Source: Geoglobus ahangari (GTDB lineage Archaea > Halobacteriota > Archaeoglobi > Archaeoglobales > Archaeoglobaceae). From it: 64,000 bases of DNA. Positions 1 through 64,000 of the stretch are shown piece after piece. Under the pieces are notes generated by a model, which searched no databases, was not told the DNA's origin, and was given only the letters and a program-made list of their open reading frames with translations. The stretch is from positions 1,116,001-1,180,000 of the forward strand of contig NZ_CP011267.1 in the NCBI RefSeq assembly GCF_001006045.1. The letters are read 5' to 3'. Numbering within the stretch: position 1 is the stretch's first letter; each line of letters begins with the position of its first letter. A program made the position numbers and the translations under genes.

Positions 1-1
1 G

Positions 2-1771
2 ACCACCGCCAAGAACCTGAGGGTGGAGCTGGACGATAGCAACGCTCCATTTGAGGTGAAATCTGCAAACCCGTACATGGTCGGAGACCTGCCATCCGGA
101 ATCGTTGCGAGGGTCGCGTTCTCAATAAGGGTTGATGAGAACGCCTCATCTGGAGATTACACTGTGCCGGTGAGGCTGAAGTTCTCGAAGGTTACGTACT
201 CGCTGGTGAACGGGGCTCCGGCGATAAGTTACGAGGACGACTCCGACGTTGAGTATGTGCACGTGTCTGTGGAGAGGAAGGATTACGACTTCTCCATTTC
301 AGTCAAAAACAGCGAACTCATTTCCGGCAGGGAGGGGTACGTTAAGATCGAGATCACGAACACGGGCTCGAATTCAGTCGAGAACTGCGTTGTGATGCTC
401 AACACTACCCCGCCATTCAAACCGAACCCTTCTGGGCTCTCTGCATACCTCGGCCACCTCTCGCCAACGGAGAGGAAGAACGCGACGTTCAAGCTGTTCG
501 TCATGGACGGGGCGATGAACCAGAGCTACCCTGTAACCCTCGTCATCCGATTTGAAACCTCATCGGGAATCCCACGGCTCATCACCAAGACCGTTGGCCT
601 GAAAGTTGAGAGAGTCGATCACTTCCGAGTTGTTGATGTTAAGAGCTTCCTGCCCGCGTACGTACCCGTTCCGTCAGGAATGGAGATTCCGGGCGTGAGG
701 GGCTACGTTTCTGTGAGGGTGGAGAATCGCGGAGAGAACGTGAGCGACGCCGTGGCTTATTTGAAGTTCGAAAACAGGCTGATGAGGGCCGAGAACTCTC
801 CATACATCGGCCAATTTTCGAGTGGAGAGGTGAAGGAGCTGCTGTTCTACGTCTCATCCTCAGCCCCGTCAGGGAGGTACAGGGGAACTCTGGAGATAAG
901 GTACAAGAACGAGCTCGGGGATGTGGAGGTTTCAGAGCCGCTGACAGTCGAGGTCATTGCCGGCAGCCAGCAGCCACTGCTTACAGAGCCTGTGGTGAGG
1001 AGCATCGACGTCGGATCCGTCGATTCCCTCAAGCTGAACATCAGGAACGAAATGGGGGTAAGAGTAGAGAACCTCAGGCTCGTGCTGGTGTCCCCCGAGC
1101 GCACAATCACGCCGCTGAGCTCCACAGCCTACATAGGCTCACTGAGGAGCGGAGAGTCGAGGGAGGTGGCTTTCAGGCTGTCAGTGTCGGATCAGGCCGC
1201 CGCTGGCAATCGCAGCCTCTACCTGCTCGAGAGGTACAGCGTAGATGGCGTCGAGAACCTCATCAGCATATCCGAGATTCCGGTCGAGATCAGGAGCGGA
1301 GAGAGGGCGATTCAGCTCGTATCCATCAAAAGTGACCTCGTGCCGGACGAAACCGGTAGCGTGGAACTCGTCATAGTGAACTCCGGAAACAGGACGATGC
1401 ATGATGCTGTGCTTGAGCTCGATCTGAGCCCACCCCTGCATCCGGCCGGCTCGAGCTCCCTGATGGGCCTTTCCGGGAAGCCGCAGCCGTCGTACTACTA
1501 CCTCGGCACGCTGAAGCCGGGGATGAAGGCGGTTGCGAGGTTCAGGGTTGACGTTGACAAGGATGCCGGGATGGGGGAGTACCCTGTGAGCCTCAGAGTG
1601 AGGTACAGCGACGAGGAGGGGTACACACACCTGACGTCCCCAATCACAGCATCGCTCAGGGTTGTGGAGAGACCCCTCCTGACACCTCTAACCATTGCCA
1701 TTCTCGCGGCAATTGTTCCCGCGTTGGCCCTCTCCGCTGTCTTTCTCAGGAGACGGATGAGGGGCGGCTGA
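2..1771 (+). CDS. COG1361-type surface protein, C-terminal part (partial)
   Basis: The reading frame is open from the first bases of the window, so the 5' end lies outside it and the apparent GTG at 23 is probably internal. At least five repeats of about 110 residues alternate phrases such as 'SGREGYVKIEITNTGSN' and 'YLGHLSPTERKNATF', the pattern of CARDB/COG1361 immunoglobulin-like repeats of archaeal envelope proteins. The C-terminus has one hydrophobic helix (about 22 residues) followed by RRRMRGG, an outward-facing protein anchored in the membrane with a positive inside tail. The stop overlaps the start of the MFS gene by one base, so the two are probably co-transcribed and may form an export unit. 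Substrate is unknown. Confidence 0.75.
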   Translation, partial: TTAKNLRVELDDSNAPFEVKSANPYMVGDLPSGIVARVAFSIRVDENASSGDYTVPVRLKFSKVTYSLVNGAPAISYEDDSDVEYVHVSVERKDYDFSISVKNSELISGREGYVKIEITNTGSNSVENCVVMLNTTPPFKPNPSGLSAYLGHLSPTERKNATFKLFVMDGAMNQSYPVTLVIRFETSSGIPRLITKTVGLKVERVDHFRVVDVKSFLPAYVPVPSGMEIPGVRGYVSVRVENRGENVSDAVAYLKFENRLMRAENSPYIGQFSSGEVKELLFYVSSSAPSGRYRGTLEIRYKNELGDVEVSEPLTVEVIAGSQQPLLTEPVVRSIDVGSVDSLKLNIRNEMGVRVENLRLVLVSPERTITPLSSTAYIGSLRSGESREVAFRLSVSDQAAAGNRSLYLLERYSVDGVENLISISEIPVEIRSGERAIQLVSIKSDLVPDETGSVELVIVNSGNRTMHDAVLELDLSPPLHPAGSSSLMGLSGKPQPSYYYLGTLKPGMKAVARFRVDVDKDAGMGEYPVSLRVRYSDEEGYTHLTSPITASLRVVERPLLTPLTIAILAAIVPALALSAVFLRRRMRGG

Positions 1772-3276
1772 TGTCGAGATCCGGGTGGCTGGGCCTCATT
1801 CCTGTCGGGATGGGGCTCTTCATGGTGCTGCTCGACGTCAGCGTGCTGAACGTAGCTCTGCCCAGCATAGCGAGGGACTTCAACGCGAGGATGTCTGACA
1901 TACAGTGGATACTCAACAGCTACACCCTCACGATGGTCGTTTTGCTGGTTCTCGCTGGCAGAATCGGGGACATGGTCAGGAGGGACAGGTACTTCATGGG
2001 GGCCATGGCCCTGTTCACGGTGAGCAGCTTCCTGTGCGCTCAGGCGTGGAGCACAGGCAGCCTGATCTTCTTCAGAGTGCTTCAGGCTGTTGGAGGGGCC
2101 ATGCTGAGCGGAAACACCCTCGCGATAATCACCGAGCTCTTCCCTCCCGGCAAGAGGGGTGCTGCGATGGGTCTGAACTCCATACTGGTGGCGTCGAGCT
2201 TCACCCTCGGCCCAATAATAGGCGGGTGGCTGACAACCCACCTGAGCTGGCACTGGGTGTTCTACCTGAACGTTCCGGTGGGCATAGTCTCGGTCATTCT
2301 GGCCTACCTGCTTCTCCCACCCCTCGGCGCGAAGGAGAAGGTTCCTGTGGACTTTGCTGGCGCAGTTCTTCTGGCGGTTGCTCTCGGCTCTCTGACGCTC
2401 GGAATCATAAACGGGCAGGACTGGGGTTGGAGGGATGAGAAGACGCTCGGGTGCTTTGCAATCTCGATTCCCTACCTCATCGCATTCGCTCTCAGGGAGC
2501 TCAGCTACGAGTACCCGCTGCTCGACCTCTCGCTGTTCAGGATACGGAACTTCACCGTCGGAATTCTTGCGGTCTCAATCCTCTTCTTCGGCATGTCCTC
2601 CTCGCTATTCGTTTTGCCGTACTTCCTTCAGGGGATAAAGTCCCTGAGCGCCGCAGACTCCGGCTACTGGATGATCGTGCTGCCCCTCGTCAACACCGTG
2701 TTCTCTCCTCTGGCCGGGAGGTTGAGCGATAGGATCAACCCCAAGTATTTGATGTGTGCCGGCCCAGTCCTCTTCACCCTCGGGATGTACAACCTCTCGG
2801 GCATTGAGGAGAACGTGAGCTACTGGGAGTTCTTCGTGAAGCTCATGCCAATGGGGATCGGCATGGGGATGCTGATGTCTCCGTCGTTCAACGTCATAAT
2901 GGCCTCCGTCCCTCCGGAAAAGGCCGGGATGGCAAATGGGACTGTTAGATCTGTGAACACACTCTCGCAGGCAATGGGCGTGACTGTCGGGGGTGTGCTC
3001 CTTACAAACAGGATGAAGGACTGGCTCGGCAACTACGGCAACCAGATCCCGGATCCGGGAACCATGGCCCTGCTCAGGGTTCTCGCTCTAAAGGGCAACC
3101 CCCTTCCGCTGGTCGCGATGGTCGAGAGCTTCATGGACAGCATGCACTACCTCTTCTCAGTGATGATGTGGCTTCCGCTGCTGAGCATGCTAGTCATACT
3201 GCTGTTCCTCAGCGGAGAAGAGCACCTCAGGAGGATGAGGGTGCTGGCAGTAAGAAAAGGGGAGGTTGAGGGGTGA
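1771..3276 (+). CDS. MFS transporter, DHA2 (14-helix) drug:H+ antiporter family
   Basis: A 501-residue polytopic membrane protein. The first helix carries the DHA2 signature (LLDVSVLNVALPSIARDF, residues 21-38), followed by motif A-like 'LAGRIGDMVRRDRYF'. The length and about 14 hydrophobic segments match EmrB/QacA-type exporters. It starts in the stop codon of the upstream surface-protein gene (ATGA overlap), so translation is coupled. COG1361 proteins next to exporters are common in euryarchaea, but the substrate cannot be told from sequence. Confidence 0.88.
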   Translation: MSRSGWLGLIPVGMGLFMVLLDVSVLNVALPSIARDFNARMSDIQWILNSYTLTMVVLLVLAGRIGDMVRRDRYFMGAMALFTVSSFLCAQAWSTGSLIFFRVLQAVGGAMLSGNTLAIITELFPPGKRGAAMGLNSILVASSFTLGPIIGGWLTTHLSWHWVFYLNVPVGIVSVILAYLLLPPLGAKEKVPVDFAGAVLLAVALGSLTLGIINGQDWGWRDEKTLGCFAISIPYLIAFALRELSYEYPLLDLSLFRIRNFTVGILAVSILFFGMSSSLFVLPYFLQGIKSLSAADSGYWMIVLPLVNTVFSPLAGRLSDRINPKYLMCAGPVLFTLGMYNLSGIEENVSYWEFFVKLMPMGIGMGMLMSPSFNVIMASVPPEKAGMANGTVRSVNTLSQAMGVTVGGVLLTNRMKDWLGNYGNQIPDPGTMALLRVLALKGNPLPLVAMVESFMDSMHYLFSVMMWLPLLSMLVILLFLSGEEHLRRMRVLAVRKGEVEG

Positions 3277-3308
3277 TTTAATTATTTGCTTTTCATGCTG
3301 GCTTCAGA

Positions 3309-3716
3309 TTACCCTTTAAGTTGTTTCACTGCGGACTTTATCCGCTCTAAGAATTTTTCAGCATCATCGATAGCTAAAGCTGCCTCTTCTTCGCTTGCAC
3401 GATAGTACAGATCATAATCGGCTTGTTCTCTTCGTCTAAAAGCTTTTGCCAGTGCTGCACCGTAGATTTCCTCCAGATATCCTTTATTAACGAATTCGAG
3501 GCCGAGTGTCACTACAACACCTCTGTGTGTCTTCGGGTTGAGGTTTTTAACGCTTAGAAGGGCCTTTGCTGCATAGTACATTGAGTAGTATGCTTGACTG
3601 ATTGCTGCATTGTACTTTCCACTTTCAAGAAGGATCTTTGACGTCTCAAGAGCATCATATGCTTTTTCCAACAGCTTTTCGGTGTCAGACAAGGACGATG
3701 CCCTCCCTTTCGACAC
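3309..3716 (-). CDS. HEPN domain protein of a HEPN/MNT pair
   Basis: 135 residues, almost entirely one helical HEPN domain (pfam05168-like): 'LLEKAYDALETSKILLE' then 'AISQAYYSMYYAAKALL'. HEPN proteins paired with MNT nucleotidyltransferases are toxins or RNA-binding partners in toxin-antitoxin modules. A canonical R-x4-6-H catalytic motif is not evident: the only nearby His, in NPKTHRG, has no Arg at the right distance. It may therefore be a non-catalytic HEPN. Its start overlaps the end of the MNT gene by 32 bases, which supports co-translation as an operon. Confidence 0.8.
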   Translation of the reverse strand: MSKGRASSLSDTEKLLEKAYDALETSKILLESGKYNAAISQAYYSMYYAAKALLSVKNLNPKTHRGVVVTLGLEFVNKGYLEEIYGAALAKAFRRREQADYDLYYRASEEEAALAIDDAEKFLERIKSAVKQLKG

Positions 3717-4017
3717 TCTTGATAAAGCCTGAGTTTCTGGACTTTAGCATTGAGTAATGCTCTTCACTCATAATGTGTGGTGAAATGAGCTCGCCGTATT
3801 TCAACAGAATGGGGTAGCTAATGCCGATCACATCGTCAAGAGTGAGTGAGCCAATTATCAGCACGTCAATATCGCTTTCACTGTGGATGTCTCCTCTTGC
3901 AACCGATCCGAAAAGTATGACTCGCTTCACTCTCTCGCCATACCTTTTCATGAGTTCTCTGACGAACTCATCTATTGCGGCTCTCTTGGTCTCAGAAAGT
4001 GCAGGCTGGTAGATCAT
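3685..4017 (-). CDS. MNT-type nucleotidyltransferase (antitoxin partner of HEPN)
   Basis: Minimal nucleotidyltransferase of the pol-beta fold. It has the GS-x-ARG motif (GSVARGD) and the two catalytic aspartates in SDIDV that bind Mg-NTP. Members paired with HEPN proteins inactivate the toxin by adding AMP to it. I place the start at ATG 4017 (MIYQPALS, 110 residues). An upstream in-frame ATG at 4062 would lie above or inside the AT-rich promoter-like stretch around 4040-4050, whereas 4017 gives a near-leaderless transcript. Confidence 0.82.
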   Translation of the reverse strand: MIYQPALSETKRAAIDEFVRELMKRYGERVKRVILFGSVARGDIHSESDIDVLIIGSLTLDDVIGISYPILLKYGELISPHIMSEEHYSMLKSRNSGFIKSVEREGIVLV

Positions 4018-4134
4018 TGCACTAAAGATTATGTGAGAACTCAATTTAACACTTTTCCCCACTCCGAGGGGCTTTCTTAGTCTCCTGTCGGAGTGCCGGA
4101 GAGTTTCGGTGGGTAACTGAATTCCGGTTAGTGG

Positions 4135-5313
4135 ATGTTTAGCATGGCAACTGCTATAAAAGATTCTGGAGTACTTCGGTTGATGGGGCTCGGATTTTTC
4201 AGGAGGCGAAAGACGGAGGAACTCACGCTGGAGGAGGCCGAGGCGAGGGTTCTGAGCATTATGAGGTCTGCTGAAGCGGATGTCAATCCCTTCATGCTCG
4301 AGAAGGAAAAGGAGCTGCGTGCTGAAATCAGCAGTCTCATCTCATCCCTTGAGGGGTTTGACGTGAATGCCGTGCATCCGAGACTCAGGGATCAGGCTCG
4401 CAACTTTGTTTCCGCCATGCTGACGCTGTGGAGGGATGAGCTCGGTAAAGATGCGTTCCATGAAGCATCGAGGAGGCTTGAAAAAACCGCGTCCATGAAC
4501 GTCAGGTACTTCAGGATGCTCTTCGCTGTGGGCTCTCCGGAGATCGAGAGGGTGGATGCCCACCTTAGAGCAATCGCCGGCACAATCGCCGATGTGGAGG
4601 GGAAAAGGAGGGAAGCGGGAATTGACGACTTGGAGAACACGCTCAGAATGATTGAGAAAACAAGAGACCTGATTGAAGAGAGGGTGAGAGTAAGCAGGGA
4701 ACTCGCCGAGCTTCTCTCTGAAATTGAGCAAATTGAAGGTGAGGAATCCGGGGATGGAGATGACGAGCGCCTTGCGGCTCTGAAGGCCGAGGTGGAGGCC
4801 GTGGAGCAGGAGGTGGCGAGGAGGGAGGAAGAGGTGCACAGAAAGATCGCCCGCGTAAAAAAGCCCATCAGGCTCTACGCCCACGCTGTGGGCGTGAAGA
4901 TTAGCACTGAAACCCGCTCACTTCTGCTCAGCATGGACGATCTGAAAAACCTCGCCTCTGGTGCGCTTTCCGAGGTGAGGAAGGGAACGATTAAGCTGAA
5001 GGAGAAGAGGCAGGATGTGGTTCTGAAGCTTCTTGAAGAGATTGTGGATGGCAGCCTTGAATCCGAGATTGAGAGGATCGGGCAGCTCAAAAGACGGCTT
5101 GGAGCTTTAAAATCAGAACTCAGAAAGCTCGAGTCGCGGCGCGAGAGACATGACCCGGCTGAAAGGAGGAAAGTGCTTGAGAGGAGGATGGTCTCTCTTC
5201 AGGAGACTGTAAGCCGTCTGGATGGTGAGATCGGGGAGTTAAGAAGAGAGCTTGAAAATGCGCTGTCCGGGCTGATGGGGTTAAAAGTAACGCTGGCAAT
5301 GGATGGTGTTTAG
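4135..5313 (+). CDS. coiled-coil protein of unknown function
   Basis: 392 residues rich in Glu, Arg, Lys and Leu, with long heptad-like stretches from about residue 60 to the end ('ELLSEIEQIEGEE', 'VEAVEQEVARREEEVHRKIA', 'LESRRERHDPAERR'). No signal peptide, membrane segment or catalytic motif is visible. It could be a structural or SMC-like coiled coil without the ATPase heads. The start is uncertain among ATGs at 4135, 4144 and 4183; the last (MGLGFFRRRKTEE) gives the most natural N-terminus. Flanked by toxin-antitoxin modules but in the opposite orientation to the HEPN/MNT pair. Confidence 0.6.
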   Translation: MFSMATAIKDSGVLRLMGLGFFRRRKTEELTLEEAEARVLSIMRSAEADVNPFMLEKEKELRAEISSLISSLEGFDVNAVHPRLRDQARNFVSAMLTLWRDELGKDAFHEASRRLEKTASMNVRYFRMLFAVGSPEIERVDAHLRAIAGTIADVEGKRREAGIDDLENTLRMIEKTRDLIEERVRVSRELAELLSEIEQIEGEESGDGDDERLAALKAEVEAVEQEVARREEEVHRKIARVKKPIRLYAHAVGVKISTETRSLLLSMDDLKNLASGALSEVRKGTIKLKEKRQDVVLKLLEEIVDGSLESEIERIGQLKRRLGALKSELRKLESRRERHDPAERRKVLERRMVSLQETVSRLDGEIGELRRELENALSGLMGLKVTLAMDGV

Positions 5314-5391
5314 TGGGCATCAAAAATAAATTTTTGTGTGGGAACGTAACACATTTATTCTTTCCAGACTATTAACCAATTGGTGATGTAG

Positions 5392-5667
5392 TTGGCAAGA
5401 TCCAAGATAGACAGGTTTGGCAGGATCCTGATTCCGAAGGAGATCAGGAGAAATCTGGGAATTGAGGATGAGGTCGAAGTTGAGGTAGAAGTCAGAGGAG
5501 GAAAGATCTTGATAGCCATTGAAGACCGAGATCTAAAAAAAAGGGTTGAGGAGCTTATTGACCATCTGAAAAACAGGGCTCCAAAGCCCTTTGTTAGTGA
5601 CACGGAGGTTGAAGGGAAGTGGTATTCAGCGGAGTTCAGCATGAGAAAGTTGGGATTGAAGGAGTAG
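5392..5667 (+). CDS. AbrB/SpoVT-fold antitoxin (VapB-like)
   Basis: 91 residues. The N-terminal swapped-hairpin AbrB domain reads 'RSKIDRFGRILIPKEIRRNLGI', with the typical alternation of beta strands and the RILIPKEIR core; the rest is a charged helix that would bind the toxin. The start is TTG at 5392, chosen because an in-frame TAG directly precedes it and a Shine-Dalgarno sequence GGTGAT lies at 5382-5387. Its stop codon overlaps the GTG start of the PIN-domain gene by one base. It probably represses its own operon. Confidence 0.8.
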   Translation: MARSKIDRFGRILIPKEIRRNLGIEDEVEVEVEVRGGKILIAIEDRDLKKRVEELIDHLKNRAPKPFVSDTEVEGKWYSAEFSMRKLGLKE

Positions 5668-6119
5668 TGGATGTTGGCCTGATTGTGATTTCACATTTTG
5701 AAAATCCAGCAAAGAACCACGCTCTTGAATTCTTAAAAAGCGTCCTTCTATGGGAAAGGAAATGTCTGATTCCTGTGACGGCATTTCTTGGAGCATATCA
5801 CGTGCTCACCAACTATCTTGGGGTTGAGAGAATTTCTGCATACGAGGCTTTAAGGAAGACTCTCGAGACAAGATCTCCGGCACTCTACTCTGATCTGAGT
5901 GTTGACACTGCTGTAGAGTCCTTGGCAAATGCGATGGGGTATAGAATCGAGTCTTGGGATGGTTATTTGGTCGCAATAGCAAAGGCACACTCTGCCCCTG
6001 TGATTTACACGATTGACAGGAAAATGGGGAAAAAGGTCAGGGACATACATGTTGTCAATCCCATCCCTGATGATGTGTTCAGGGAATACAACAGGTGGTT
6101 GGAGGAGAACATCGGTTAG
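5667..6119 (+). CDS. PIN-domain toxin (VapC-like RNase)
   Basis: 150 residues from GTG 5667 (VDVGLIVISHF). That start has GGAG at 5661-5664 and overlaps the antitoxin stop, so the longer upstream reading is not used. The PIN acidic residues are recognisable: the N-terminal Asp in VDVGLIVI, Asp in SWDGYLVAIAKAH, and Asp in YTIDRKMGKK. These bind Mg/Mn for RNA cleavage. With the preceding AbrB protein it forms a VapBC-type module. Confidence 0.8.
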   Translation: MDVGLIVISHFENPAKNHALEFLKSVLLWERKCLIPVTAFLGAYHVLTNYLGVERISAYEALRKTLETRSPALYSDLSVDTAVESLANAMGYRIESWDGYLVAIAKAHSAPVIYTIDRKMGKKVRDIHVVNPIPDDVFREYNRWLEENIG

Positions 6120-6228
6120 TGCTGTGTTCCGGCCTTTTCTGCAAAACACATTCTCCTTCCTTGTCGTCCCTTGGTCTGCACCTTTGGGATAACTTTTTAA
6201 TCTAACTTATGTTGGTAATGAAAAATTA

Positions 6229-6256
6229 CGAAAGATTTAAATCACGTTAACGTTAA
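6229..6256 (+). promoter_or_regulatory. BRE/TATA promoter and palindromic operator candidate
   Basis: CGAAAGATTTAAAT (6229-6242) is a BRE plus TATA box. About 25 bases downstream, transcription would begin near 6263, just before GGTGA (6266-6270) and the ATG at 6275. The perfect palindrome ACGTTAACGT (6245-6254) lies between the TATA box and the predicted start site, where a bound repressor would block initiation of the acyl-CoA cluster. Confidence 0.5.
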
Positions 6257-6274
6257 TTTTTTCACGGTGAAACC

Positions 6275-7420
6275 ATGACCAGAGTTGCTGTTGTCGGTGT
6301 GGGTTATAGTGGTTTCAACACCAACACGCCCGACCTCAGCTGGAAGGAGCTGATGTACGAGGCGGCTGTCAGGGCTTACGAGGATGCAGGAATCAACCCG
6401 AGGAGAGACGTGGACAGCTTCGTAACGTGTGCGGAGGACTTCTGGGAGGGCTTTGCCATCTTTGACGAGTTCGTCCCCGACCAGCTCGGGGCAGTGCTTA
6501 AGCCCACCCTGACCGTGACCGCGGACTTCCTCTACGGCATAGCCACGGCGTTCATGCACATCAAGAGCGGCCTTGCCGAGATTGCTGTTGTGGAAGCGCA
6601 CAGCAAGGCCAGCGACATACTGACGTTCGGAAACGTGATGAAGTTCGCCTTCGATCCGGTGTGGCTCAGGCCAATTGGCAAGGCACACCCGTACTACTTC
6701 GCAGCCCTTGAGAAGTCCTACTACTCCAGCCTCAGGGGCTACTGCGACGACGTGTACGCTGAGGTCGTGGAGAAGAACAAGAGGAACGGCAGGCTCAACC
6801 CCGACGCACCGTATTCGGGCAACGTTACCGCCGAGGATGTGCTCAGCAGCGAGGCGTCATTCTACCCGCTCAGGAAGCTCGAGATTGCTGAGAGGGCTGA
6901 TGGGGCTGTTGTGTTCGTGCTCGCGAGTGATGAGGTCGCGAGGCAGCTGACAGACACGCCTGTGTGGGTTGACGGCATAGGCTGGTGGAGCGAGACGAGC
7001 AACTACGACACCATGAGCTTCACAGCAGAGTATGCAAGGAAGGCTGCCGAGATGGCCTACGACATGGCCGGAATTGAGTATCCGGCGAAGCAGGTGGACA
7101 TTGCCGAGGTGGACGACAGGTTCGCGTTCAAGGAGGTTCAGCACATCGAAGCCCTCAAGCTTGCAAAGCCGGGTGAGGTTGACAGGCTGCTCAGCGAGGG
7201 CTACTTCAGCAGGGATGGAGCTCTGCCCGTGAACGTCTCCGGAGGAAACCTCAGCGTCGGAAACCTGCTCGAGGCCACGGGTGGACAGAAGGCCCTCGAG
7301 ATCGTCCTTCAGCTGAGAGGAGAGGCTGGGAAGAGGCAGGTCGACGCTGAGATGGGTGTTGCTCAGGCGTGGAGGTACGTTCCGACCGCAAGCGGTGCCG
7401 TTGCGGTCTTCTCGAGGTGA
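6275..7420 (+). CDS. thiolase-fold protein without thiolase catalytic residues (Ltp2-like subunit 1)
   Basis: 381 residues with a SCP2/thiolase fold: 'RVAVVGVGYSGF' at the N-terminus, 'HIKSGLAEIAVVEAHSKASD' around residues 95-113, and a C-terminal 'SGGNLSVGNLLEATGG'. The three thiolase active-site residues are missing. The nucleophile loop reads TLTVTADFLYG with no Cys, the HD-F motif reads EVDDRF (D280/D281), and GHPxGATG reads GNLLEATG (N330). The next gene is a paralogue with similar losses and DUF35 genes follow. Thiolase-fold/DUF35 pairs that lost the Cys (Ltp2-ChsH2 of steroid side-chain degradation) are acyl-CoA retro-aldolases, so an aldolase or structural role is inferred. Leading gene of the cluster. 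Confidence 0.72.
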   Translation: MTRVAVVGVGYSGFNTNTPDLSWKELMYEAAVRAYEDAGINPRRDVDSFVTCAEDFWEGFAIFDEFVPDQLGAVLKPTLTVTADFLYGIATAFMHIKSGLAEIAVVEAHSKASDILTFGNVMKFAFDPVWLRPIGKAHPYYFAALEKSYYSSLRGYCDDVYAEVVEKNKRNGRLNPDAPYSGNVTAEDVLSSEASFYPLRKLEIAERADGAVVFVLASDEVARQLTDTPVWVDGIGWWSETSNYDTMSFTAEYARKAAEMAYDMAGIEYPAKQVDIAEVDDRFAFKEVQHIEALKLAKPGEVDRLLSEGYFSRDGALPVNVSGGNLSVGNLLEATGGQKALEIVLQLRGEAGKRQVDAEMGVAQAWRYVPTASGAVAVFSR

Positions 7421-7426
7421 TAAGCT

Positions 7427-8626
7427 ATGTTCGAGAGGATTAAGGGTTTGAAGTTCCACAAGAAGCAGGACGTTGCCATCGTCGGTGCGGGAATCACTCT
7501 CTTCAGGAGAAGGATGAACGAGACCGGGAAGGAGCTGAGCTACTACGCTGTAAAGCAGGCCCTTGAGGAGGCTGGACTTGAGATCTCGGACATAGACATG
7601 GTCGTGATGGGCTCCGCCCCAGACTCTTTCGACGGAATCCACATGAAGGGTGAGTACCTGCTTGACGGCAGCGGAGGTAGCAACAGGCCGTACATGAGGG
7701 TCTTTGTCGGTGGAGGAACCGGAGTCTTCGCGCCGATAGCAGGATACTGGCACGTCGCAAGCGGGCTTGCGGACGTCTGCCTCGTCATAACCGAGGAGAA
7801 GATGAGCTCGGTGCACCCCCATCCCCAGTCAGCCTTCAAGTACATCTGGGATCCCATTCTTGACAGGCCGCTCAACCCCAACCTGATATGGATCTTTGCC
7901 CTCGAGATGAGGAGGTACATGCACGAGAACAACATAAAGCACGAGGACATCGCCCTCGTTTCTGTGAAGAACAAGGGCAACGCCCTCGATCATCCAGCAG
8001 CTCAGGTTGCTGAGAAGATAACGGTCGAGGATGTGCTCAGCAGCGAGCCGATGGCTCTGCCTGTAAGAAGGCTGGACGTCTCCCCGCCGAGTGATGGAGC
8101 TTCAGCGCTGATAATGGTCGCCCCGCATATAGCGAGGCAGCTCACCGATGAGCCTGTCTGGGTTGATGGAGTTGGCTGGGCACTCGACACGACCTGGTGG
8201 ACGAACAGAGACCTGTACTTCCCGAGGTATGTTGCCGAAGCGGCAAAAATGGCCTACAAGATGGCCCACATAACCGATCCGAGGAAGGAGATTGATGTTG
8301 CCGAGCCATACGACCCGTTCGATTACAAGGAGCTTCACCACATGGAGGGTCTGGGTCTGGCGAAGAAGGGAGAGGCGCCGATACTGACGAGAGAGGGAGT
8401 TACAGCGAGGGACGGAGACCTGCCGGTCTGCCCGAGCGGTGGACTGCTTGGCGTTGGCAACCCGATTGCTGCAACAATGGGTGTCAAGGTCGCTGAGATC
8501 TACTGGCAGCTGGCTTACAGGGCAGGAAAGAGGCAGGTCGCCAAGGAAGTGACGACGGGTGTTGCTCAGGCCTGGGGTGACCTGATGCAGGTTGGAACCG
8601 TTATGGTTCTCTCCAACAAGAGGTGA
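7427..8626 (+). CDS. thiolase-fold protein, probable retro-aldolase (Ltp2-like subunit 2)
   Basis: 399 residues, paralogue of the preceding gene (both share 'EDVLSSE' and 'ARQLTD.PVWVDG.GW'). The Cys of the CASG nucleophile loop is replaced (VFVGGGTGVF, residues 92-101). The catalytic His of HD-F is Tyr (EPYDPF, Y295-D296) and GHPxGATG is GNPIAATM (N345). A Tyr-Asp pair at this position is what I recall for Ltp2-type aldolases, where tyrosines act in carbon-carbon cleavage of a beta-hydroxyacyl-CoA. It lies 6 bases after the first paralogue, and the ATG of the DUF35 gene follows its stop within a few bases, so a multi-subunit complex is likely. It could also be a thiolase of unknown mechanism. 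Confidence 0.72.
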   Translation: MFERIKGLKFHKKQDVAIVGAGITLFRRRMNETGKELSYYAVKQALEEAGLEISDIDMVVMGSAPDSFDGIHMKGEYLLDGSGGSNRPYMRVFVGGGTGVFAPIAGYWHVASGLADVCLVITEEKMSSVHPHPQSAFKYIWDPILDRPLNPNLIWIFALEMRRYMHENNIKHEDIALVSVKNKGNALDHPAAQVAEKITVEDVLSSEPMALPVRRLDVSPPSDGASALIMVAPHIARQLTDEPVWVDGVGWALDTTWWTNRDLYFPRYVAEAAKMAYKMAHITDPRKEIDVAEPYDPFDYKELHHMEGLGLAKKGEAPILTREGVTARDGDLPVCPSGGLLGVGNPIAATMGVKVAEIYWQLAYRAGKRQVAKEVTTGVAQAWGDLMQVGTVMVLSNKR

Positions 8627-8631
8627 TTGTG

Positions 8632-9162
8632 ATGGCGGTTGGGAAGAAGAACATCTCAGCTCCTCTGTATGTCGAGGGGCACGGGATTGAGGCCGAGGAT
8701 CTGAAGGAAGGGAAGGTCACGTACGTTGAGGATCACCCTGACATAAGGTATCAGTTCACCGCCGGACAGGCCATCAGCAAGTTCCTCAACGGCCTCAAGG
8801 AGGGCAAGATTCTCGCAACGAAGTGCAACAAGTGCAGGAGGGTGATGGTGCCTCCAAGGATGTTCTGCGAGCTCTGCTACAGGCCAATCGACGAGTGGGT
8901 GGAGCTTGAAGACACTGGCACGGTCGAGACGTTCTCGATCTCCTACATCGACCCTGATGCAAGACCGCTTGACGAGCCAGAGATTGTGGCTGTGATCTCC
9001 ATAGACGGAGCCTCACCGAAGATGGGCATTCTGCACAAGCTTGGCGAGGTGGAGCCGGACAAGGTGTACATTGGAATGAAGGTGAAGGCAGTCTGGAAGC
9101 TGCCCGAGGAGAGGGAGGGCATGATAACCGACATCCTCTACTGGAAGCCAATAGAGGGGTGA
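8632..9162 (+). CDS. DUF35 zinc-ribbon/OB-fold protein, partner of thiolase-fold subunit
   Basis: 176 residues. An N-terminal extension is followed by a rubredoxin-like zinc ribbon with C65-x2-C68 and C79-x2-C82 (ATKCNKCRRV, MFCELCYR). A C-terminal OB fold ends in 'GMITDILYWKPIEG'. DUF35 proteins bridge thiolase and HMG-CoA synthase in archaea, form BbsA in benzoylsuccinyl-CoA thiolase, and complete the active site in Ltp2-type aldolases. Start ATG 8632 follows AGGTGAT (8621-8627), which overlaps the stop of the thiolase-fold gene. Upstream in-frame GTG at 8623 is inside that ribosome-binding site. Confidence 0.82.
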   Translation: MAVGKKNISAPLYVEGHGIEAEDLKEGKVTYVEDHPDIRYQFTAGQAISKFLNGLKEGKILATKCNKCRRVMVPPRMFCELCYRPIDEWVELEDTGTVETFSISYIDPDARPLDEPEIVAVISIDGASPKMGILHKLGEVEPDKVYIGMKVKAVWKLPEEREGMITDILYWKPIEG

Positions 9163-9167
9163 TGGTG

Positions 9168-9641
9168 ATGGTGTTCAACGAGAAGATTGTGGATCCTGCC
9201 GAGCTCAGGCACGTTGAGGGCAAGATCGAGCTCTACTGGGTTTACACGAGCGGAGAGGCTGGAGATGCATTCTTCAAGAAGCTCAAGGATGAGGGCAAGT
9301 TTATTGCTGCAAGGTGCAAGAAGTGCGGTCACGTCTACTTCCCTCCGAGGATATACTGCGAGTTCGACTTCGGCGAGACCGAGTTCGTGGAGGTAAGCGG
9401 TAAGGGCTGCGTTAAGGCCTTTGCGGTGGCAAACTACGACACATACGAGAAGAAGCTCGAGAAGCCGGAGATCTACGCGATCATAGAGATGGACGGCACG
9501 GATGGATCAATAGTCCACCTCCTCGGCGAGGTTGAGCCCGAGGACGTTGAGATTGGTATGAAGGTCGAGCCGGTGCTCAAGCCGAAGGAGGAGAGGGAGG
9601 GCAGGATAACGGACATCCTCTACTTCAAGCCCGTTTCCTAA
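9168..9641 (+). CDS. second DUF35 OB-fold protein with a degenerate zinc ribbon
   Basis: 157 residues from ATG 9168 (MVFNEKIV); ATG 9162 is an alternative. GGGGTGAT at 9156-9163 serves as the ribosome-binding site. Same layout as the preceding gene, but the zinc ribbon has C50-x2-C53 (ARCKKCGHV) and only C64 of the second pair: CEFD replaces CxxC, with Asp67 as a possible fourth ligand. The OB fold ends 'GRITDILYFKPVS'. Two different DUF35 proteins matching two different thiolase-fold proteins suggest matched pairs. A run of Ts follows the stop (9643-9650) and may end the first transcript. Confidence 0.8.
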   Translation: MVFNEKIVDPAELRHVEGKIELYWVYTSGEAGDAFFKKLKDEGKFIAARCKKCGHVYFPPRIYCEFDFGETEFVEVSGKGCVKAFAVANYDTYEKKLEKPEIYAIIEMDGTDGSIVHLLGEVEPEDVEIGMKVEPVLKPKEEREGRITDILYFKPVS

Positions 9642-9687
9642 TTTTTTTGCTCAGGTTTTTTAATTATTAAAAATGGGGGTGGTGAAT

Positions 9688-10872
9688 GTGGATTTTAAGC
9701 TTACGGAAGAGCAGAGGATGATTGCAGACGCAGCAAAGGACATAGCGAAGGACTTCCCTCCAGAGTACTGGAGGGAGAAGGACGAGAAGGGTGAGTTTGC
9801 CGAGGAGTTCTGGAAGGCCATAAGCAAGGCCGGCTTCCTCGGCATAGTGATCCCTGAGGAGTATGGCGGAGCGGGAATGGGCGTTACCGAGCTCCTCATA
9901 GCAATGGAGGAGCTTGCAGCCAACGGATGCGGAATGGGTGGTGTGTGGTACCTCGTTCTGACAGAGGTATTCGGTGCCCTGAGCATAGTGAGGCATGGAA
10001 CTGAGGAGCAGAAGGAGAAGTACCTGCCGAAGATCGCCAAGGGTGAGCTCGAGTTCGCGATGGCCCTTACAGAGCCAGATGCGGGCACGAACACGCTCAA
10101 CATAAGGACGAGGGCGGTGAAGGATGGAGACGAGTGGGTGATAAACGGAAACAAGATCTTCATAAGCGGTGCGGACAGGGCAAAGGGGATGCTGATAATC
10201 GCAAGGACGACTCCGAAGGAGGAGGCTCCAAAGAAGACGTACGGAATCAGTCTCTTCCTTGCAGACCTTCCAAACCCGGCCGTGAAGGTGAACCCGATAC
10301 CAAAGCACGGCATAAACTACTCCAAGACCTGTGAGGTGAGCTTCAACAACCTCAGGCTGCCTGAGGATGCTCTCATGCCACCGCAGGACGAGGGCTGGTA
10401 CATGATCCTCGACACCCTCAACCCGGAGAGGATGAGCTTCGCCGCAGCGGCAATAGGCATCTCGAGGCTGGCGATAAGCAAGGCTGTTGAGTACTCCAAG
10501 CAGAGGAAGGTCTTCAGCGACCCGATTGGCAGCTACCAGGGTCTGCAGTTCCCTATTGCTGAGGCGTACGCGACCCTTGAGTGTGCGAAGCTGATGAACC
10601 TGAAGGCCGCATGGCTCTTCGACAACAACGCCAGCTACAAGGAGATTGGTGAGGCTGCGAACATGGCGAAGGTCGTTGCGGTAGAGGCTGGAATAAAGGC
10701 GGTCTACTGGGCGATGCAGACATTCGGCGGTTATGGCTACACGAGGGAGTACGACGTTGAGAGGTGGTGGAGGGAGATCAACCTGATAAGGCTCGCTCCC
10801 GTGACACAGCAGATGGCCCTCAACTACATCGGCGAGCATGTTCTGGGAATGCCCAAGAGCTACAGGAGCTGA
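9688..10872 (+). CDS. acyl-CoA dehydrogenase
   Basis: FAD flavoprotein of about 394 residues (MDFKLTEEQRMIADAAKDIA start). It has the usual order: N-terminal helices, a middle beta domain ('ALTEPDAGTNTLNI', 'WVINGNKIFISGA'), and a C-terminal helix bundle ending 'FGGYGYTREYDVERWWREI'. The MCAD-type catalytic Glu loop (YEGT) is replaced by APVT. A Glu sits at the isovaleryl-CoA/long-chain dehydrogenase position in LNPERMSFAA and is the likely base. GTG 9688 is preferred over ATG 9673: the TATA-like TTTAATTAT at about 9657-9665 is too close to 9673, and MDFKLTEEQ is the family's usual beginning. It resembles BbsG-like enzymes in context. Confidence 0.85.
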   Translation: MDFKLTEEQRMIADAAKDIAKDFPPEYWREKDEKGEFAEEFWKAISKAGFLGIVIPEEYGGAGMGVTELLIAMEELAANGCGMGGVWYLVLTEVFGALSIVRHGTEEQKEKYLPKIAKGELEFAMALTEPDAGTNTLNIRTRAVKDGDEWVINGNKIFISGADRAKGMLIIARTTPKEEAPKKTYGISLFLADLPNPAVKVNPIPKHGINYSKTCEVSFNNLRLPEDALMPPQDEGWYMILDTLNPERMSFAAAAIGISRLAISKAVEYSKQRKVFSDPIGSYQGLQFPIAEAYATLECAKLMNLKAAWLFDNNASYKEIGEAANMAKVVAVEAGIKAVYWAMQTFGGYGYTREYDVERWWREINLIRLAPVTQQMALNYIGEHVLGMPKSYRS

Positions 10873-10876
10873 GAGC

Positions 10877-11659
10877 ATGGCAGTTGAGTTCGAGGAGAGG
10901 GACGGAGTAGTCTGGGTGAGGTTCAACAGGCCCGAAGCGCTCAACGCAATAAACGAGCAGTTCGTTCAGGAGTTCAGGAAGGCTGTGGAGCATGCGAGGA
11001 GCAGCAGAACTGCGAGGGTGATGGTCGTAACGGGAGAGGGCAAGGCGTTTTGTGCAGGCGCCGACATCAAGATGTTCTCGGAGACAGACGTTTTCAAGGC
11101 GAGAAGGATAATAGAGGACCTCGGAGCGCTGCTCGAAGACCTCGAGGAGCTCGACATTCCCGTCATAGCTGCAATCAACGGCTACGCTCTCGGAGGTGGG
11201 TGTGAGGTAGCCATGGCATGCGACATAATCATAGCCAGCGAGAAGGCCAGGTTCGGCCAGCCGGAGATAAACATTGGCATAATCCCAGGGGCAGGTGGCA
11301 CTCAGAGATTCGCGAGGCTCATCGGGTGGAAGAGGGCCATGGAGCTCAGCCTGACAGGAGACCACATATCTGCGGACGAGGCCTACAGGCTCGGCCTTGT
11401 GAACAGGGTCGTGCCTCATGAAAAACTGATGGATGCTGTGAACGAGCTGGTGGAGAAGATAAAGTCGAAGTCCCCCTATGCAGTGATGCTCGTGAAACAT
11501 GCTGTGAACAGGGGCTTCAAGATGAGCCTGAGGGATGGGATAATGTACGAGAGGGATCTCTTCACCATAGCGTTCGCGAGTCCGGACTCAAAGGAGGGGT
11601 TCTCGGCTTTCGTGGAGAAGAGGCAGCCGAACTTCGAAAAAGAAAGAAAGTGGGTTTAA
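10877..11659 (+). CDS. enoyl-CoA hydratase (crotonase family)
   Basis: 260 residues. Both crotonase catalytic glutamates are present: one in [11 protein letters not shown], the other 20 residues later in [18 protein letters not shown]. The oxyanion-hole region ([11 protein letters not shown]) is also typical, so hydration of a 2-enoyl-CoA is expected. ATG 10877 follows the dehydrogenase stop by four bases with GGAG nearby; the longer upstream reading lies inside the dehydrogenase. Together with the dehydrogenase it would make the beta-hydroxyacyl-CoA on which the thiolase-fold/DUF35 proteins could act. It is convergent with the CoA-transferases, overlapping by four bases. Confidence 0.92.
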
Positions 11660-13005
11660 ACAACTCCCTTTTCCCTCAATTTTTCCAGCTTCTCTCCGGA
11701 GATTCCGAGGTACTTTCCGTATATGAACTCGTTGTCCGCTCCGATTGGCCTGCAGGCCCACTTCACCCTTCCGGGAGTTCTCGACATGAACCTGAAGGTC
11801 GAGTTGGGGATCAGCAGCTCTCCGTAGTGGGGGTCGGTCAGCTTCACGAACGTCTTCCTTATCTGGTGGTGCTCCACCTCCAGCACCTCCTTGGGTGAGT
11901 TCAGTCTTCCCGTGACAACCGTTCCTTTCTTGTCCGGCCTTCTCGAGTACTCGAGTATCATGTTCAGCAGCTCCTCCGAGGTGTGCTGGGACGTGAACTT
12001 CTCTATCTCGTGCTGTATGATGGGCTGGTTCTCTGGAGTGAGCCTCTCCTTGGTGGTCGGGAACCTCTCCTGCAGGTCGGGGCGGTTCATTATCTCACAC
12101 AGCGCAGCCCAGTTCGGATCTGTGAACCCGGACATGAACACATACCCGTCTTTGGACTTCACGTAAGTGTAGGGGAAAACGGCATAGTCGAAGTTTCCAG
12201 CTCTCACCATCTTCCTGCCGGACATGTGGAAGTACTGCATCAGGTAGTTTGCGATGGCCATCAGACCCTCTGAAGGAGCCACGTCTATGAACTGTCCCTT
12301 TCCAGTCCTGTGCCTGTGGAACAGGGCGAGCTGAATTCCGAGTGCCGCCCACGCACCTCCTACATACCACCCCATCCAGTTTCCGTGCTTGAGGGGCTTC
12401 TTGTACTCCTCCGGAACCTCGGGATCGAGGTCGGGCTCTCCGGTGACGGACATCACCACGCCCCTCGCCTGATCCACCAGATCGTAGCTCGGCTGGTTAC
12501 CGTGCTTCTCACTGTCCTTCCCAAACTGGCCGAAGCTGTGTATTGCGCAGTAGATCAGCCTCGGGTTGATCTCCTTCAGCTGCCTGTAACCTATGCCGAG
12601 AGAGTCCATGTACCCGGGCTTGAACGTCTCGATCACAACGTCAGCCTTCTTAACGAGCTTTCTGAACATCTCTCGCCCTTCCTCGCTCTCGAGGTTCAGC
12701 GTGACGTGGAACTTGTTCCTTCCCTCTGTGAGGTATGCAAGTCCCGCGTCTCCGACCATTATGCCGAAGGGAGTCATCTTCCTTGCCACATCTCCTTCGG
12801 GAGGCTCGATCCTTATCACCTCAGCCCCAAGCTCCGCAAGCAGTGATGATGCGAAGAGTCCAGCGTAGTTCCCGTAGCTCAGATCAAGCACAACCACGCC
12901 CTCAAGAGCTTCAGGCTTTCCGTAAACCTCATCAGGGCTTGTGAGCGAGTACACAAACTTCGCGTACTCGGGATCAATCGCCATTCCGACAATCTTCTCC
13001 TCCAT
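11656..13005 (-). CDS. family III (CaiB/BaiF) CoA-transferase
   Basis: About 449 residues from ATG 13005, which has GAGGTG 7-12 bases upstream. It has the intertwined-ring family fold: '[35 protein letters not shown]' region at the N-terminus and '[19 protein letters not shown]'. The catalytic Asp, which forms the acyl anhydride/CoA thioester intermediates, is in [12 protein letters not shown] second family III gene lies immediately upstream. Two adjacent, different subunits recall BbsEF, succinyl-CoA:benzylsuccinate CoA-transferase. It probably activates the acid substrate of the neighbouring acyl-CoA pathway. The substrate is not known. Confidence 0.85.
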
Positions 13006-13015
13006 CACGACCACC

Positions 13016-14365
13016 TCACGGGAACTTCAACCCCCTCTTTCCATCCCAGTCCGGGGGAGGAGTCTGCGGGGCGATGTTCGGATCCCACTTGTAGATGACG
13101 CCCTCCTCCTCAAGCCTTTTGATCTCATCCATGCTCAGCCCAAGAACCCTCGTCAGCACGTACTCGTTGTCGAAGCCCAGCGGCCTCGCACCCCACTTGA
13201 GTCTCGCAGGAGTTTCCATCCTCGGTGGGTAGGCTGGCTCGACGAGCCTGCCGTAGAGCGGGTCGTAGTACTCCTGCACCGCTCCTCTCTCCCTGAAGTG
13301 CTCGCTGTTGTAGGCCTCTTCAACATCTATCACCCTGCTCGCTGAAAAGCCGAGGGTGTCTGCCAGCTCCTCGACCTCCTCCACAGTCTTGCTCTCGGCC
13401 CACTTCGCAATTTCTGCGAGAATAGCTCTCGCGTTCTCATCCTTCAACCTCTCCACCGGGTCTCTGAACCTCTCGTAGAGGTCCATCCTGTCCATGGCCC
13501 TGCACAGTCCCTCAAACTCCCTCTCGGTGAAGGCAGCTATCGCCACCCATCCGTCCCTGCACTTGAACAGGTCTGATGGGCAGATCGCAACGTCCCTGTT
13601 CCCGTACCTCTCCCTGTTCTCTCCCGTCTTGAAGACGTACAGCCACGTCCAGTCCATGAACCTGATGACGTTCTCCACCTGCGAGTAGTCTATGAACTGG
13701 CCCTCTCCGCTCACCTCCCTGTAGTTCAGGGCCGTCACTATCGCGAGAGCGCTCATGAGCGCGGTTATCCAGTCGGCTATCCAAACCCCCGACTTTATCG
13801 GCCCCCTGCCCTCGTGGCCGGTTATGTACGACAGCCCGCCCTCGCTCTGGGCTATTGCGTCGTAGCTCGTCCTTCCGGTGAAAGGGCCCCAGCTGCCGAA
13901 CCCGGATACGTGTAGCTGGATGATTTTCGGGTTTATCTCCCTGAGCCTGTCGTAGCTCAGTCCCCACTTCGCAAGCCTTCCAGGTGTGAGGTTGTCCACG
14001 ACGACATCGCTCTTCTTCACGAAATCGTAGAATAGCTTTCTCGCCTTCGGATGTCCGAAGTGCATGCCGACCCAGTACTTGTTGTGGTTCTGCTCGAGAA
14101 GGCCGGGGGAGAGGTTCTTCCAGTAGTACGCGAAGGGGGAGACGTACCTCATCTGGTCTCCTCTCTTCGGCTCGAACTTGATCACCTCTGCTCCGAATTC
14201 GGCGAGAATGTCAGTCGCGGCGGGTCCGAGAACAACCGAGCAAACCTCGAGCACCCTCACACCCTTGAGGGACTCGTCCTTTTCAAAAAAGTCGCCACCT
14301 AAAATCCCTCTTACAAACTCCCTGAACTCCTGCAGAATATCACCTCCTGTTCCACTTATTGTCAT
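13016..14365 (-). CDS. family III (CaiB/BaiF) CoA-transferase
   Basis: About 449 residues as read from ATG 14365. Family features: '[35 protein letters not shown]' region, '[19 protein letters not shown]', and the catalytic Asp in [13 protein letters not shown]. Its stop lies within the ribosome-binding region of the second CoA-transferase, so both subunits are translationally coupled. The true start is doubtful: AAAATATATAA at 14385-14375 is a TATA box only about 14 bases above the ATG, and a perfect GGAGGTGAT lies at 14347-14339 inside the reading frame. Translation may therefore begin 10-30 codons downstream at a non-AUG or GTG codon. Confidence 0.83.
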
Positions 14366-14414
14366 TATTAAACCTTATATATTTTACTCAGGCGTGAGGT
14401 TTGGCAACAGAAGG

Positions 14415-15305
14415 TCAGAGTACTGAGAGCGAAGTGGAGATGAGCAGAATTCCGAGGGAGATCAGGCAGGCCACCTCTCCCGCGATGAATGTCACAGCGG
14501 TTAGCCTTGATCCGAGTGAGGCTCCGAACATGGAGACGTTCACGGGCATCGAGCTTCTCAGCCCCTCGACAACCCTGTGCAGCATCTGGGCCACTATGAG
14601 GTGCAGAAGCGCGGTCTCGCCGCTCACAACCCCCTTGGCAACAAGCGATCCCGCAACACCTATTCCTGCTATGGTGCTGCCCGCGCCGGCAGACAGGATG
14701 GCGAGCTGGGCAGTGTTCAGGGGCAGCCTGTTCATCCCGGCATCCACAACCAGCAGAACCGCGAAGACAGAGGGGATGAGAACTGCCGCAACCCTCAGGA
14801 ACTGCCTGACAGACTGGACCACGCTCTCCCTGACGGGCATCCTGAACTCCACCTCCACCTGCCCGCCCTCGAGGTACATCCTTCCGGCGAGTGCTCCGGT
14901 GAGGGAGACGAGGAGCTTCGACGTCAGGTCAAGGAGGATGTACGCGAGTCCGTACTTGGCTCCGAGGGACGAGAGCGCCAGCGGCCCCATGACGAGGAGG
15001 GTAGACCTGATTCCCATCGGAAACATCCCCATGACCGCGCACACCATCACCTCCCTGTCGCTCACAGCCCCCCTCCTCCTCATCTCCGCGAGGATTGACA
15101 GAGCAGCATACCTGTCTGCGAAGAACGCCGCAACCGGCACTCCGCTTTTCAGGTTGGCAACCCTCGCAAGCCGCTCGAAGAGCGCGGTGACTTTCCTGAA
15201 CTCCGGCATGGAGAACAGCGCTCCGGCCAGAACCATTCCGATGAACATCCTCGGCAGAATTGTCTGGAGGATCGCCGCACCTTCCTCGAGGGTCGCCTGA
15301 ATCAT
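14415..15305 (-). CDS. nucleoside-recognition (Gate) domain membrane protein
   Basis: 296 residues, about eight hydrophobic segments. Two repeats carry the Gate-domain pattern ('AAILQTILPRMFIGMVLAGAL', 'VVQSVRQFLRVAAVLIPSVF') of SpmA/NupC-like transport proteins. It sits in the same direction as the CoA-transferases, with 49 bases containing their promoter in between, so it is probably a separate transcript. A role in uptake of the cluster's substrate is possible but only inferred from position. Confidence 0.6.
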   Translation of the reverse strand: MIQATLEEGAAILQTILPRMFIGMVLAGALFSMPEFRKVTALFERLARVANLKSGVPVAAFFADRYAALSILAEMRRRGAVSDREVMVCAVMGMFPMGIRSTLLVMGPLALSSLGAKYGLAYILLDLTSKLLVSLTGALAGRMYLEGGQVEVEFRMPVRESVVQSVRQFLRVAAVLIPSVFAVLLVVDAGMNRLPLNTAQLAILSAGAGSTIAGIGVAGSLVAKGVVSGETALLHLIVAQMLHRVVEGLRSSMPVNVSMFGASLGSRLTAVTFIAGEVACLISLGILLISTSLSVL

Positions 15306-15448
15306 CTGTATCAGCTTACGAGTTTTGTTAATAAAAATTTCTAATTTCTTTCATTAAAATATTATTTTTTGTTATTTTATTAAAAGAATTTCTTAATAAG
15401 TGTTAAAATTCGAAAGATTTTTAATACCAAATGATGAGGGGTGGCAGG

Positions 15449-16180
15449 ATGGAGGTCAAGGACAGGATCAGGAGGTACTGGGACGATAGGAGCGCGACCT
15501 ATGACAGCTCTCCGGGACACAGTGGCTTGGAGAATGCCTGGAAGGAGGTTCTGTCTGCTGTCTTCCACGGAAAAATGAGGATACTTGACATTGGAACCGG
15601 TACAGGATTCCTCGCGATACTGCTCGCCGAGCTCGGGCACGAGGTTGTCGGGATCGACCTGTCGGAGGGTATGTTAAGCGTTGCGAGGGAGAAAGCTAGG
15701 AGAGCTGGGGTCAGCGTTGACTTCAGGATTGCTGATGCTGAGAACCTGCCATTCGACGATGAGAGCTTTGACGCCACCATATGCAGGCACGTCCTCTGGA
15801 CTCTCCCCAATCCGGAGAAGGCTGTGGGGGAGTGGAGCAGGGTCGTTCGGAGCGGCGGCAAGGTTGTTGTGATTGACGGATCGTGGTATGGCAGCGGGCT
15901 GAAGAGGGCTTTTGGCCGGTTCCTCGTCTCAATCTACGAGAGAAGGAACCCGTTTAGGCCTGTGGGTTATGATGGAGATCTCAGCAGACACCTGCCTCTC
16001 CACAAGCGGGTCACTCCAGAGAAAGTTGCCGGGCTGATGGAGAGCGCAGGTCTCGGGAAGGTCTCCGTAACGGATCTCGGCTGGATCAGGGAGAGGCTGA
16101 TGGCCGACAGGCCGTTCTTCTATAGGCTCGCGTGGAGTGGAAGGTCCTACTTCCTTGTTGAAGGAGTCAAGGGGGTGTGA
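15449..16180 (+). CDS. class I SAM-dependent methyltransferase
   Basis: 243 residues. Motif I is ILDIGTGTGFLAILLAELG, followed by the acidic motif II (VVGIDLSEGM), 'DAENLPFDDESFDATICRH' (motif III/IV) and 'VVRSGGKVVVIDG'. UbiE/arsenite-methyltransferase-like overall, with no CxxC cluster. The start at 15449 is preferred to ATG 15431 because a BRE/TATA element CGAAAGATTTTTAATA at 15411-15426 leaves no room for the earlier start, and GAGGGGTGG precedes 15449. Its stop overlaps the ATG of the binding-protein gene, so it is in the ABC-transporter operon. It might modify the imported chelate. Confidence 0.82.
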   Translation: MEVKDRIRRYWDDRSATYDSSPGHSGLENAWKEVLSAVFHGKMRILDIGTGTGFLAILLAELGHEVVGIDLSEGMLSVAREKARRAGVSVDFRIADAENLPFDDESFDATICRHVLWTLPNPEKAVGEWSRVVRSGGKVVVIDGSWYGSGLKRAFGRFLVSIYERRNPFRPVGYDGDLSRHLPLHKRVTPEKVAGLMESAGLGKVSVTDLGWIRERLMADRPFFYRLAWSGRSYFLVEGVKGV

Positions 16181-18342
16181 TGGTGAGGCAGAGGTATTTT
16201 GCCCTGATTGTTCTCGTTTTGGCGATTGCTCTGGCTGGCTGCGCTCAGAAGGAGGCTTCGAGTGCTGAGAATGCCGGGATGGCGACGATCACCGACCTCA
16301 TGGGCAGGGAGGTGCACGTGAAGGTTCCGGTGGAGAGGGTGGTCATAACGTTCAACGTGGAGGAGTACGTTGCTGTTGGTGGGGAAGATGCGTTGAAGAA
16401 GGTCGTTGGATGGAGCAAGTACTACTGGGAGGGCAGAAGGCCGACCGTGTGGAACGCGTACCTCCAGAAGTACCCGTGGATAGACGAGATTCCGGACGTT
16501 GGCTATCCGTGGAAGGGCACGTTCAGCGCTGAGAAGGTAATCGAGCTGAAGCCGGACGTTGTGATAATGTCGAAGGATCAGTACAAGTACGTGAAGGAGG
16601 ATTTGGAAAAGCTCGAGAAGGCCGGGATTCCGGTTGTTTTCATAGACTACTACGAGCCGTTTAACGTTACGACTCACTCCAAGAGCACGATGCTTCTCGG
16701 CATCCTTCTGGGCAAGGAGAAGAGGGCGAAGGAACTTGTCGAGTACTACAAGTCTCAGGTGGACGAGGTGCTGAAAAGGCTCAAGAAGGTTGAGGACAGG
16801 CCCAAGGTTCTCCTCCTCGGGAAGGGGTGGACGACCTACGGTAGGGATCACTACAGGGGTAAGATGATCGAGTTTGCCGGAGGAGAGAACATAGCGGCGA
16901 AGGTCGTGGAGAAGTCTGGGGAGATCAGCCCCGAGTACGTGCTCGAGGAGAACCCCGACGTGGTGATATTCATAGGGAAGAAGGGGTGGAACGTCGATCT
17001 CGGGTACGGGATCGAGAGAGAAAAGGCGGAGGAGATGCTCAGGGAGCTGATAAACAGACCGGGCTGGGAGAACCTGAACGCGGTGAAGAACGGCAGGGTT
17101 TATGCGATACACATCTACTTTGTCCACGGCCACATCTACGACTTCGTGGCGCTGCAGTACTTCGCAAAGTGGCTCCACCCTGAGCTATTCAGCGATCTCG
17201 ACCCCGAAAAGTCGTGGGAGGAGTTCCACGAGAAGTTCCTGCCGGTGAAGTACAGCGGAACTTGGGCTGTGAGCCTCGAGAGCCCGAAAGCCGAGAGGGT
17301 GATAAAGGTCACGGATCTCGCTGGGAGGACGGTTGAGGTGAAGGTTCCGGTGAGCAGGGTCGTCCTTCTATACGGCCTTGAGGACTACGCTGCAGTTGGG
17401 GGCGAAGAGGCTCTCAACAAGCTCGTAGGGCTGAATTCATGGAGGTACAAGAAGTACAGGCCGGACTGGTGGCAGGGATGGATCGAGAACTACCCGTGGC
17501 TTGCCGAGTTACCCGATGTAGGGCAGCCGGGCAAGACGTTCGAGGTTGAGCAGGTTCTGAAGCTCAATCCCGATGTGGTCATAGCCGACAGGTCCATGCT
17601 CAAGTACATGGACGAGGATCTTAAGAGGCTCGAGAAGGCGGGAATCCCCGTGGTATTCACGGACTACTTCCCGCACAGCAGCAACGTCACCGAGCTCTTT
17701 GATGAGGTCAACAGGAGCACGATGCTTCTCGGCACATTGCTCGGAAAGGAGGAGAGGGCGAGGGAGCTCGTTCAGTTCTTCAGAGAGCAGGTGAGCTCCG
17801 TCGTTGAAAAAGCTCAGGATGCCGAGAACAGGCCCAAGGCGATCGTGTTTGCCACGTGGTCGGAGTGGAGAGCCTACGGTAAGGAGGGGATGTACAACCA
17901 CTGGATAGACATGGCGGGTGGAAGGAACATAGCCGCCGAGGTTGTGAGCGGGGCGAGCGGAGACGTGAACCCCGAGTTCGTCCTCGAGCAGAATCCGGAC
18001 GTGATAGTGTTCACGTGCAACAACAACTTCCCAAGCGGGCAGAGGGTGGCGATAGGATACACGGTTGACAGCGATGCGGAGGCAAAGGCGGCTCTCAGGG
18101 AGCTGATAAACAGACCGGGCTGGGAGAACCTGAACGCGGTGAAGAACGGCAGGGTGTACATAGTTCACCACGGACTCTCTCACGGGCACATATTCGAGTT
18201 CGCATGCCTGCAGTACATTGCCAAGTGGCTGCATCCCGAGCTGTTCGGCAATCTGAACCCGGAGGGAAGTCTGAAGGAGTTTTACGAGAGGTTCATGCCC
18301 TTGCCGTACAGGGGAGTTTGGGCCACGAGCATCGGAGGATGA
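16180..18342 (+). CDS. tandem-duplicated substrate-binding lipoprotein (FecB/BtuF family)
   Basis: 720 residues. A hydrophobic signal (FALIVLVLAIALAGC) with a lipobox LAGC is followed by two complete class III binding domains of about 350 residues each. They begin 'TDLMGREVHVKVPVERVV' and 'TDLAGRTVEVKVPVSRVV' and both end in the same 'LINRPGWENLNAVKNGRVY' segment. Normal members have one such domain, so this is an internal duplication. A 62-bp stretch (17038-17099 and 18094-18155) is identical in both halves although the rest has diverged. It delivers iron-chelate or corrinoid to the permease that follows. ATG 16180 overlaps the methyltransferase stop; the permease starts three bases after this stop. 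Confidence 0.88.
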   Translation: MVRQRYFALIVLVLAIALAGCAQKEASSAENAGMATITDLMGREVHVKVPVERVVITFNVEEYVAVGGEDALKKVVGWSKYYWEGRRPTVWNAYLQKYPWIDEIPDVGYPWKGTFSAEKVIELKPDVVIMSKDQYKYVKEDLEKLEKAGIPVVFIDYYEPFNVTTHSKSTMLLGILLGKEKRAKELVEYYKSQVDEVLKRLKKVEDRPKVLLLGKGWTTYGRDHYRGKMIEFAGGENIAAKVVEKSGEISPEYVLEENPDVVIFIGKKGWNVDLGYGIEREKAEEMLRELINRPGWENLNAVKNGRVYAIHIYFVHGHIYDFVALQYFAKWLHPELFSDLDPEKSWEEFHEKFLPVKYSGTWAVSLESPKAERVIKVTDLAGRTVEVKVPVSRVVLLYGLEDYAAVGGEEALNKLVGLNSWRYKKYRPDWWQGWIENYPWLAELPDVGQPGKTFEVEQVLKLNPDVVIADRSMLKYMDEDLKRLEKAGIPVVFTDYFPHSSNVTELFDEVNRSTMLLGTLLGKEERARELVQFFREQVSSVVEKAQDAENRPKAIVFATWSEWRAYGKEGMYNHWIDMAGGRNIAAEVVSGASGDVNPEFVLEQNPDVIVFTCNNNFPSGQRVAIGYTVDSDAEAKAALRELINRPGWENLNAVKNGRVYIVHHGLSHGHIFEFACLQYIAKWLHPELFGNLNPEGSLKEFYERFMPLPYRGVWATSIGG

Positions 18343-18344
18343 GC

Positions 18345-19373
18345 ATGGAGGGAATGTACAGGTCTCTGATCTACAGGAGGGTTCAGTTCCTCCTCACATT
18401 TTTTGTTCTGAGCGTGATCCTTGCGGTTCTCAACCTCACAACCGGCCCAATGAACCTCGGTGTTGGGGATGTTTTGAGCAGCCTGCTGAACCCGGGAACT
18501 GCGCCAAAAGACGTGGTCGTCTGGGAGTACAGGCTGCCGTGGACGCTGACAGCACTGCTCGTCGGTGGGGCTCTTGGACTTGCCGGCCTGCAGATGCAGA
18601 CGATACTGAACAACCCGCTCGCCAGCCCGTACACCCTCGGCGTCTCCGCAGGAGCTGGATTTGGCGCAGCCCTCGCCTACGTTCTCGGGGTGAAGGTAAT
18701 CCCCGCAGTCCCGCCCGAGTTTGTGGTGCCGGTGAATGCCTTCTTCTTCTCCTTCCTGACCTGCATGCTGATCATGTTCATCGGGAAGCTCAGGGGCTTT
18801 ACGAGCGAGACTCTCGTCCTCGGGGGGATTGCGATATCCTTCATGTTCCAGTCCCTGCTCGCCCTGCTGCAGTACTACGCGAGCGAGGAGACGCTGCAGG
18901 CGATAGTCTTCTGGCTCTTTGGAAGTCTAACCAAGGCGAGCCTGCTGAAGGCTCAGGTGATCCTCGCAGTCCTCGTCCCCGTCACCCTGGCCCTCATGCT
19001 CAGGTCTTGGAAGATCACGGCCCTCAGGCTGGGTGAGGAGAAGGCGAGGGCTCTCGGGGTGAACACAGAGGCGATCAGGGTGGAGGTTCTTGTTTATGTT
19101 TCCCTCCTGACATCCATAGCGATCTGCTTCGTGGGGATAATTGGGTTTGTCGGCCTTGTCGCTCCCCACATCGCGAGAATGCTTATCGGGGAGGATCAGA
19201 GGTTCCTGATAATTGGCTCGATACTGTGTGGTGGAGTTGTACTTCTTGGGGGAGCGCTTGTGAGTAAAACAGTTGTTCCGGGGGCGATATTCCCCATAGG
19301 GATAATCACGTCCCTGCTCGGGGTGCCGTTTTTCATGTTCCTCGTCATGAGGGGGAGGAGGCAGATATGGTAG
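18345..19373 (+). CDS. FecCD/BtuC-type ABC transporter permease
   Basis: 342 residues with about ten membrane helices. It carries the FecCD signatures 'RLPWTLTALLVGGALGLAGLQMQ', 'NPLASPYTLGVSAGAGFGAAL' and 'FVGIIGFVGLVAPHIARML', which give the coupling helix that contacts the ATPase. ATG 18345 has GGAGG at 18334-18338; the start at 18339 would overlap that site. The ATPase gene begins 7 bases before this stop. Confidence 0.92.
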   Translation: MEGMYRSLIYRRVQFLLTFFVLSVILAVLNLTTGPMNLGVGDVLSSLLNPGTAPKDVVVWEYRLPWTLTALLVGGALGLAGLQMQTILNNPLASPYTLGVSAGAGFGAALAYVLGVKVIPAVPPEFVVPVNAFFFSFLTCMLIMFIGKLRGFTSETLVLGGIAISFMFQSLLALLQYYASEETLQAIVFWLFGSLTKASLLKAQVILAVLVPVTLALMLRSWKITALRLGEEKARALGVNTEAIRVEVLVYVSLLTSIAICFVGIIGFVGLVAPHIARMLIGEDQRFLIIGSILCGGVVLLGGALVSKTVVPGAIFPIGIITSLLGVPFFMFLVMRGRRQIW

Positions 19374-20149
19374 CTGTAGAGGTGAGGGACGTCTCCTTCA
19401 GGTATGGCTCAAGGAGCGTCCTCGAGGGCGTAAGCTTTTCGGCAGAGGAGGGAGAGGTCACGGCAGTCATAGGCCCGAACGGTGCCGGAAAGACGACTCT
19501 GCTCAAGATGGTGGCCGGACTTGAAAGGCCAACGTCCGGTAGTGTTCTTCTGGACGGCACTGATGTTAGGGAGATGGGCAGGGAGGAGGTGACGAGGATC
19601 GTCAGCTACCTGCCTCAGGAGAACGTGATACCGGGGATAATGACTGTTTACGAGGTCGTGCTGCTCGGGAGAATTCCGTACCTCACGTGGAGGGTGAAGA
19701 ATCGCGACCTACAGGTGGTGGACAGGGTTCTTGCTGAGCTGGGAATGGAGAGCTACGCGGAGAGGCTCGCGAACCAGCTCAGCGGTGGGGAGAGGCAGAT
19801 GGTTCTGATCGCCCAGGCCCTCGTGAGGGAGCCGAGGGTTTTGCTGCTGGATGAGCCGGTATCGAACCTCGACATAAGGAACCAGCTCGAGATACTGGAG
19901 CTCGTCAGAAGGGTGACGGAAGAGCGCGGAGTTACGACGATCGTGATACTCCACGACCTGAATCTGGCCGCAAGATACGCGGACAGGCTCGTGGTCCTCA
20001 ACCGCGGCAAAGTGTATGCGAGCGGAGCTCCGAGGGAGGTGCTCACGACAGACCTGCTGCCAGAGGTTTACGGTGTGGAGGGCAGGGTTGAGGTTGGAGA
20101 GCACATACACGTCCTCCCCGTGAAGCCCATTAAGAACGGGGCGAGGTAG
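19367..20149 (+). CDS. ABC transporter ATPase, FecE/BtuD family
   Basis: 260 residues. Walker A GPNGAGKTT, Q-loop (YLPQENV), ABC signature LSGGERQM, Walker B VLLLDEPVSNLD and switch His (ILHDLNLAARYADR) are all present and in order. It powers the FecCD-type importer encoded just upstream. The gene ends directly against the end of the convergent pcm gene. Adjacency to cobY and cobS on the other strand makes corrinoid uptake a reasonable guess, but iron-siderophore uptake is equally compatible. Confidence 0.93.
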   Translation: MVAVEVRDVSFRYGSRSVLEGVSFSAEEGEVTAVIGPNGAGKTTLLKMVAGLERPTSGSVLLDGTDVREMGREEVTRIVSYLPQENVIPGIMTVYEVVLLGRIPYLTWRVKNRDLQVVDRVLAELGMESYAERLANQLSGGERQMVLIAQALVREPRVLLLDEPVSNLDIRNQLEILELVRRVTEERGVTTIVILHDLNLAARYADRLVVLNRGKVYASGAPREVLTTDLLPEVYGVEGRVEVGEHIHVLPVKPIKNGAR

Positions 20150-20800
20150 TCAGTCCTCAAACCCCTCCTCACCTATAAGCGGAACGAACCTGACAGCCCC
20201 CCAGCTCCTCTTTTTCACCCTCCCGTACTCGTCCTTGTCCACCACGTACAGGTGCTGGACGAAGTCCCCCACGGGGATAACCATCCTCCCTCCGTTTTTG
20301 AGCTGGGCGAGCAGCTTGACCGGAATTTTCGGAGCGCTTGCGGTGACGTAGATCTTGTCGTATGGAGCGAGCTCCTCGTAGCCAACACTACCATCTCCCA
20401 CAACAACCTTTATGTTGTCGTAGCAGAGGGACTCGTAGATCTTCTTGGCCGTCTCAGCAAGCTCCGGAATCCTCTCCACCGTCACGACCAGCCCCTCTTC
20501 GCCTACAATCCTCGACACAACCGCGGCGTGATAGCCACTCCCGGTTCCGACCTCAAGAACCCTCTCCCCCTCCTTCAGGTCGAGCAGATCGCACATGATC
20601 GCGACCATGTGGGGGGCGCTTATCGTTTGCCCGTAGCCTATCGGCAGAGGGTAGTCGTTGTATGCCTCCCTTCTCATGTGAGGTGGGACGAACAGGTGCC
20701 TCGGAACCTCGAGCATGGCCTTCGCTACCTTCTCCGAGATTTTCAGCTCGTCCTTGAGCCTCTCCACCATCCTCTTTCTTCTCTCAAAGTACTCGTCCAT
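20150..20800 (-). CDS. pcm: protein-L-isoaspartate O-methyltransferase
   Basis: 216 residues. Motif I is EVGTGSGYHAAVVSRIVG, preceded by the family-specific 'LPIGYGQTISAPHMVAIMCD', and 'KIYVTASAPKIP' lies near the substrate pocket. The enzyme methylates isoaspartyl residues so that damaged proteins can be repaired, which matters for a thermophile. It overlaps the 3' end of the cobY-like gene by 17 bases, so it is last in a cobS-cobY-pcm operon. Confidence 0.93.
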   Translation of the reverse strand: MDEYFERRKRMVERLKDELKISEKVAKAMLEVPRHLFVPPHMRREAYNDYPLPIGYGQTISAPHMVAIMCDLLDLKEGERVLEVGTGSGYHAAVVSRIVGEEGLVVTVERIPELAETAKKIYESLCYDNIKVVVGDGSVGYEELAPYDKIYVTASAPKIPVKLLAQLKNGGRMVIPVGDFVQHLYVVDKDEYGRVKKRSWGAVRFVPLIGEEGFED

Positions 20801-21305
20801 CTCTCAGCCTCTCCAGATCGCCGGGCGTGTCTATGTTGATAACTCTGCTCTCCTCAATAATGAACTTTTCCTCCCTCTGCTCCCCCAGCGCGGGGTCGAA
20901 GGCGTTTATGCCCACCCTCCTGCCGCTCGGAAACACGGCAGACATTGCCGGGGAGGATGAGGTGAGGTAAGCTCTCAGAAACCTGAGGATGATCCCTCTT
21001 TCCCGGAAGTACAGGTCGGAGTTCACGTTCAGGACCGGCTCGAGAATGCGGTACTCGAAAACAGCCTGACGGAGGTCGTGCATGTACCCTCCTCCATCGG
21101 CCCTGAACACCTCCAGCCCCATCTCCCTGAGAAACCTCTCTGTCTCTGGTGTGAATGGGGAGGTGACGAACACAGTCTCGAGCCCGGCCAGCTCGAGCTC
21201 CTCCATTACGCCCTCAACAAGCCTTTTCCCGCCCACGGAAATCATGGGCTTCTCCACGAATCCCAGCCTGCTGCCCCTTCCGCCGCACATCACTATGGCG
21301 AGCAT
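20784..21305 (-). CDS. cobY: adenosylcobinamide-phosphate guanylyltransferase (CobY type)
   Basis: About 173 residues of the nucleotidyltransferase fold. N-terminal 'AIVMCGGRGSRLGFVEKPMISVGGKRLVE' matches the GGxGxRxG...K loop that binds GTP. It is short and lacks a CobU P-loop, as expected for the archaeal replacement CobY, which transfers GMP to adenosylcobinamide phosphate. It overlaps cobS by 13 bases and pcm by 17. ATG 21305 is preferred over GTG 21311. Confidence 0.82.
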   Translation of the reverse strand: MLAIVMCGGRGSRLGFVEKPMISVGGKRLVEGVMEELELAGLETVFVTSPFTPETERFLREMGLEVFRADGGGYMHDLRQAVFEYRILEPVLNVNSDLYFRERGIILRFLRAYLTSSSPAMSAVFPSGRRVGINAFDPALGEQREEKFIIEESRVINIDTPGDLERLRDGRVL

Positions 21306-22000
21306 GCCCACACACCGATTACAGCCAGAAATATCAGGCAGTTCGTCGCACCAACCACGTCTCCGTTTATCCCCCCAAACCTCCTGTCCGCATAGACCTT
21401 CATCGCCAGAAGGGTCAGCAGGTACGCTGCGAGCGAGAGTGCGGTTTGCTGGAGAAACTCCATGCCTATGAGCAGGGCGATGCTTAGAGTTACTGCATAA
21501 GACGCGTAATCCCGCCTTCTCGCATGCCTCACGAACTCCGAGACCATCCCCTCCCAGAGCGGCCTTGAGGAGAGCATCAGGTGGAGCATGCCCTGCTTGG
21601 CAAGGCTCTGGGAGAGGACAAGCGCGGGAACGACTCTGGCTGGGTCAATTCGGGTGAAAAACAGTGTGAGCAGGATTATGTAGAGCGCCACAGCCACAGT
21701 CCCCCCGGTTCCTGTGTTCAGGTCTTTCAAGGCTTTGAGCTTCCTGCTCTCTGGGGCGAAGTATGCGTCGAAGAAGTCCGAAAGCCCGTCAACGTGGTTG
21801 ATCCCCTCAACGCCCAGATAGACAACCACGATGAGGAACCCGAGTCCGTAAAGGGAGAGAGGGTAGCCAGCCATCCCGACAATCGCACCCAGAATCGCGC
21901 CAATTGCGGGCATGATGTAGAGGTTCCTTGTCAGGTCCTCAAACTCCCCTCCTGCCCGTATCGTTGAGAAGAAGCTGATGCCCGCTCTTAGCGATTTCAC
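21293..22000 (-). CDS. cobS: adenosylcobinamide-GDP ribazoletransferase (cobalamin synthase)
   Basis: 235-residue membrane protein. It has the CobS signature 'EGINHVDGLSDFFDAYFAP' with the metal-binding aspartates and the N-terminal 'AGISFFSTIRAGG' (usually FxTRxP). It joins AdoCbi-GDP and alpha-ribazole in the last step of cobalamin assembly, which follows the CobY reaction. GTG 22000 lies about 25 bases below TTTAATAT (22026-22016), giving a leaderless transcript. Divergent from the next gene. Confidence 0.9.
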   Translation of the reverse strand: MKSLRAGISFFSTIRAGGEFEDLTRNLYIMPAIGAILGAIVGMAGYPLSLYGLGFLIVVVYLGVEGINHVDGLSDFFDAYFAPESRKLKALKDLNTGTGGTVAVALYIILLTLFFTRIDPARVVPALVLSQSLAKQGMLHLMLSSRPLWEGMVSEFVRHARRRDYASYAVTLSIALLIGMEFLQQTALSLAAYLLTLLAMKVYADRRFGGINGDVVGATNCLIFLAVIGVWACSP

Positions 22001-22070
22001 AGTGAGGGGTGAGCGGGAAATATTAAACCCTTACGCAACGGTTTAATAAGCCCGGAGAAGAATTATTGTC

Positions 22071-22280
22071 ATGCTCTCAGGCAACATGCTCAAGGTGCTC
22101 CAGCTCGTCTCGGAAAAGACCATGAACCTGAACGACCTCAGGAAGGCGACGAGGCTGCCGGAGAGAATGCTGAAGGGAATCGTCGACGCTCTCTCCGAAA
22201 AGGGGTACGTTGAGAGCGGTGAGGGTGGAGTTTCCATAACCGATAAGGGCAAGGAGGCGCTGAAGAAGACCCAGCTATGA
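22071..22280 (+). CDS. small winged-helix DNA-binding protein
   Basis: 69 residues that form a single winged helix: helices 'MLKVLQLVSEKTMNLNDL', recognition 'LPERMLKGIVDALSEKGY', wing 'SGEGGVSITDKGKEAL'. No ligand-binding domain is present. The stop overlaps the start of the radical SAM gene (ATGA), so it may regulate or act with that operon. The target is unknown. Confidence 0.7.
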   Translation: MLSGNMLKVLQLVSEKTMNLNDLRKATRLPERMLKGIVDALSEKGYVESGEGGVSITDKGKEALKKTQL

Positions 22281-23422
22281 TAACCGAGTACGAGGTTGGA
22301 GATGAGAAGGTCTTCCTCCTCAGGAGGATAATCGAGGTAAGGATAAAGAAGAACGTTTACGAGAGGCTCAGGAGGAGGCTCAGCAAGGAGGAGATTATCC
22401 AGTTCTCCGAGGAAAAGAGGGTTCTGCACCACACGACGAAGAGGGATCTTTACTACATAACGAGGGAGTCGGGCATCCCGCTTCTGGGGCATGCGGCCTT
22501 CGGCCTCATTGACAGGGGCACAAACCTCATTCAGGTCAGGCCGATTACCGGCTGCAACCTGAACTGCATATTCTGCAGCGTTGATGAAGGCAGAAAGAGC
22601 AGGACGAAGGCCAACGACTTCATAGTCGATCCGGACTACTTGGTTGAGCAGTTCCGTAAGGTCGCGGAGTTTAAGGGCAAGGGCGTGGAGGCTCACATAG
22701 ACGGGCAGGCCGAGCCGTTCCTCTACCCCTACCTCCCCGAGCTTGTGAGGGGGCTCAAGGAGGTCAGGGAGACGGAGGTCGTCTCCATACAGACCAACGG
22801 AACACTGCTGAGCGAAAGTCTGATCGATCAGCTTGAGGGAAGTCTCGACAGAATCAACCTGAGCGTCAGCAGCCTCAACCCGGAGAGGGCTGAGAAGATC
22901 TACGGTGTGAGGTACCCCGTGGAGAAGGTCAGGAGGATCGCAGAATACATAGCTGACAGCAGGATAGACCTGCTGATCGCTCCTGTGTGGCTTCCGGGGA
23001 TAAACGACGAGGACATCCGGGAGATAATCGAGTTCGCCCTCGACATCGGAGCTGGCAAGAGGTGGCCACCCCTTGGAATCCAGAAGTACATACCCTACAA
23101 GGGCGGCAGGAAGGTGAAGAGGGTTATCAGCTTCAAATTCTTCTACGAGAAGCTCAGGGAGCTTGAGAGAGAGTATGGGGTAAAGCTTGTCCTGAGCCCG
23201 AAGGACTTTGGAATTGAGAAGAGGAGAAGGTATCCATCAAAAATCAGAAAGGGAGAGGTTTACTCGGCGAAAATAGTGGTGGATGGAAGGGGATTTGGCG
23301 AGAAGATCGCTGTTGTCGGAGACAGGGTTGTAACGGTTCTGACTGACAGGGATGTTGGAGAGCACGTGAGGTTCAGGATAGTCAGGGCGAAGGACGGGAT
23401 ATATCTGGGGGAGGAGGTATGA
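22277..23422 (+). CDS. radical SAM protein with C-terminal TRAM-like domain
   Basis: 381 residues. The radical SAM cluster motif is C93-x3-C97-x2-C100 (GCNLNCIFCSVDEG). Conserved downstream elements are 'HIDGQAEPFLYPYLPELV' and 'SIQTNGTLLSESL'. The last 60 residues ('GEVYSAKIVVDGRGFGEKIAVV') resemble a TRAM/OB RNA-binding domain. This suggests modification of an RNA or another large substrate, though the reaction is not identifiable. It overlaps the small wHTH gene and the ASCH gene by four bases each, so the three are one operon. Confidence 0.8.
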   Translation: MITEYEVGDEKVFLLRRIIEVRIKKNVYERLRRRLSKEEIIQFSEEKRVLHHTTKRDLYYITRESGIPLLGHAAFGLIDRGTNLIQVRPITGCNLNCIFCSVDEGRKSRTKANDFIVDPDYLVEQFRKVAEFKGKGVEAHIDGQAEPFLYPYLPELVRGLKEVRETEVVSIQTNGTLLSESLIDQLEGSLDRINLSVSSLNPERAEKIYGVRYPVEKVRRIAEYIADSRIDLLIAPVWLPGINDEDIREIIEFALDIGAGKRWPPLGIQKYIPYKGGRKVKRVISFKFFYEKLRELEREYGVKLVLSPKDFGIEKRRRYPSKIRKGEVYSAKIVVDGRGFGEKIAVVGDRVVTVLTDRDVGEHVRFRIVRAKDGIYLGEEV

Positions 23423-23952
23423 AGCACCTCGAGTTCAAGGGCAAGTACCTTCAGAAGCTCCTGAGCGGTGAGAAGAGGGCGACGATAAGAAAGAGAGTCT
23501 ATGTCAAACCCGGAGAGCTCGTTTACGTTCACTGCGGTGGGAATATAGTGGGCAGGGCGAGGATAAAGGACGTGAGGGAGATCGGGCTGGACGAGATTGA
23601 TGAAGAGGTTGCGAGGAAGGAGGGATTTGAGTCCGTCGAGGAGCTCGTGGCGGAGCTGAGGGGGTACTACTCGGACAGGGACAGGCTGTACCTTATCGAG
23701 TTCGACTTTGAGCCGTTCGAGAAGCCGCTTGACCCGGCGGAGATGTACTACGAGAACGACGACCTTATCGAGATTGCGAGGAAGGCTGTGGATAGCGATG
23801 TTCTGAGCGAGGAGGAGAAGGAGGTGCTCAGGCTGTTCCTGAAGACGGGAAGCATAAGGAAAACGGCTTTCAGGCTCGGCGGGCTCAGCAGGAGGGGTGT
23901 AGTTAGAGAAGCGCTGAGGAAGGCCAGAAAGATAGTTAACGAACAAAAATGA
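23419..23952 (+). CDS. ASCH-domain protein with C-terminal helix-turn-helix
   Basis: 177 residues. The N-terminal ASCH (PUA-like) domain reads '[22 protein letters not shown]...[13 protein letters not shown]...GRARIKDV', the fold linked to RNA or modified-nucleoside binding. The last 50 residues ('[21 protein letters not shown]') look like a helix-turn-helix. Translationally coupled to the radical SAM gene, so the pair may act on a shared nucleic acid. Confidence 0.78.
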
Positions 23953-23986
23953 AAAAACTTTAATAATTTCTCCCGGAACTCAGGCC

Positions 23987-24640
23987 ATGAACCTGATTCT
24001 TCTCGGTCCTCCGGGTGCTGGAAAGGGCACGCAGGCAAAGAGAATTGTGGAGAAGTACGGCATTCCCCAGATCTCCACCGGGGACATGTTCAGAGAGGCG
24101 GTTGCTAAGGGGACAGAGCTCGGAAAGAAGGCAAAGGAGTACATGGACAGGGGAGAGCTCGTTCCCGACGAGATTGTTATCGGAATCGTCAGGGAAAGGC
24201 TCTCACAGCCAGACTGCGAGAAGGGGTTCATACTGGACGGATTCCCGAGGACGATAAAGCAGGCTGAGGCCCTCGACGAGATGCTCGACGACATGGGCAA
24301 GAAAATCGATGCTGTCATTAACATAGTCGTCCCTGACGAGGAGATACTGAAGAGGATCGTCTACAGGAGGGTCTGCAAGGAGTGCGGGGCTGTGTACAAC
24401 CTGATCTACAGCCCGCCAAAGCAGGACGGCATCTGCGACAAGTGCGGTGGCGAGCTGTACCAGAGGGACGACGATAAGGAGGAAACTGTTAAGGAGAGGC
24501 TGAGGGTCTACAAGGAGCAGACCGAGCCGCTGATAAACTACTACAGCCAGAAGGAGGTAATCTACAACATAGACGGCACAAAGGACATCGAGGAGGTCTG
24601 GAAGCAGATAGAGAGCGTGCTCGAGAAGATCAGATCCTGA
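23987..24640 (+). CDS. adk: adenylate kinase
   Basis: 217 residues, long-form adenylate kinase. P-loop GPPGAGKGT at residues 7-15, 'QISTGDMFR' for AMP binding, '[10 protein letters not shown]', and a zinc LID domain with CKECG and CDKCG. It catalyses ATP + AMP to 2 ADP. It has its own TATA-like sequence (TTTAATAAT, about 23960) and ends 11 bases inside the convergent hydrolase gene. Confidence 0.95.
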
Positions 24641-25337
24641 TCGTCTCCACCTCTTCGCCCTCCCTTTTTTCCGAGACCCACCTGTAAGCGAGCTCTATCA
24701 CCTTCTCCGACCTTCTCAGGAAGTGACCTCCGTTCTCAACTCTCACGAACTTCTTCGGTCTCTTTGAGTACCTGAATATTCTCTCTCCCTGATCGAACGG
24801 CACCACCTCGTCGTCAATTGCGTGGACGACAAGCACATCCTTCTTCGGCCTGACGCTCGATGGTGCTATGCTCTGGAACTCCTCCACGAACCTCCTGCGA
24901 AACGTCTCGTAGTCCCTTATGCCCCTCAGCGTCCCCTTGAGCAGGGCGTTCGAGTATATCTCCCTGAGCATCCCCTCGCTGAACATGTCAGGGCTGAAGG
25001 GGGAGGAGATTATGCTGTAGCTCTCAGCATTTTCAAAAGCGTACGCTACAGCGCCCCCCATGCTGAAGCCAACCACGTGCACCTCATCGAAGTTCTCCGC
25101 GATGCTCTCAAGATCCTCAAGCCAGGAGATGAGGCTGAAGCTTCCCTGACTCTTCCCCGTACCGGAAAAATCGAACACGACTGCCGGAATACCTCTCTTG
25201 GAAAAAAACTCTGCCAGACTGTCGTAGCTCTTGTCTATTGCAGATCCCGGCTCGTATGGCAGTCCGTGGCAGATTATGACAGCCCTGTCGACGTTAATTC
25301 TTACGTAGTTCCTTCCCAAGTTTATGTCGAGCTTCAT
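24630..25337 (-). CDS. alpha/beta hydrolase (serine hydrolase)
   Basis: 235 residues. The nucleophile elbow is GFSMGG (Ser92), the acid Asp is in [14 protein letters not shown] and the His in [10 protein letters not shown], so the triad is complete. '[16 protein letters not shown]' is the usual strand before the lid. Esterase or peptidase-like with unknown substrate. Its start overlaps the stop of the HTH regulator by four bases, so the two form an operon. Confidence 0.8.
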
Positions 25338-25696
25338 TTCAGACCAACGAGCTCCTCAAGCTCTTCAAGGTCCTTCTCGAGCCTCTTCAGCTCCTCCCTC
25401 TTCTTCTCGACCAGCTCTCTGACGATGTCCTTGATGTCGAGGCTGAGCTTGTAGCTCTTCAGCGGCCTCCCTTTGCCCTTCTTCTTGATCTCCTTCTCCT
25501 TTATCCACCCCAGACTCTTCAGGTCCTTCATCGCGAGGCTAACTTCAGGCTGCCTGAGGTTCGCTTCCCGTTCTATGTCCCTTGATATGGCCTCTCCGGC
25601 CTTTGAGAGGTAAACGATGACCCTTGCTATGTTCCTGTTGAGTCCCGCCTCTGCAAGCAGGTCCACGAGCCTTTCATCCTTAGAGTCAAGTTCCAT
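25334..25696 (-). CDS. winged-helix transcriptional regulator with coiled-coil tail
   Basis: 120 residues. The N-terminal wHTH (TrmB/ArsR-like: 'NIARVIVYLSKAGEAISRDIE', 'RQPEVSLAMKDLKSLGW', 'KGKGRPLKSYKLS') is followed by a Glu/Lys-rich coiled coil (about residues 90-120) for dimerisation. GGTGAT lies directly above the ATG and a TATA-like AAATATTTATAT at about 25730-25719. It probably controls its own operon with the hydrolase. Confidence 0.78.
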   Translation of the reverse strand: MELDSKDERLVDLLAEAGLNRNIARVIVYLSKAGEAISRDIEREANLRQPEVSLAMKDLKSLGWIKEKEIKKKGKGRPLKSYKLSLDIKDIVRELVEKKREELKRLEKDLEELEELVGLK

Positions 25697-25818
25697 AATA
25701 TCACCACATTATTATTTAGCTCGATGATATAAATATTTTACTATTTATTGATTTATTCAAAAACACTGAAGTATATACGGCCGAAACCCTTTTTATGCCC
25801 TCTGCATAGCGATAAGGG

Positions 25819-26478
25819 ATGAAAGTTCTCGCGCTTGGTGGCTCGATGGTTTTCGGGGACTTTGACGGCGACAGGGTTCGCAGGTATGCTGAGGCGATTA
25901 ACAGGTTCTCTGGAAAGCTTGCAGTGGTGATTGGTGGGGGGAGGATAGCCAGGAACTTCATAGGGATCGCGAGAGGTCTCGGGGCGGATGAGGTTTGGTG
26001 CGACGAGATAGGGATCGTGGTTACGAGAATAAACGCCATGGTTCTATTGTCAGGGCTGAAGGGCTGCGCACCGGTGGTGCCTGAGGACTTCAGCTCGGCG
26101 AAGCTCCTCCTCACGGACTACGACAAAGTGGTTATGGGCGGAACGTTCCCGGGGCACACCACTGACGCGACTGCAGCCTTGCTCGCTGAGGCCCTGAAAG
26201 CGGAGCAGCTGCTCATCGCAACGTCCGTTGATGGCGTCTACTCCTCAGACCCGAGAAGAGACAGCGAGGCCACGAGGTTCGAGGAGCTCACACCTGAGGA
26301 GCTTGTGGAAATAGTCGCGAGAAACGATGTAAGGGCAGGGAGCAGCAGCGTTGTGGACCTGCTTGCAAGCAAGATCATTCAGAGGAGCAGAATTCCTACG
26401 GTGATTTTCGAAGGAACACCCGAAAACGTGGAGAGGGCTTTGAAAGGGGAAAAAATAGGGACGATCATTCGTCCATGA
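25819..26478 (+). CDS. pyrH: uridylate kinase (UMP kinase)
   Basis: 219 residues of the amino-acid-kinase fold in its archaeal short form. Glycine-rich 'LALGGSMVF', 'KLAVVIGGGRIARNFIGIARGLGA', 'VMGGTFPGHTTDATAALLAE' and 'ATSVDGVYSSDPRRD' match PyrH. It phosphorylates UMP to UDP with ATP. The 3' end overlaps the convergent exported-protein gene by 14 bases. Confidence 0.92.
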   Translation: MKVLALGGSMVFGDFDGDRVRRYAEAINRFSGKLAVVIGGGRIARNFIGIARGLGADEVWCDEIGIVVTRINAMVLLSGLKGCAPVVPEDFSSAKLLLTDYDKVVMGGTFPGHTTDATAALLAEALKAEQLLIATSVDGVYSSDPRRDSEATRFEELTPEELVEIVARNDVRAGSSSVVDLLASKIIQRSRIPTVIFEGTPENVERALKGEKIGTIIRP

Positions 26479-27415
26479 GCTCCCACCCGCTGTCTTCTTC
26501 GCCCTCCTTTCCCCCACCCTTTCTGTTGGAGTAGAGGAACAGCGCGACCCCTGCGACGACGAGCAGCACACCTACGATGACTGCCGGGTTGTTGAGGGGA
26601 CTTTTGCCCCTGTCCGCTCCAGCATGCACGTCTGCTCCCTGTGGACTCATCTCGGCGGTTATAGTGAACACCTGTCCCTTGGTCACGTTCGTTGCCGTCA
26701 GAACAACAAAGACCTGCCCGTTGGCGTCTGCGAACTGGGTCTCGAGCTTGAAAACGTCTGGAGCGCTTACTGTGATCGCCGTCGGGTGGATTATCCTGAT
26801 GATGTCCGTCGGGTAGTCCGCGATTATCTCAAGGTCTCCCTGCGGGAAGTAGAGGTAGGCGAGTGAGAAAATGCCGCGGGGTGGCACGGTCGCGTTCTTG
26901 ATCACTATGCTGTTTCCGTCCTGAGACACGTTCTCGAAGCTCACCCCCGCCTGAACGAGTCCCGTGTCGTCGATCATGAGGTGGGAGGCGTTCGGGATTT
27001 CCTTCACTATGTCTCCTGCGTAGTACATGTCAGCCGTGTTCTCGAAGTTCACGACCTCAAGCACCACCAGATCACCGTTCTGGTAGTTCAGTATGTAGTG
27101 CATGTTGTCTATCTTGAGGACAGATGTGTCCGAGGTCTTGGTGAAGTTCACGACGAGGGTGTCGTTTCCGGGGATCGTCACGCTTCCGAGGTACTGCATG
27201 TCCCTGTACGTGATGATCACGTGGTAGCTCCCGTTCGTGATGTTCTGGAAGGTGATGACGTTCTCCTGAACCGTCACGTTCTCTGCAGTTCCGTTTCCGA
27301 TCGGTATGAGCCTGACGGTTACGTTTCCACCTTCGTAACCCTCTATTCTAATCTCAAAAGCGTTTGCTGCTGATATTATGAGCATTAAACCAAGTATCAG
27401 CGCAAATTTCCTCAT
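26465..27415 (-). CDS. exported membrane-anchored protein of unknown function
   Basis: 316 residues. A cleavable signal peptide (MRKFALILGLMLIISAANA) is followed by a beta-rich, Asn/Thr-rich extracellular region with more than ten N-glycosylation sequons (NVT, NIT, NGS, NAS). Then come a C-terminal helix ('VIVGVLLVVAGVALFLY') and a charged cytoplasmic tail. This is the common plan of archaeal cell-surface proteins. No enzymatic motif seen. Confidence 0.6.
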   Translation of the reverse strand: MRKFALILGLMLIISAANAFEIRIEGYEGGNVTVRLIPIGNGTAENVTVQENVITFQNITNGSYHVIITYRDMQYLGSVTIPGNDTLVVNFTKTSDTSVLKIDNMHYILNYQNGDLVVLEVVNFENTADMYYAGDIVKEIPNASHLMIDDTGLVQAGVSFENVSQDGNSIVIKNATVPPRGIFSLAYLYFPQGDLEIIADYPTDIIRIIHPTAITVSAPDVFKLETQFADANGQVFVVLTATNVTKGQVFTITAEMSPQGADVHAGADRGKSPLNNPAVIVGVLLVVAGVALFLYSNRKGGGKEGEEDSGWELMDE

Positions 27416-27465
27416 AAATCAGAATTTTACGAAAGATATTTAACATTTGCTGGCAAGGGAGAGTT

Positions 27466-28557
27466 ATGGCCAAGGTGTTTTTCACCCCCGCTGATGTTGA
27501 TGTTGCTGAGCCCTCAAGGTGGTACCAGCCCGACAAGAGCCTGGTTTTCAGGCTTGAGAGGCTGATCGAGGAGAGCGGAATAATAGAGGATGTGTCTGCA
27601 GGCGATGTTGTTGCGGTGAAGACTCACTTCGGTGACAGGGGCACAACAAAGACCATCCGCTCCCTCTTCATAAGAAAGGCCGTCCAGATGCTGAAAGAGA
27701 GGGGAGCGAAAGTCTTCGTAACTGAGACAACAGGGCTCGGTATGTTCAGGGAGAGAAACACAGCAATCGGCAGGATTGAGATAGCTGAGGAAAACGGGTA
27801 CACATCTCAGACGGTCGGAGCACCGATAATAGTTGCAGACGGACTGAGGGGCTTCGATGGAGTCAGGGTAGAGCAGAACGCAAAGCACTTCAGGGAGGTT
27901 TACGTCGCCAAGGCGATAGCGGAGTCTGACTTTGTACTCGTCATGACCCACTTCAAGCTCCACATGAGAGGGGGAATCGGAGGGAGCATGAAGAACATCG
28001 GGGTCGGCTGCGTTACCAAGACCACAAAGTACGACATCCACCTGCCCTCTCCACCGGAGATTGACCACGAGAAGTGCACGAGGTGCATGAAGTGCGTCGA
28101 GGTGTGCCCGTTTGATGCGATAAACGACCTCGTGATCGACACGTCGAGGTGCATGAAGTGTCTCGGGTGCTACGAGGTGTGTGAGGCCGGAGCAGTTGTG
28201 ATAGGCCCGTGGCTCGATGGTGACGACATAGCCGAGAGGATAGTGGAGGCTGCCAAGGGCGTAATGGATCTGCTCGGAAAGGACAGGTTTGCCTACTTGA
28301 ACTTCGCCATAGACATCACGCCCCACTGCGACTGCCACCCATACAGCGGGGTGCCTCAGGTTCCCGACATAGGGATCTTCGCGTCGAGAGATATAGTATC
28401 AGTGGACTCCGCAAGCCTCGACGCTTACAGAAAAGAGGAGCTGACGTCAAGGGCTCTCCTCAGGTTCTGGGAGTGGACAAGTCCCGAAAGGCAGATAAGC
28501 TACGCAGAAGAACTTGGTCTTGGGGAGAGCAGGTATGACATCGAGCAGGTACCATAG
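27466..28557 (+). CDS. DUF362 protein with two [4Fe-4S] ferredoxin clusters
   Basis: 363 residues. An N-terminal DUF362 domain ('VAVKTHFGDRGTTKTIRS', 'THFKLHMRGGIGGSMKNIGVG') is followed by a 2x[4Fe-4S] ferredoxin domain with CTRCMKCVEVCPFDA and CMKCLGCYEVCEAGA. The first cluster ends in CP, while the second is followed by EA instead of Pro. The protein is probably an iron-sulfur electron carrier, but its reaction is unknown. CGAAAGATATTTAAC at 27430-27444 is the BRE/TATA element, and transcription would start within a few bases of the ATG, giving a nearly leaderless mRNA. Confidence 0.85.
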   Translation: MAKVFFTPADVDVAEPSRWYQPDKSLVFRLERLIEESGIIEDVSAGDVVAVKTHFGDRGTTKTIRSLFIRKAVQMLKERGAKVFVTETTGLGMFRERNTAIGRIEIAEENGYTSQTVGAPIIVADGLRGFDGVRVEQNAKHFREVYVAKAIAESDFVLVMTHFKLHMRGGIGGSMKNIGVGCVTKTTKYDIHLPSPPEIDHEKCTRCMKCVEVCPFDAINDLVIDTSRCMKCLGCYEVCEAGAVVIGPWLDGDDIAERIVEAAKGVMDLLGKDRFAYLNFAIDITPHCDCHPYSGVPQVPDIGIFASRDIVSVDSASLDAYRKEELTSRALLRFWEWTSPERQISYAEELGLGESRYDIEQVP

Positions 28558-29287
28558 GCAGATCATAATTCCCTATTTTGGTGAGGATGGACAGAGGAAG
28601 CTTGAGAGGGCGAAGGTTCTGGTTGTGGGAGCCGGAGGGCTCGGAAGCCCCGTGATAAGCTACCTCGCTGCAGCCGGAGTGGGCAGAATCGGGGTTGTTG
28701 ACCACGATACCGTGGAGATAACCAACCTGAACCGCCAGATAATCCACGCCGGAAACATTGGGGAGAACAAGGCCATCTCGGCGGTGAAGTACATAAACAG
28801 GCTCAACCCAGAGGTTGAGGCCGTCGCATACCCATACAAGCTCGATCCCGACAACGTTCTGGAAACCCTCAGGCCCTGGGATGTCGTGGTCTCGTGCGTC
28901 GACTCAATGGCTCTGAGGTTTTTAATAAACGACGCATGCTATCTGCTCGGTAAGCCCATGGTTCACGCAGCGGTGTTTGAGACTGAAGGAGAGGCGTCCA
29001 CGTTCACCTACAAAGACGATTCCCCGTGCTACAGGTGCATATATCCAAAAGAGGTTGAGCAGCCCACCCCGGGAATATTTGGGTTCACCGCAGGTTTTTT
29101 CGGAACGATTCAGGCGGCTGAGACTGTTAAGCTTCTGGCCGGCTTTGGCGAGCTGCTCGAGGGAAAGCTCCTGAGGGTAGATCTGCAGACAATGGAGTGG
29201 TTCGAGATAGACATCAGCAGGAGAAATGACTGCCCCATCTGCAGTGGGAAGATCAGGGAGATAAGGCCGGAAAACTACAATGTTTGA
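28535..29287 (+). CDS. E1-like adenylyltransferase (MoeB/ThiF/HesA family)
   Basis: 250 residues from ATG 28535 (MTSSRYHRQIIIPYFGEDGQ). The nucleotide-binding loop is VVGAGGLGSPVISYLAAAGVG, with 'DTVEITNLNRQIIH' for adenylation and zinc ligands CYRC and CPIC. It would adenylate the C-terminus of a MoaD/ThiS/SAMP-like protein for sulfur transfer or protein conjugation. It overlaps the DUF362 gene by 23 bases. No MoaD-like gene is next to it. Confidence 0.9.
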   Translation: MTSSRYHRQIIIPYFGEDGQRKLERAKVLVVGAGGLGSPVISYLAAAGVGRIGVVDHDTVEITNLNRQIIHAGNIGENKAISAVKYINRLNPEVEAVAYPYKLDPDNVLETLRPWDVVVSCVDSMALRFLINDACYLLGKPMVHAAVFETEGEASTFTYKDDSPCYRCIYPKEVEQPTPGIFGFTAGFFGTIQAAETVKLLAGFGELLEGKLLRVDLQTMEWFEIDISRRNDCPICSGKIREIRPENYNV

Positions 29288-29296
29288 GGGAGCGGG

Positions 29297-29701
29297 ATGT
29301 ACTTCGTTATATTCAGGCTCGACAGGGATGAGGAGATCGAGGTCGGGAAGCTCGGGAAAATCCTGTTCAGGAGGGGCTACTACGTTTACTCCGGCTCTGC
29401 GAAGAGGGGGTTCTCGAAGCGCATCAGGAGGCACTTCAGCAGGAACAAGAGGCTCCACTGGCATGTGGACTACCTGAGCATGAAGGCCGAGGCGGTGGAG
29501 GCGTACAGGTGCAGGGCTGACGAGCACCAGATAGCTGAGCTTGCGAGCAGGTTCATGGAGGGGATAAAGGGCTTTGGCAGCTCGGACTGCAGGTGCTACT
29601 CTCACCTCTACTACTCCGAGACTTATCCTTCAGACTTCATAGAGGAGGCGAAAAAGCTTAATTATGTGCTGGCAGAGAGGCTGAACTATGAAGAGTTATG
29701 A
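29297..29701 (+). CDS. DUF123 / GIY-YIG-related protein
   Basis: 134 residues. The core 'KILFRRGYYVYSGSAKRGFSKRIRRHF' is the DUF123 version of the GIY-YIG nuclease fold (YY-YSGSA...R...RH), and 'HWHVDYL' follows. Cys residues near the end (SSDCRCYSHL) are typical. DUF123 proteins are predicted nucleases whose function is unproven. It overlaps the aIF2-beta gene by 14 bases. Confidence 0.82.
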   Translation: MYFVIFRLDRDEEIEVGKLGKILFRRGYYVYSGSAKRGFSKRIRRHFSRNKRLHWHVDYLSMKAEAVEAYRCRADEHQIAELASRFMEGIKGFGSSDCRCYSHLYYSETYPSDFIEEAKKLNYVLAERLNYEEL

Positions 29702-30095
29702 TGAACTCCTTGAAAGGGCTTACAGCATGCTCCCCGAGAAGGTCATCAGCAGGGAGAGGTTCGAAATCCCCAGGGTGAGCGTTCAGAAGGAGGGTAGCAG
29801 GACGATAGTGAAGAACTTTGGGGTGATAGCCAAGACGATAAACAGGAGTGAGGAGCACCTCTACAAGTACCTCGTGAGATCTCTGGGCACAGCGGGTGTT
29901 GTTGAGTCGGGCAGGCTCATACTTCAGGGCAAGTTCACGGACAAGGAGATTCAGAAGGAGATAGACGACTACGTGAAGACCTACGTGCTCTGCAGGGAGT
30001 GTGGGGCTCCAGATACAGAGTTCGTCAGGGAGGAGAGGGTTCTCTTCGTGAAGTGCCTCGCGTGCGGTGCCAAGCACTCCGTAAAGGGTCTATGA
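29688..30095 (+). CDS. translation initiation factor aIF2, beta subunit
   Basis: 135 residues. The N-terminal helix (DELLERAYSMLPEK) binds the gamma subunit. The central domain has 'IVKNFGVIAKTINRSEEHLYKYL', and the C-terminal zinc ribbon has CRECG and CLACG. It is part of the heterotrimer that brings initiator Met-tRNA to the ribosome. It overlaps both neighbours by a few bases and lies in a translation/RNA-modification operon. Confidence 0.95.
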   Translation: MKSYDELLERAYSMLPEKVISRERFEIPRVSVQKEGSRTIVKNFGVIAKTINRSEEHLYKYLVRSLGTAGVVESGRLILQGKFTDKEIQKEIDDYVKTYVLCRECGAPDTEFVREERVLFVKCLACGAKHSVKGL

Positions 30096-30388
30096 CCTTC
30101 AGGATGAAGGTGTACAGGGTAAAAGGAGAAGTGATGGTTGCCGTCTGCGATGAGGAGCTTATAGGGAGAGATTTCAGGGAAGGGGAGCTTAAGATAGAGA
30201 TCAGGGAGGAGTTCTACGGAACCGAGAGCGTAGGGGAGGAAGAAGTTAAGAGGGCACTGAGGCAGGCGACGATAGCCAACATCTCCGGCGAGAGGGCGGT
30301 GAAGCTCGCAATAAGCATCGGGATTGTGGACGAAAAAAGGGTTCTGAAGATCGGAGAATGCTGGCACGCGCAGATGGTGGTGATGTAG
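30092..30388 (+). CDS. DUF424 protein
   Basis: 98 residues from ATG 30092, which overlaps the aIF2-beta stop as ATGA (ATG 30104 is an alternative). Sequence 'MVAVCDEELIGRDFREGELKIEIREEFYG' with C-terminal 'KIGECWHAQMVVM' matches the archaeal family DUF424, usually found beside aIF2-beta. Function unknown; context suggests translation. Its end overlaps the RNA methyltransferase gene by 31 bases. Confidence 0.82.
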   Translation: MTFRMKVYRVKGEVMVAVCDEELIGRDFREGELKIEIREEFYGTESVGEEEVKRALRQATIANISGERAVKLAISIGIVDEKRVLKIGECWHAQMVVM

Positions 30389-31704
30389 TACCCACCCAGA
30401 AGCTGGCCGCCGAGGTTCTTCAGATAGTTGAGGAGAACACGATCTCGGCCAAAGAGGCTTTGAGGAGGTACTTTCTTGGGAAGAATCTTGACTACAAGAT
30501 AAGGGGAAGCGTCCACGCCTACGTTTTTGAGGTTCTCAAGCGGAGGAACCTGATTGACTTCATACTTCAGAAGGCTCTCGGTTTCAGGAACCTCGGCTCC
30601 ATAAACCCGTTCATCCGGAACCTGCTGAGGATTGGCGTCTACGAGATGCACTTTAAGGGCGTTCACCCCGCCCTCGCGACTGACAGCGCGGTGAGGATAG
30701 CGAGGGAGGTCAGCCCTAAGTCGGCAGGCTTCGTCAACGCGATTCTGAGGAATGCTGAGAACGTGAGCGTTGAGAGGGAGCTTGAGGAGATAAGGAAGGT
30801 CAGCAGGAGGAGGTACCTCGCCCTGAAATACTTCCACCCCGAGTGGTACATCAGGATCGCCGAGAAAACGGTGCCGGACTACGAGAAGCTCCTCGAGGCG
30901 AACCTAAGGCAGACTATATACGTGAGGGCAAACACGATTCGGAAGTCCCCTGAGAACGTGAGGAGGCTCCTGGAGAGTCAGGGTGTGGTGCTCGAGGAAA
31001 CGCCTGTTGAGGATGTTTTCAAAGTTGTGAGCTATGAGATGCCACCTGCAATCCTCGAGGGCTACGACAGGGACTTCGTGATACAGGATCTCGCGTCGTG
31101 CCTCGTAACCCTTGCCCTCTCCCCAGAGCCGGGGGAAACCGTTGTCGACCTCGCAGCCGCTCCGGGCTCAAAGACAAGCCACATCGCTGCGCTGATGGAG
31201 AACAGGGGGAGAATTATCGCGGTGGACAACTCGAGGGAGAGGGTGGAGAGGATGAGGGCGAGGCTGAAGAGGCTCGGGGTGAGGAACGTGGAGATCAGGG
31301 TTGCAGACGGCGTGAAGTTCAGGGCGTCAGCGGACAGGGTTCTTATAGACGCACCCTGCTCCTCGACAGGCTCGGTGAGGAACTACCCGTCGGTGAAGTG
31401 GAGGTACTCGCCACAGAAGTTTCAGGCCCTGCTAAGGCTTCAGAGGGCGATGCTGCGGAATGCGGCGAGAATGGCTGATAAGATCGTTTACTCCACATGC
31501 AGCATAACGTTTGAGGAGAACGAGGGCAACCTGCTCAAGCTGGAGGACACGTTCAGCGTGGATAGACTGAAGCTCGGCATGGGCCTTGGGGGGCTCAGGA
31601 GGTACAAGGGGAAGGAGTTCAGACACGCCGACAGGGTCGTGAGACTTTACCCGCACATTCACGACACCGCCGGGTTCTTTATCTCCAGGCTGTCAGTCCT
31701 CTGA
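30358..31704 (+). CDS. RNA m5C methyltransferase (NSUN/RsmB family) with NusB-like domain
   Basis: 448 residues. The N-terminal NusB-like RNA-binding helical domain spans about residues 15-150 ('FVNAILRN'). The Rossmann SAM domain has 'VVDLAAAPGSKTSHIAALM'. Both catalytic cysteines are present: one in APCSSTGSVR (nucleophile-release) and one in YSTCSITFEENE. It likely methylates C5 of cytosine in rRNA or tRNA. The ATG at 30358 lies within the DUF424 gene; no better start is seen downstream. Confidence 0.9.
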   Translation: MLARADGGDVVPTQKLAAEVLQIVEENTISAKEALRRYFLGKNLDYKIRGSVHAYVFEVLKRRNLIDFILQKALGFRNLGSINPFIRNLLRIGVYEMHFKGVHPALATDSAVRIAREVSPKSAGFVNAILRNAENVSVERELEEIRKVSRRRYLALKYFHPEWYIRIAEKTVPDYEKLLEANLRQTIYVRANTIRKSPENVRRLLESQGVVLEETPVEDVFKVVSYEMPPAILEGYDRDFVIQDLASCLVTLALSPEPGETVVDLAAAPGSKTSHIAALMENRGRIIAVDNSRERVERMRARLKRLGVRNVEIRVADGVKFRASADRVLIDAPCSSTGSVRNYPSVKWRYSPQKFQALLRLQRAMLRNAARMADKIVYSTCSITFEENEGNLLKLEDTFSVDRLKLGMGLGGLRRYKGKEFRHADRVVRLYPHIHDTAGFFISRLSVL

Positions 31705-32139
31705 CACCCTGAAGGACTTGAACCTCGTCCCCTTCCAGTAGCTCACCCTCTTTATGCGAATCTCGACAACAACATCCCCCTTCTCCTCAAACTCAACGAA
31801 CTTGGAGTACTTGGACTTGAAGAGCTCGTATGTTGTGTAGACTATGTCGTAGTCCTCCATAACACTCTCTCCGGGCAGGTATATCTTGGCAAAGCCGCTG
31901 ATGAGCACACCCTCGTTGTTGAACGGGTCACTCTCGTCTCTGACATCAACGACAAGCGCAACCCTGCTGTCCCTCAGTATGTTTCTCACCTTCTTGGACT
32001 TGAACTCTGACATGAAGTGTATCGAGCTCCTCTGGTCGTATGTGAAGAATATGGGCGTTATGTGGGGGTACTCTCCCCTCGTGCAGAGATATCCGAAGTA
32101 GTTCGTGTTCAGAAGCTCTCTTACCTCCTGAGGGAGCAT
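31693..32139 (-). CDS. PPOX-type FMN/F420-binding split-barrel protein
   Basis: 148 residues. 'FGYLCTRGEYPHITPIFFTYD', 'IHFMSEFKSKKVRNILRDSRVALVVDVRD' and 'GVLISGFAKIY' are the split-barrel strands of the pyridoxamine-phosphate-oxidase-like (FDOR) superfamily. It probably binds FMN or F420; substrate unknown. It follows, by four bases, a gene whose C-terminal half has the same fold. Its end overlaps the convergent methyltransferase gene by 12 bases. Confidence 0.8.
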   Translation of the reverse strand: MLPQEVRELLNTNYFGYLCTRGEYPHITPIFFTYDQRSSIHFMSEFKSKKVRNILRDSRVALVVDVRDESDPFNNEGVLISGFAKIYLPGESVMEDYDIVYTTYELFKSKYSKFVEFEEKGDVVVEIRIKRVSYWKGTRFKSFRVSED

Positions 32140-32143
32140 GGTA

Positions 32144-33346
32144 TCACAGCCCTATCCTTATTTTTCTCGCGCCTCTCCAGTACACGACTTTCTCAGGCAC
32201 GATCTCTACCGGAACCCTCTTGATGAGGGGCGTCAATCTCCACGCCTCGGGAAGCTCGTCCCTTCTCTCAGAGTACCTGTCTATATACGCTCTATACTTT
32301 CGCCTGAAGAGCCTGAAGACCCTCAGAAGCTTGGGGGCGTTTGGAATCGCATTCCTAAGCGTGTAGTACCTTGCTCTGCCGACCATCATCACAGCCTTGT
32401 TTCCGAAGAAGTCCCTCGGATCCCTCTCGTCGACGAGCAGCGCGATCCTGTCGTCCTCCTTTATAAGGGAAAACTTCTTGCTTGCCTTGGACGTCACGAA
32501 GAACACGCTGCTGCCGTCAAACACCTGAACAACCGGCGTGAGGTGGGGGAACTCCCTCCCGGCATGGCCTACATAAGCGAACTTGGCCTTTTCAAGCAGC
32601 TCCATTATGTCTGGCGGCAGCCATGGAACCCTCCTCACTGTGGTGAGCGAGAGGAACGACATGGCGGCTATGCAGGCAGAATACGCTGCTGCAGCGAGGG
32701 TGAGCAGGGGATCCGGGAGCAGAACCGGGATGAGCAGCAGCCCTGCAAGCCCGAAGAACACGCCGTTCCTGTCTATTCTCTCCATCGTCTTCAGGTCGTT
32801 AAGCAAGGTGTAGTCGAGGGGTTCCCTCTTCTTCGAGGCCGACAGCAGCTTAACAGACCTCCAGAGGTTCAGCGAGCCAACCCATGCCCCTATCCCTGCC
32901 CTGTAGGCAACATCCCACGCGAGCACCATTGCGAAGGCTATGGCATATGGGTTATTGTTCAGGTAGTACTGGAGCAGCGTCCCGTTTCTCATCAGGTGGA
33001 GGAGAAGCGGGATGAAGAGCAGCGCTCCGGCAAACAGCTCCGGCCTTCTGCGGTCGAAGAGCAGAGACTTGTACCTCTCGATAATCTCGTTCTCCTCCGG
33101 GCTCAGGGATGGGCGGAATGACCTTATCGAGGGAGCGATGATGAGGGTGAGCCTGCTCCACAGCACGACCACGAGTATCGCGAGGCTGCCCATCACAATC
33201 GAGCGGAGCGGAAGGCCGAAGGCTATGGACACGAGGACTCCCACGAGGAGCATGATTACAAGCTGAACCATGACTGCCCTCTCGCCTTCAAACATCGAGA
33301 ACGGAGGTATCTTCTCCACTATCAGCTCGAACACCCACTTCTCCAT
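32144..33346 (-). CDS. membrane protein fused to a PPOX-type split-barrel domain
   Basis: 400 residues from ATG 33346, with AGGTGG just upstream. The first about 240 residues contain about six hydrophobic segments ('AVMVQLVIMLLVGVLVSIAF', 'LAGLLLIPVLLPDPLLTLA'). The C-terminal about 150 residues ('AKFAYVGHAGREFPHLTPVV', 'KEDDRIALLVDERDPRDFFG') match the flavin split barrel and resemble the downstream 148-residue protein. The layout suggests a membrane-bound flavin or F420 enzyme with a soluble partner. I do not recognise a named family for the fusion. Confidence 0.72.
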   Translation of the reverse strand: MEKWVFELIVEKIPPFSMFEGERAVMVQLVIMLLVGVLVSIAFGLPLRSIVMGSLAILVVVLWSRLTLIIAPSIRSFRPSLSPEENEIIERYKSLLFDRRRPELFAGALLFIPLLLHLMRNGTLLQYYLNNNPYAIAFAMVLAWDVAYRAGIGAWVGSLNLWRSVKLLSASKKREPLDYTLLNDLKTMERIDRNGVFFGLAGLLLIPVLLPDPLLTLAAAAYSACIAAMSFLSLTTVRRVPWLPPDIMELLEKAKFAYVGHAGREFPHLTPVVQVFDGSSVFFVTSKASKKFSLIKEDDRIALLVDERDPRDFFGNKAVMMVGRARYYTLRNAIPNAPKLLRVFRLFRRKYRAYIDRYSERRDELPEAWRLTPLIKRVPVEIVPEKVVYWRGARKIRIGL

Positions 33347-33552
33347 CAACGCCACCTGTGGTATGATTTCTGCGATTTTTAATTGTGGGGTGGGAGGCTT
33401 TTAACTGTTCCTTTTTTGGTGGTGATGAGATGGTGCTGGCTTTCCGGATTTTTAAAAAGAGGTTGCATGGTTTTGTTCAGTGAATTCTCTTTTCCAAGCA
33501 TTCACAAACTCTTTGCAGTTTTGAGTGCGGAGAATTGAACCGGAAGAAAAAG

Positions 33553-33597
33553 TGCCCGGAGCCGGATTTGAACCGGCGACTATGCGGTCTTCAGCCG
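33553..33597. repeat. left attachment core (tRNA-Phe 3'-half remnant)
   Basis: 45 bp identical to 48822-48866, starting TGCCCGGAGCC and ending TCTTCAGCCG. It covers the discriminator through the anticodon arm of tRNA-Phe. The sequence beyond (TAGGGCAATA) does not continue the tRNA, so this copy is not a functional gene. Confidence 0.9.
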
Positions 33598-34565
33598 TAG
33601 GGCAATATACGAGCTCCATTAATGAAATAGAGTTGAATAATGCCTCCAATAGGCATATAGAGGTGGCAAATGGTGGCAAATTGCACCAAAGATATAACAG
33701 CTACAATGAAGGAATAAAGTTTGAGGATATTGATTACGAGGATTTTGAGCTTTTCTGGACGGCAGAGAGGAAAATGAAAACCAAAAAGGAGAGAGTTAAG
33801 AGATTATACAATGTTCTCAAGAAGGTTCTGGCTGGAAAGGTGATCAATGAGGAATCGCTGAGGGAGGGATTCCACAAAACAACAAACAAAAAGGATTACG
33901 TGAATGCTGTAAGGGTTCTGCTGGAGTATCTGAAGGTGAGGAAGCTAATGCCAAGGGAGATGGTTCAGGAGATCCTTGAACAACCATTCTTAACACCAAT
34001 AAGATCAAAGAGGAGAGGGATTTACCTGAAGGATGAGGAGATCAGGCAGGCTTATGAGTGGTTAAAGGAGAAGTGGAAGGATAAAGATACGGAACTATTG
34101 TTCAAACTGCTTGTATTCTCAGGGATAAGGCTTGATCATGCTCTAGATCTGCTGTATAACTTTGATCCAAGGAAGCTTGAGTTTAAGGGGAGAGTTGCAA
34201 GGTATCCATTAACCGATATTAGCAATGAGATCAAATCTGGAGAGTATGCATTCATGCCGGCAGAGTTTGCAAGGAAGCTGAGGAAGATCAAAAAGAAGCT
34301 CGATTACCAAACATGGGAGAACAGGATCAACGTTAAGAGATGGAGAGGAGATGAGAAATACAAAAAGAGCAGGGTTGATGCGAATGCCATCAGGAAATGG
34401 TTTGGGAACTTTTGCTTAGGCCATGATGTTTCTGAATCTGCAACGGAATACTTCATGGGGCATGCGATAAAGGGAATGGGAGGAAAGGCTTACTTTGATC
34501 TCAGGGATAAGCTGAGCTGGAGGGAATATGAGAAGATTGTTGATAAATTCCCAATTCCTTTCTAA
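33598..34565 (+). pseudogene. integrase, C-terminal catalytic part (intC)
   Basis: Tyrosine recombinase fragment of about 322 codons that begins inside the left att core; the open frame extends upstream into chromosomal flank but those residues are not native. Catalytic residues are recognisable: Arg in FSGIRLDHALDLL, Lys/Arg-containing 'VDANAIRKWFGNF', His in MGHAIKGMGG, and the nucleophile Tyr in KAYFDL. Joined to intN (48593-48866) across the repeat it gives 1242 nt, in frame, 413 residues. In the integrated state the gene is inactive; after excision it is restored. Good evidence for an SSV-type integrase. Confidence 0.88.
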
Positions 34566-34591
34566 TTTTTTGAGAAAAACCCTCAAAAAGT

Positions 34592-35636
34592 TCATTTATT
34601 TCTTCCTAATAACTTCTCATACAGTCTCATTATCGGCTGGCGCATCATTATTGCCAATAATGACATTAGCACACCAAACGAAAACCCAATAAAAACATAG
34701 CAATCATTACTCAATCTTTTTCCCTCTATCTTTAGTTTGACAATTTTCCTTTCAATTTCATCAATTGAATAAACTCTCCTCCCAAATTTTTCAACGCCAT
34801 ACCATGTTGGTTCTATTAACTCAAATTTGTAGATTCTCTTTCCAAGTGATAAACTAATGTTATCTGAGCCATTAACCGTAGAATAGAAAACGATCCGTTC
34901 TTGGCTTCCTTTCCATGTGGTTACTTTTAAAACTCCATTTTGAACTTCTGGATCTATTGATATCGTTACGTTGTATGTTTTGGTGTAATTGGCCGTTAGA
35001 TCCAGAATGGTACCGTTTTGTGATCGAGTTACAACTCTTGAAAAATGCCATCGCTCATACCAAGACTTGTTGTTAAACCACCGTTTATCCCAGTCTGAAT
35101 GGTTCTTTGGATCATTCACATACCACCAGTAAATTGTTGGATCTGCCACCATCCAACTATCGTTTATCCTCACTTCAACCCATGCGTGATCTATCCCATT
35201 ATCTTCGACAACTCTGACTTCAAAGCCTGCACGCTTTGCAACTTCATAGAAAAACGAAGCTAACTCTCCACAACCTCCTACTTTGTAGTAGGCAATCCAC
35301 TTTGGATCATTGTTATATGGAGGCTCTGTAGGCCTAAATTTTGTACTTCCCATTAATTGAGTAAAACGCATAACCGTCGAGTGAAAAATCCGGATCTATC
35401 CCATAAACGTAATCAATATTTTCTCCTTCCCATCTTGCGATTTTCTCAAGTTTTTGAATAACATCTTTCGTGGCGTTAACTTCATTTACAAGCATTTCTA
35501 TTTCAGATTCGCCTTCAGGAGCAATATGGAAGTGATACCAGAGAGAAACAAAATTGAGTAAGATTACAAAGCAAACTAAGAAAGCGAGTATAAGCGCAAG
35601 TGCAAAGGATGGAGTAAATCCCTTATTTGACGTCAT
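34592..35636 (-). pseudogene. membrane transglutaminase-like protein, frameshifted
   Basis: Two reading frames give one protein. The upstream part (35636 to about 35340) has an N-terminal membrane helix ('ALALILAFLVCFVILLNFVSL') and ends 'DYVYGIDPDFSLDGYAFYSI'. The downstream part (35371-34592) continues with 'GGCGELASFFYEVAKRAGFEVRVVEDNGIDHAW' region and 'WMVADPT', the Cys-His-Asp triad of the transglutaminase-like fold. It ends with a second membrane helix and a basic tail. The frames differ by one base and overlap in 35334-35371. I read this as a broken gene of about 347 residues, though two coupled genes cannot be excluded. Confidence 0.62.
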
Positions 35637-36072
35637 TTCCTCCTACAATTACCTCGTAATCCTCCTCAGGAATCTCCCTCATCGCCTTGCCCATCAGATG
35701 CCCGCTCCACTTCTTCTTGTTGGTGATGAACCTCAGCTTGGGGATGAGAGGTTTGAACTCAACGGGCTTTTCGAAGATTTTAACGGGTTTGAGCTTGATT
35801 CTCAGCGGGAATGTTTCGTTTCCCATACCTTTTGGAGACTTGAAAATCTTGCTTGAATCTCTGAAAACCTCAGAAGCTGCCTCATAAACCGCAACAATTC
35901 TCGGCTCTTTAACCACATCTTTATCCCTTTCCTGTTTGAGATAGATGAGCAGCTTATCTCCCGGTTTCACTCTGGCAATTGTGTTCCTGTGCCTTTCAGG
36001 AACTCCCCAGATGTTTCTTTGCTTTATAACCTTCCAATTCTCTTCATTGGTTATGCAGAGCCAGTAGGCCAT
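35623..36072 (-). CDS. EVE-domain protein
   Basis: 149 residues. '[43 protein letters not shown]' is the EVE (PUA-like) fold, whose aromatic pocket reads modified bases in DNA or RNA. EVE domains are often associated with restriction and other defence loci, which fits the type I system on the same element. It overlaps the downstream transglutaminase-like gene by 14 bases. Intact. Confidence 0.85.
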
Positions 36073-36342
36073 AAAATCACCTGAATACTTGTTATAAAAA
36101 TCCCAGATATAACTGTTGCTGAAACATGGCCTGAATGCTTCATTCTTGCTACAATATGCTACAATAATGTATCAAATTGTTGCTTTTTGCATCATTTGGC
36201 GTCATATTGCTTACATAGGAATCAAATAGTATCATATTGATGCAATAAGTTATAGAATTGCTACCAATTTCAACTTTTTGTAACAAAGCTCTGACGATTT
36301 TGTTCCGAACAATTTATATATCACTTTGTATTATAACGTAAC
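36073..36342. promoter_or_regulatory. AT-rich divergent intergenic region with short iterated motifs
   Basis: About 270 bases between the EVE gene (minus) and the next genes (plus). TGCTACAA occurs twice (36150-36175) and variants of GnATCAnATnG recur (GTATCAAATTG, GAATCAAATAG, GTATCATATTG, GCATCATTTG). A TATA box TTTATATAT at about 36312-36320 serves the plus-strand genes. It could be an operator cluster or part of a plasmid origin; no gene is seen in it. Confidence 0.35.
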
Positions 36343-36432
36343 ATGCTCAGGTGGGTTAGGAGGTTAGTGAGGGCCTTGCTTGGGTTGAAAATCAGAGGAG
36401 GTGGTGGAGCTGGCACACCACTACTCGTTTAG
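36343..36432 (+). CDS. possible 29-residue leaderless basic peptide
   Basis: ATG 36343 lies about 25 bases after the TATA box, so the transcript would start at the codon. The product (MLRWVRRLVRALLGLKIRGG...) is basic and amphipathic, and the frame overlaps the beginning of the following gene. AGGAGG inside it can serve as ribosome-binding site for that gene. It may be a leader or coupling peptide. Weak evidence, based on position only. Confidence 0.3.
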   Translation: MLRWVRRLVRALLGLKIRGGGGAGTPLLV

Positions 36433-36913
36433 AGTTGGCAACATGAAGCTGATCTATGCGATTGAGGATTTCAAGAGCAAGGGTGGAAATCTCTCAAAGC
36501 TTGTTGTAACTCTGCTTGAGCAGTACTTCTTCGGAGATCTTGATATCAAAACAGCATCCAAGGATCTTGTTGAGTTGAGAAAGATCAAGAATGGATTGGA
36601 GGAGTGGATCAGAAAGGGCAAGGAGTATTTCTCAAAAGTTATTGAGCTTGAAGATCGCATGCTCAAAAAGGTTGAGGAAGAAGCAGCTGAACAGGAGAAG
36701 GAGCTTGTTGATGATCTGAAGAATCTGTTCAGCGAGGTAATAAACGAGGGAGTTGAATCCTTCATCAACACCGCCCAGAAAATTGGAAGAGAACCCAAGG
36801 ATCTCATCTACGTGAGGCTGAACGATTGGGCAATCAGGAACAACATCAGTATTGTTGAAGCTGAAAGATTACTCTTGAAGGCAATACCTGAATTTGAATC
36901 AATTCTCCGCTGA
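36401..36913 (+). CDS. helical protein of unknown function, element-encoded
   Basis: 170 residues (GTG 36401 or 36404, or ATG 36443 beginning MKLIYAIEDFKS). It is mainly helical with a Glu/Lys-rich coiled coil from about residue 60 to 115 ('VIELEDRMLKKVEEEAAEQEKEL'). The N-terminal part ('GGNLSKLVVTLLEQYF') could be a ribbon-helix-helix-like segment. No match I can name; a plasmid copy-control or partition protein is possible by position next to the repeat region. Confidence 0.55.
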   Translation: MVELAHHYSFRVGNMKLIYAIEDFKSKGGNLSKLVVTLLEQYFFGDLDIKTASKDLVELRKIKNGLEEWIRKGKEYFSKVIELEDRMLKKVEEEAAEQEKELVDDLKNLFSEVINEGVESFINTAQKIGREPKDLIYVRLNDWAIRNNISIVEAERLLLKAIPEFESILR

Positions 36914-36995
36914 ACTTTTTTGCACATTTCTTCCAATTTTTTGTGTGTGCTTTTCACGAAAATGTATCCTGTTCCTTGTTGTGGGATTTGGTTCT

Positions 36996-37020
36996 GCTGT
37001 GTTATTAATTATAACACAGC
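36996..37020. terminator. perfect 10-bp inverted repeat between convergent genes
   Basis: GCTGTGTTAT at 36996-37005, loop TAATT, and ATAACACAGC at 37011-37020. The right arm also belongs to the palindrome CACAGCTGTG (37015-37024). It lies between the ends of a plus-strand and a minus-strand gene, so a two-way terminator is plausible. The lack of a T-run leaves an operator as an alternative. Confidence 0.4.
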
Positions 37021-37083
37021 TGTGCCATATAATACAGGTTAGATTGGGTTACGTTCTCTCAGGGGGTGCACACAAAACATGAA

Positions 37084-37749
37084 TCACTTGATGGATCTCA
37101 ACTCCCTCCAAACATTACATCTCTCAACTAAAACCCAGTATTTCTTCAGTTCCTTTTCAGCATTCTTGTAATCTGGATAGTAAAAGCCAACAAGATCCCA
37201 GAATGCTTTGGTGTGTTTTGGTTCAATTAAATGTGCGAGTTCGTGAACAACAATATATCCCCTCAACTTCTCTGGCAGAGCAAGCATTGCAAGGTTAAAG
37301 CTGAGATTTGCCTTTGATGAACAGCTCGCCCACTTTGTTTTCTGCATTTTTATGAAGATCCTGCCATACTTTATTCCGAGAAGCCTCGAATAGAATGAAA
37401 CCGTGCTTTTCAGTTCTTCTCTGAGCATACTTACGAGTCTTCTTTTCAGACTTCTCATGCTGTAGTAATTCACAACACCCTCCTCACCGTCAAGAATCTC
37501 GAAGCTCTTATCTTTAACAAGGTGGTAGAATTTGCCGTTGAGAATTAGCAGATTCTCTTTCCCATTTATCTCATCTGCAAGCTCTTCGATTTCCTTTTTC
37601 TTTTTGTTTATCCACTCAGCATGGTAGTTAATGAAAGTATCAACATCAAAATCGGGTGGAGCTACAACTCTAACCTTTCCATTGGGCAAAACCTGAATTC
37701 TTGCATATTTCACGGGTTTTCTCTCCACTAGCACGTCCATCGCCTTCAC
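37084..37749 (-). CDS. M48-like metallopeptidase of the YgjP/DUF45 family
   Basis: 221 residues. The zinc site is HELAHLIEPKHTKAFW (HExxH plus downstream His), preceded by 'KMQKTKWASCSSKANLSFN', the WGSCSxxxxxxxN signature of YgjP-type SprT-related peptidases. These genes very often sit beside hsdR in type I loci, as here, where hsdR ends one base upstream. The role in restriction is not established. Confidence 0.85.
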   Translation of the reverse strand: MKAMDVLVERKPVKYARIQVLPNGKVRVVAPPDFDVDTFINYHAEWINKKKKEIEELADEINGKENLLILNGKFYHLVKDKSFEILDGEEGVVNYYSMRSLKRRLVSMLREELKSTVSFYSRLLGIKYGRIFIKMQKTKWASCSSKANLSFNLAMLALPEKLRGYIVVHELAHLIEPKHTKAFWDLVGFYYPDYKNAEKELKKYWVLVERCNVWRELRSIK

Positions 37750-40649
37750 CTAATTTTTCCAGTTTTTAGTTTTTGCTTCCTTTTCAGCCTGATTTACAAG
37801 AAAGCGAACGATCTCATTTTTTGTGGTTGTGATATCATCAAATTTTCCACTCATTTTTTCTATGAGGTATAGCAGAATACTCCTTTCAACCTCCTGCACA
37901 ACCTCACTTTTCTCAAACCATCTGTGGAATGTTATCGAATCAACTCTTTCCATTATTTCCTTAACAGCATTCACAAGCTCAGTATCGTCTGTTTTATCAG
38001 TTAGGTGAGATTTGAGAAGCTTGAAAACTCTGTATTCTTTCTCATTTAGCTTGAGCCTCTCCCTTTCCTTTCTTTCCTTGTTGATAACCTCAGCAATAGA
38101 TAGAAGTTCTTCGTAAAGCTCATCAATATCTCTCTTTCTTTCATTCCAGTCTCGCACGATTCTATCAACTCTCTCAACAATACTCTCATCAGAGATATCC
38201 TTGGCGTATTCTTTACTGGGAAAAGAAGATCGTAAAATTTTCTTGCACCTTTTTCTGATTTTATCCGCCTGATGAACTCATCATCTATAACAACAACCGG
38301 ATAATCTTTCTTTATCTTCTGCACATCAATGGTTTCGTGGATGAATTTTAGGGCCTCTTTGTAAAACTGATCTCTTTTCTGCTCAATTTCAGCATCAAGC
38401 TGATTCTCCCTCTGCAAGTAAACATGGTAGATCTCGCTGAGAAGATCGAATTTTTCCTTGAATTCAATTTTGTCTTCAAGTAAGAGCCTGTAGAGATTCC
38501 TGATTTCAAAGTAGAGCTTTCTGAATTCGTCAATGTTGTTTGAGATAACAAGAACCGCTCTATCTATAACATCCCTGCCATAGCTCAGCTCGAAATCGAA
38601 GAAGTTGAAAGCCTGCTCTATCTTCTTCCTCAACTCCTCCTTTATCTCTTCTATGCTGTATGCCGCTCCTCTGATATCCTCATCTTCATACATTTCAAAT
38701 GCCTTCTTCAGAAACTTGAAGATTCCAACATAATCTACAACCAGGCCTGCACCCTTCAGATTCTCTCCATTTTTGATGAACGGCCTGTTAGTTCTCGCTA
38801 TCGCCTGCAATAATCTGTGTTCTTTTAATGGCTTATCAAGGTATAATGTTTGCAGTATTGGAGCGTCAAAACCCGTAAGGAGCATGTCCGTAACGATGAG
38901 TATTTTAGGATTCTCCTTCTTCTTGAATCTTGCTATAATTTCCTCATGAATTTCCTTCAGCTCGTTCTTTCCATATTTCTCCTTGAGCTTTTCAAGATAG
39001 TTCAGCAGTTCCTTTGAATCGTTCTGCTGGAAGGTCATCACAATCTCCGTCTCATTTTCATTCAGGAACTTGTCAAGGGCTTGCTTGTAGTATAGGCATG
39101 CGTTTCTGCTCACCGCAACAACCATAGCCTTGAAAGGCCTGACGTATTTGATGTAATGGCTGGCAATATCTCTCGCTATTCTCTCAATCCTGTTTTTATC
39201 TTCAAGAATTACCTTAACCTTGTTGAGCTTCCTCTTCAAATCCTGCTCAACCTTCTCTCTATACTCTTCCGGAATCTCTTCAAGCTTGGATGAAAGGAAG
39301 ATCTCCAGATTTTCTCTATCGAGATGGACATCATCAAGCCTTGATTGATAGGCTATCTTTACTGTGAAGCCGTCATTAATCGAATCAAGTATGAAGTAGC
39401 GATCGAGGTAAGGTTCATCTGGATAGCCGAAGGCTGAATATGTATCTCTGCCCTTCTTTGCTATGGGTGTGCCTGTAAAGGCGAAAAAGCTCGCATTCTT
39501 CAGTATTCCTCTCATGCTGGCTGCAAGCTCACCATACTGAGTTCTGTGCCCCTCATCTATCAGGCAGATCACATCCTTCCTCTTCATTATGCTCCAGTGC
39601 TGTTTCTCCATCTGCTCTCTCAGCTTTGCAAGCTCTTCCTCTCTGAATTTGTGGATAAGGGTAATGAAGAAGCCACGCTTGCCGTCAGCATGGCTGAGAA
39701 CTTCTTTAAGGTGATCAATGCTCTCAATCACCTCACAGCTGATTTTCAACCCCTTCAGCTCATCCAATAACTGCTTCTGCAACTCAACCCTGTCAACTAT
39801 GAAGAAAATGCTCGGATTACCAAGCAGATCTCTGATTTTTACAGCTGAGAACGCCATTGTTAACGTTTTTCCAGTTCCCTGCCAGTGCCATATCAAGCCC
39901 TTATTCCTGTCGGTCAATCCCTTGGCATAGCTCACCGCTCTCTCAACAATGGCATTCACCGCCCTGTATTGCATGTATCTCGGCAGGACCTTGGTTATCT
40001 CTCCATCCTGCTCACGGTAGAATGTGAAGTACCTTACAACATCAAGCAGAATCTCAGGCTTCAGAATATCGAACTGCGGTTTCCACTCATAGACAGGAAC
40101 GTTTTCAGCCCACCTGACAATCGGGAAGTAAACGAGTTTGTCAGCGAAGCTCACACCAATCTGAACATACTTGAATAGCTCTGGAACTGATTGTTCATAC
40201 CTCTTTATCTGAGAGTAACCTTCCTTCCAGCTCTTCGCCATTTTCTTGCATTCAATAACTACGAGAGGAATGCCGTTAACGAACAGGGTGATATCCGGAA
40301 TTACTGCATCTCTAAAGCTCACCTGTCTTGAGAAAACGAGGCTGTTGGCTTCAAGATTCTCGTAATCTATCAGCTTGATGGTTTTCAGGTTGCCCTCGGA
40401 ATCCTTTATCGTTACTCCCTTCTTAATCGCATCGAGTATCTGCATTGAGCTCTCAACATCGAAGGAACGAGTTTCAAGGAAGTTCAGAACCTCTTTGATG
40501 TCCTCATTGCTCACATCGTTCAGCCTTTTCAATGCATCAACAAACTCATCTAATGCGAGAATATCGGGCTTCAGGTTTTTCTGTTTCCAGCCAAACGATT
40601 CGAGTATTTCCGAAAGATAATCTTCAGATTGAGATTTTTCTTTCCTCAC
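37750..40649 (-). pseudogene. hsdR: type I restriction enzyme R subunit, frameshifted
   Basis: The first 800 or so residues contain the PD...ECK nuclease (IPDITLFV...VVIECKK, residues 118-135), Walker A (WQGTGKTLTMAF), DEGHRTQYGE box, SAT-like FAFTGTP and motif VI (QAIARTNRP). After 'KFYDLLFP' the frame is lost at the TTTTCCC tract (38224-38218, minus). The other frame continues 'SKEYAKDISDESIVERVDRIVRDWNE' and runs to 37750 with the usual C-terminal helical domain. One extra base there restores a 966-residue HsdR. It is therefore broken in this sequence, or the tract is a sequencing error or phase-variable. Confidence 0.85.
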
Positions 40650-40704
40650 TGTATTTGAGTTTACAGTTCAGGCAGATAAAATAGTTTCGAATGAGCAACC
40701 ATGC

Positions 40705-41121
40705 TCAGAGAATTCTGCTGATCGCCTCTGAAATATTCCATACTTCTATCAAACCAGCCTTCCTGATTGAATCGAAGTGTTTGTCATTTGTAATAAGAAC
40801 GGCATTTGTTTTAAGGCATGTGGCAGCATAAATTGTATCAGCAACCTCATTTTCTGGAAAATACTGCCTACACACTTTGATCTCCTCATCTGAAGGATTT
40901 ACGATAATAACTCTGAGCCTCATAAACTCAAGAAAATTCTCAGCATCAAACGCCTTGGCATACCTTTCATACTCTGCAAGCAAAACGTCATTTGCCACCA
41001 GAACAAATTCCGGATTCGAGAGGAGATGCAGGACTAATTCCGTTGTTTTCGTCCAACCTTTCTTAACTGCAGCTATGAAAACGTTGGTATCAATCAGAAA
41101 TTTTGTACCTCCTTCTCGCAA
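40705..41121 (-). CDS. PIN-domain toxin (VapC-like) inside the hsd locus
   Basis: About 131-138 residues. Acidic PIN residues: FLIDTNVFIAAV, VLLAEYERY, VADTIYAATCLK, ITNDKHFD. The frame opens at a TTG (41121) inside the antitoxin gene. A strong GGAGGT at 41113-41108 suggests translation from a non-AUG codon a few residues later (around LIDTNVF). Pairs with the AbrB-type gene just upstream, overlapping it by 32 bases. Located between hsdR and hsdS, where it may stabilise the element. Confidence 0.82.
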   Translation of the reverse strand: MREGGTKFLIDTNVFIAAVKKGWTKTTELVLHLLSNPEFVLVANDVLLAEYERYAKAFDAENFLEFMRLRVIIVNPSDEEIKVCRQYFPENEVADTIYAATCLKTNAVLITNDKHFDSIRKAGLIEVWNISEAISRIL

Positions 41122-41350
41122 TTCTGTTCCCTTCCTCTTCTATTTCTCTTTCCAGCTTTTCCAGATCAATTGATTTTGCTTTTTCAATAAGGTCTTCGAG
41201 CATCTTTCTAACGTCAATCCTCTTGAGTATAACTGCATTTTCGTCTACATCTGCCACCAGAAATTCCTCTCCCGGCTTTATGTTCATCTTATCTCTTATT
41301 TCCTTAGGCAGCAGAATTCTGCCCTTCTCGTCAATTTTTGCCACTGGCAT
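41090..41350 (-). CDS. AbrB/MazE-fold antitoxin (VapB-like)
   Basis: 86 residues. N-terminal 'MPVAKIDEKGRILLPKEIRDKMNI' is the AbrB swapped hairpin; the remainder is a charged helix ('MLEDLIEKAKSIDLEKLEREIEEE') for toxin neutralisation. First gene of the pair. An AT-rich promoter (TTATAAACCACTCC region, about 41400) lies upstream. Confidence 0.85.
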   Translation of the reverse strand: MPVAKIDEKGRILLPKEIRDKMNIKPGEEFLVADVDENAVILKRIDVRKMLEDLIEKAKSIDLEKLEREIEEEGNRIARRRYKISD

Positions 41351-41599
41351 TTTCCCACATTTCCCACTTAGTTTGAGAGGTTATAAATGTTTTTATGGAG
41401 TGGTTTATAACTTCAGAGGCATCCCGTTTTCTGAGCTGAGAGCAATTTTCGGGGGTCTCTCCATAATTCCATCCATTAGCGAGAAGCTCAAGAATAAATC
41501 CAATGCCGTGTGTATCCTTTTTATTATGTGTTTCCTCCCGGAAACTTCCGAGTTATTTAAACTGGTATGTCTCTTGCTACGATAGCATATTGATTCTTT

Positions 41600-42655
41600 T
41601 CAAGATCCCCCTCCTTTATCCAGATCGTATTCTCCAGAGGCTCTACTCAGTTTATCGAAGCCATATGTTCTCAGTTTCTCTAAGATGTATTCAAACGATT
41701 CACACACAATAGTAAAAGCGTATCTCCCATCAAGTAAATCAAGATTGAATTTATGCCTTCCATGAACAGACACACTCAAAGCACTATCGTAAATTCCAGA
41801 ACGTAGTATCTTATCCAGTGTGTTATACATACTGCTCGTCAAATATCCGCTTTGTTTCAAGAGATTTATGAATGCTTTTAAGCTTCCTCTACCCTGCTGG
41901 GTGGATAAATTGATCTTGTAATTATTGGCTATTTGACTGAACAAACGCTCGATAGCATTACGAAGATCTACAAGTCCATCGTCTATTCTGCCATTTTCAA
42001 TTTTGTTGTTTGCGGATTCCAGCAAGTCGCCAACATCCCCATAACCCCATCTACGTAAGATCTCTGCTGTAGGCAACCTATCAGCAACCTTTGATTTCGG
42101 CATTGGTGGCACAATTTCTATCATGTGTAAAGCTCGGGCGATTCTCTTAATGAACAGCTCATTTTCCAGCAGAATTTCATCATATACTGATGTAGGTATT
42201 CTAAGTTTGATACCCAGTTGAGAATGCTTGAAATATAATGCGGGAAAAGAAAAAATTTCCAGTTCAATGCCGTGGCGTTTGCTTTTTGGGTAGATATTCC
42301 ACAAAATTAACACACGCCATGGGTTTGCATCACGAGTTCTAAGTAATACACGTTCGTATTTTGAAAACTCAGCTTTATCTTTGTTATATAAGGAAATTAA
42401 CCTCTCCCTAATTGTATACTCCGTCTCGTATGGTAAACCCAGCACGAATTCAAATTCTCCATATGAATACGTGAAAAGCCTGTTTATAGCCCCTAAATCT
42501 CGTATCGTGAATCCTTTCTCTTTTAAAAAGTGCATTAAGTTGCTCTTCAAATCAGATAGCTCGTTTTTTGCTTTTTTGAGATCTTCAGAAAGTGGTACAA
42601 AATATCTTCCGTACATAACAATAGAGCTGGGAACGAGTTCAAGCATTTTCATCAT
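41600..42655 (-). CDS. protein of unknown function within the hsd locus
   Basis: 351 residues, soluble. The C-terminal half is helical and contains 'GLVDLRNAIERLFSQIANNY', reminiscent of helical HEPN/AbiJ-like folds, but no R-x4-H motif is clear. It overlaps the end of hsdS by four bases and is translated in the same direction. Genes placed inside type I loci in this way are usually extra defence or regulatory cargo. I cannot name a family. Confidence 0.5.
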   Translation of the reverse strand: MMKMLELVPSSIVMYGRYFVPLSEDLKKAKNELSDLKSNLMHFLKEKGFTIRDLGAINRLFTYSYGEFEFVLGLPYETEYTIRERLISLYNKDKAEFSKYERVLLRTRDANPWRVLILWNIYPKSKRHGIELEIFSFPALYFKHSQLGIKLRIPTSVYDEILLENELFIKRIARALHMIEIVPPMPKSKVADRLPTAEILRRWGYGDVGDLLESANNKIENGRIDDGLVDLRNAIERLFSQIANNYKINLSTQQGRGSLKAFINLLKQSGYLTSSMYNTLDKILRSGIYDSALSVSVHGRHKFNLDLLDGRYAFTIVCESFEYILEKLRTYGFDKLSRASGEYDLDKGGGS

Positions 42656-43955
42656 ACTACCTTAACCCTCCTCTTCCCGGTCAGCAAATCATTCATCAAA
42701 CCCTTCTTAATCCTCTCAAGCTTTTCCCTGCGTTTCCTTTCGAGTTCGAGTTTTTTATCCACAGTTGAAAGAATTTCGGCGATTTTTTTGCTGTTCTGGG
42801 AGCGGTGGTAGAGGCAACAAAATTTGTTTGAGTATTTTGATAGACGCAAGGTTTACTTGGGTAGCACCATATGTAAATTTTCTGAGTTGCCTTTCAAGCA
42901 ATCCACTTTCGAACAAGTATTTGAAAAACAGAATGTTAATTTTATTGCCATTCAACCTTATTCTAATCAACGCCTGATTGAATATCCCCCTTTGAATTCC
43001 TTCGGGTACAATTGCTATTTTGCCTATAGTGCCTGCAGAAGTCATTAAAATGTCGCCTGGTTTTATTTCATAATTCTTTAGTTCATCGAATTTCTCGTCA
43101 TTAATATAGTAATCTCCAACAGTAAAATCATTCAGTATGACGTTCTTCTGTTCATACACCTTATATCCACTTTCTACAAAAAACTCTTTTTTAATCATGC
43201 TCCCCCAAGGCCCTCGTTTAATCCCATCTTCTGGCATAACAATATTTTCTACTTTGACAACCCCCCACTCCTTCGGAATTTTCCCAATCTCCGTATCCTT
43301 GAACTCAGTATGCCCAATCCCCTTCGTCAGAAGCTCATGCATCAACCCTTTCTTCAGCCTTTCAGTTTTCGCTATCGCCTCATCCGCCTTCTCTATGACC
43401 CTATCAACCGTGCTTAGAATTTCGGCGAGCGATTTTGCGCTGTTCTGGGAGGGGTGGGAGGGGGATTCTAATTCGCTTCAATTCCGTTTGATTTATTGAA
43501 GCCTGATTTACAGCTTTTTTCGCTATATTTTTGAATATTCCTCTTAATCGGTATATTTTAAGTAGGTAAAGCAAAAAACGAGGTTTAATCTCCTCTTTGT
43601 TTGGCCTTAAAAGCAAGAGATTCATCCCATGCAACAATATTTCTGGTACAGCTTCATAAATTGCTGTTTTTCCGATATGTTCAAGGCTATTAATGTGGCT
43701 GAACAAAATATCGCCAACAATTAGCTGATATTCTTTTAATTCTCCTTCTTTGAGGTTATTCACAAAACCAACTTTACTTGGATCAATTTTCTCATCTGAG
43801 ATCGTCTCTATTCTCGTAATGGGATACCCATTTCCTTCTTTGTTTTGCCGATAAGTTAAACCATTCCTAATTAGCGTTAAAACGTCTCCAAGCCTTACAA
43901 CCTCCCAATCCTCTGGAATTCTGCCGATTGGTGTTTCTTTGAATCCTGTTGTCAA
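42652..43955 (-). pseudogene. hsdS: type I specificity subunit with two frameshifts
   Basis: Two target-recognition domains and two conserved helical spacers are present but lie in three frames. TRD1 starts 'FKETPIGRIPEDWEVVRLGDV' and ends LPPLPEQRKIA. There the tandem TCGC-TCGC (43430s) puts the spacer ('ILSTVDRVIEKADEAIAKTERL') in another frame. TRD2 ends LPPLPEQQK, where an A7 tract (about 42786-42792) again shifts the frame to 'IAEILSTVDKKLELERKRREKL'. Removing four bases and one base respectively gives a 432-residue HsdS. Both lesions are at the same conserved point of the two half-repeats. Confidence 0.85.
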
Positions 43956-44371
43956 AAATGTATCCCTCCTGCTATTTCCGGGTTATTTATTAAAGTGATT
44001 TTCTCTACCTCACAAACTCTCTCGAAATCGCTATCCAGAGATGCCAAATACTTTATTCCGTAGTATTTGCACGTTGCGAGGATTAAAGCATCATTCGGAA
44101 GGAGATTGTAATCGAGCATGAATTCCTCTGCAATTGAAACGGTTTCGGCATTCACCTCAAACATCGCAAGTGAATTAAGCATGGAAAACAGTTCCCTCAT
44201 GCGGGATTTTCCAGCGTATTTCATAAACAGGTATGTAACCTCGCTAAACACAATCGGATTTATGACGAGCAACGCCTCTTTTTCCCTTAAAATCTCGATA
44301 ATCTTGACTGCCGAGTCTTTCCCTTTGAGCGATTCAACAAGAACCGAGCTATCCAAGAAGATTCTGCTCAT
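43952..44371 (-). CDS. PIN-domain toxin (VapC-like)
   Basis: 139 residues. PIN signature positions: RIFLDSSVLVESL, IVFSEVTYLF, LLPNDALILATCKYYGI, ASLDSDFERV. The last four bases overlap the start of hsdS. The ATG lies 23 bases inside the preceding antitoxin gene. It is the second VapBC-type module in the locus and is flanked by the 36-bp repeat. Confidence 0.85.
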   Translation of the reverse strand: MSRIFLDSSVLVESLKGKDSAVKIIEILREKEALLVINPIVFSEVTYLFMKYAGKSRMRELFSMLNSLAMFEVNAETVSIAEEFMLDYNLLPNDALILATCKYYGIKYLASLDSDFERVCEVEKITLINNPEIAGGIHF

Positions 44372-44549
44372 AGGCCTCTATTTTTAGCTCCTTCCAAGAT
44401 TTATCTACTTTCAGCGTTCCCTTTAGCTTGCTCATCAATTCAAAGAATCTATCCCTTTCATTGAAGAACTTGGCAGTTTCCTCAACTGCTTTTCTGAATG
44501 CTCTTTCAGCATGATCGGGAACGGATACTTTAATTGTGATCTCACCCAT
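44349..44549 (-). CDS. antitoxin partner of PIN toxin
   Basis: 66 residues from ATG 44549 (MGEITIKVSVPDHAERAF). N-terminal strand-helix looks like a ribbon-helix-helix domain; the C-terminus 'LKVDKSWKELKIEAYEQNLLG' is the toxin-binding tail common in archaeal antitoxins. Upstream in-frame codons to 44702 only translate the duplicated hsdS fragment in a wrong frame and are not included. A decayed paralogue lies at 45439-45560. Confidence 0.75.
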   Translation of the reverse strand: MGEITIKVSVPDHAERAFRKAVEETAKFFNERDRFFELMSKLKGTLKVDKSWKELKIEAYEQNLLG

Positions 44550-44667
44550 GAGCTTAAGTTGTTTAGAGATATTATATAACTTACTCCAAACTTTCCATAA
44601 AACAAACCTCTCAATCCTCTGGAATTCTGCCGATTGGTGTTTCTTTGTGGTTATTAGGCATTCTTTA

Positions 44668-45003
44668 TCAACCTCCACTAAAAAACACCAAAACAACTCC
44701 AATTACAAATCCAATGAGGTACGCACTTATACCAGTTATCCAATTTCCCGCAGCGGAAATTAGTGCTATAATTTCTAAAATTCCTAAAACACTGATCAGA
44801 AGTGACGCATAGAACATGTAGTCTTTACACTGGGCTGATGTTTCAGGATTTAAATTTTTAATAGCATCACAAAACATATTTCCAGCCTTTATTAGTATGT
44901 TTTCTGGATTTACATTCTCACCAGTAAGTAAATAGAAGCCAAAAAAGATTCCAGATATAAATCCAGTCGCAAAAATCGTTAATATGATTCCTGTTTTGCT
45001 CAT
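44668..45003 (-). CDS. small membrane protein, unknown
   Basis: 111 residues with three hydrophobic helices ('IILTIFATGFISGIFFGFYLL', 'YMFYASLLISVLGILEIIAL' and 'GISAYLIGFVIGVVLVFF'). Two Cys lie in the extracytoplasmic loop (MFCDAIKN, SAQCKDY). GGTGGTGA precedes the ATG, which itself overlaps the stop of a degenerate hsdM remnant. Function unknown. Confidence 0.55.
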   Translation of the reverse strand: MSKTGIILTIFATGFISGIFFGFYLLTGENVNPENILIKAGNMFCDAIKNLNPETSAQCKDYMFYASLLISVLGILEIIALISAAGNWITGISAYLIGFVIGVVLVFFSGG

Positions 45004-45115
45004 TTCACCACCAGATACTCAAGTTCATTTAAATAGTCACTTAATTTCCCCTTCAATTTTTTCAATTTCCGTTTCAATCGATTTCAATCTCCCCACCCCT
45101 TCACAATATCAGTCT
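45000..45115 (-). pseudogene. decayed hsdM 3'-end copy
   Basis: Reading across frames, the minus strand gives 'DIVKGWG', 'LKSIETEIEKIEGEIK' and 'SDYLNELEYLVVK'. This lines up with the C-terminus of the HsdM at 46212 ('DVAKEWVELKTIEKEIEEIEERIGNYLSELGYK' region). Two frameshifts separate the pieces. It is a remnant of a second modification-subunit gene, fused upstream to a toxin-like start. Confidence 0.6.
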
Positions 45116-45384
45116 CTTTAACCGATTTTGCAACTTTCGGGTGAATCATAATCTCGTAACTCATAAGTCGAGTTCACCTTTGAGTTTCTCCCCATGAAAT
45201 TCCATTCTTTTTCGTCTCTTCAACAAGCCTGTCAAGCTCCTTGGCTTTCTCCTCGCTGATCTCTTCTTCTGGAATCAATCCAGCTTCAATAAGCTCGATT
45301 TTACTGCTTAACTTTTTCAGCTCCTCTTTTTATGACTTTTAGCTCAGCATAAATAGCCTTTAAAAGCTCGGCTTCTACACCCAT
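45116..45384 (-). pseudogene. decayed RelB-like antitoxin and RelE-like start
   Basis: From ATG 45384 the minus strand reads 'MGVEAELLKAIYAELKVIK', then in other frames 'EELKKLSSKIELIEAGLIPE...KAKELDRLVEETKKNGIS' and 'EKLKGELDL' with stop at 45163-45161: a helical antitoxin with two frameshifts. An overlapping ATG at 45162 begins 'MSYEIMIHPKVAKSVK', like the N-terminus of a RelE toxin, but it runs into the hsdM remnant after about 16 residues. Confidence 0.55.
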
Positions 45385-45438
45385 TGAATGTTTTTCTGTA
45401 TTGAGAAAATTTAAAAGTTTGGCGAGAGGTCGAAATTG

Positions 45439-45560
45439 CTATCTGCAAAACTCATGCCGGTAAGGTTCCATTTTCAACTCATTCCACGATTTACTTTACC
45501 TTCAGCGATCTTTTCAGTTTATCATAGATTAAAGAATCACTTAGTTTAGAGCCTTTTCAC
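45439..45560 (-). pseudogene. decayed antitoxin paralogue
   Basis: The minus strand encodes 'LIYDKLKRSLKV' and, after a one-base shift, 'KSWNELKMEPYRHEFCR' with stop at 45441-45439. This matches the tail of the intact antitoxin at 44349 ('KLKGTLKVDKSWKELKIEAYEQ'). No toxin gene remains next to it. Confidence 0.5.
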
Positions 45561-45579
45561 TATCTTCTTGGTTTTGAAA

Positions 45580-46215
45580 TCACATTGGAGTTTGATCACT
45601 ATATAGGGGTACGTCTAATAATGAGATGCCTGCAGGTTTGTTTTTGGCATAATGTTTAACAATTCTTTGAGTATCACCATCTAAATAATCCCACAAATCA
45701 AGCTTTTCCAGAGTATATGAGACTAATTGAAAAAATAGCCAATGAAATCGATAATCCCAGCGGTAGTAGAATGGAAAATGGAGAAATTCATTCCGCAATT
45801 TAGTAAATAGATCCAGTATCTCTTGAATTTCACAAAGTTTGATTTTGTTATCCTCTTTTTCAGAGAGTATCTTTTTAAACTCGTTTTTTATGCTTCCCAA
45901 TGTTCTTCTTGATTTTTCACGTGAAAGGATTATATTGGGACCCTCGAAAAAACAAACTATTTTTACGAACCCCTCAAAAAGAACCGATAACAACAAGATG
46001 CTGTGGATGTCATCAGGAACTACAATTGTGCCCAACGAATCAACATAACGGCGCAATAAAATACCCCACTGCGTAAAAAATGATGAAACCAATTCTTCTC
46101 TACCATTCTCTTTACTCAAAAGTTCCTTTATCTTTGTTTCGCCGTGTTCATCCATAAAACTTCTTATTTCTTCTACACTCTTTTTCAACTTAGAGCAATC
46201 ACTCATTTTTATCAC
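45580..46215 (-). CDS. HEPN-motif protein in the hsd locus
   Basis: 211 residues, helical. 'LFTKLRNEFLHFPFYYRW' (about residues 136-153) contains R-N-x3-H, the HEPN ribonuclease motif (R-x4-6-H). It overlaps the end of hsdM by four bases, so it is co-translated with the modification subunit. HEPN RNases in restriction loci often act as a back-up toxin or abortive-infection effector. Family not recognised beyond the motif. Confidence 0.58.
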   Translation of the reverse strand: MIKMSDCSKLKKSVEEIRSFMDEHGETKIKELLSKENGREELVSSFFTQWGILLRRYVDSLGTIVVPDDIHSILLLSVLFEGFVKIVCFFEGPNIILSREKSRRTLGSIKNEFKKILSEKEDNKIKLCEIQEILDLFTKLRNEFLHFPFYYRWDYRFHWLFFQLVSYTLEKLDLWDYLDGDTQRIVKHYAKNKPAGISLLDVPLYSDQTPM

Positions 46216-47731
46216 TTATAGCCCAGTTCAGAAAGATAATTGCCAATTCTCTCTTCAATCTCTTCGATCTCTTTCTCAATAGTCTTTAACTCCACCCACT
46301 CCTTCGCAACATCAATCTCCTCAATCTCCTCCTGTGGAAACACGTAAAGCGTAACGTTCAGGTTGTAGTCGTTCTCCCTAATTTCATCTAAACTAACAAC
46401 CCTGCAAAAACCATCTCCATCCCTGAACTCATTGTAAGTATTCACAATTTTCTCTATATGCTGTTCTCCAAGCCTGTTCAGCTCTCTAACCTCTGGATGC
46501 TTCTCGAATTCGTTGGATGCGTTTATGAACAGAATTTTGCCCTTTCTATCCTCTGGCTTCTGTTTGTTGAAGATTATAATCGCTCCCGGAGCGCCAGTGT
46601 TGTAGAAGAGCTTTTCTGGCAGTAAAATTACGCATTCAATCAGATCATCCTCGATTATAGCCTTTCTGATCTGCTTCTCCTTTCCACCTCTGAAAAGGCA
46701 TCCGTTATCTATTACAACGCCAACTTTCCTCTTTGCCGAGGCAAGCATGTGCTGAATCCATGCCCAATCAGCAGATTGCTTTGATGTAAAACCATACTTG
46801 AAACGTTCATCGTAGAATTCTGCCTTCTTTAATTCTTCCTCTCCATATCCATCCTGATTCCATGGAGGGTTGGCTATGACAATATCAAACTTCCTGAACG
46901 TTTCTCCTTCCTTGAATCTCGGATTCTTCAGCGTATCTCCAACTTCGAGTTTGATATCCTTTATTCCGTGAACTATTGCGTTCATCTTCGCTATTGCGTA
47001 AGTTGTTGGATTAACTTCCTGCCCGTAAAGGAAGAGCTTCTTTGCCTCTTCCTCGCCATACTTCCGCTTAACATAATCGTATGCCCTGATAAGCATCCTC
47101 GCATAGCCCGCTGCAGGATCATAAATGCTATCCATTGGTTTCGGATCAACAATCCTGACGATCAGATCCACTACCTCGGAGGGCGTGAAAACTTCACCTT
47201 CCTTGGCTTTCTGTGGTGCGAAATAGCCAATCAACCATTCATAAGCATCACCGAGGATGCTATCACTCGCTCTTCCAAGATTAGCCCGCTGAAAAGCTCA
47301 AAAAGCTGAACAAGAATGTCAAAATTATCTCTGTGCCTCGTAAACTCAAGAAAATCAAGCCTATCAACTACTCCCTGCAATTCGGGATTTTTCTCAGCAA
47401 GAAGTTTCAACGCCTCAGAAAGTCTTACAGGCAGCTCGTTAATGTTCTTTCTCAACTCTTCCCATGTGTATCTCTCAGGATATTCAAACCTGTGGAAGGA
47501 TCTATCCTTTGCAAAGTTTTCAGCCTCTTCTTTGCTTAACCCCTTCTCAAGCAGAGTTTTCAGAGCTTCGTTGTATTCTCTTTTCCACTCATCACTGAGC
47601 CTTTTCAGAAAAAGGAGAACGAGAATGTATTTGTAATCAACCCTCGTTCTTATCAGATCAGCTGCCTGCTTGCATGCTCTTATCAGCTCATCTCTTGTGG
47701 TTTCAATCTCAATGTAATCAGCAAGAGTCAT
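46212..47731 (-). pseudogene. hsdM: type I modification subunit, frameshifted
   Basis: From ATG 47731 (MTLADYIEIETTRDELIRAC) the N-terminal HsdM helical domain runs to 'FELFSGL'. There, near 47283, one base is missing and the frame continues as 'NLGRASDSILGDAYEWLIGYF'. The downstream frame has the N6-adenine methylase motifs: FTPSEVVDLI, 'SIYDPAAGYARMLI' (motif I), and NPPW (motif IV, IVIANPPWNQ). One added base gives a 506-residue HsdM. The C-terminus overlaps the HEPN gene. Motif I (DPAAGYA) and NPPW look functional otherwise. Confidence 0.88.
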
Positions 47732-47787
47732 TACAATAAATGAATTCAGCCTGCATATTTTATTTTTCTGGAAAGTGTTTGATCGCT

Positions 47788-47997
47788 GTTGATCCCATGT
47801 TGATCTGCTCAATCAACGTTGATTCAATGTTGATTGATTGCTGATCAACCACATTGATTTTGCTAATCAACATGTTGATTGAATGTTGATTCGCTAATCA
47901 ACAGCTGTTGATTGATCAGTTGATCCTGCTGATTTGAGAATCAACATGGTGTTGATATTGTTGATTGATTGCTGATCAACAGTTGATTGTGGTTGAT
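47788..47997. repeat. dense array of GTTGAT / ATCAAC motifs
   Basis: Within 210 bp I count twelve GTTGAT and six reverse complements ATCAAC, many extended to (A/C)TGTTGATTG and paired as palindromes (AATCAACATGTTGATT). It is non-coding and lies upstream of hsdM and downstream of the RHH gene. Iteron-like arrays of this kind bind a replication or partition protein, or an array of regulators. The stretch 47732-48062 holds no gene. Confidence 0.7.
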
Positions 47998-48062
47998 TCT
48001 CTGTTGAATTCCTGCTGATCACTCTCCATTTATAGTCATGCCAAACTCGAAATTATGTGTGT

Positions 48063-48233
48063 TCATTTTCTTGTGTGTGCATCCGCCACTTGTGAGAGGT
48101 AGAGCTTTATTGCCTTGGATAATTCCTCACCGAGATACTTCCAGAGACAGCCGTATTTGGATAAAACGTAATTCTTGAAAGCCAGCCATTCATCTTCATT
48201 CACGTGAACGCTGATTTTTACTGGTTTATCCAT
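48063..48233 (-). CDS. small RHH-like regulatory protein
   Basis: 56 residues from ATG 48233 (MDKPVKISVHVNEDEW). GGAGAGGTGATCC sits directly upstream, an almost perfect ribosome-binding site that fixes the start. The first strand (VKISVHVNEDEWLAFKNYVLSK) suits a ribbon-helix-helix fold. A candidate repressor for the repeat region on either side. Confidence 0.6.
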   Translation of the reverse strand: MDKPVKISVHVNEDEWLAFKNYVLSKYGCLWKYLGEELSKAIKLYLSQVADAHTRK

Positions 48234-48592
48234 TGGATCACCTCTCCAGAAATCGCATAAAACCGTGAAAAATGCAGAATTCTTCCATTTTGCATGAAAT
48301 TTATGCACCTTTCTTCCATGGAAGAAACCTTTCTTCCTTTCTTCCATTCTGCATAAAATGGATGAATGTTGGAATGAAATTCATGCACCTTTCTTCCAAA
48401 GTGCATGAAAAGAAGCCCTCTCCTGCCTTCTTTTGTGATCACTTGATACTCTTTCGTGGAGGGTGCACACACATGAATTTGTGCATGCAAAAATTTCGTG
48501 AATCATGGTTGTAATCTTTCCTGTGTGCAATCTGAATAAATTTAGTTTTTGCTACAAAAAATTTATATATCTGTTATGCTATATTTATCACT
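48234..48592. promoter_or_regulatory. repeat-rich divergent region between RHH gene and intN
   Basis: A 25-bp direct repeat with one mismatch (48294-48318 and 48374-48398; ends ATGCACCTTTCTTCCA) plus three further TTCTTCC copies and GCATGAAATTTATGC-type near-palindromes. A TATA box (TTTATATAT) at about 48558-48567 precedes intN, and transcription would start close to its ATG. No gene seen. Likely operators for the RHH protein and integrase. Confidence 0.5.
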
Positions 48593-48866
48593 ATGACGTC
48601 CATGGACGTTCATGAACGTCCAGATAGAATAAACTCCGAGAAAAGCCCGGATTTTGAGAAAAAAGGAAGGAGAAAGCTCAGAATGACAATCTGGTTTTCT
48701 AAGGAGAACTATATATTTCTGAAAGAAAACTATGGAGGTAGGATTTCTGAGATAATGGATGCCTTTGCAACCTTTTTGAGAACAGGAAACGTTCTAGAGA
48801 TTTCAGTTTTGAGAATTGGAATGCCCGGAGCCGGATTTGAACCGGCGACTATGCGGTCTTCAGCCG
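48593..48866 (+). pseudogene. integrase, N-terminal part (intN)
   Basis: From ATG 48593 the first about 75 residues form a strand-helix-helix region ('RKLRMTIWFSKENYIFLKENYGG', 'ISEIMDAFATFLRTG'). The frame then enters the att core as 'MPGAGFEPATMRSSA' and runs on antisense through the tRNA to a stop at 48904. The first 274 nt plus intC (33598-34565) make an in-frame 413-residue integrase in the excised circle. Its promoter stays with intN, so an N-terminal fragment might still be expressed. Confidence 0.85.
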
Positions 48867-48895
48867 CACGCTCTCCCAAGCTGAGCTACCCGGGC
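48822..48895 (-). tRNA. tRNA-Phe (GAA)
   Basis: 74 nt. Acceptor stem GCCCGGG/TCCGGGC, D arm TAGCTCAGC, anticodon loop CTGAAGA with GAA at 48861-48859, T arm GCCGGTTCAAATCCGGC, discriminator A at 48822; CCA not encoded. The 3' half (48822-48866) is the attachment core, so the present 3' half was supplied by the integrated element while the 5' half is original. Confidence 0.95.
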
Positions 48896-48984
48896 TCAGT
48901 GTGAGATACTATGGCTCAGGATATTTTTAGTTTTTGGTCGAAAACAAGAGTTATTAAGCAGGAGATCTTAGCCTAATCGGGGCT

Positions 48985-49056
48985 GGGCCCGTAGGGTAGT
49001 GGATATCCCAGAGGCCTTCGGAGCCTCTAACCCGGGTTCGAATCCCGGCGGGCCCG
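48985..49056 (+). tRNA. tRNA-Arg (TCG)
   Basis: 72 nt. Acceptor GGGCCCG/CGGGCCC, anticodon stem GAGGC/GCCTC with loop CTTCGGA (anticodon TCG at 49018-49020), T arm CCGGGTTCGAATCCCGG, discriminator G; CCA not encoded. Divergently placed 89 bases from tRNA-Phe and 4 bases from the end of the DMT transporter gene. Confidence 0.95.
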
Positions 49057-49059
49057 CTG

Positions 49060-49947
49060 CTAAGATATGCTGACTGATATCAGCGATGCCCCGGCTACAG
49101 TCAGAACCGAGCCGACAAACGTTCTGATTCCAACAAGCTCGTCGCTTTTCAAGAAAATGTAGGCGAGCGTGGTGGTCACAATCGGGTACAGGTTGGAGAG
49201 GGGCACGGCTATTACGAGCGGGATTGCGCTGAGGGAGTAGAAGTAGGCAATGTTTCCGGCTGCCAGGCTCATGGCGGAGAGGAAGATGTACCTGTTGATC
49301 GAGATCTCGAGCCTTCCTGTAGCTGCAGAAAATGCTGCGAGAGACAGAAATCCTGACAGCGACGCTATGAAGACGCTCACAAACACGCTTTCCAGCATCC
49401 CCACCTTTATCAGCAGGGACGCGAGCCCGTAGAATATTCCGCTTGACGTCGAAATGATAAGCTCTCTTCTGTCTATCCTTTCGGTTGTGAACGTGTAGAG
49501 GCCGAGGATCATCAGCAGCGTTCCAGACAGCGTGTAGAGTCCCATGTCCTCGGAGAGCAGGAAGTATCCGAACAATGCTGAGAAAAGAATCCTCGTGGAT
49601 GTGGCAGAGAACGCCCTCGATGAGCCCACCTCCGTCACAGACCTGTATGTTATGACTCTCGCGACAAAGTACGAGAAAAAGCCGGCGAGGAATAGATACG
49701 CGAGTTTTACCGGATCGGTAGCGGTTCTGTGAAGATCTCCGAAAGAGAAAGCGAATGTGATGGCAGACACGACCAGCATTATGGTCATCGTGGATGAAAC
49801 GACATCCTTTCCTCTGAGCCCAACTCTCAGGAGCACGCCGTTCGTTCCCCAGAAAACTGACGCGAGCAGTGCATAGATTATGCCGTTCACCGATGGTATT
49901 TGCACTGAGGGTAGAAAATTGTTTGTGTGGACTGGGCCATTACTCAT
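49060..49947 (-). CDS. EamA/DMT-superfamily transporter
   Basis: 295 residues, about ten hydrophobic helices in two EamA repeats ('ALLASVFWGTNGVLLRVGLRG' and 'STSSGIFYGLASLLIKVGML'). It ends 'SVLTVAGASLISVSIS'. Drug/metabolite transporter family; the substrate is unpredictable. Chromosomal-type base composition, so it lies outside the integrated element. Confidence 0.85.
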   Translation of the reverse strand: MSNGPVHTNNFLPSVQIPSVNGIIYALLASVFWGTNGVLLRVGLRGKDVVSSTMTIMLVVSAITFAFSFGDLHRTATDPVKLAYLFLAGFFSYFVARVITYRSVTEVGSSRAFSATSTRILFSALFGYFLLSEDMGLYTLSGTLLMILGLYTFTTERIDRRELIISTSSGIFYGLASLLIKVGMLESVFVSVFIASLSGFLSLAAFSAATGRLEISINRYIFLSAMSLAAGNIAYFYSLSAIPLVIAVPLSNLYPIVTTTLAYIFLKSDELVGIRTFVGSVLTVAGASLISVSIS

Positions 49948-50412
49948 TTTTAGGTTGTGGGCTGCTGAAAGTTATCTGAAACCAAGCGCGTGTATCTGGA
50001 AAGCAGCCCAACAATGATTTTCCACAGGAAGTCAAATTGGTCTCATCTCAAAAAGACAAACAAATGGTGTGGGGCACTTAACACACTGAGCTCTGGTAGT
50101 ATTTTAAATATAGCTGGGATTTATTATTCTTAAACTGAGTAAATTAAACTTGTTTTATGGTAAAAACTATCTGATTTTCCAGACGAATAAAAATTCACGT
50201 AGTTAATGGATTGAATTTGCGAATTCCCACGTCCCCTAACTCTGCAATTAGGCTCCCTCTCCCAAAACTCCCAAGTATCTCTCCTGAGAAAGCCTTTCAA
50301 AAATTGGCTGCTCTTTAAATACTCACGCCCAAAATTGCATGCAACCAATCACCCCTGAAAAAAGCGGGTGGGAAAAAGGTTATAAATGGGCAAAGGAGAA
50401 ATTTGAACATCG
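49948..50412 (+). promoter_or_regulatory. CRISPR leader region
   Basis: 465 bases without a convincing gene, AT-rich. Upstream of the first perfect repeat and opposite the degenerate end of the array, so it should be the leader. GGTTATAAATG (50373-50383) can act as TATA box for the pre-crRNA. Confidence 0.5.
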
Positions 50413-50996
50413 GAATCTCATAGGGAGAACGGAAACCACGAGAGACCCGAATATATGCGTCGTTGGGATATGAATCTCATAGGGAGAACGGAAACACATC
50501 CTCGTAAGCAGAAGTCCGTAGTATATCATGTGCTCCGAATCTCATAGGGAGAACGGAAACTTAACAACATCTGTCATCTCTTTCACCTCGCAAAGAATCT
50601 CATAGGGAGAACGGAAACAAAATCCACTCTGTCTGCACGCACTATCGTTTCCCTAAGAATCTCATAGGGAGAACGGAAACGTAATAGCACATGTGTATCT
50701 TTTTGTGTTCTCACCAAGAATCTCATAGGGAGAACGGAAACTTATTATGTCCGGGTCTTCAAGCATTTCAACTGGTTCAAGAATCTCATAGGGAGAACGG
50801 AAACGCTGATGGCCACGGACATTTACTCGTTAGTGAGAGCACGGAATCTCATAGGGAGAACGGAAACCCCACGTAGCTCCACTTATTGTTCCATTATTAC
50901 CATTTCCGGAATCTCATAGGGAGAACGGAAATTTTCCAGCGAACGCCTCATAATCCTTTTTGGCCAGCCTTAGGATCTCATAAGGAGAACGAACAC
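50413..50996 (+). CRISPR. CRISPR array, 10 repeats of 24 bp, 9 spacers
   Basis: Repeat begins GAATCTCATAG and ends AACGGAAAC. Repeats start at 50413, 50472, 50537, 50595, 50657, 50718, 50781, 50844, 50909 and 50973. Spacers are 35, 41, 34, 38, 37, 39, 39, 41 and 40 bp. Repeat 9 ends in T instead of C and repeat 10 has several changes (GGATCTCATAAGG..., GAACAC), marking the old, leader-distal end on the right. Transcription on the plus strand would give crRNAs with the handle ACGGAAAC, typical of archaeal type I/III systems. The only CRISPR-related genes nearby are the CARF and Csx1 genes downstream. Confidence 0.97.
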
Positions 50997-51201
50997 CCCC
51001 CAACTTCTCGAAAATTATCGCAGAAAGAGTCAGAATGTGGGCATTGACGTGAGAAAGGGGGAAATGCCTCTCCTGTCGAAGGCAGGTCGGAATTGTGTGG
51101 TTGTGGGTTGATGTTTACGAAAGGGTGGGAAAATTATCGGAGTGTAAACTCCGGAAATTTTATCAAATCTGTCTGGAATATGCAGAAAGGAGGTTTTTAG
51201 G

Positions 51202-51939
51202 ATGAAGGTGGCGGTTATAGCACCACTTGGAATGAGCCCTCCGGTGATTACGGCTTTTGTGCACCACATACGGGATGTGAGGGACTTGGTCGTCATAACT
51301 ACGGCTGATGACAGGGTTAAGCAGGGATTTGAGCTTGTGAAAGTTGCTATGAAGGTCAAATATCCGAAAACAAGGGTTCATGAAGTTGAAGTTCCCTTCG
51401 AGGACATCACCACTGAGGAGCAAAACTTTGAATTCATGAGGATTGCGGGAAGGACGATAAAGAGGCAGAAAGAAAAATTTGGCTCTGATGTGGTGTATCT
51501 GAATGTTGCTGGCGGAAGGAAGAACATGTGCATAACTCTCTCGATTCTTGGCCAGTTTCTGAATGTTGATGGGGTTTTTCACGTTGTGTCTCCCAACGTT
51601 AAAATCGTAAACGAGATGCTTGAGAATCTGAGGCACGATATTGAGAGACTCTATCTTGCAGAGAGTGATGAAGAGAGGCTGAGAATTTACGAGGAGAAGG
51701 CCAGATACTTCAACGCTTTGATGTTTCCCGAGGATTATCAGGTTGTTAGGATCCCGACAGTTCCCGTTCCCGGGGACTACATGCAGAGGATTTTGGATGT
51801 GATCTACAATGACAGGCTCGACACTTTGACTTACTCTGAAAGGGAGTTGCTCTTGAGACATGGGTTGATTGAGAAATTCGGAAATAGGTATCGCGTCTCT
51901 GACTTTGGAAAGAGGTTTGCAGAGGTGCTGGTTGGGTGA
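51202..51939 (+). CDS. CARF-domain protein with C-terminal winged helix
   Basis: 245 residues. The N-terminal Rossmann-like CARF domain reads 'KVAVIAPLGMSPPVITAFVHHI', 'DLVVITTADDRVKQGFELV' and 'VVYLNVAGGRKNMCITLSIL'; the glycine-rich AGGRKN loop would hold cyclic oligoadenylate. The last about 50 residues ('LTYSERELLLRHGLIEKFGNRYRVSDFGK') form a winged helix. It could be a cOA-responsive regulator (Csa3/Csx-type) or a ring nuclease. It overlaps csx1 by four bases, so it may tune that RNase. Confidence 0.78.
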   Translation: MKVAVIAPLGMSPPVITAFVHHIRDVRDLVVITTADDRVKQGFELVKVAMKVKYPKTRVHEVEVPFEDITTEEQNFEFMRIAGRTIKRQKEKFGSDVVYLNVAGGRKNMCITLSILGQFLNVDGVFHVVSPNVKIVNEMLENLRHDIERLYLAESDEERLRIYEEKARYFNALMFPEDYQVVRIPTVPVPGDYMQRILDVIYNDRLDTLTYSERELLLRHGLIEKFGNRYRVSDFGKRFAEVLVG

Positions 51940-53207
51940 CGACCATTTTTCAGGTGATTGGACGACCTGAATTCTATCAGGAGAATGAGTTTACAATCGG
52001 AGAAAAAACGTACAAGACCTGTCTGTGCTCGAACGCTCTCAGAGAACATCTTAACAGTTTGGACGAGGATACAGATCTCACGATTTTTGTTCCTGAAAGC
52101 ATACTCTTGGGTGAGAGTCTCGAAAGCTTTCAGAAAAAGCTTGGTGATATTGGAGTGACGGACTTTGAGGCGGCAGTCATTCCGTCTGTGGGCAGGTATA
52201 TGTATGGTGGAAGAGAGATCGAGTTCAGGGGGAACGTTGAGGCCATAACAACCGCGATGTTCGTTTACCTTCTGAAAAAGAAGCCAGACAGTCTAATAAT
52301 TGATCTGTCTACTGGGTTTAACATATACCCTGTCAGCTTGCTTGAGGCAACGAAGAGATACCTGACCTTTAGGAAAATGGAGAGAATTTTGCAGGGTATG
52401 GATGTGGTACGCGCAAGGACGACGTTCTCGCCACCAATATCAAGAGATGTGCAGAGGTATAACGTGGAAATCCAGCCTATAGACGTCAAAGCCTTCTTTG
52501 CACTTCCCAAAGCGGACATAGACAAAATTGTCAGGGAATGCCCGGGAAATCTAAGAAAAAAGCTCGCTGAAATAAACAGGGAAAATTCAGGGATTAAGAA
52601 AGTGTTCAGACGTCTTTATGAGGAACTTACAGTGGCTTACAATGCGTTAAGGTTGAATGTGCCCCTTGCCTTTTACGAACTCCTGAAGATGGATATTTCG
52701 ACGGATACTATGGAAAAAGGAGTTTTGGAGTTTGTAGAGAAGTTTTTAGAGCCAGTAAAGTCAGAGAGTGGAGTTGAGAGATTTCCCTTAGATGGTGTCA
52801 ACATCTCTAACATCTTTTACGCTATAGCCATGTTCAGGAGTTTGAAAGAGTTTAAAAATTCGCTAGGCGAACCGGAAGTTGGTGAAATACTCGAGAAATT
52901 CTCAGGGATTTACAGAAACAAGAATCTCGGAGTTGGTGTAAATGAGTACTTTTTGCAAAGGGACATTGAGGAGATTGTTAGTTATTCTGATAAGCTCAGG
53001 GAAGGAGAAGAAGAGATATTGGGAATTCTGAAACACGGAAAGGAATTTTGTAGAAGTAAGGTGGAGAAAAGGAACTTTTTTGCTCATAGTGGTTTTCTGC
53101 AGGAATTTACTGTCGTGAAAAAGGAGAATGGCAGGGTGAAAGTGGGGTGGCTGGAGGACAGGCTGAAGGAAGTTAAAAGCTGGATTCTCAATCCTGAGAA
53201 AAATTAG
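51936..53207 (+). CDS. csx1: Csx1-family CARF-HEPN ribonuclease
   Basis: 423 residues. N-terminal CARF domain ('DLTIFVPESILLG', 'PDSLIIDLSTGFNIYPVSLLEA'), a helical linker, and a C-terminal HEPN domain with R379-N-F-F-A-H384 (VEKRNFFAHSGF). Csx1 enzymes degrade RNA when cyclic oligoadenylate made by Cas10 of a type III complex binds the CARF domain. GTG 51936 overlaps the stop of the CARF-wHTH gene. No Cas10 gene lies in this window, so the signal must come from elsewhere in the genome. Confidence 0.85.
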   Translation: MTTIFQVIGRPEFYQENEFTIGEKTYKTCLCSNALREHLNSLDEDTDLTIFVPESILLGESLESFQKKLGDIGVTDFEAAVIPSVGRYMYGGREIEFRGNVEAITTAMFVYLLKKKPDSLIIDLSTGFNIYPVSLLEATKRYLTFRKMERILQGMDVVRARTTFSPPISRDVQRYNVEIQPIDVKAFFALPKADIDKIVRECPGNLRKKLAEINRENSGIKKVFRRLYEELTVAYNALRLNVPLAFYELLKMDISTDTMEKGVLEFVEKFLEPVKSESGVERFPLDGVNISNIFYAIAMFRSLKEFKNSLGEPEVGEILEKFSGIYRNKNLGVGVNEYFLQRDIEEIVSYSDKLREGEEEILGILKHGKEFCRSKVEKRNFFAHSGFLQEFTVVKKENGRVKVGWLEDRLKEVKSWILNPEKN

Positions 53208-53274
53208 ATTCAGAAGACATCTGGTTTTTATTGAAAAATATTTGCCAACAACTAAGATTCTCAAAATAAAACCA

Positions 53275-53358
53275 TGCGGGGGGAGGGATTTGAACCCTCG
53301 GACCCCTTCGGGACAGGGTCTTAAGCCCTGCGCCTTTTCCTGGCTCGGCAACCCCCGC
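53275..53358 (-). tRNA. tRNA-Leu (TAA)
   Basis: 84 nt. Acceptor GCGGGGG/CCCCCGC, class II variable arm (TGTCCCGAAGGGGTC), anticodon loop CTTAAGA (anticodon TAA), T arm GAGGGTTCAAATCCCTC, discriminator A at 53275; CCA not encoded. A protein-coding frame from the right (53580) enters its 5' end. Confidence 0.95.
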
Positions 53359-53580
53359 CCGAGATATCGGTAATATAGTCACCAACTCACCCGGTTCTTC
53401 GAACAGGACAGATATAAGGACTCTATCAACGAAATCACTCATGTTATTGGTTTTCTGGCGTAAGGCTTCGATGACTTCTTGACTTAGAGTGAAGGTTATA
53501 CGAGGTCTATTTCGGTTGGCGTCGCTTCTTCTCTGTTTTCTGATTTGTGTCATGACACGTATTGACTTATCGTCACGCAT
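53359..53580 (-). pseudogene. probable second integrase N-terminal fragment at tRNA-Leu
   Basis: From ATG 53580 the frame encodes 'NRPRITFTLSQEVIEALRQKTN', 'MSDFVDRVLISVLFEEPGELVTILPI' and then enters the tRNA as RAGVAEPGKG without a stop. This aligns along its length with intN at 48593 ('RKLRMTIWFSKENYIFLKENYGG', 'ISEIMDAFATFLRTGNVLEISVLRI', then tRNA). It may therefore be the intN of a second SSV-type element. Here it would read the tRNA in the sense direction. No matching intC or repeated tRNA piece is seen to the right. A plain RHH regulator that happens to abut the tRNA is the alternative. Confidence 0.5.
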
Positions 53581-53701
53581 AGTTTAACATTTGGTTTTAA
53601 GGTATTTATGGTTGGTGGATTAGGGTCAATTTTGAGAATTCCAAACAGTTAAACCGCTAGTAATACATACGAGCACTATTGATGCAATCAGAGATTCTAA
53701 A

Positions 53702-54547
53702 TTAATCAAGAATGACTATCTCATCAATACTACCGTAAAGGCAGCCAATCTTCGCTTCCACGGGTTTCCAGTCCTTTGGTATTCCCGAAATCCTCAATTC
53801 ACCAGTAATTTCCTCTTCTGGCAGTAAGTTATGAGCGAAGAAAGATGTATGAGATGTTCTATAGCCAAGCACATAGCCTTTTTCTGTCATAATGGCTCCA
53901 AAAAGCAAAGGCATATCTTCTGGCTTTCGAGAATAACTGTTTTTAATTGTCATATTAAGGATAACATCCATTTCGTCTTTATAAGGCTCTGTATGCCAAG
54001 AGTTTAGTCTTAAATCAAATTTTTTTCCATCACCCATGTGTATAAGAATCATGTCCCCAATTTTTGCAGTGGGTATCTTTACAGAGAAGTTTTTAGTATC
54101 AAGAATTTCTCCAGTTTCATTTATAATCCAAATACGCCCAGTATACTGATATTCTCCCGGAAATCTTTCAAATTCTAACGGAACAGTAGATTTCCATAAA
54201 ACTATTGACTCATTTGGCTCAAGGTGTACATATTCTTCAAATTCTTTAGTGACATTCTTGCCTTCTATTGTAATTCTGACAAACACTTTTCCAGAATTGA
54301 ATTCATGTCCAAAACTACCATTTCCGATATTCTTTAGGGTAAGATTGTCTACAAGGATGTCTGTTTCATCAAGAACTGGAGCTTCAGCTCTTACACTTAA
54401 ATTTTCAATAATTATTTTTGGGATTTTTACAGAACTTTGAACTCTCTCACCTTTCTCATCTTCATTAATATAACTCGAAAAGATAATTAATACCAGCAAA
54501 AAAGCTAAAGCAATTACCCCAATTTTTCTCAAATTCATGATTTTCAC
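53702..54547 (-). CDS. exported protein of unknown function
   Basis: 281 residues. N-terminal membrane helix ('KIGVIALAFLLVLIIFSSYI'), then a beta-rich extracellular region with repeated CARDB/FxLD-like phrases ('ILVDNLTLKNIGNGSFGHEF', 'VILNMTIKNSYSRKPED') and several glycosylation sequons. AT-rich, unlike the core genome, so probably part of the tRNA-Leu island. No enzymatic motif. Confidence 0.55.
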   Translation of the reverse strand: MKIMNLRKIGVIALAFLLVLIIFSSYINEDEKGERVQSSVKIPKIIIENLSVRAEAPVLDETDILVDNLTLKNIGNGSFGHEFNSGKVFVRITIEGKNVTKEFEEYVHLEPNESIVLWKSTVPLEFERFPGEYQYTGRIWIINETGEILDTKNFSVKIPTAKIGDMILIHMGDGKKFDLRLNSWHTEPYKDEMDVILNMTIKNSYSRKPEDMPLLFGAIMTEKGYVLGYRTSHTSFFAHNLLPEEEITGELRISGIPKDWKPVEAKIGCLYGSIDEIVILD

Positions 54548-54721
54548 CCTTTTCCCTATTTGGTTTACTCATAGACTTTTTTCAAAATCCTAAGACTAAT
54601 CATAGAATCATATGTATTGGCTTAAAGTTTACGCTAATTTAAGGCGTCTCTAGTAACTTACAAGCTTCAATGATTTTGCCAAAAGTGTTACGAAACTCTA
54701 GAACTGGTCCTAACCTAGCAG

Positions 54722-54752
54722 TTTTAAATACTTGGTATACCGACGGTATACC
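54722..54752 (+). promoter_or_regulatory. TATA box and double palindromic operator
   Basis: TTTTAAATA (54722-54730) is a TATA box. GGTATACC occurs at 54734-54741 and 54745-54752, separated by GAC, and the second copy touches the ATG at 54753. Each GGTATACC is itself palindromic and the spacing of 11 bp (one helical turn) suits two ribbon-helix-helix dimers. Transcription would begin at or next to the ATG, so a bound repressor would block it. Confidence 0.65.
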
Positions 54753-55214
54753 ATGTCTACGCACGTTATAAGCTGTAAAATTGATGAAAACGCATTTAGA
54801 CGATTCGAAGAGATGAGAAAGAAGGTAAACATGAGTAGAAGTGATTTTCTTAGAATGATTATCCAGAAAGCATTTGAAAACTACGAAAACCTAAGGTCAA
54901 CGAAAGTAAATAGCGAAGACAACGAGGCTGAGATTGCCGAAAGTTCTACTTTTAAGCCTGTGCCTGCCATCGAAGTAAGAGGACCTGAACTTTTTACCAT
55001 CAAATCGCCCGAAGTTGAAGAACCTGAGCCTAAGCTGGAGGTAGAGCCAGAGAGAGTTGAAATCTATGAGCCAGATTTCGATGAGGATTTAGAAGATTCT
55101 GAGGATTCAGAAATAGCTAGATACGAATGTGGAAATTGCGGATATGTGTTCAGCGATCGCTTCAAGTACTGTCCGAATTGTGGTGAAAGATTTGGCTGGT
55201 CAGCAGTAGAGTAG
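54753..55214 (+). CDS. RHH DNA-binding protein with acidic linker and zinc ribbon
   Basis: 153 residues from ATG 54753 (MSTHVISCKIDENAF). Ribbon-helix-helix domain at residues 1-45 ('ISCKIDENAFRRFEEMRKKVNMSRSDFLRMIIQKAF'-like), a Pro/Glu-rich linker (about 50-125), and a C-terminal zinc ribbon with CGNCGYVF and CPNCGERF. The repeated GGTATACC immediately upstream suggests autorepression. AT-rich island gene; target other than itself unknown. Confidence 0.75.
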   Translation: MSTHVISCKIDENAFRRFEEMRKKVNMSRSDFLRMIIQKAFENYENLRSTKVNSEDNEAEIAESSTFKPVPAIEVRGPELFTIKSPEVEEPEPKLEVEPERVEIYEPDFDEDLEDSEDSEIARYECGNCGYVFSDRFKYCPNCGERFGWSAVE

Positions 55215-55260
55215 AGTTTTGCTTATTTTTTGAACTTTAAGAAGCAGATCCCCTATATCA

Positions 55261-55677
55261 CTATTTTGCCCTATTATAGTATGCGTCGGCTTCACGGACA
55301 CTATTGAACTGTCTGACTATGCCCTCTTTTCTAATTTCTACTATTTTGAAGTTTTGTGGTTTTTCTTCGTAAAGATAGTTTATTAATTCCTCATTTAAGA
55401 ACCAGTCACCTTGAACTGCATTGCAGTAAGGACAAACGTTTGCGTAGTACCCCTCTTTGACCATCGAAGTTTTGCGGTAATGGATGTTAGCACCTAATGA
55501 GCGAAGATACTTTAGTAACCAGTCTGGCATTTCCTGTCTCCACAGTTCTCCCACTCCTCCCGGAACGAAACTCCACCCTTCAACATTTATAGCTACCGTG
55601 ATATCCCTTTTACATTTCCAACATTTTTTCTGCCAAACTGCATAGTAAAAGGTCAAATCTGTTGGATTAGGACTCAT
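55261..55677 (-). CDS. zinc-binding protein of unknown function
   Basis: 138 residues. Four Cys form two CxxC pairs (KKCWKCKRD near the N-terminus and NVCPYCNAVQG in the middle), separated by about 70 residues, so one zinc site may link the two. 'GDWFLNEELINYL' follows. Similar proteins accompany mobile or defence genes, but I do not recognise a named family. AT-rich. Confidence 0.5.
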   Translation of the reverse strand: MSPNPTDLTFYYAVWQKKCWKCKRDITVAINVEGWSFVPGGVGELWRQEMPDWLLKYLRSLGANIHYRKTSMVKEGYYANVCPYCNAVQGDWFLNEELINYLYEEKPQNFKIVEIRKEGIVRQFNSVREADAYYNRAK

Positions 55678-55912
55678 AGCTAATGTTCCATTCTTGACGT
55701 ATATTTGGCTATCTGCCTATATCCTTACTACCTCGTGCTACAGTGTTGTTTCCACTACAAATTATGAAAGTTAATTCCTAAAGTACATCAATCATTACTC
55801 GTACGCGTTTCGATGAGGGGGAGCACTCACGAAACACGGTTAGAGATTTTTACGACTTAACTCTTGCGATAGCCTAAACTATTTATTCTAACCATGCGAA
55901 ACTTCTCGCAGG

Positions 55913-57988
55913 ATGACGTGCGAGGCCTGTGGTGGAAAGGGCTACGTTGAGGTGGAGGAGACCTGCAAGGTCTGCGGAGGTTCGGGAAAGGCGAAGAGCT
56001 TCGATCCCAAGATAACGGCAGAGCTAAGCGATGAGCAGCTCAAGATGTTCCTTCAGGGTGTGTGCGGAGCCTGCAGGGGGACTGGAAAGATCAAAAGGAT
56101 GGAGGTGTGCAAGTCCTGCAACGGAACAGGAAAGGCAGGGAAATGCAGGATTTGCGGCAAAAAGGTGATTGGAAACCACGATCTGTGTCCTGAGTGCAGG
56201 AGAAAACCTCACGCTTATCTGCTCAAAAACAGCTGCGGTCTGGAGGATGTTAAGTTAAACAGGATTTACGTGGGCAAGGTTTCGGGAGTAACGGATATAG
56301 GCGTTTTTGTGAACCTCAACAAGAGGCTCAGGGGCCTAATTCACAGGAGGAACGTTGGAAAGGCCAAGCTGAGCGAGAATGATCAGGTCTTCGTCAAGGT
56401 GGAGAACATAAGACCCACGGGCGAGATAGATCTCGTTCTTGGGGAGAATAAGGACTACAGCATAGTCGAGGTCTCCAAAGACGCTCCGCTCTTCAAGATT
56501 TCCCAGCTCGACGGGGCAGTTGGGAAGATGATCGAGGTGAGAGGGAAGGTCGAGCACGTCAAGCTCACCGGCGGGCCGACAATATTCACGATTGCAGATG
56601 AGACTGGCCTGATCAACGCCGCAGCGTTCGAGGCTGGGGAGAGGGCCTATCCCGAGATAGAGCCGGGGCACGTGGTCAGGATCATCGGGATAGTCAAGAG
56701 GAGGGACGTGAAGCTTCAGCTGGAAGTCCTCGAAATGGAGAGGCTGCTGGGGAAGGAAGCGAGTGAGATAGAGAGGTTGATCGAGAGGGAGCTTGAGAGG
56801 AAGGCCGAGCCAGAGTTCAGGGGCTTCATGATTGAGAGCGAGGTTCTGGAGAGGCTGAAGGACGGGATGATGGCTGTTGCGAAAGAGCTGAAGAAAGCCG
56901 TGCTCGAATCGAGGCCGATAATAATCCGCCACCACTGGGATGCGGATGGCGTTTGCGGGGGTGTGGCCCTCGAAATAGCCCTGCTCGACTACATTGAGAA
57001 AGTCCATCCGGATCCCGATGCGAAGAACTATCTGGTAAGGAGGAAGGTTTCGAGAGCTCCGTTCTACGAGCTTGAGGATGTGGTCAAGGATCTGGACGAA
57101 AGTCTCGAGGACATGGCGAAGTTTGGAGACAAGATCCCGCTTGTTGTGCTCGTTGACAACGGCTCTGGGCATGAGGACATTCCCGCAGTTGAGCAAATGC
57201 TGATCTTCGGGGCGGATGTGATAACCGTGGATCACCACTTCCCGGATGATGAGGTTGACAGCTACTTGCTCCACCACGTCAACCCGTACAAGGTCGGGGG
57301 AGACAGCAACTACACATCCGGGGTGCTCTGCACCGAGATAGCGAGGATGATAACGGACAGGGATCTGAAGACCCTCCCAGCAGTTTCCGTGGTCGCGGAC
57401 AGGGCGGAGGGGGAGGTTGAGAGGTATGTGGAGCTCTCGGGTTACGACAGGGAGATGCTGTACAACATAGGACTTGCTCTCGAGTTTGAGGGGTTCTTCC
57501 TGAGGTTCAGGCCCGCGAGCCAGATCATCCACGAGATTCTCGGATTCGGCAGGAAGGACAGGATGCACCGCCTCATCTCCACGCTCTCATCTCACGCAAA
57601 GAAGGCCATAGAGGAGAACGTGAAGACGGCAATGGACGGTGTGAGGGTTCAGATCCTGCCCAACGGGATAGCGCTGGCTGCGCTCGACATAGAGAATTAC
57701 GCGAAGAAGTTCACATTCCCTCCACCCGGGAAGCTCACCGGCGAGGTGCACGACAGGCTTAAGAGCAAGTACGAGCGCATAGTGACCATCGGCTACGGCC
57801 CGGACTTTGCGGTGATAAGGAGCGAGGGTGTCAGCCTCGACATCCCGAGGATCGTCAGGGAGCTTCAGGAGGAGATCAACGCGGGAGTTGACGGCGGAGG
57901 GCATCTTGTTGTGGGAAGCCTGAAGTTCATTCAGGCCAAGAGAAAGGAGGTGTTGGCCAAGCTCGCCGCAAAGATCGGGAGCATCTGA
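55913..57988 (+). CDS. archaeal RecJ-like DHH phosphoesterase with DnaJ-type zinc fingers
   Basis: 691 residues. Residues 1-100: DnaJ-like CxxCxGxG repeats (CEACGGKGY, CKVCGGSGK, CGACRGTGK, CKSCNGTGK) plus CRICG/CPEC. Then an S1 domain ('GKVSGVTDIGVFVNLNKRLRGLIH'), an OB-fold nucleic-acid binding domain ('GKMIEVRGKVEHVKLTGG'), and the DHH domain ('IIIRHHWDADGVCGGVAL', 'VVLVDNGSGHED', 'VITVDHHFPDDEV') with a C-terminal DHHA1-type part. It is probably a single-strand exonuclease in replication or repair. The usual catalytic aspartates and DHH are present. Core-genome base composition. Confidence 0.88.
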   Translation: MTCEACGGKGYVEVEETCKVCGGSGKAKSFDPKITAELSDEQLKMFLQGVCGACRGTGKIKRMEVCKSCNGTGKAGKCRICGKKVIGNHDLCPECRRKPHAYLLKNSCGLEDVKLNRIYVGKVSGVTDIGVFVNLNKRLRGLIHRRNVGKAKLSENDQVFVKVENIRPTGEIDLVLGENKDYSIVEVSKDAPLFKISQLDGAVGKMIEVRGKVEHVKLTGGPTIFTIADETGLINAAAFEAGERAYPEIEPGHVVRIIGIVKRRDVKLQLEVLEMERLLGKEASEIERLIERELERKAEPEFRGFMIESEVLERLKDGMMAVAKELKKAVLESRPIIIRHHWDADGVCGGVALEIALLDYIEKVHPDPDAKNYLVRRKVSRAPFYELEDVVKDLDESLEDMAKFGDKIPLVVLVDNGSGHEDIPAVEQMLIFGADVITVDHHFPDDEVDSYLLHHVNPYKVGGDSNYTSGVLCTEIARMITDRDLKTLPAVSVVADRAEGEVERYVELSGYDREMLYNIGLALEFEGFFLRFRPASQIIHEILGFGRKDRMHRLISTLSSHAKKAIEENVKTAMDGVRVQILPNGIALAALDIENYAKKFTFPPPGKLTGEVHDRLKSKYERIVTIGYGPDFAVIRSEGVSLDIPRIVRELQEEINAGVDGGGHLVVGSLKFIQAKRKEVLAKLAAKIGSI

Positions 57989-58000
57989 CCGGTTATATCT

Positions 58001-58405
58001 TTAGTCAACACCCCTACAGTCCACATCTTTCAGAAACGGCTTTATGTCTATCACCGGAGTTCCCGTTACCGCATCCAGCCCCTTTACTGCAAGTGTGCTG
58101 CCGCTCATCTCAATTAGCCTCACGACCGCAAGCCCAATCGGGTTTGGCCTCTCAGGCGACCTCGTGGAGAAAACACCCCTCACCTCTTCCGACCCGGGAG
58201 GCTTCGCTTTCAGCACGTTTCTGCGCGAAAGGTGGAGCCAGTACAGGATGATGAGCCTGTCGTACCTCTCCAGACCATCAAGCCCCTCGGCAAACTCCTC
58301 GTAGATCCTTATCCTGCAGAGCCTGTCGCCGAAAGCACCCTGTCTTGGAGCATCACTTCTTGAGGGATAGCAGTCCACGACCTCACCAATAGGGATTAGA
58401 TTCAT
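58001..58405 (-). CDS. TsaA/TrmO-like tRNA-Thr m6t6A methyltransferase
   Basis: 134 residues from ATG 58405 (MNLIPIGEVVDCYP), with ATG 58429 as alternative. 'SDAPRQGAFGDRLCRIRI', 'DRLIILYWLH', 'GVFSTRSPERPNPIGLAVVRL' and 'VTGTPVIDIKPFL' are the conserved motifs of the TrmO/TsaA (UPF0066) family, which N-methylates t6A37 in tRNA-Thr using SAM. Convergent with recJ-like gene, 12 bases apart. Confidence 0.85.
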   Translation of the reverse strand: MNLIPIGEVVDCYPSRSDAPRQGAFGDRLCRIRIYEEFAEGLDGLERYDRLIILYWLHLSRRNVLKAKPPGSEEVRGVFSTRSPERPNPIGLAVVRLIEMSGSTLAVKGLDAVTGTPVIDIKPFLKDVDCRGVD

Positions 58406-58645
58406 TTTTATCATTTTGAGACGATTCATAAATTTCTTTTTCCCTCCTTCTCCAGAGCTGTTTTCTATCCTAATAATTTTCGCATTGGGCTCTTCAAATT
58501 AAGGCGAATCAAGTAGTACCACGGATTGATAAAATACATTATTCGACATATATCAGATAATTAAGAGGGATAAAAGTTTTAAATATCTTTAAACTAGATT
58601 GATAAAAACACCTCATCAAAAAAAGGAGGAAAAGGAGGCTAAAAA

Positions 58646-59158
58646 ATGAGCGAGATGGGATATAGGATAAAAGTAAATCTAAAAAATGGGGAGATTGAAG
58701 TTGAAGGGGACAAAGAATTCGTTAAAGATGAAATTGAAAAACTCCTTGAAAGAATTGTAGCTAAGTTTAGTCTGGCTTCATCGCTAGAAATGGATAAAGA
58801 TAAAAAAGACGTATTGACACAATCAGGGGCTGTAACTGAACAAAATATGCTATTTGAATCGTTCGCAGAATTTTATAAAGCAATAGATCCAAAAAAGGAA
58901 CAAGATAAATCACTGATTGCCGTATACTGGTTCAATAAATTTGAAGGAAAAGATGCTGTCACCCCCAAAGATGTTGTAGAAATATTAAAAGATGCTGGAG
59001 TACCCTTACCATCTAATATATCAAGAGATTTAAGAGAACTAGCCAGTGGTAAAAAAGCATACCTTATAAAAGTAAATGTAAAAGGCGGAAGACCTGCTTA
59101 TAAACTTAGCATGACTGGAGAAAATTATGTGAATAAATTGCTTAGGGTGAATGAATGA
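58646..59158 (+). CDS. winged-helix protein of an AT-rich two-gene operon
   Basis: 170 residues. N-terminal 'YRIKVNLKNGEIEVEGDKEFVKDEIEKLLERI' is a beta-hairpin plus helix. The C-terminal half ('VTPKDVVEILKDAGVPLPSNISRDLRELA', 'GRPAYKLSMTGENYV') is a winged helix. A strong GGAGG (58634-58638) precedes the ATG. The gene is much more AT-rich than its neighbours. Its stop overlaps the ATG of the HEPN-like gene, so they act as a pair, possibly a defence or toxin-antitoxin unit. Confidence 0.6.
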   Translation: MSEMGYRIKVNLKNGEIEVEGDKEFVKDEIEKLLERIVAKFSLASSLEMDKDKKDVLTQSGAVTEQNMLFESFAEFYKAIDPKKEQDKSLIAVYWFNKFEGKDAVTPKDVVEILKDAGVPLPSNISRDLRELASGKKAYLIKVNVKGGRPAYKLSMTGENYVNKLLRVNE

Positions 59159-59922
59159 GTCATAGTTTAGTAGAGATTATGGACCATGAAATCCCAGAAA
59201 TCTTACTTCAGAAACTAGAAGAAGTTTATAATAAACTGAAACAAAACTTTTGGCTAGGAAAGTATGAAGAATGCTTAGAAAAAATCGGAAAATTTGTTGA
59301 AGTATCAATCCGTGTTTTGGAGCATATAACAACAGGCAACTTTACTTCTTTTGAAGAAGAACTGAGTATTTCAGACACCTTAAAAAAATTTGAAAACCTG
59401 CCAAAAAACGATTTTCCTGACTCAGTTAGAATACTAATTCCAAGAGTTCTTTATTCGCTTTACACATTCCGAAGTAAGCGGGGTGGCGCACATATAAAAG
59501 GAATAAACCCGAACCACATAGATGCAACCTATGTAGTCTCTGCTTGTGATTGGATTGTAGCAGAGTTAATTAGACTCTACCACACAGGAGACGAAAAAGA
59601 AGTATGGGATTTAATTAATTCGTTGGTTGATAAAAAAGTACCAGTGCTTGAAGAGTTTGGGGAAGACATTAAGATTTTAGACACTTCACTACTTGTCCCA
59701 GATAAAATATTGCTTATACTCTATAGAAAATACCCCCAATATGTTTCCAAAAAAGACCTTAAAAGATGGGTCCCAACTAAAAGTCCTTCTCATATACCAA
59801 CAACCTTAAAGAATCTAGACAAAAGGGGATTAATTTATGTGAAGAGAGACTTAGTTAAATTAACAATCAAAGGAATTAAACATGTTGAAGATAACTTACT
59901 CAGAAAAGAATTAAAACTTTAG
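59155..59922 (+). CDS. HEPN-like protein with C-terminal winged helix
   Basis: 255 residues. 'RSKRGGAHIKGINPNHIDATYVV' (about residues 111-133) looks like a HEPN-type RN-x-RG-x2-H motif, with R and H six residues apart, and is followed by the helix 'CDWIVAELIRLYH'. The C-terminal 60 residues ('KKDLKRWVPTKSPSHIPTTLKNLDKRG') form a winged helix. An RNase or abortive-infection effector is inferred, not shown. It is followed by about 130 bases without genes and then tRNA-Arg(CCT), a typical insertion site. Confidence 0.58.
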   Translation: MSHSLVEIMDHEIPEILLQKLEEVYNKLKQNFWLGKYEECLEKIGKFVEVSIRVLEHITTGNFTSFEEELSISDTLKKFENLPKNDFPDSVRILIPRVLYSLYTFRSKRGGAHIKGINPNHIDATYVVSACDWIVAELIRLYHTGDEKEVWDLINSLVDKKVPVLEEFGEDIKILDTSLLVPDKILLILYRKYPQYVSKKDLKRWVPTKSPSHIPTTLKNLDKRGLIYVKRDLVKLTIKGIKHVEDNLLRKELKL

Positions 59923-60049
59923 TAACTTAGCTCTTATAATTGCGTGTTCATTTTAGAGGTTGTCACAAATATTGTTTATCGAATAGAGTATTCACTTTGT
60001 TGTAATTCTAGTTAAGCTACATCGAGAATTCTACCAAGCGAGAATACAG

Positions 60050-60124
60050 CGGGCCCGGCGGGATTCGAACCCGCGATCTGCAGCTTAGGAGGCTGCCGCC
60101 TTATCCTAGCTAGGCTACGGGCCC
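60050..60124 (-). tRNA. tRNA-Arg (CCT)
   Basis: 75 nt. Acceptor GGGCCCG/CGGGCCC, anticodon stem GCAGC/GCTGC with loop CTCCTAA (anticodon CCT), T arm GCGGGTTCGAATCCCGC, discriminator G; CCA not encoded. Next to the AT-rich wHTH/HEPN-like operon. Confidence 0.95.
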
Positions 60125-60218
60125 AGATGGGGACAGAACCACCACAATCGTCTGTGTTTATAAATATTATGCAAAGTGGGTTTAGAATAAAAGAGCAGTC
60201 AGCTACACTAATTCTGCA

Positions 60219-60344
60219 TCACATCAGCCTCACATCCCTCGGCATCACGTTCGTGTTCCCGCAGTTTGTGCACGCATAGTAGGTGAACCTCTCATCCTCA
60301 TGCAGCGGAACGAACCTGCCGCTTCCACAGACCATACACGCCAT
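60219..60344 (-). CDS. small zinc-ribbon protein
   Basis: 41 residues: MACMVCGSGRFVPLHEDERF...YYACTNCGNTNVMPRDVRLM. Two CxxC pairs (CMVC, CTNC) spaced as in a treble-clef/zinc ribbon. GGTGGTG is just upstream of the ATG and TTTTTAAAT (about 60385-60393) is a TATA box, so it is probably a real short gene. Function unknown. Confidence 0.65.
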   Translation of the reverse strand: MACMVCGSGRFVPLHEDERFTYYACTNCGNTNVMPRDVRLM

Positions 60345-60493
60345 TTCCACCACCTTTTGACATGATAAATAATTAGGGATTTAAAAACCTTTTGCTAATG
60401 AGGAGCAAAGGTGGGGTGAGAAAACGATTTATGGCTATGGCAATAATTAATTGTTGAAAATTTACGGGGCTGGGAAAATGAGGTTCTGAAGGT

Positions 60494-61568
60494 GTGGTAA
60501 AATTAGCGGTCGCTCAGGTCTCCCCGTAGTACATGGACAGGGAAGGCACGGTAGATGTGGCGTGCAAAGCCATCGAGGAGGCTGGAAGGAAGGGTGCGAG
60601 ACTGATCGCCTTTCCAGAAACGTCCATCCCCGGGTATCCCTACTGGAGAAGCGCCACAGGATCGAGGTGGGCAGAGTACATGGTCGAGTACCAGAAAAAC
60701 TCCGTGAGGATTCCCGACGATCTCGGCAGCATACTCGACTCTTCAGGAGATGCGGGCATCACCACTGTCATCGGGGTTAGCGAGCTTGACACAACTGCCG
60801 GAAGCAGGACGCTCTACAACACGATTGTCTTCATAAGCTCAGAGGGAGAGGTCATGGGAAGGCACAGGAAGCTGATGCCGACCCACGGGGAGAGGATGGT
60901 GTGGGGTCTTGGAGATGGAACCGATCTGAGGACGTACAGAACGGAGCACGGAGTGTTGGGCGGGCTGATATGCTATGAGAACCACATGACTCCTGTTAAG
61001 TCATTGCTCGCTCTCATGGGGGAGGAGATCCAACTTCGCGCTATGGCCGGGGTACTGGGTAGCTGAAAGGACAACTGCCAGCAAGAGGAGGTTCGATCCG
61101 GAGAGGGACAGCATAACCAGCTGCGACATAGATTCGGCTGTGAGGGAGTATGCCTTCGAAACCCAGACCTTTGTTGTGAGCGCCAACATGTTTCTCGAGC
61201 CAGACATCCTTCCTGATGGCTCCTTCGACATCGCCGCTGGCGGAAGTGCAGTTGTCAACCCCTCCGGGCTCTACATCGTGGAGCCGGTGTTTGATGGCGA
61301 GACAATCATCTACGCTGAACTCGACCCAGAGGAGAGGATGGCGACAAAAGCGTACTTCGACTGCGTGGGCCACTACAGCCGGTGGGATGTGGTTCAGTTA
61401 GTGTACAGGGCTAAGAGCTCCAGACCGCTTGAGCTCTTCGAGAGCGTGAGCGAGGAGGTGCTCTCATCGAGGAAGCTCGAGGAAATCCTGAATGAATACG
61501 GCACCAGACTCAAGAAGGTGGAGGAGGTTGTGGAAAAGCTGAGAAATATGCTGGAAAAAGCGGGTTAA
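60494..61568 (+). pseudogene. nitrilase-family amidohydrolase, broken by amber codon and frameshift
   Basis: From GTG 60494 the frame reads VVKLAVAQVSP, then TAG at 60527-60529, then YMDREGTVDVA. The catalytic Glu (FPETSIPGYP), Lys (RHRKLMPTHGERMVWG) and Cys (GLICYENHMTP) are all present. Near 61030-61040, after MGEEIQL, the frame shifts: the other frame continues 'ALWPGYWVAERTTASKRRFDPERD', then 'EYAFETQTFVVSANMF' to a stop at 61568. Corrected length is about 357 residues, normal for nitrile hydrolases. Two lesions argue for a true pseudogene, though re-initiation at ATG 60533 could bypass the first. Confidence 0.8.
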
Positions 61569-62623
61569 ACGAACATCTGCTTGGGAGGCTGCTTCGCAGG
61601 CTTCGACACCTTCTGAACCGAGTTGAGGAGGTCCTGAGTCGTTATAACATCCCTGCCCTCGACTATCGCCTTGTGGAGCGACGCCTTTATCACCTTCTCC
61701 ACGAGATCTCTCCCCGAGAAACCCTCCGTAACTCTCGCCACCTCCTCGAGGTTTGCGTTGACCGGGAGCGGAAAGTCCTCGAGGCTCTTCTTGAGTATCA
61801 TATACCTCTCCTCGCTGTCCGGCATCCTGAACTCGATCTCCTCCTCAAACCTGCTCCGGATTGAGGGGTCGAGCATGTCAATCCTGTTTGTGGCTGCTAT
61901 AGTGCATATCCCCTCATTCCTCTCTATTCCATCAAGCTCCGTGAGAATCGCGTTTACGACCTCGCTCACATCACCTCTCAGATCCTGATAGCTCCTGTCG
62001 AGGGCTATGCTGTCGAACTCGTCAAGAAATACTATGCACGGCGCAACCTGTCTCGCCTTCTCGTAGAGCTCGTGTATCCTCCTCGCCCCATCGCCAACGT
62101 GCTCTCCAATAAGCCTCGTGGACTTTACCGAGAGGAATGGGACGTGGGCCTCGTTTGCGAGAGCCTTCGCGGTCATCGTCTTCCCCGTTCCGGGTGGGCC
62201 GTAGAAGAGGATGTTCTTCGGAGCCCACTTTCCGAACTTCTCAGGGTTCTTCAGGTACTCCAGAATGATCCTCGCCTTCTTCTTGGCGTCTTCCTGCCCA
62301 ACAACATCGTCGAGCTTCACGTCCACGACTATCTCGGTGACGATCTCGTTCGACTCGCTCTCCACGAGGAATATCGTGTGGTCTCCCACGAAGCCCTCTT
62401 CCGGCTCGCATCCAGTAACCTCGAATGCGAAGTCGGGGAACATCCTGACGTCGAACAGCATCTTCCCCCTGTATACGTACTCTCCCCTCCACTGCTCCTT
62501 TGCATAGCGGTCAAAGACCTTGAGGTTGTCTACCTTCGGGTACTCGTGGTAGCTGGCCTTCAGCGGATAGCCCAGAGGGCGCAGGATGACGTATCTGATC
62601 TCTCCCTTACTCCTGCCAGTCAT
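61565..62623 (-). CDS. AAA ATPase, AMA-like archaeal family
   Basis: 352 residues. An N-terminal beta domain of about 95 residues is followed by one AAA module: Walker A FYGPPGTGKTMTAK, pore-loop region, Walker B CIVFLDEFDSIA, sensor 1 AATNR, arginine finger region SIRSRFEEEIEF. A single AAA domain with this N-terminal domain matches the AMA ATPases known from Archaeoglobus and methanogens, which have been linked to proteasomes. The C-terminus here (KQMFV) is not a clear HbYX motif. Convergent with the nitrilase remnant, overlapping four bases. Confidence 0.8.
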   Translation of the reverse strand: MTGRSKGEIRYVILRPLGYPLKASYHEYPKVDNLKVFDRYAKEQWRGEYVYRGKMLFDVRMFPDFAFEVTGCEPEEGFVGDHTIFLVESESNEIVTEIVVDVKLDDVVGQEDAKKKARIILEYLKNPEKFGKWAPKNILFYGPPGTGKTMTAKALANEAHVPFLSVKSTRLIGEHVGDGARRIHELYEKARQVAPCIVFLDEFDSIALDRSYQDLRGDVSEVVNAILTELDGIERNEGICTIAATNRIDMLDPSIRSRFEEEIEFRMPDSEERYMILKKSLEDFPLPVNANLEEVARVTEGFSGRDLVEKVIKASLHKAIVEGRDVITTQDLLNSVQKVSKPAKQPPKQMFV

Positions 62624-62667
62624 TCAAACCGAAAAACTATTTGAACTTATTAATAATCTTTGCCCTT

Positions 62668-63213
62668 ATGAGACTGTTCGTAGCGATCGACATTTCAGAG
62701 GAGCTCAGAAAGGAGTTCGTTCCGCTCATTCAGCTCTTATCCGGCTATAAGGGCATAAAGCCCGTGGAACCGGAGAACCTCCACATAACCCTCAAGTTTC
62801 TCGGAGAGGTGAACGAGGCGAGGGCAGAGCTCATCAGGGACAGGCTCAGGCAGATAGACTTCGAGCCTTTCGAGATCGAGTTCAGGGGAATAGGCTACTT
62901 CCCAAGTCAGAGCTACATGAGGGTAGTTTGGGTGGGCGTGGAAGGAGAGGGAATCTACAGCCTCGCGGAGAAGGTCGAGAGGGAGATGAGGAAGCTGGGA
63001 TTCAGGAAGGACAAGGACTTCAGGGCCCACCTGACGGTCGGCAGGATTAAGAGAATAGACAGCGAGGCGAGAGCAAGGCTCGCAAGGCAGCTCGAGGACT
63101 TCAGCCGGGACTACGGAAGGATGCTCGTGGACAGGTTCAAGCTCAAGAAGTCCACCCTGACGCCAAAGGGCCCGATATACGAGGATGTGGAGGTCTTTGG
63201 TGGTAAGACATGA
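62668..63213 (+). CDS. thpR: RNA 2',3'-cyclic phosphodiesterase (2H family)
   Basis: 181 residues from ATG 62668 (MRLFVAIDISEELRKEF). Two HxT motifs, HITL (about residue 45) and HLTV (about residue 125), form the 2H active site. LigT/ThpR-type enzymes hydrolyse 2',3'-cyclic phosphates or ligate tRNA halves in vitro. The TATA-like TTATTAATA (about 62646-62655) gives a short leader. The stop overlaps the start of cca, which supports a role in tRNA processing. Confidence 0.9.
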   Translation: MRLFVAIDISEELRKEFVPLIQLLSGYKGIKPVEPENLHITLKFLGEVNEARAELIRDRLRQIDFEPFEIEFRGIGYFPSQSYMRVVWVGVEGEGIYSLAEKVEREMRKLGFRKDKDFRAHLTVGRIKRIDSEARARLARQLEDFSRDYGRMLVDRFKLKKSTLTPKGPIYEDVEVFGGKT

Positions 63214-64000
63214 GCAGCATCGAGGAAATTCTCAGGGAAGTCCTTCCGGAAGTGATTCCCGGGGAGGAGCTCGTCAGGAAGGCCAAGAAGGCTGAGGAGG
63301 AGCTGAGGAGGAGGCTCGACTCGGCTCTCTCAAATTACCCGGACATAGAGTACAGGTTTCTCGGCAGCTATGCGAGAGACACATGGCTCCCTGAGAGCCT
63401 CGAGATCGACGTTTTCCTCCTCTTTCCCGAGCACTACAGCTTTGAGGAGCTCGAGAGGATTGGGATAGAGGTCGGAAAGAGCGTGGTCGACAGCTACGAG
63501 ATGAGGTATGCCGCACACCCGTACGTCCACGGCCTCGTCGCTGGAGTGGAGGTCGATGTAGTTCCGTGCTACAGGCTGAAGAGCCCCGAGAGGATAAAGA
63601 GTGCCGTCGACAGGACCCCTTTCCATCACGAGTGGCTAAAGGACAGGATAAGGGGTAAGGAGAATGACGTGAGGCTGTTAAAGAGGTTTCTGAAGGCAGG
63701 AAACCTATACGGGGCGGAGTTCAAGGTCAGGGGGTTTTCGGGATACCTGTGCGAGCTGCTTGTGGTCTTCTACGGATCCTTCGAGAACCTCGTGAGGAAC
63801 GCGACGAGGTGGAGAAGGGAGATGGTTATTGATGTCGAGAACGGTAAAATCGAGCTGAAGAAAGATCAGCGGAGCCTGTTTGTTGTTGATCCGGTTGACA
63901 GGAAGAGGAACGTGGCGGCAAACCTGAGCGTTGACAACTTCGCGAGGTTCGTGGAGAGGTGCAGACTCTTCATCGAGAACCCGTCTCCCGAGTTCTTCAG
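63210..64000 (+). CDS. cca: CCA-adding tRNA nucleotidyltransferase, archaeal class I (partial)
   Basis: The first 263 codons; the gene runs past the window. The pol-beta catalytic site is GSYARDTWLPESLEIDVFLLF with the two carboxylates EID, and a third carboxylate in GVEVDVVPCY. 'TPFHHEWLKDRI' and 'NDVRLLKRFLKAGNLYG' are typical of archaeal Cca. Required here because none of the four tRNA genes in the window encodes CCA. ATG 63210 overlaps the thpR stop. Confidence 0.93.
   Translation, partial: MSSIEEILREVLPEVIPGEELVRKAKKAEEELRRRLDSALSNYPDIEYRFLGSYARDTWLPESLEIDVFLLFPEHYSFEELERIGIEVGKSVVDSYEMRYAAHPYVHGLVAGVEVDVVPCYRLKSPERIKSAVDRTPFHHEWLKDRIRGKENDVRLLKRFLKAGNLYGAEFKVRGFSGYLCELLVVFYGSFENLVRNATRWRREMVIDVENGKIELKKDQRSLFVVDPVDRKRNVAANLSVDNFARFVERCRLFIENPSPEFF

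Follow-up and report, generated by a model that had tools for sequence, protein, structure and literature searches.

A helically phased GTTGAT array in tRNA-integrating Archaeoglobaceae elements as a candidate maintenance locus for an RHH-type protein

The closest described systems are plasmid loci. On pSM19035, the parS sites of the parS/omega (ParB-pSM) system are many short, non-palindromic sequences in direct and inverted orientation that lie near maintenance genes and are bound by RHH dimers of omega. They are arranged as 7 to 10 contiguous 7-bp repeats of the heptad WATCACW that overlap promoters, together with a ParA (delta) (PMC9499535). The stbDRs of the R388 StbA/stbDRs system are 9-bp direct repeats spaced by 2 bp, approximately one helical turn, that precede stbA at the stb promoter, and R388 stability is independent of the ParA-like StbB (PMC3098194). 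PrpA, the RHH antitoxin of a toxin-antitoxin pair, acts on hexamer iterons (GTGTAG, TTTGTA) and controls plasmid replication in competition with the known RepB (PMC7848731). Archaeal plasmids of the pT26-2 family integrate into tRNA genes, and their repeat-rich intergenic regions are read as origins that lack a common consensus and are hard to recognize; the Thermococcales members of the family have split integrases (PMC6972569). Replication and segregation of integrating elements in Archaeoglobales appear to be largely unstudied, and a literature search found no published description of an array and RHH protein system like the one analyzed here. The locus lies in a 64,000-nucleotide stretch of the chromosome of the heat-loving archaeon Geoglobus ahangari (NZ_CP011267.1, positions 1,116,001 to 1,180,000), the whole of which is referred to as the window.

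The window array and its host element

The hexamer array occupies positions 47788 to 47997 and consists of 12 copies of GTTGAT on the plus strand (starting at 47788, 47799, 47818, 47829, 47874, 47885, 47907, 47919, 47951, 47960, 47982 and 47992) and six copies of ATCAAC (47812, 47844, 47866, 47897, 47940 and 47975). An exact recount reproduced the 18 motifs in 210 bp of the original prediction, and its claim that the array exceeds chance holds against an expectation of approximately 0.14 copies, calculated simply from base composition (36% GC). Elsewhere in the window, no hexamer exceeds 7 copies per 210 bp, and the window as a whole contains 64 motif copies compared with 31.8 ± 5.6 in shuffled sequences. 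The genome-wide density check suggested at the outset found equal density nowhere else. Tandem GTTGAT-N3-8-GTTGAT pairs occur nine times in the 1,770,093-bp genome, six in the array and three in isolation, and this search detected no second GTTGAT array anywhere in G. ahangari. Neighboring copies in the same orientation are separated by steps of 9 to 12 bp or 22 bp, and the unit ATCAAC-N0-5-GTTGAT-N3-6-GTTGAT occurs five times. Palindromes are present in the array as proposed, for example the perfect 12-bp palindrome ATCAACGTTGAT at 47812 to 47823.

The array is located, as first described, in a stretch without genes between the start of hsdM (47731) and the end of a small gene (48063), both on the minus strand. 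The 36% GC of the array compares with 39.7% for the element overall, other parts of the element are at least as AT-rich, and no marked AT-rich unwinding segment was found. Reading the array as an RNA element was dropped because tRNAs are the sole Rfam matches at the gathering cut-off between positions 30000 and 52000. A sigma-70 promoter and terminator scan returned chance-level results only.

The array-bearing, virus-like element is 15.3 kb long (33.6 to 48.9 kb of the window), is integrated in tRNA-Phe (48822 to 48895, minus strand) and has a GC content of ~40% versus 52.5% outside. The N-terminal part of a split SSV-type integrase, int(N) (48593 to 48866, plus strand), extends into tRNA-Phe, and the catalytic part, int(C) (33553 to 34565, plus strand), matches PF16795 with E = 7.5e-29. 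A 45-bp att sequence is directly repeated at the distal element end (33553 to 33597) and inside tRNA-Phe (48822 to 48866). Genes of "suicidal" integrases of the SSV type are divided in this way, into int(N) and int(C), on integration (PMC8371274), and the split gene, tRNA target and direct att repeats identify the window element as integrated by such an enzyme. By eye, int(N) itself shows a strand-helix-helix pattern like that of RHH proteins. Two more int(N) genes are present in the same genome (L272 and L273; G. ahangari C1, ~1.30 and 1.38 Mb), and neither region has an RHH-family gene or an array. A pleomorphic provirus has also been reported in G. ahangari (PMC10919331).

The hsdM gene (46212 to 47731, minus strand) belongs to a Type I restriction-modification operon and is divided into two overlapping frames, one matching N6_Mtase (46212 to 47234) and one matching HsdM_N (47231 to 47731). 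Two separate hsdS-type ORFs are found at 42755 to 43345 and 43404 to 43955. With a split hsdM and two hsdS-type ORFs, this restriction-modification system may not be active. The element also carries PIN-domain genes and one gene each of the EVE-domain, YgjP-like and transglutaminase-like types. Neither a ParA-type ATPase, as in omega/parS systems, nor a recognized replication (Rep) protein was found in the window element. A second, unrelated repeat cluster composed of TTTCTTCCA and TGCATGAA/TGCACC copies (48277 to 48410) lies upstream of the RHH gene and is possibly the operator of that gene. A copy related to these repeats is located at 36906 to 36935, and the Archaeoglobaceae locus L033 has a TGCACA-rich cluster at the equivalent position.

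Recurrence of the array and linkage to an RHH-like family

GTTGAT arrays were mapped at 12 loci, the window and 11 others in Archaeoglobaceae. The searches covered 59 genomes of the class and 394 genomes of the phylum, in which all matches outside Archaeoglobaceae were single hits in coding sequence or perfect tandem microsatellites and were not counted as arrays. Viral contigs were also scanned for the pattern, and the matches with at least 7 motifs in 300 bp were set aside as mostly microsatellite-like or repetitive. Two arrays, those of G007 and G004:C33, have nearly the same sequence and are therefore not independent. L035 is almost identical to L034 and was left out of the spacing tally. 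In the 11 arrays tallied, the spacing of same-orientation neighbors peaks at 9 to 12 bp, with a second group at 20 to 23 bp. The copies recur with a period of ~10.3 to 11.0 bp, and all five arrays given a random-placement test showed helical phasing (P ≤ 0.001 for each). At this spacing the copies lie on one face of the helix, as side-by-side protein binding requires. The sequence retrieved around the array includes a tRNA gene for the window and for nine of the 11 other arrays. The cargo beside the arrays differs and includes Type I RM, Type III RM and Hma systems. In L054 (1824 to 9630), HmaA- and HmaB-like genes of the Hma defense system adjoin the GTTGAT array near tRNA-Phe.

The small gene upstream of the window array (48063 to 48233, minus strand) encodes a 56-residue RHH-like protein, the candidate array binder. 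This protein is a truncated member of a family of ~220-residue proteins that is present in 14 of the 59 genomes of the class. In full-length members, the RHH-like N-terminal part is followed by a winged-helix part, and the C-terminal part is helical. The winged-helix part is predicted with pLDDT values in the 80s and has Foldseek neighbors of the MarR/SarA type (E = 7e-3 or worse). The predicted monomer of the 56-residue protein (pLDDT 70) contains helices at residues 13 to 27 and 36 to 53 without a strand, and the N-terminal part of the family returned Foldseek matches of E = 2 or worse, with RHH folds among many of these weak matches. The sequence pattern and the weak structural neighbors suggest, but do not prove, an N-terminal RHH fold. 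No library yields a significant fold assignment for the family, with Foldseek E values of at least 2 and nothing in Pfam or PHROG, and sequence searches with the 56-residue protein likewise found nothing in Pfam, PHROG or PDB. A sequence search of solved structures with the family gave nothing useful, and the plasmid and phage collections contain no relatives of the full-length protein. An IMG/VR contig (L119, positions 1 to 10379) encodes a full-length family member and, by eye, proteins resembling those of a tailed virus (terminase, portal, capsid); the array is absent from this stretch.

A family member adjoins the array or lies within ~2.7 kb of it at nine of the 12 GTTGAT loci. Two binding partners had been put forward in the original prediction, and this linkage retains the 56-residue protein. 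The other candidate, a 170-residue protein at 36401, has no convincing relative at any other array locus and no family match above cut-off, and it was rejected as the binder because it is not conserved with the array. The tenth array, L055, has a different RHH-like gene, recognized by eye, 0.3 kb away. The family copy at L034 contains an in-frame stop, no RHH-family gene was found near the L054 and L056 arrays, and no array was detected at several RHH-family loci. In the related element at L041, 11 ATCCGA/TCGGAT copies form an array that is preceded by two family members, and the order int(N), RHH, array and defense genes matches that of the window. When 30 int(N) loci were surveyed for 1.5 kb on each side, the sole array was at the locus with the RHH family, and none of the 29 int(N) loci without the family nearby had one. 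The integrase alone was therefore rejected as the array partner, the one int(N) locus in 30 with an array being the RHH-bearing one.

A proposed maintenance function and its alternatives

From these sequence relationships, we infer that the array is, on balance, probably a cis-acting maintenance locus of tRNA-integrating Archaeoglobaceae elements that is bound by an RHH-type protein and acts in replication or partition as an origin or centromere-like site. Several RHH-type proteins, as dimers encoded adjacent to the array or nearby, would line up on the phased hexamers along one DNA face, and the resulting nucleoprotein complex would serve the free circular form of the element. The complex could be an iteron-type origin and copy-control site or a partition (centromere-like) site that functions without ParA, with origin and copy control slightly ahead. 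The multiple phased, intergenic repeats of the window have the organization of an iteron origin. L055 is a complete 22.8-kb element with a UvrD-type helicase and a primase-large-subunit-like protein, and array-bearing elements can therefore bring their own replication genes. The RHH and winged-helix relatives could be a Rep initiator. For the window and L033 elements, the detrended GC-skew minimum falls ~90 bp away from the array and coincides with a gene-strand switch; in L055 it falls ~1.1 kb away. Skew was not accepted as proof of an origin because it is confounded by gene orientation and is 1.1 kb off in L055. The window locus itself may be a leftover: the integrated element appears eroded, its hsdM is broken, its RHH protein is short, neither ParA nor a replication protein is recognized, and the array may be out of use.

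A multi-site operator was the original alternative to an origin or centromere. An RHH protein on the array would then set the expression of the adjacent defense operon, which is hsdM in the window. The array begins 57 bp upstream of the hsdM start, hsdM is transcribed away from it, and an AT-rich TATA-like stretch recognized by eye, AAAAATAAAATATG (47754 to 47767, minus strand), lies between the two and adjoins the array, which has the position of an upstream activating region. The neighboring defense gene is directed away from the array at seven of the eight defense-carrying loci: Type I RM in the window, L033, L034, L035 and L055, Hma in L054 and Type III RM in L041. Arrays are not always upstream of genes they might regulate, however. 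At L036 the array lies between convergent genes, with hsdR and the RHH gene both pointing at it, at L056 the array stands alone next to tRNA-Val with no adjoining element gene, and at L037, L040, L043 and L057 much of the array is inside coding sequence. These six loci mean that not all arrays are operators of a defense operon. In addition, 18 sites over 210 bp exceed the need of a simple switch, and regulation of the defense genes is an unlikely explanation for the array. The four loci with in-gene arrays form a second element family with a kinase, a zinc-ribbon protein, a HerA/terminase-like ATPase and a possible head protein, and the in-gene part of the array encodes Val-Asp and Ser-Thr codons in a linker.

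A conserved host protein, such as a replication initiator, nucleoid protein or silencing protein, might bind the array in place of the element RHH protein. Elements whose RHH proteins differ widely have the identical hexamer, as do L054 and L056, where no RHH-family gene is nearby, and both observations favor a host binder. This explanation is nevertheless improbable: the G. ahangari chromosome has no second GTTGAT array, the other two integrase regions of the genome have none, and at L041 the hexamer array linked to the RHH family is not GTTGAT but ATCCGA.

Even more doubtful is a role in integration or excision, with the integrase or an excision factor using the copies as accessory (arm-type) sites. 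Six arrays (window, L033, L035, L036, L054 and L056) are within ~2.3 kb of the tRNA attachment site, and the RHH-like pattern of int(N) fits this role. The arrays of L040, L043 and L055 are ~7 kb from the attachment site, however, the int(N) survey found an array only beside the RHH family, and in vitro recombination by the integrases of pT26-2 and pTN3 needs no cofactors (PMC8371274). Functionless neutral repeat expansion has the least to recommend it. In its favor, insertions and deletions occur in both array pairs compared, and slippage can lengthen repeats. Against it, the copies have two orientations and variable spacers and are helix-phased instead of tandem, one hexamer recurs across different element families, and G026 has changes at 5 of 78 shared motif positions versus 11 of 81 spacer positions, a weak difference.

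Comparison with known systems

The proposed maintenance locus has, like pSM19035 parS/omega, numerous short, non-palindromic sites that occur both as direct and as inverted copies near maintenance genes, and WATCACW resembles ATCAAC (PMC9499535). The array also lies near the gene of a candidate binder, as in omega/parS, and this neighbor would be the protein that binds it. In contrast to the contiguous, promoter-overlapping heptads of pSM19035, the sites described here are ~10 to 11 bp apart and downstream of the RHH gene, and no ParA is recognized. Repeats at ~11 bp, approximately one helical turn, are shared with the stbDRs of R388, whose sequence motif is unlike GTTGAT (PMC3098194). No StbA homologue with repeats upstream was found, in that the candidate binder has no Pfam match and the array is downstream of its gene. 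PrpA provides an example of an RHH protein that acts on hexamers to control replication, as is proposed here, but no counterpart of its competitor RepB is recognized in this element (PMC7848731). The pT26-2 family resembles the Archaeoglobaceae elements in tRNA integration and repeat-rich intergenic regions, although its origins have no common consensus whereas GTTGAT is common to the elements described here (PMC6972569).

It is possible, and is put forward tentatively, that these loci represent an undescribed archaeal system in which an RHH (or RHH and winged-helix) family without known relatives acts on a phased hexamer array as an origin or centromere, without ParA or a classical Rep. The host elements would carry interchangeable anti-virus systems, and the system would recognize two or more motifs, among them GTTGAT and ATCCGA. 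The common motif and one linked protein family provide a candidate origin or centromere, a candidate binder and a signature by which such elements, defense carriers among them, can be searched for. RHH-bound arrays are already known; the new features are the protein family without a library match, the apparently ParA-less archaeal arrangement, the motif common to different elements and the second motif specificity.
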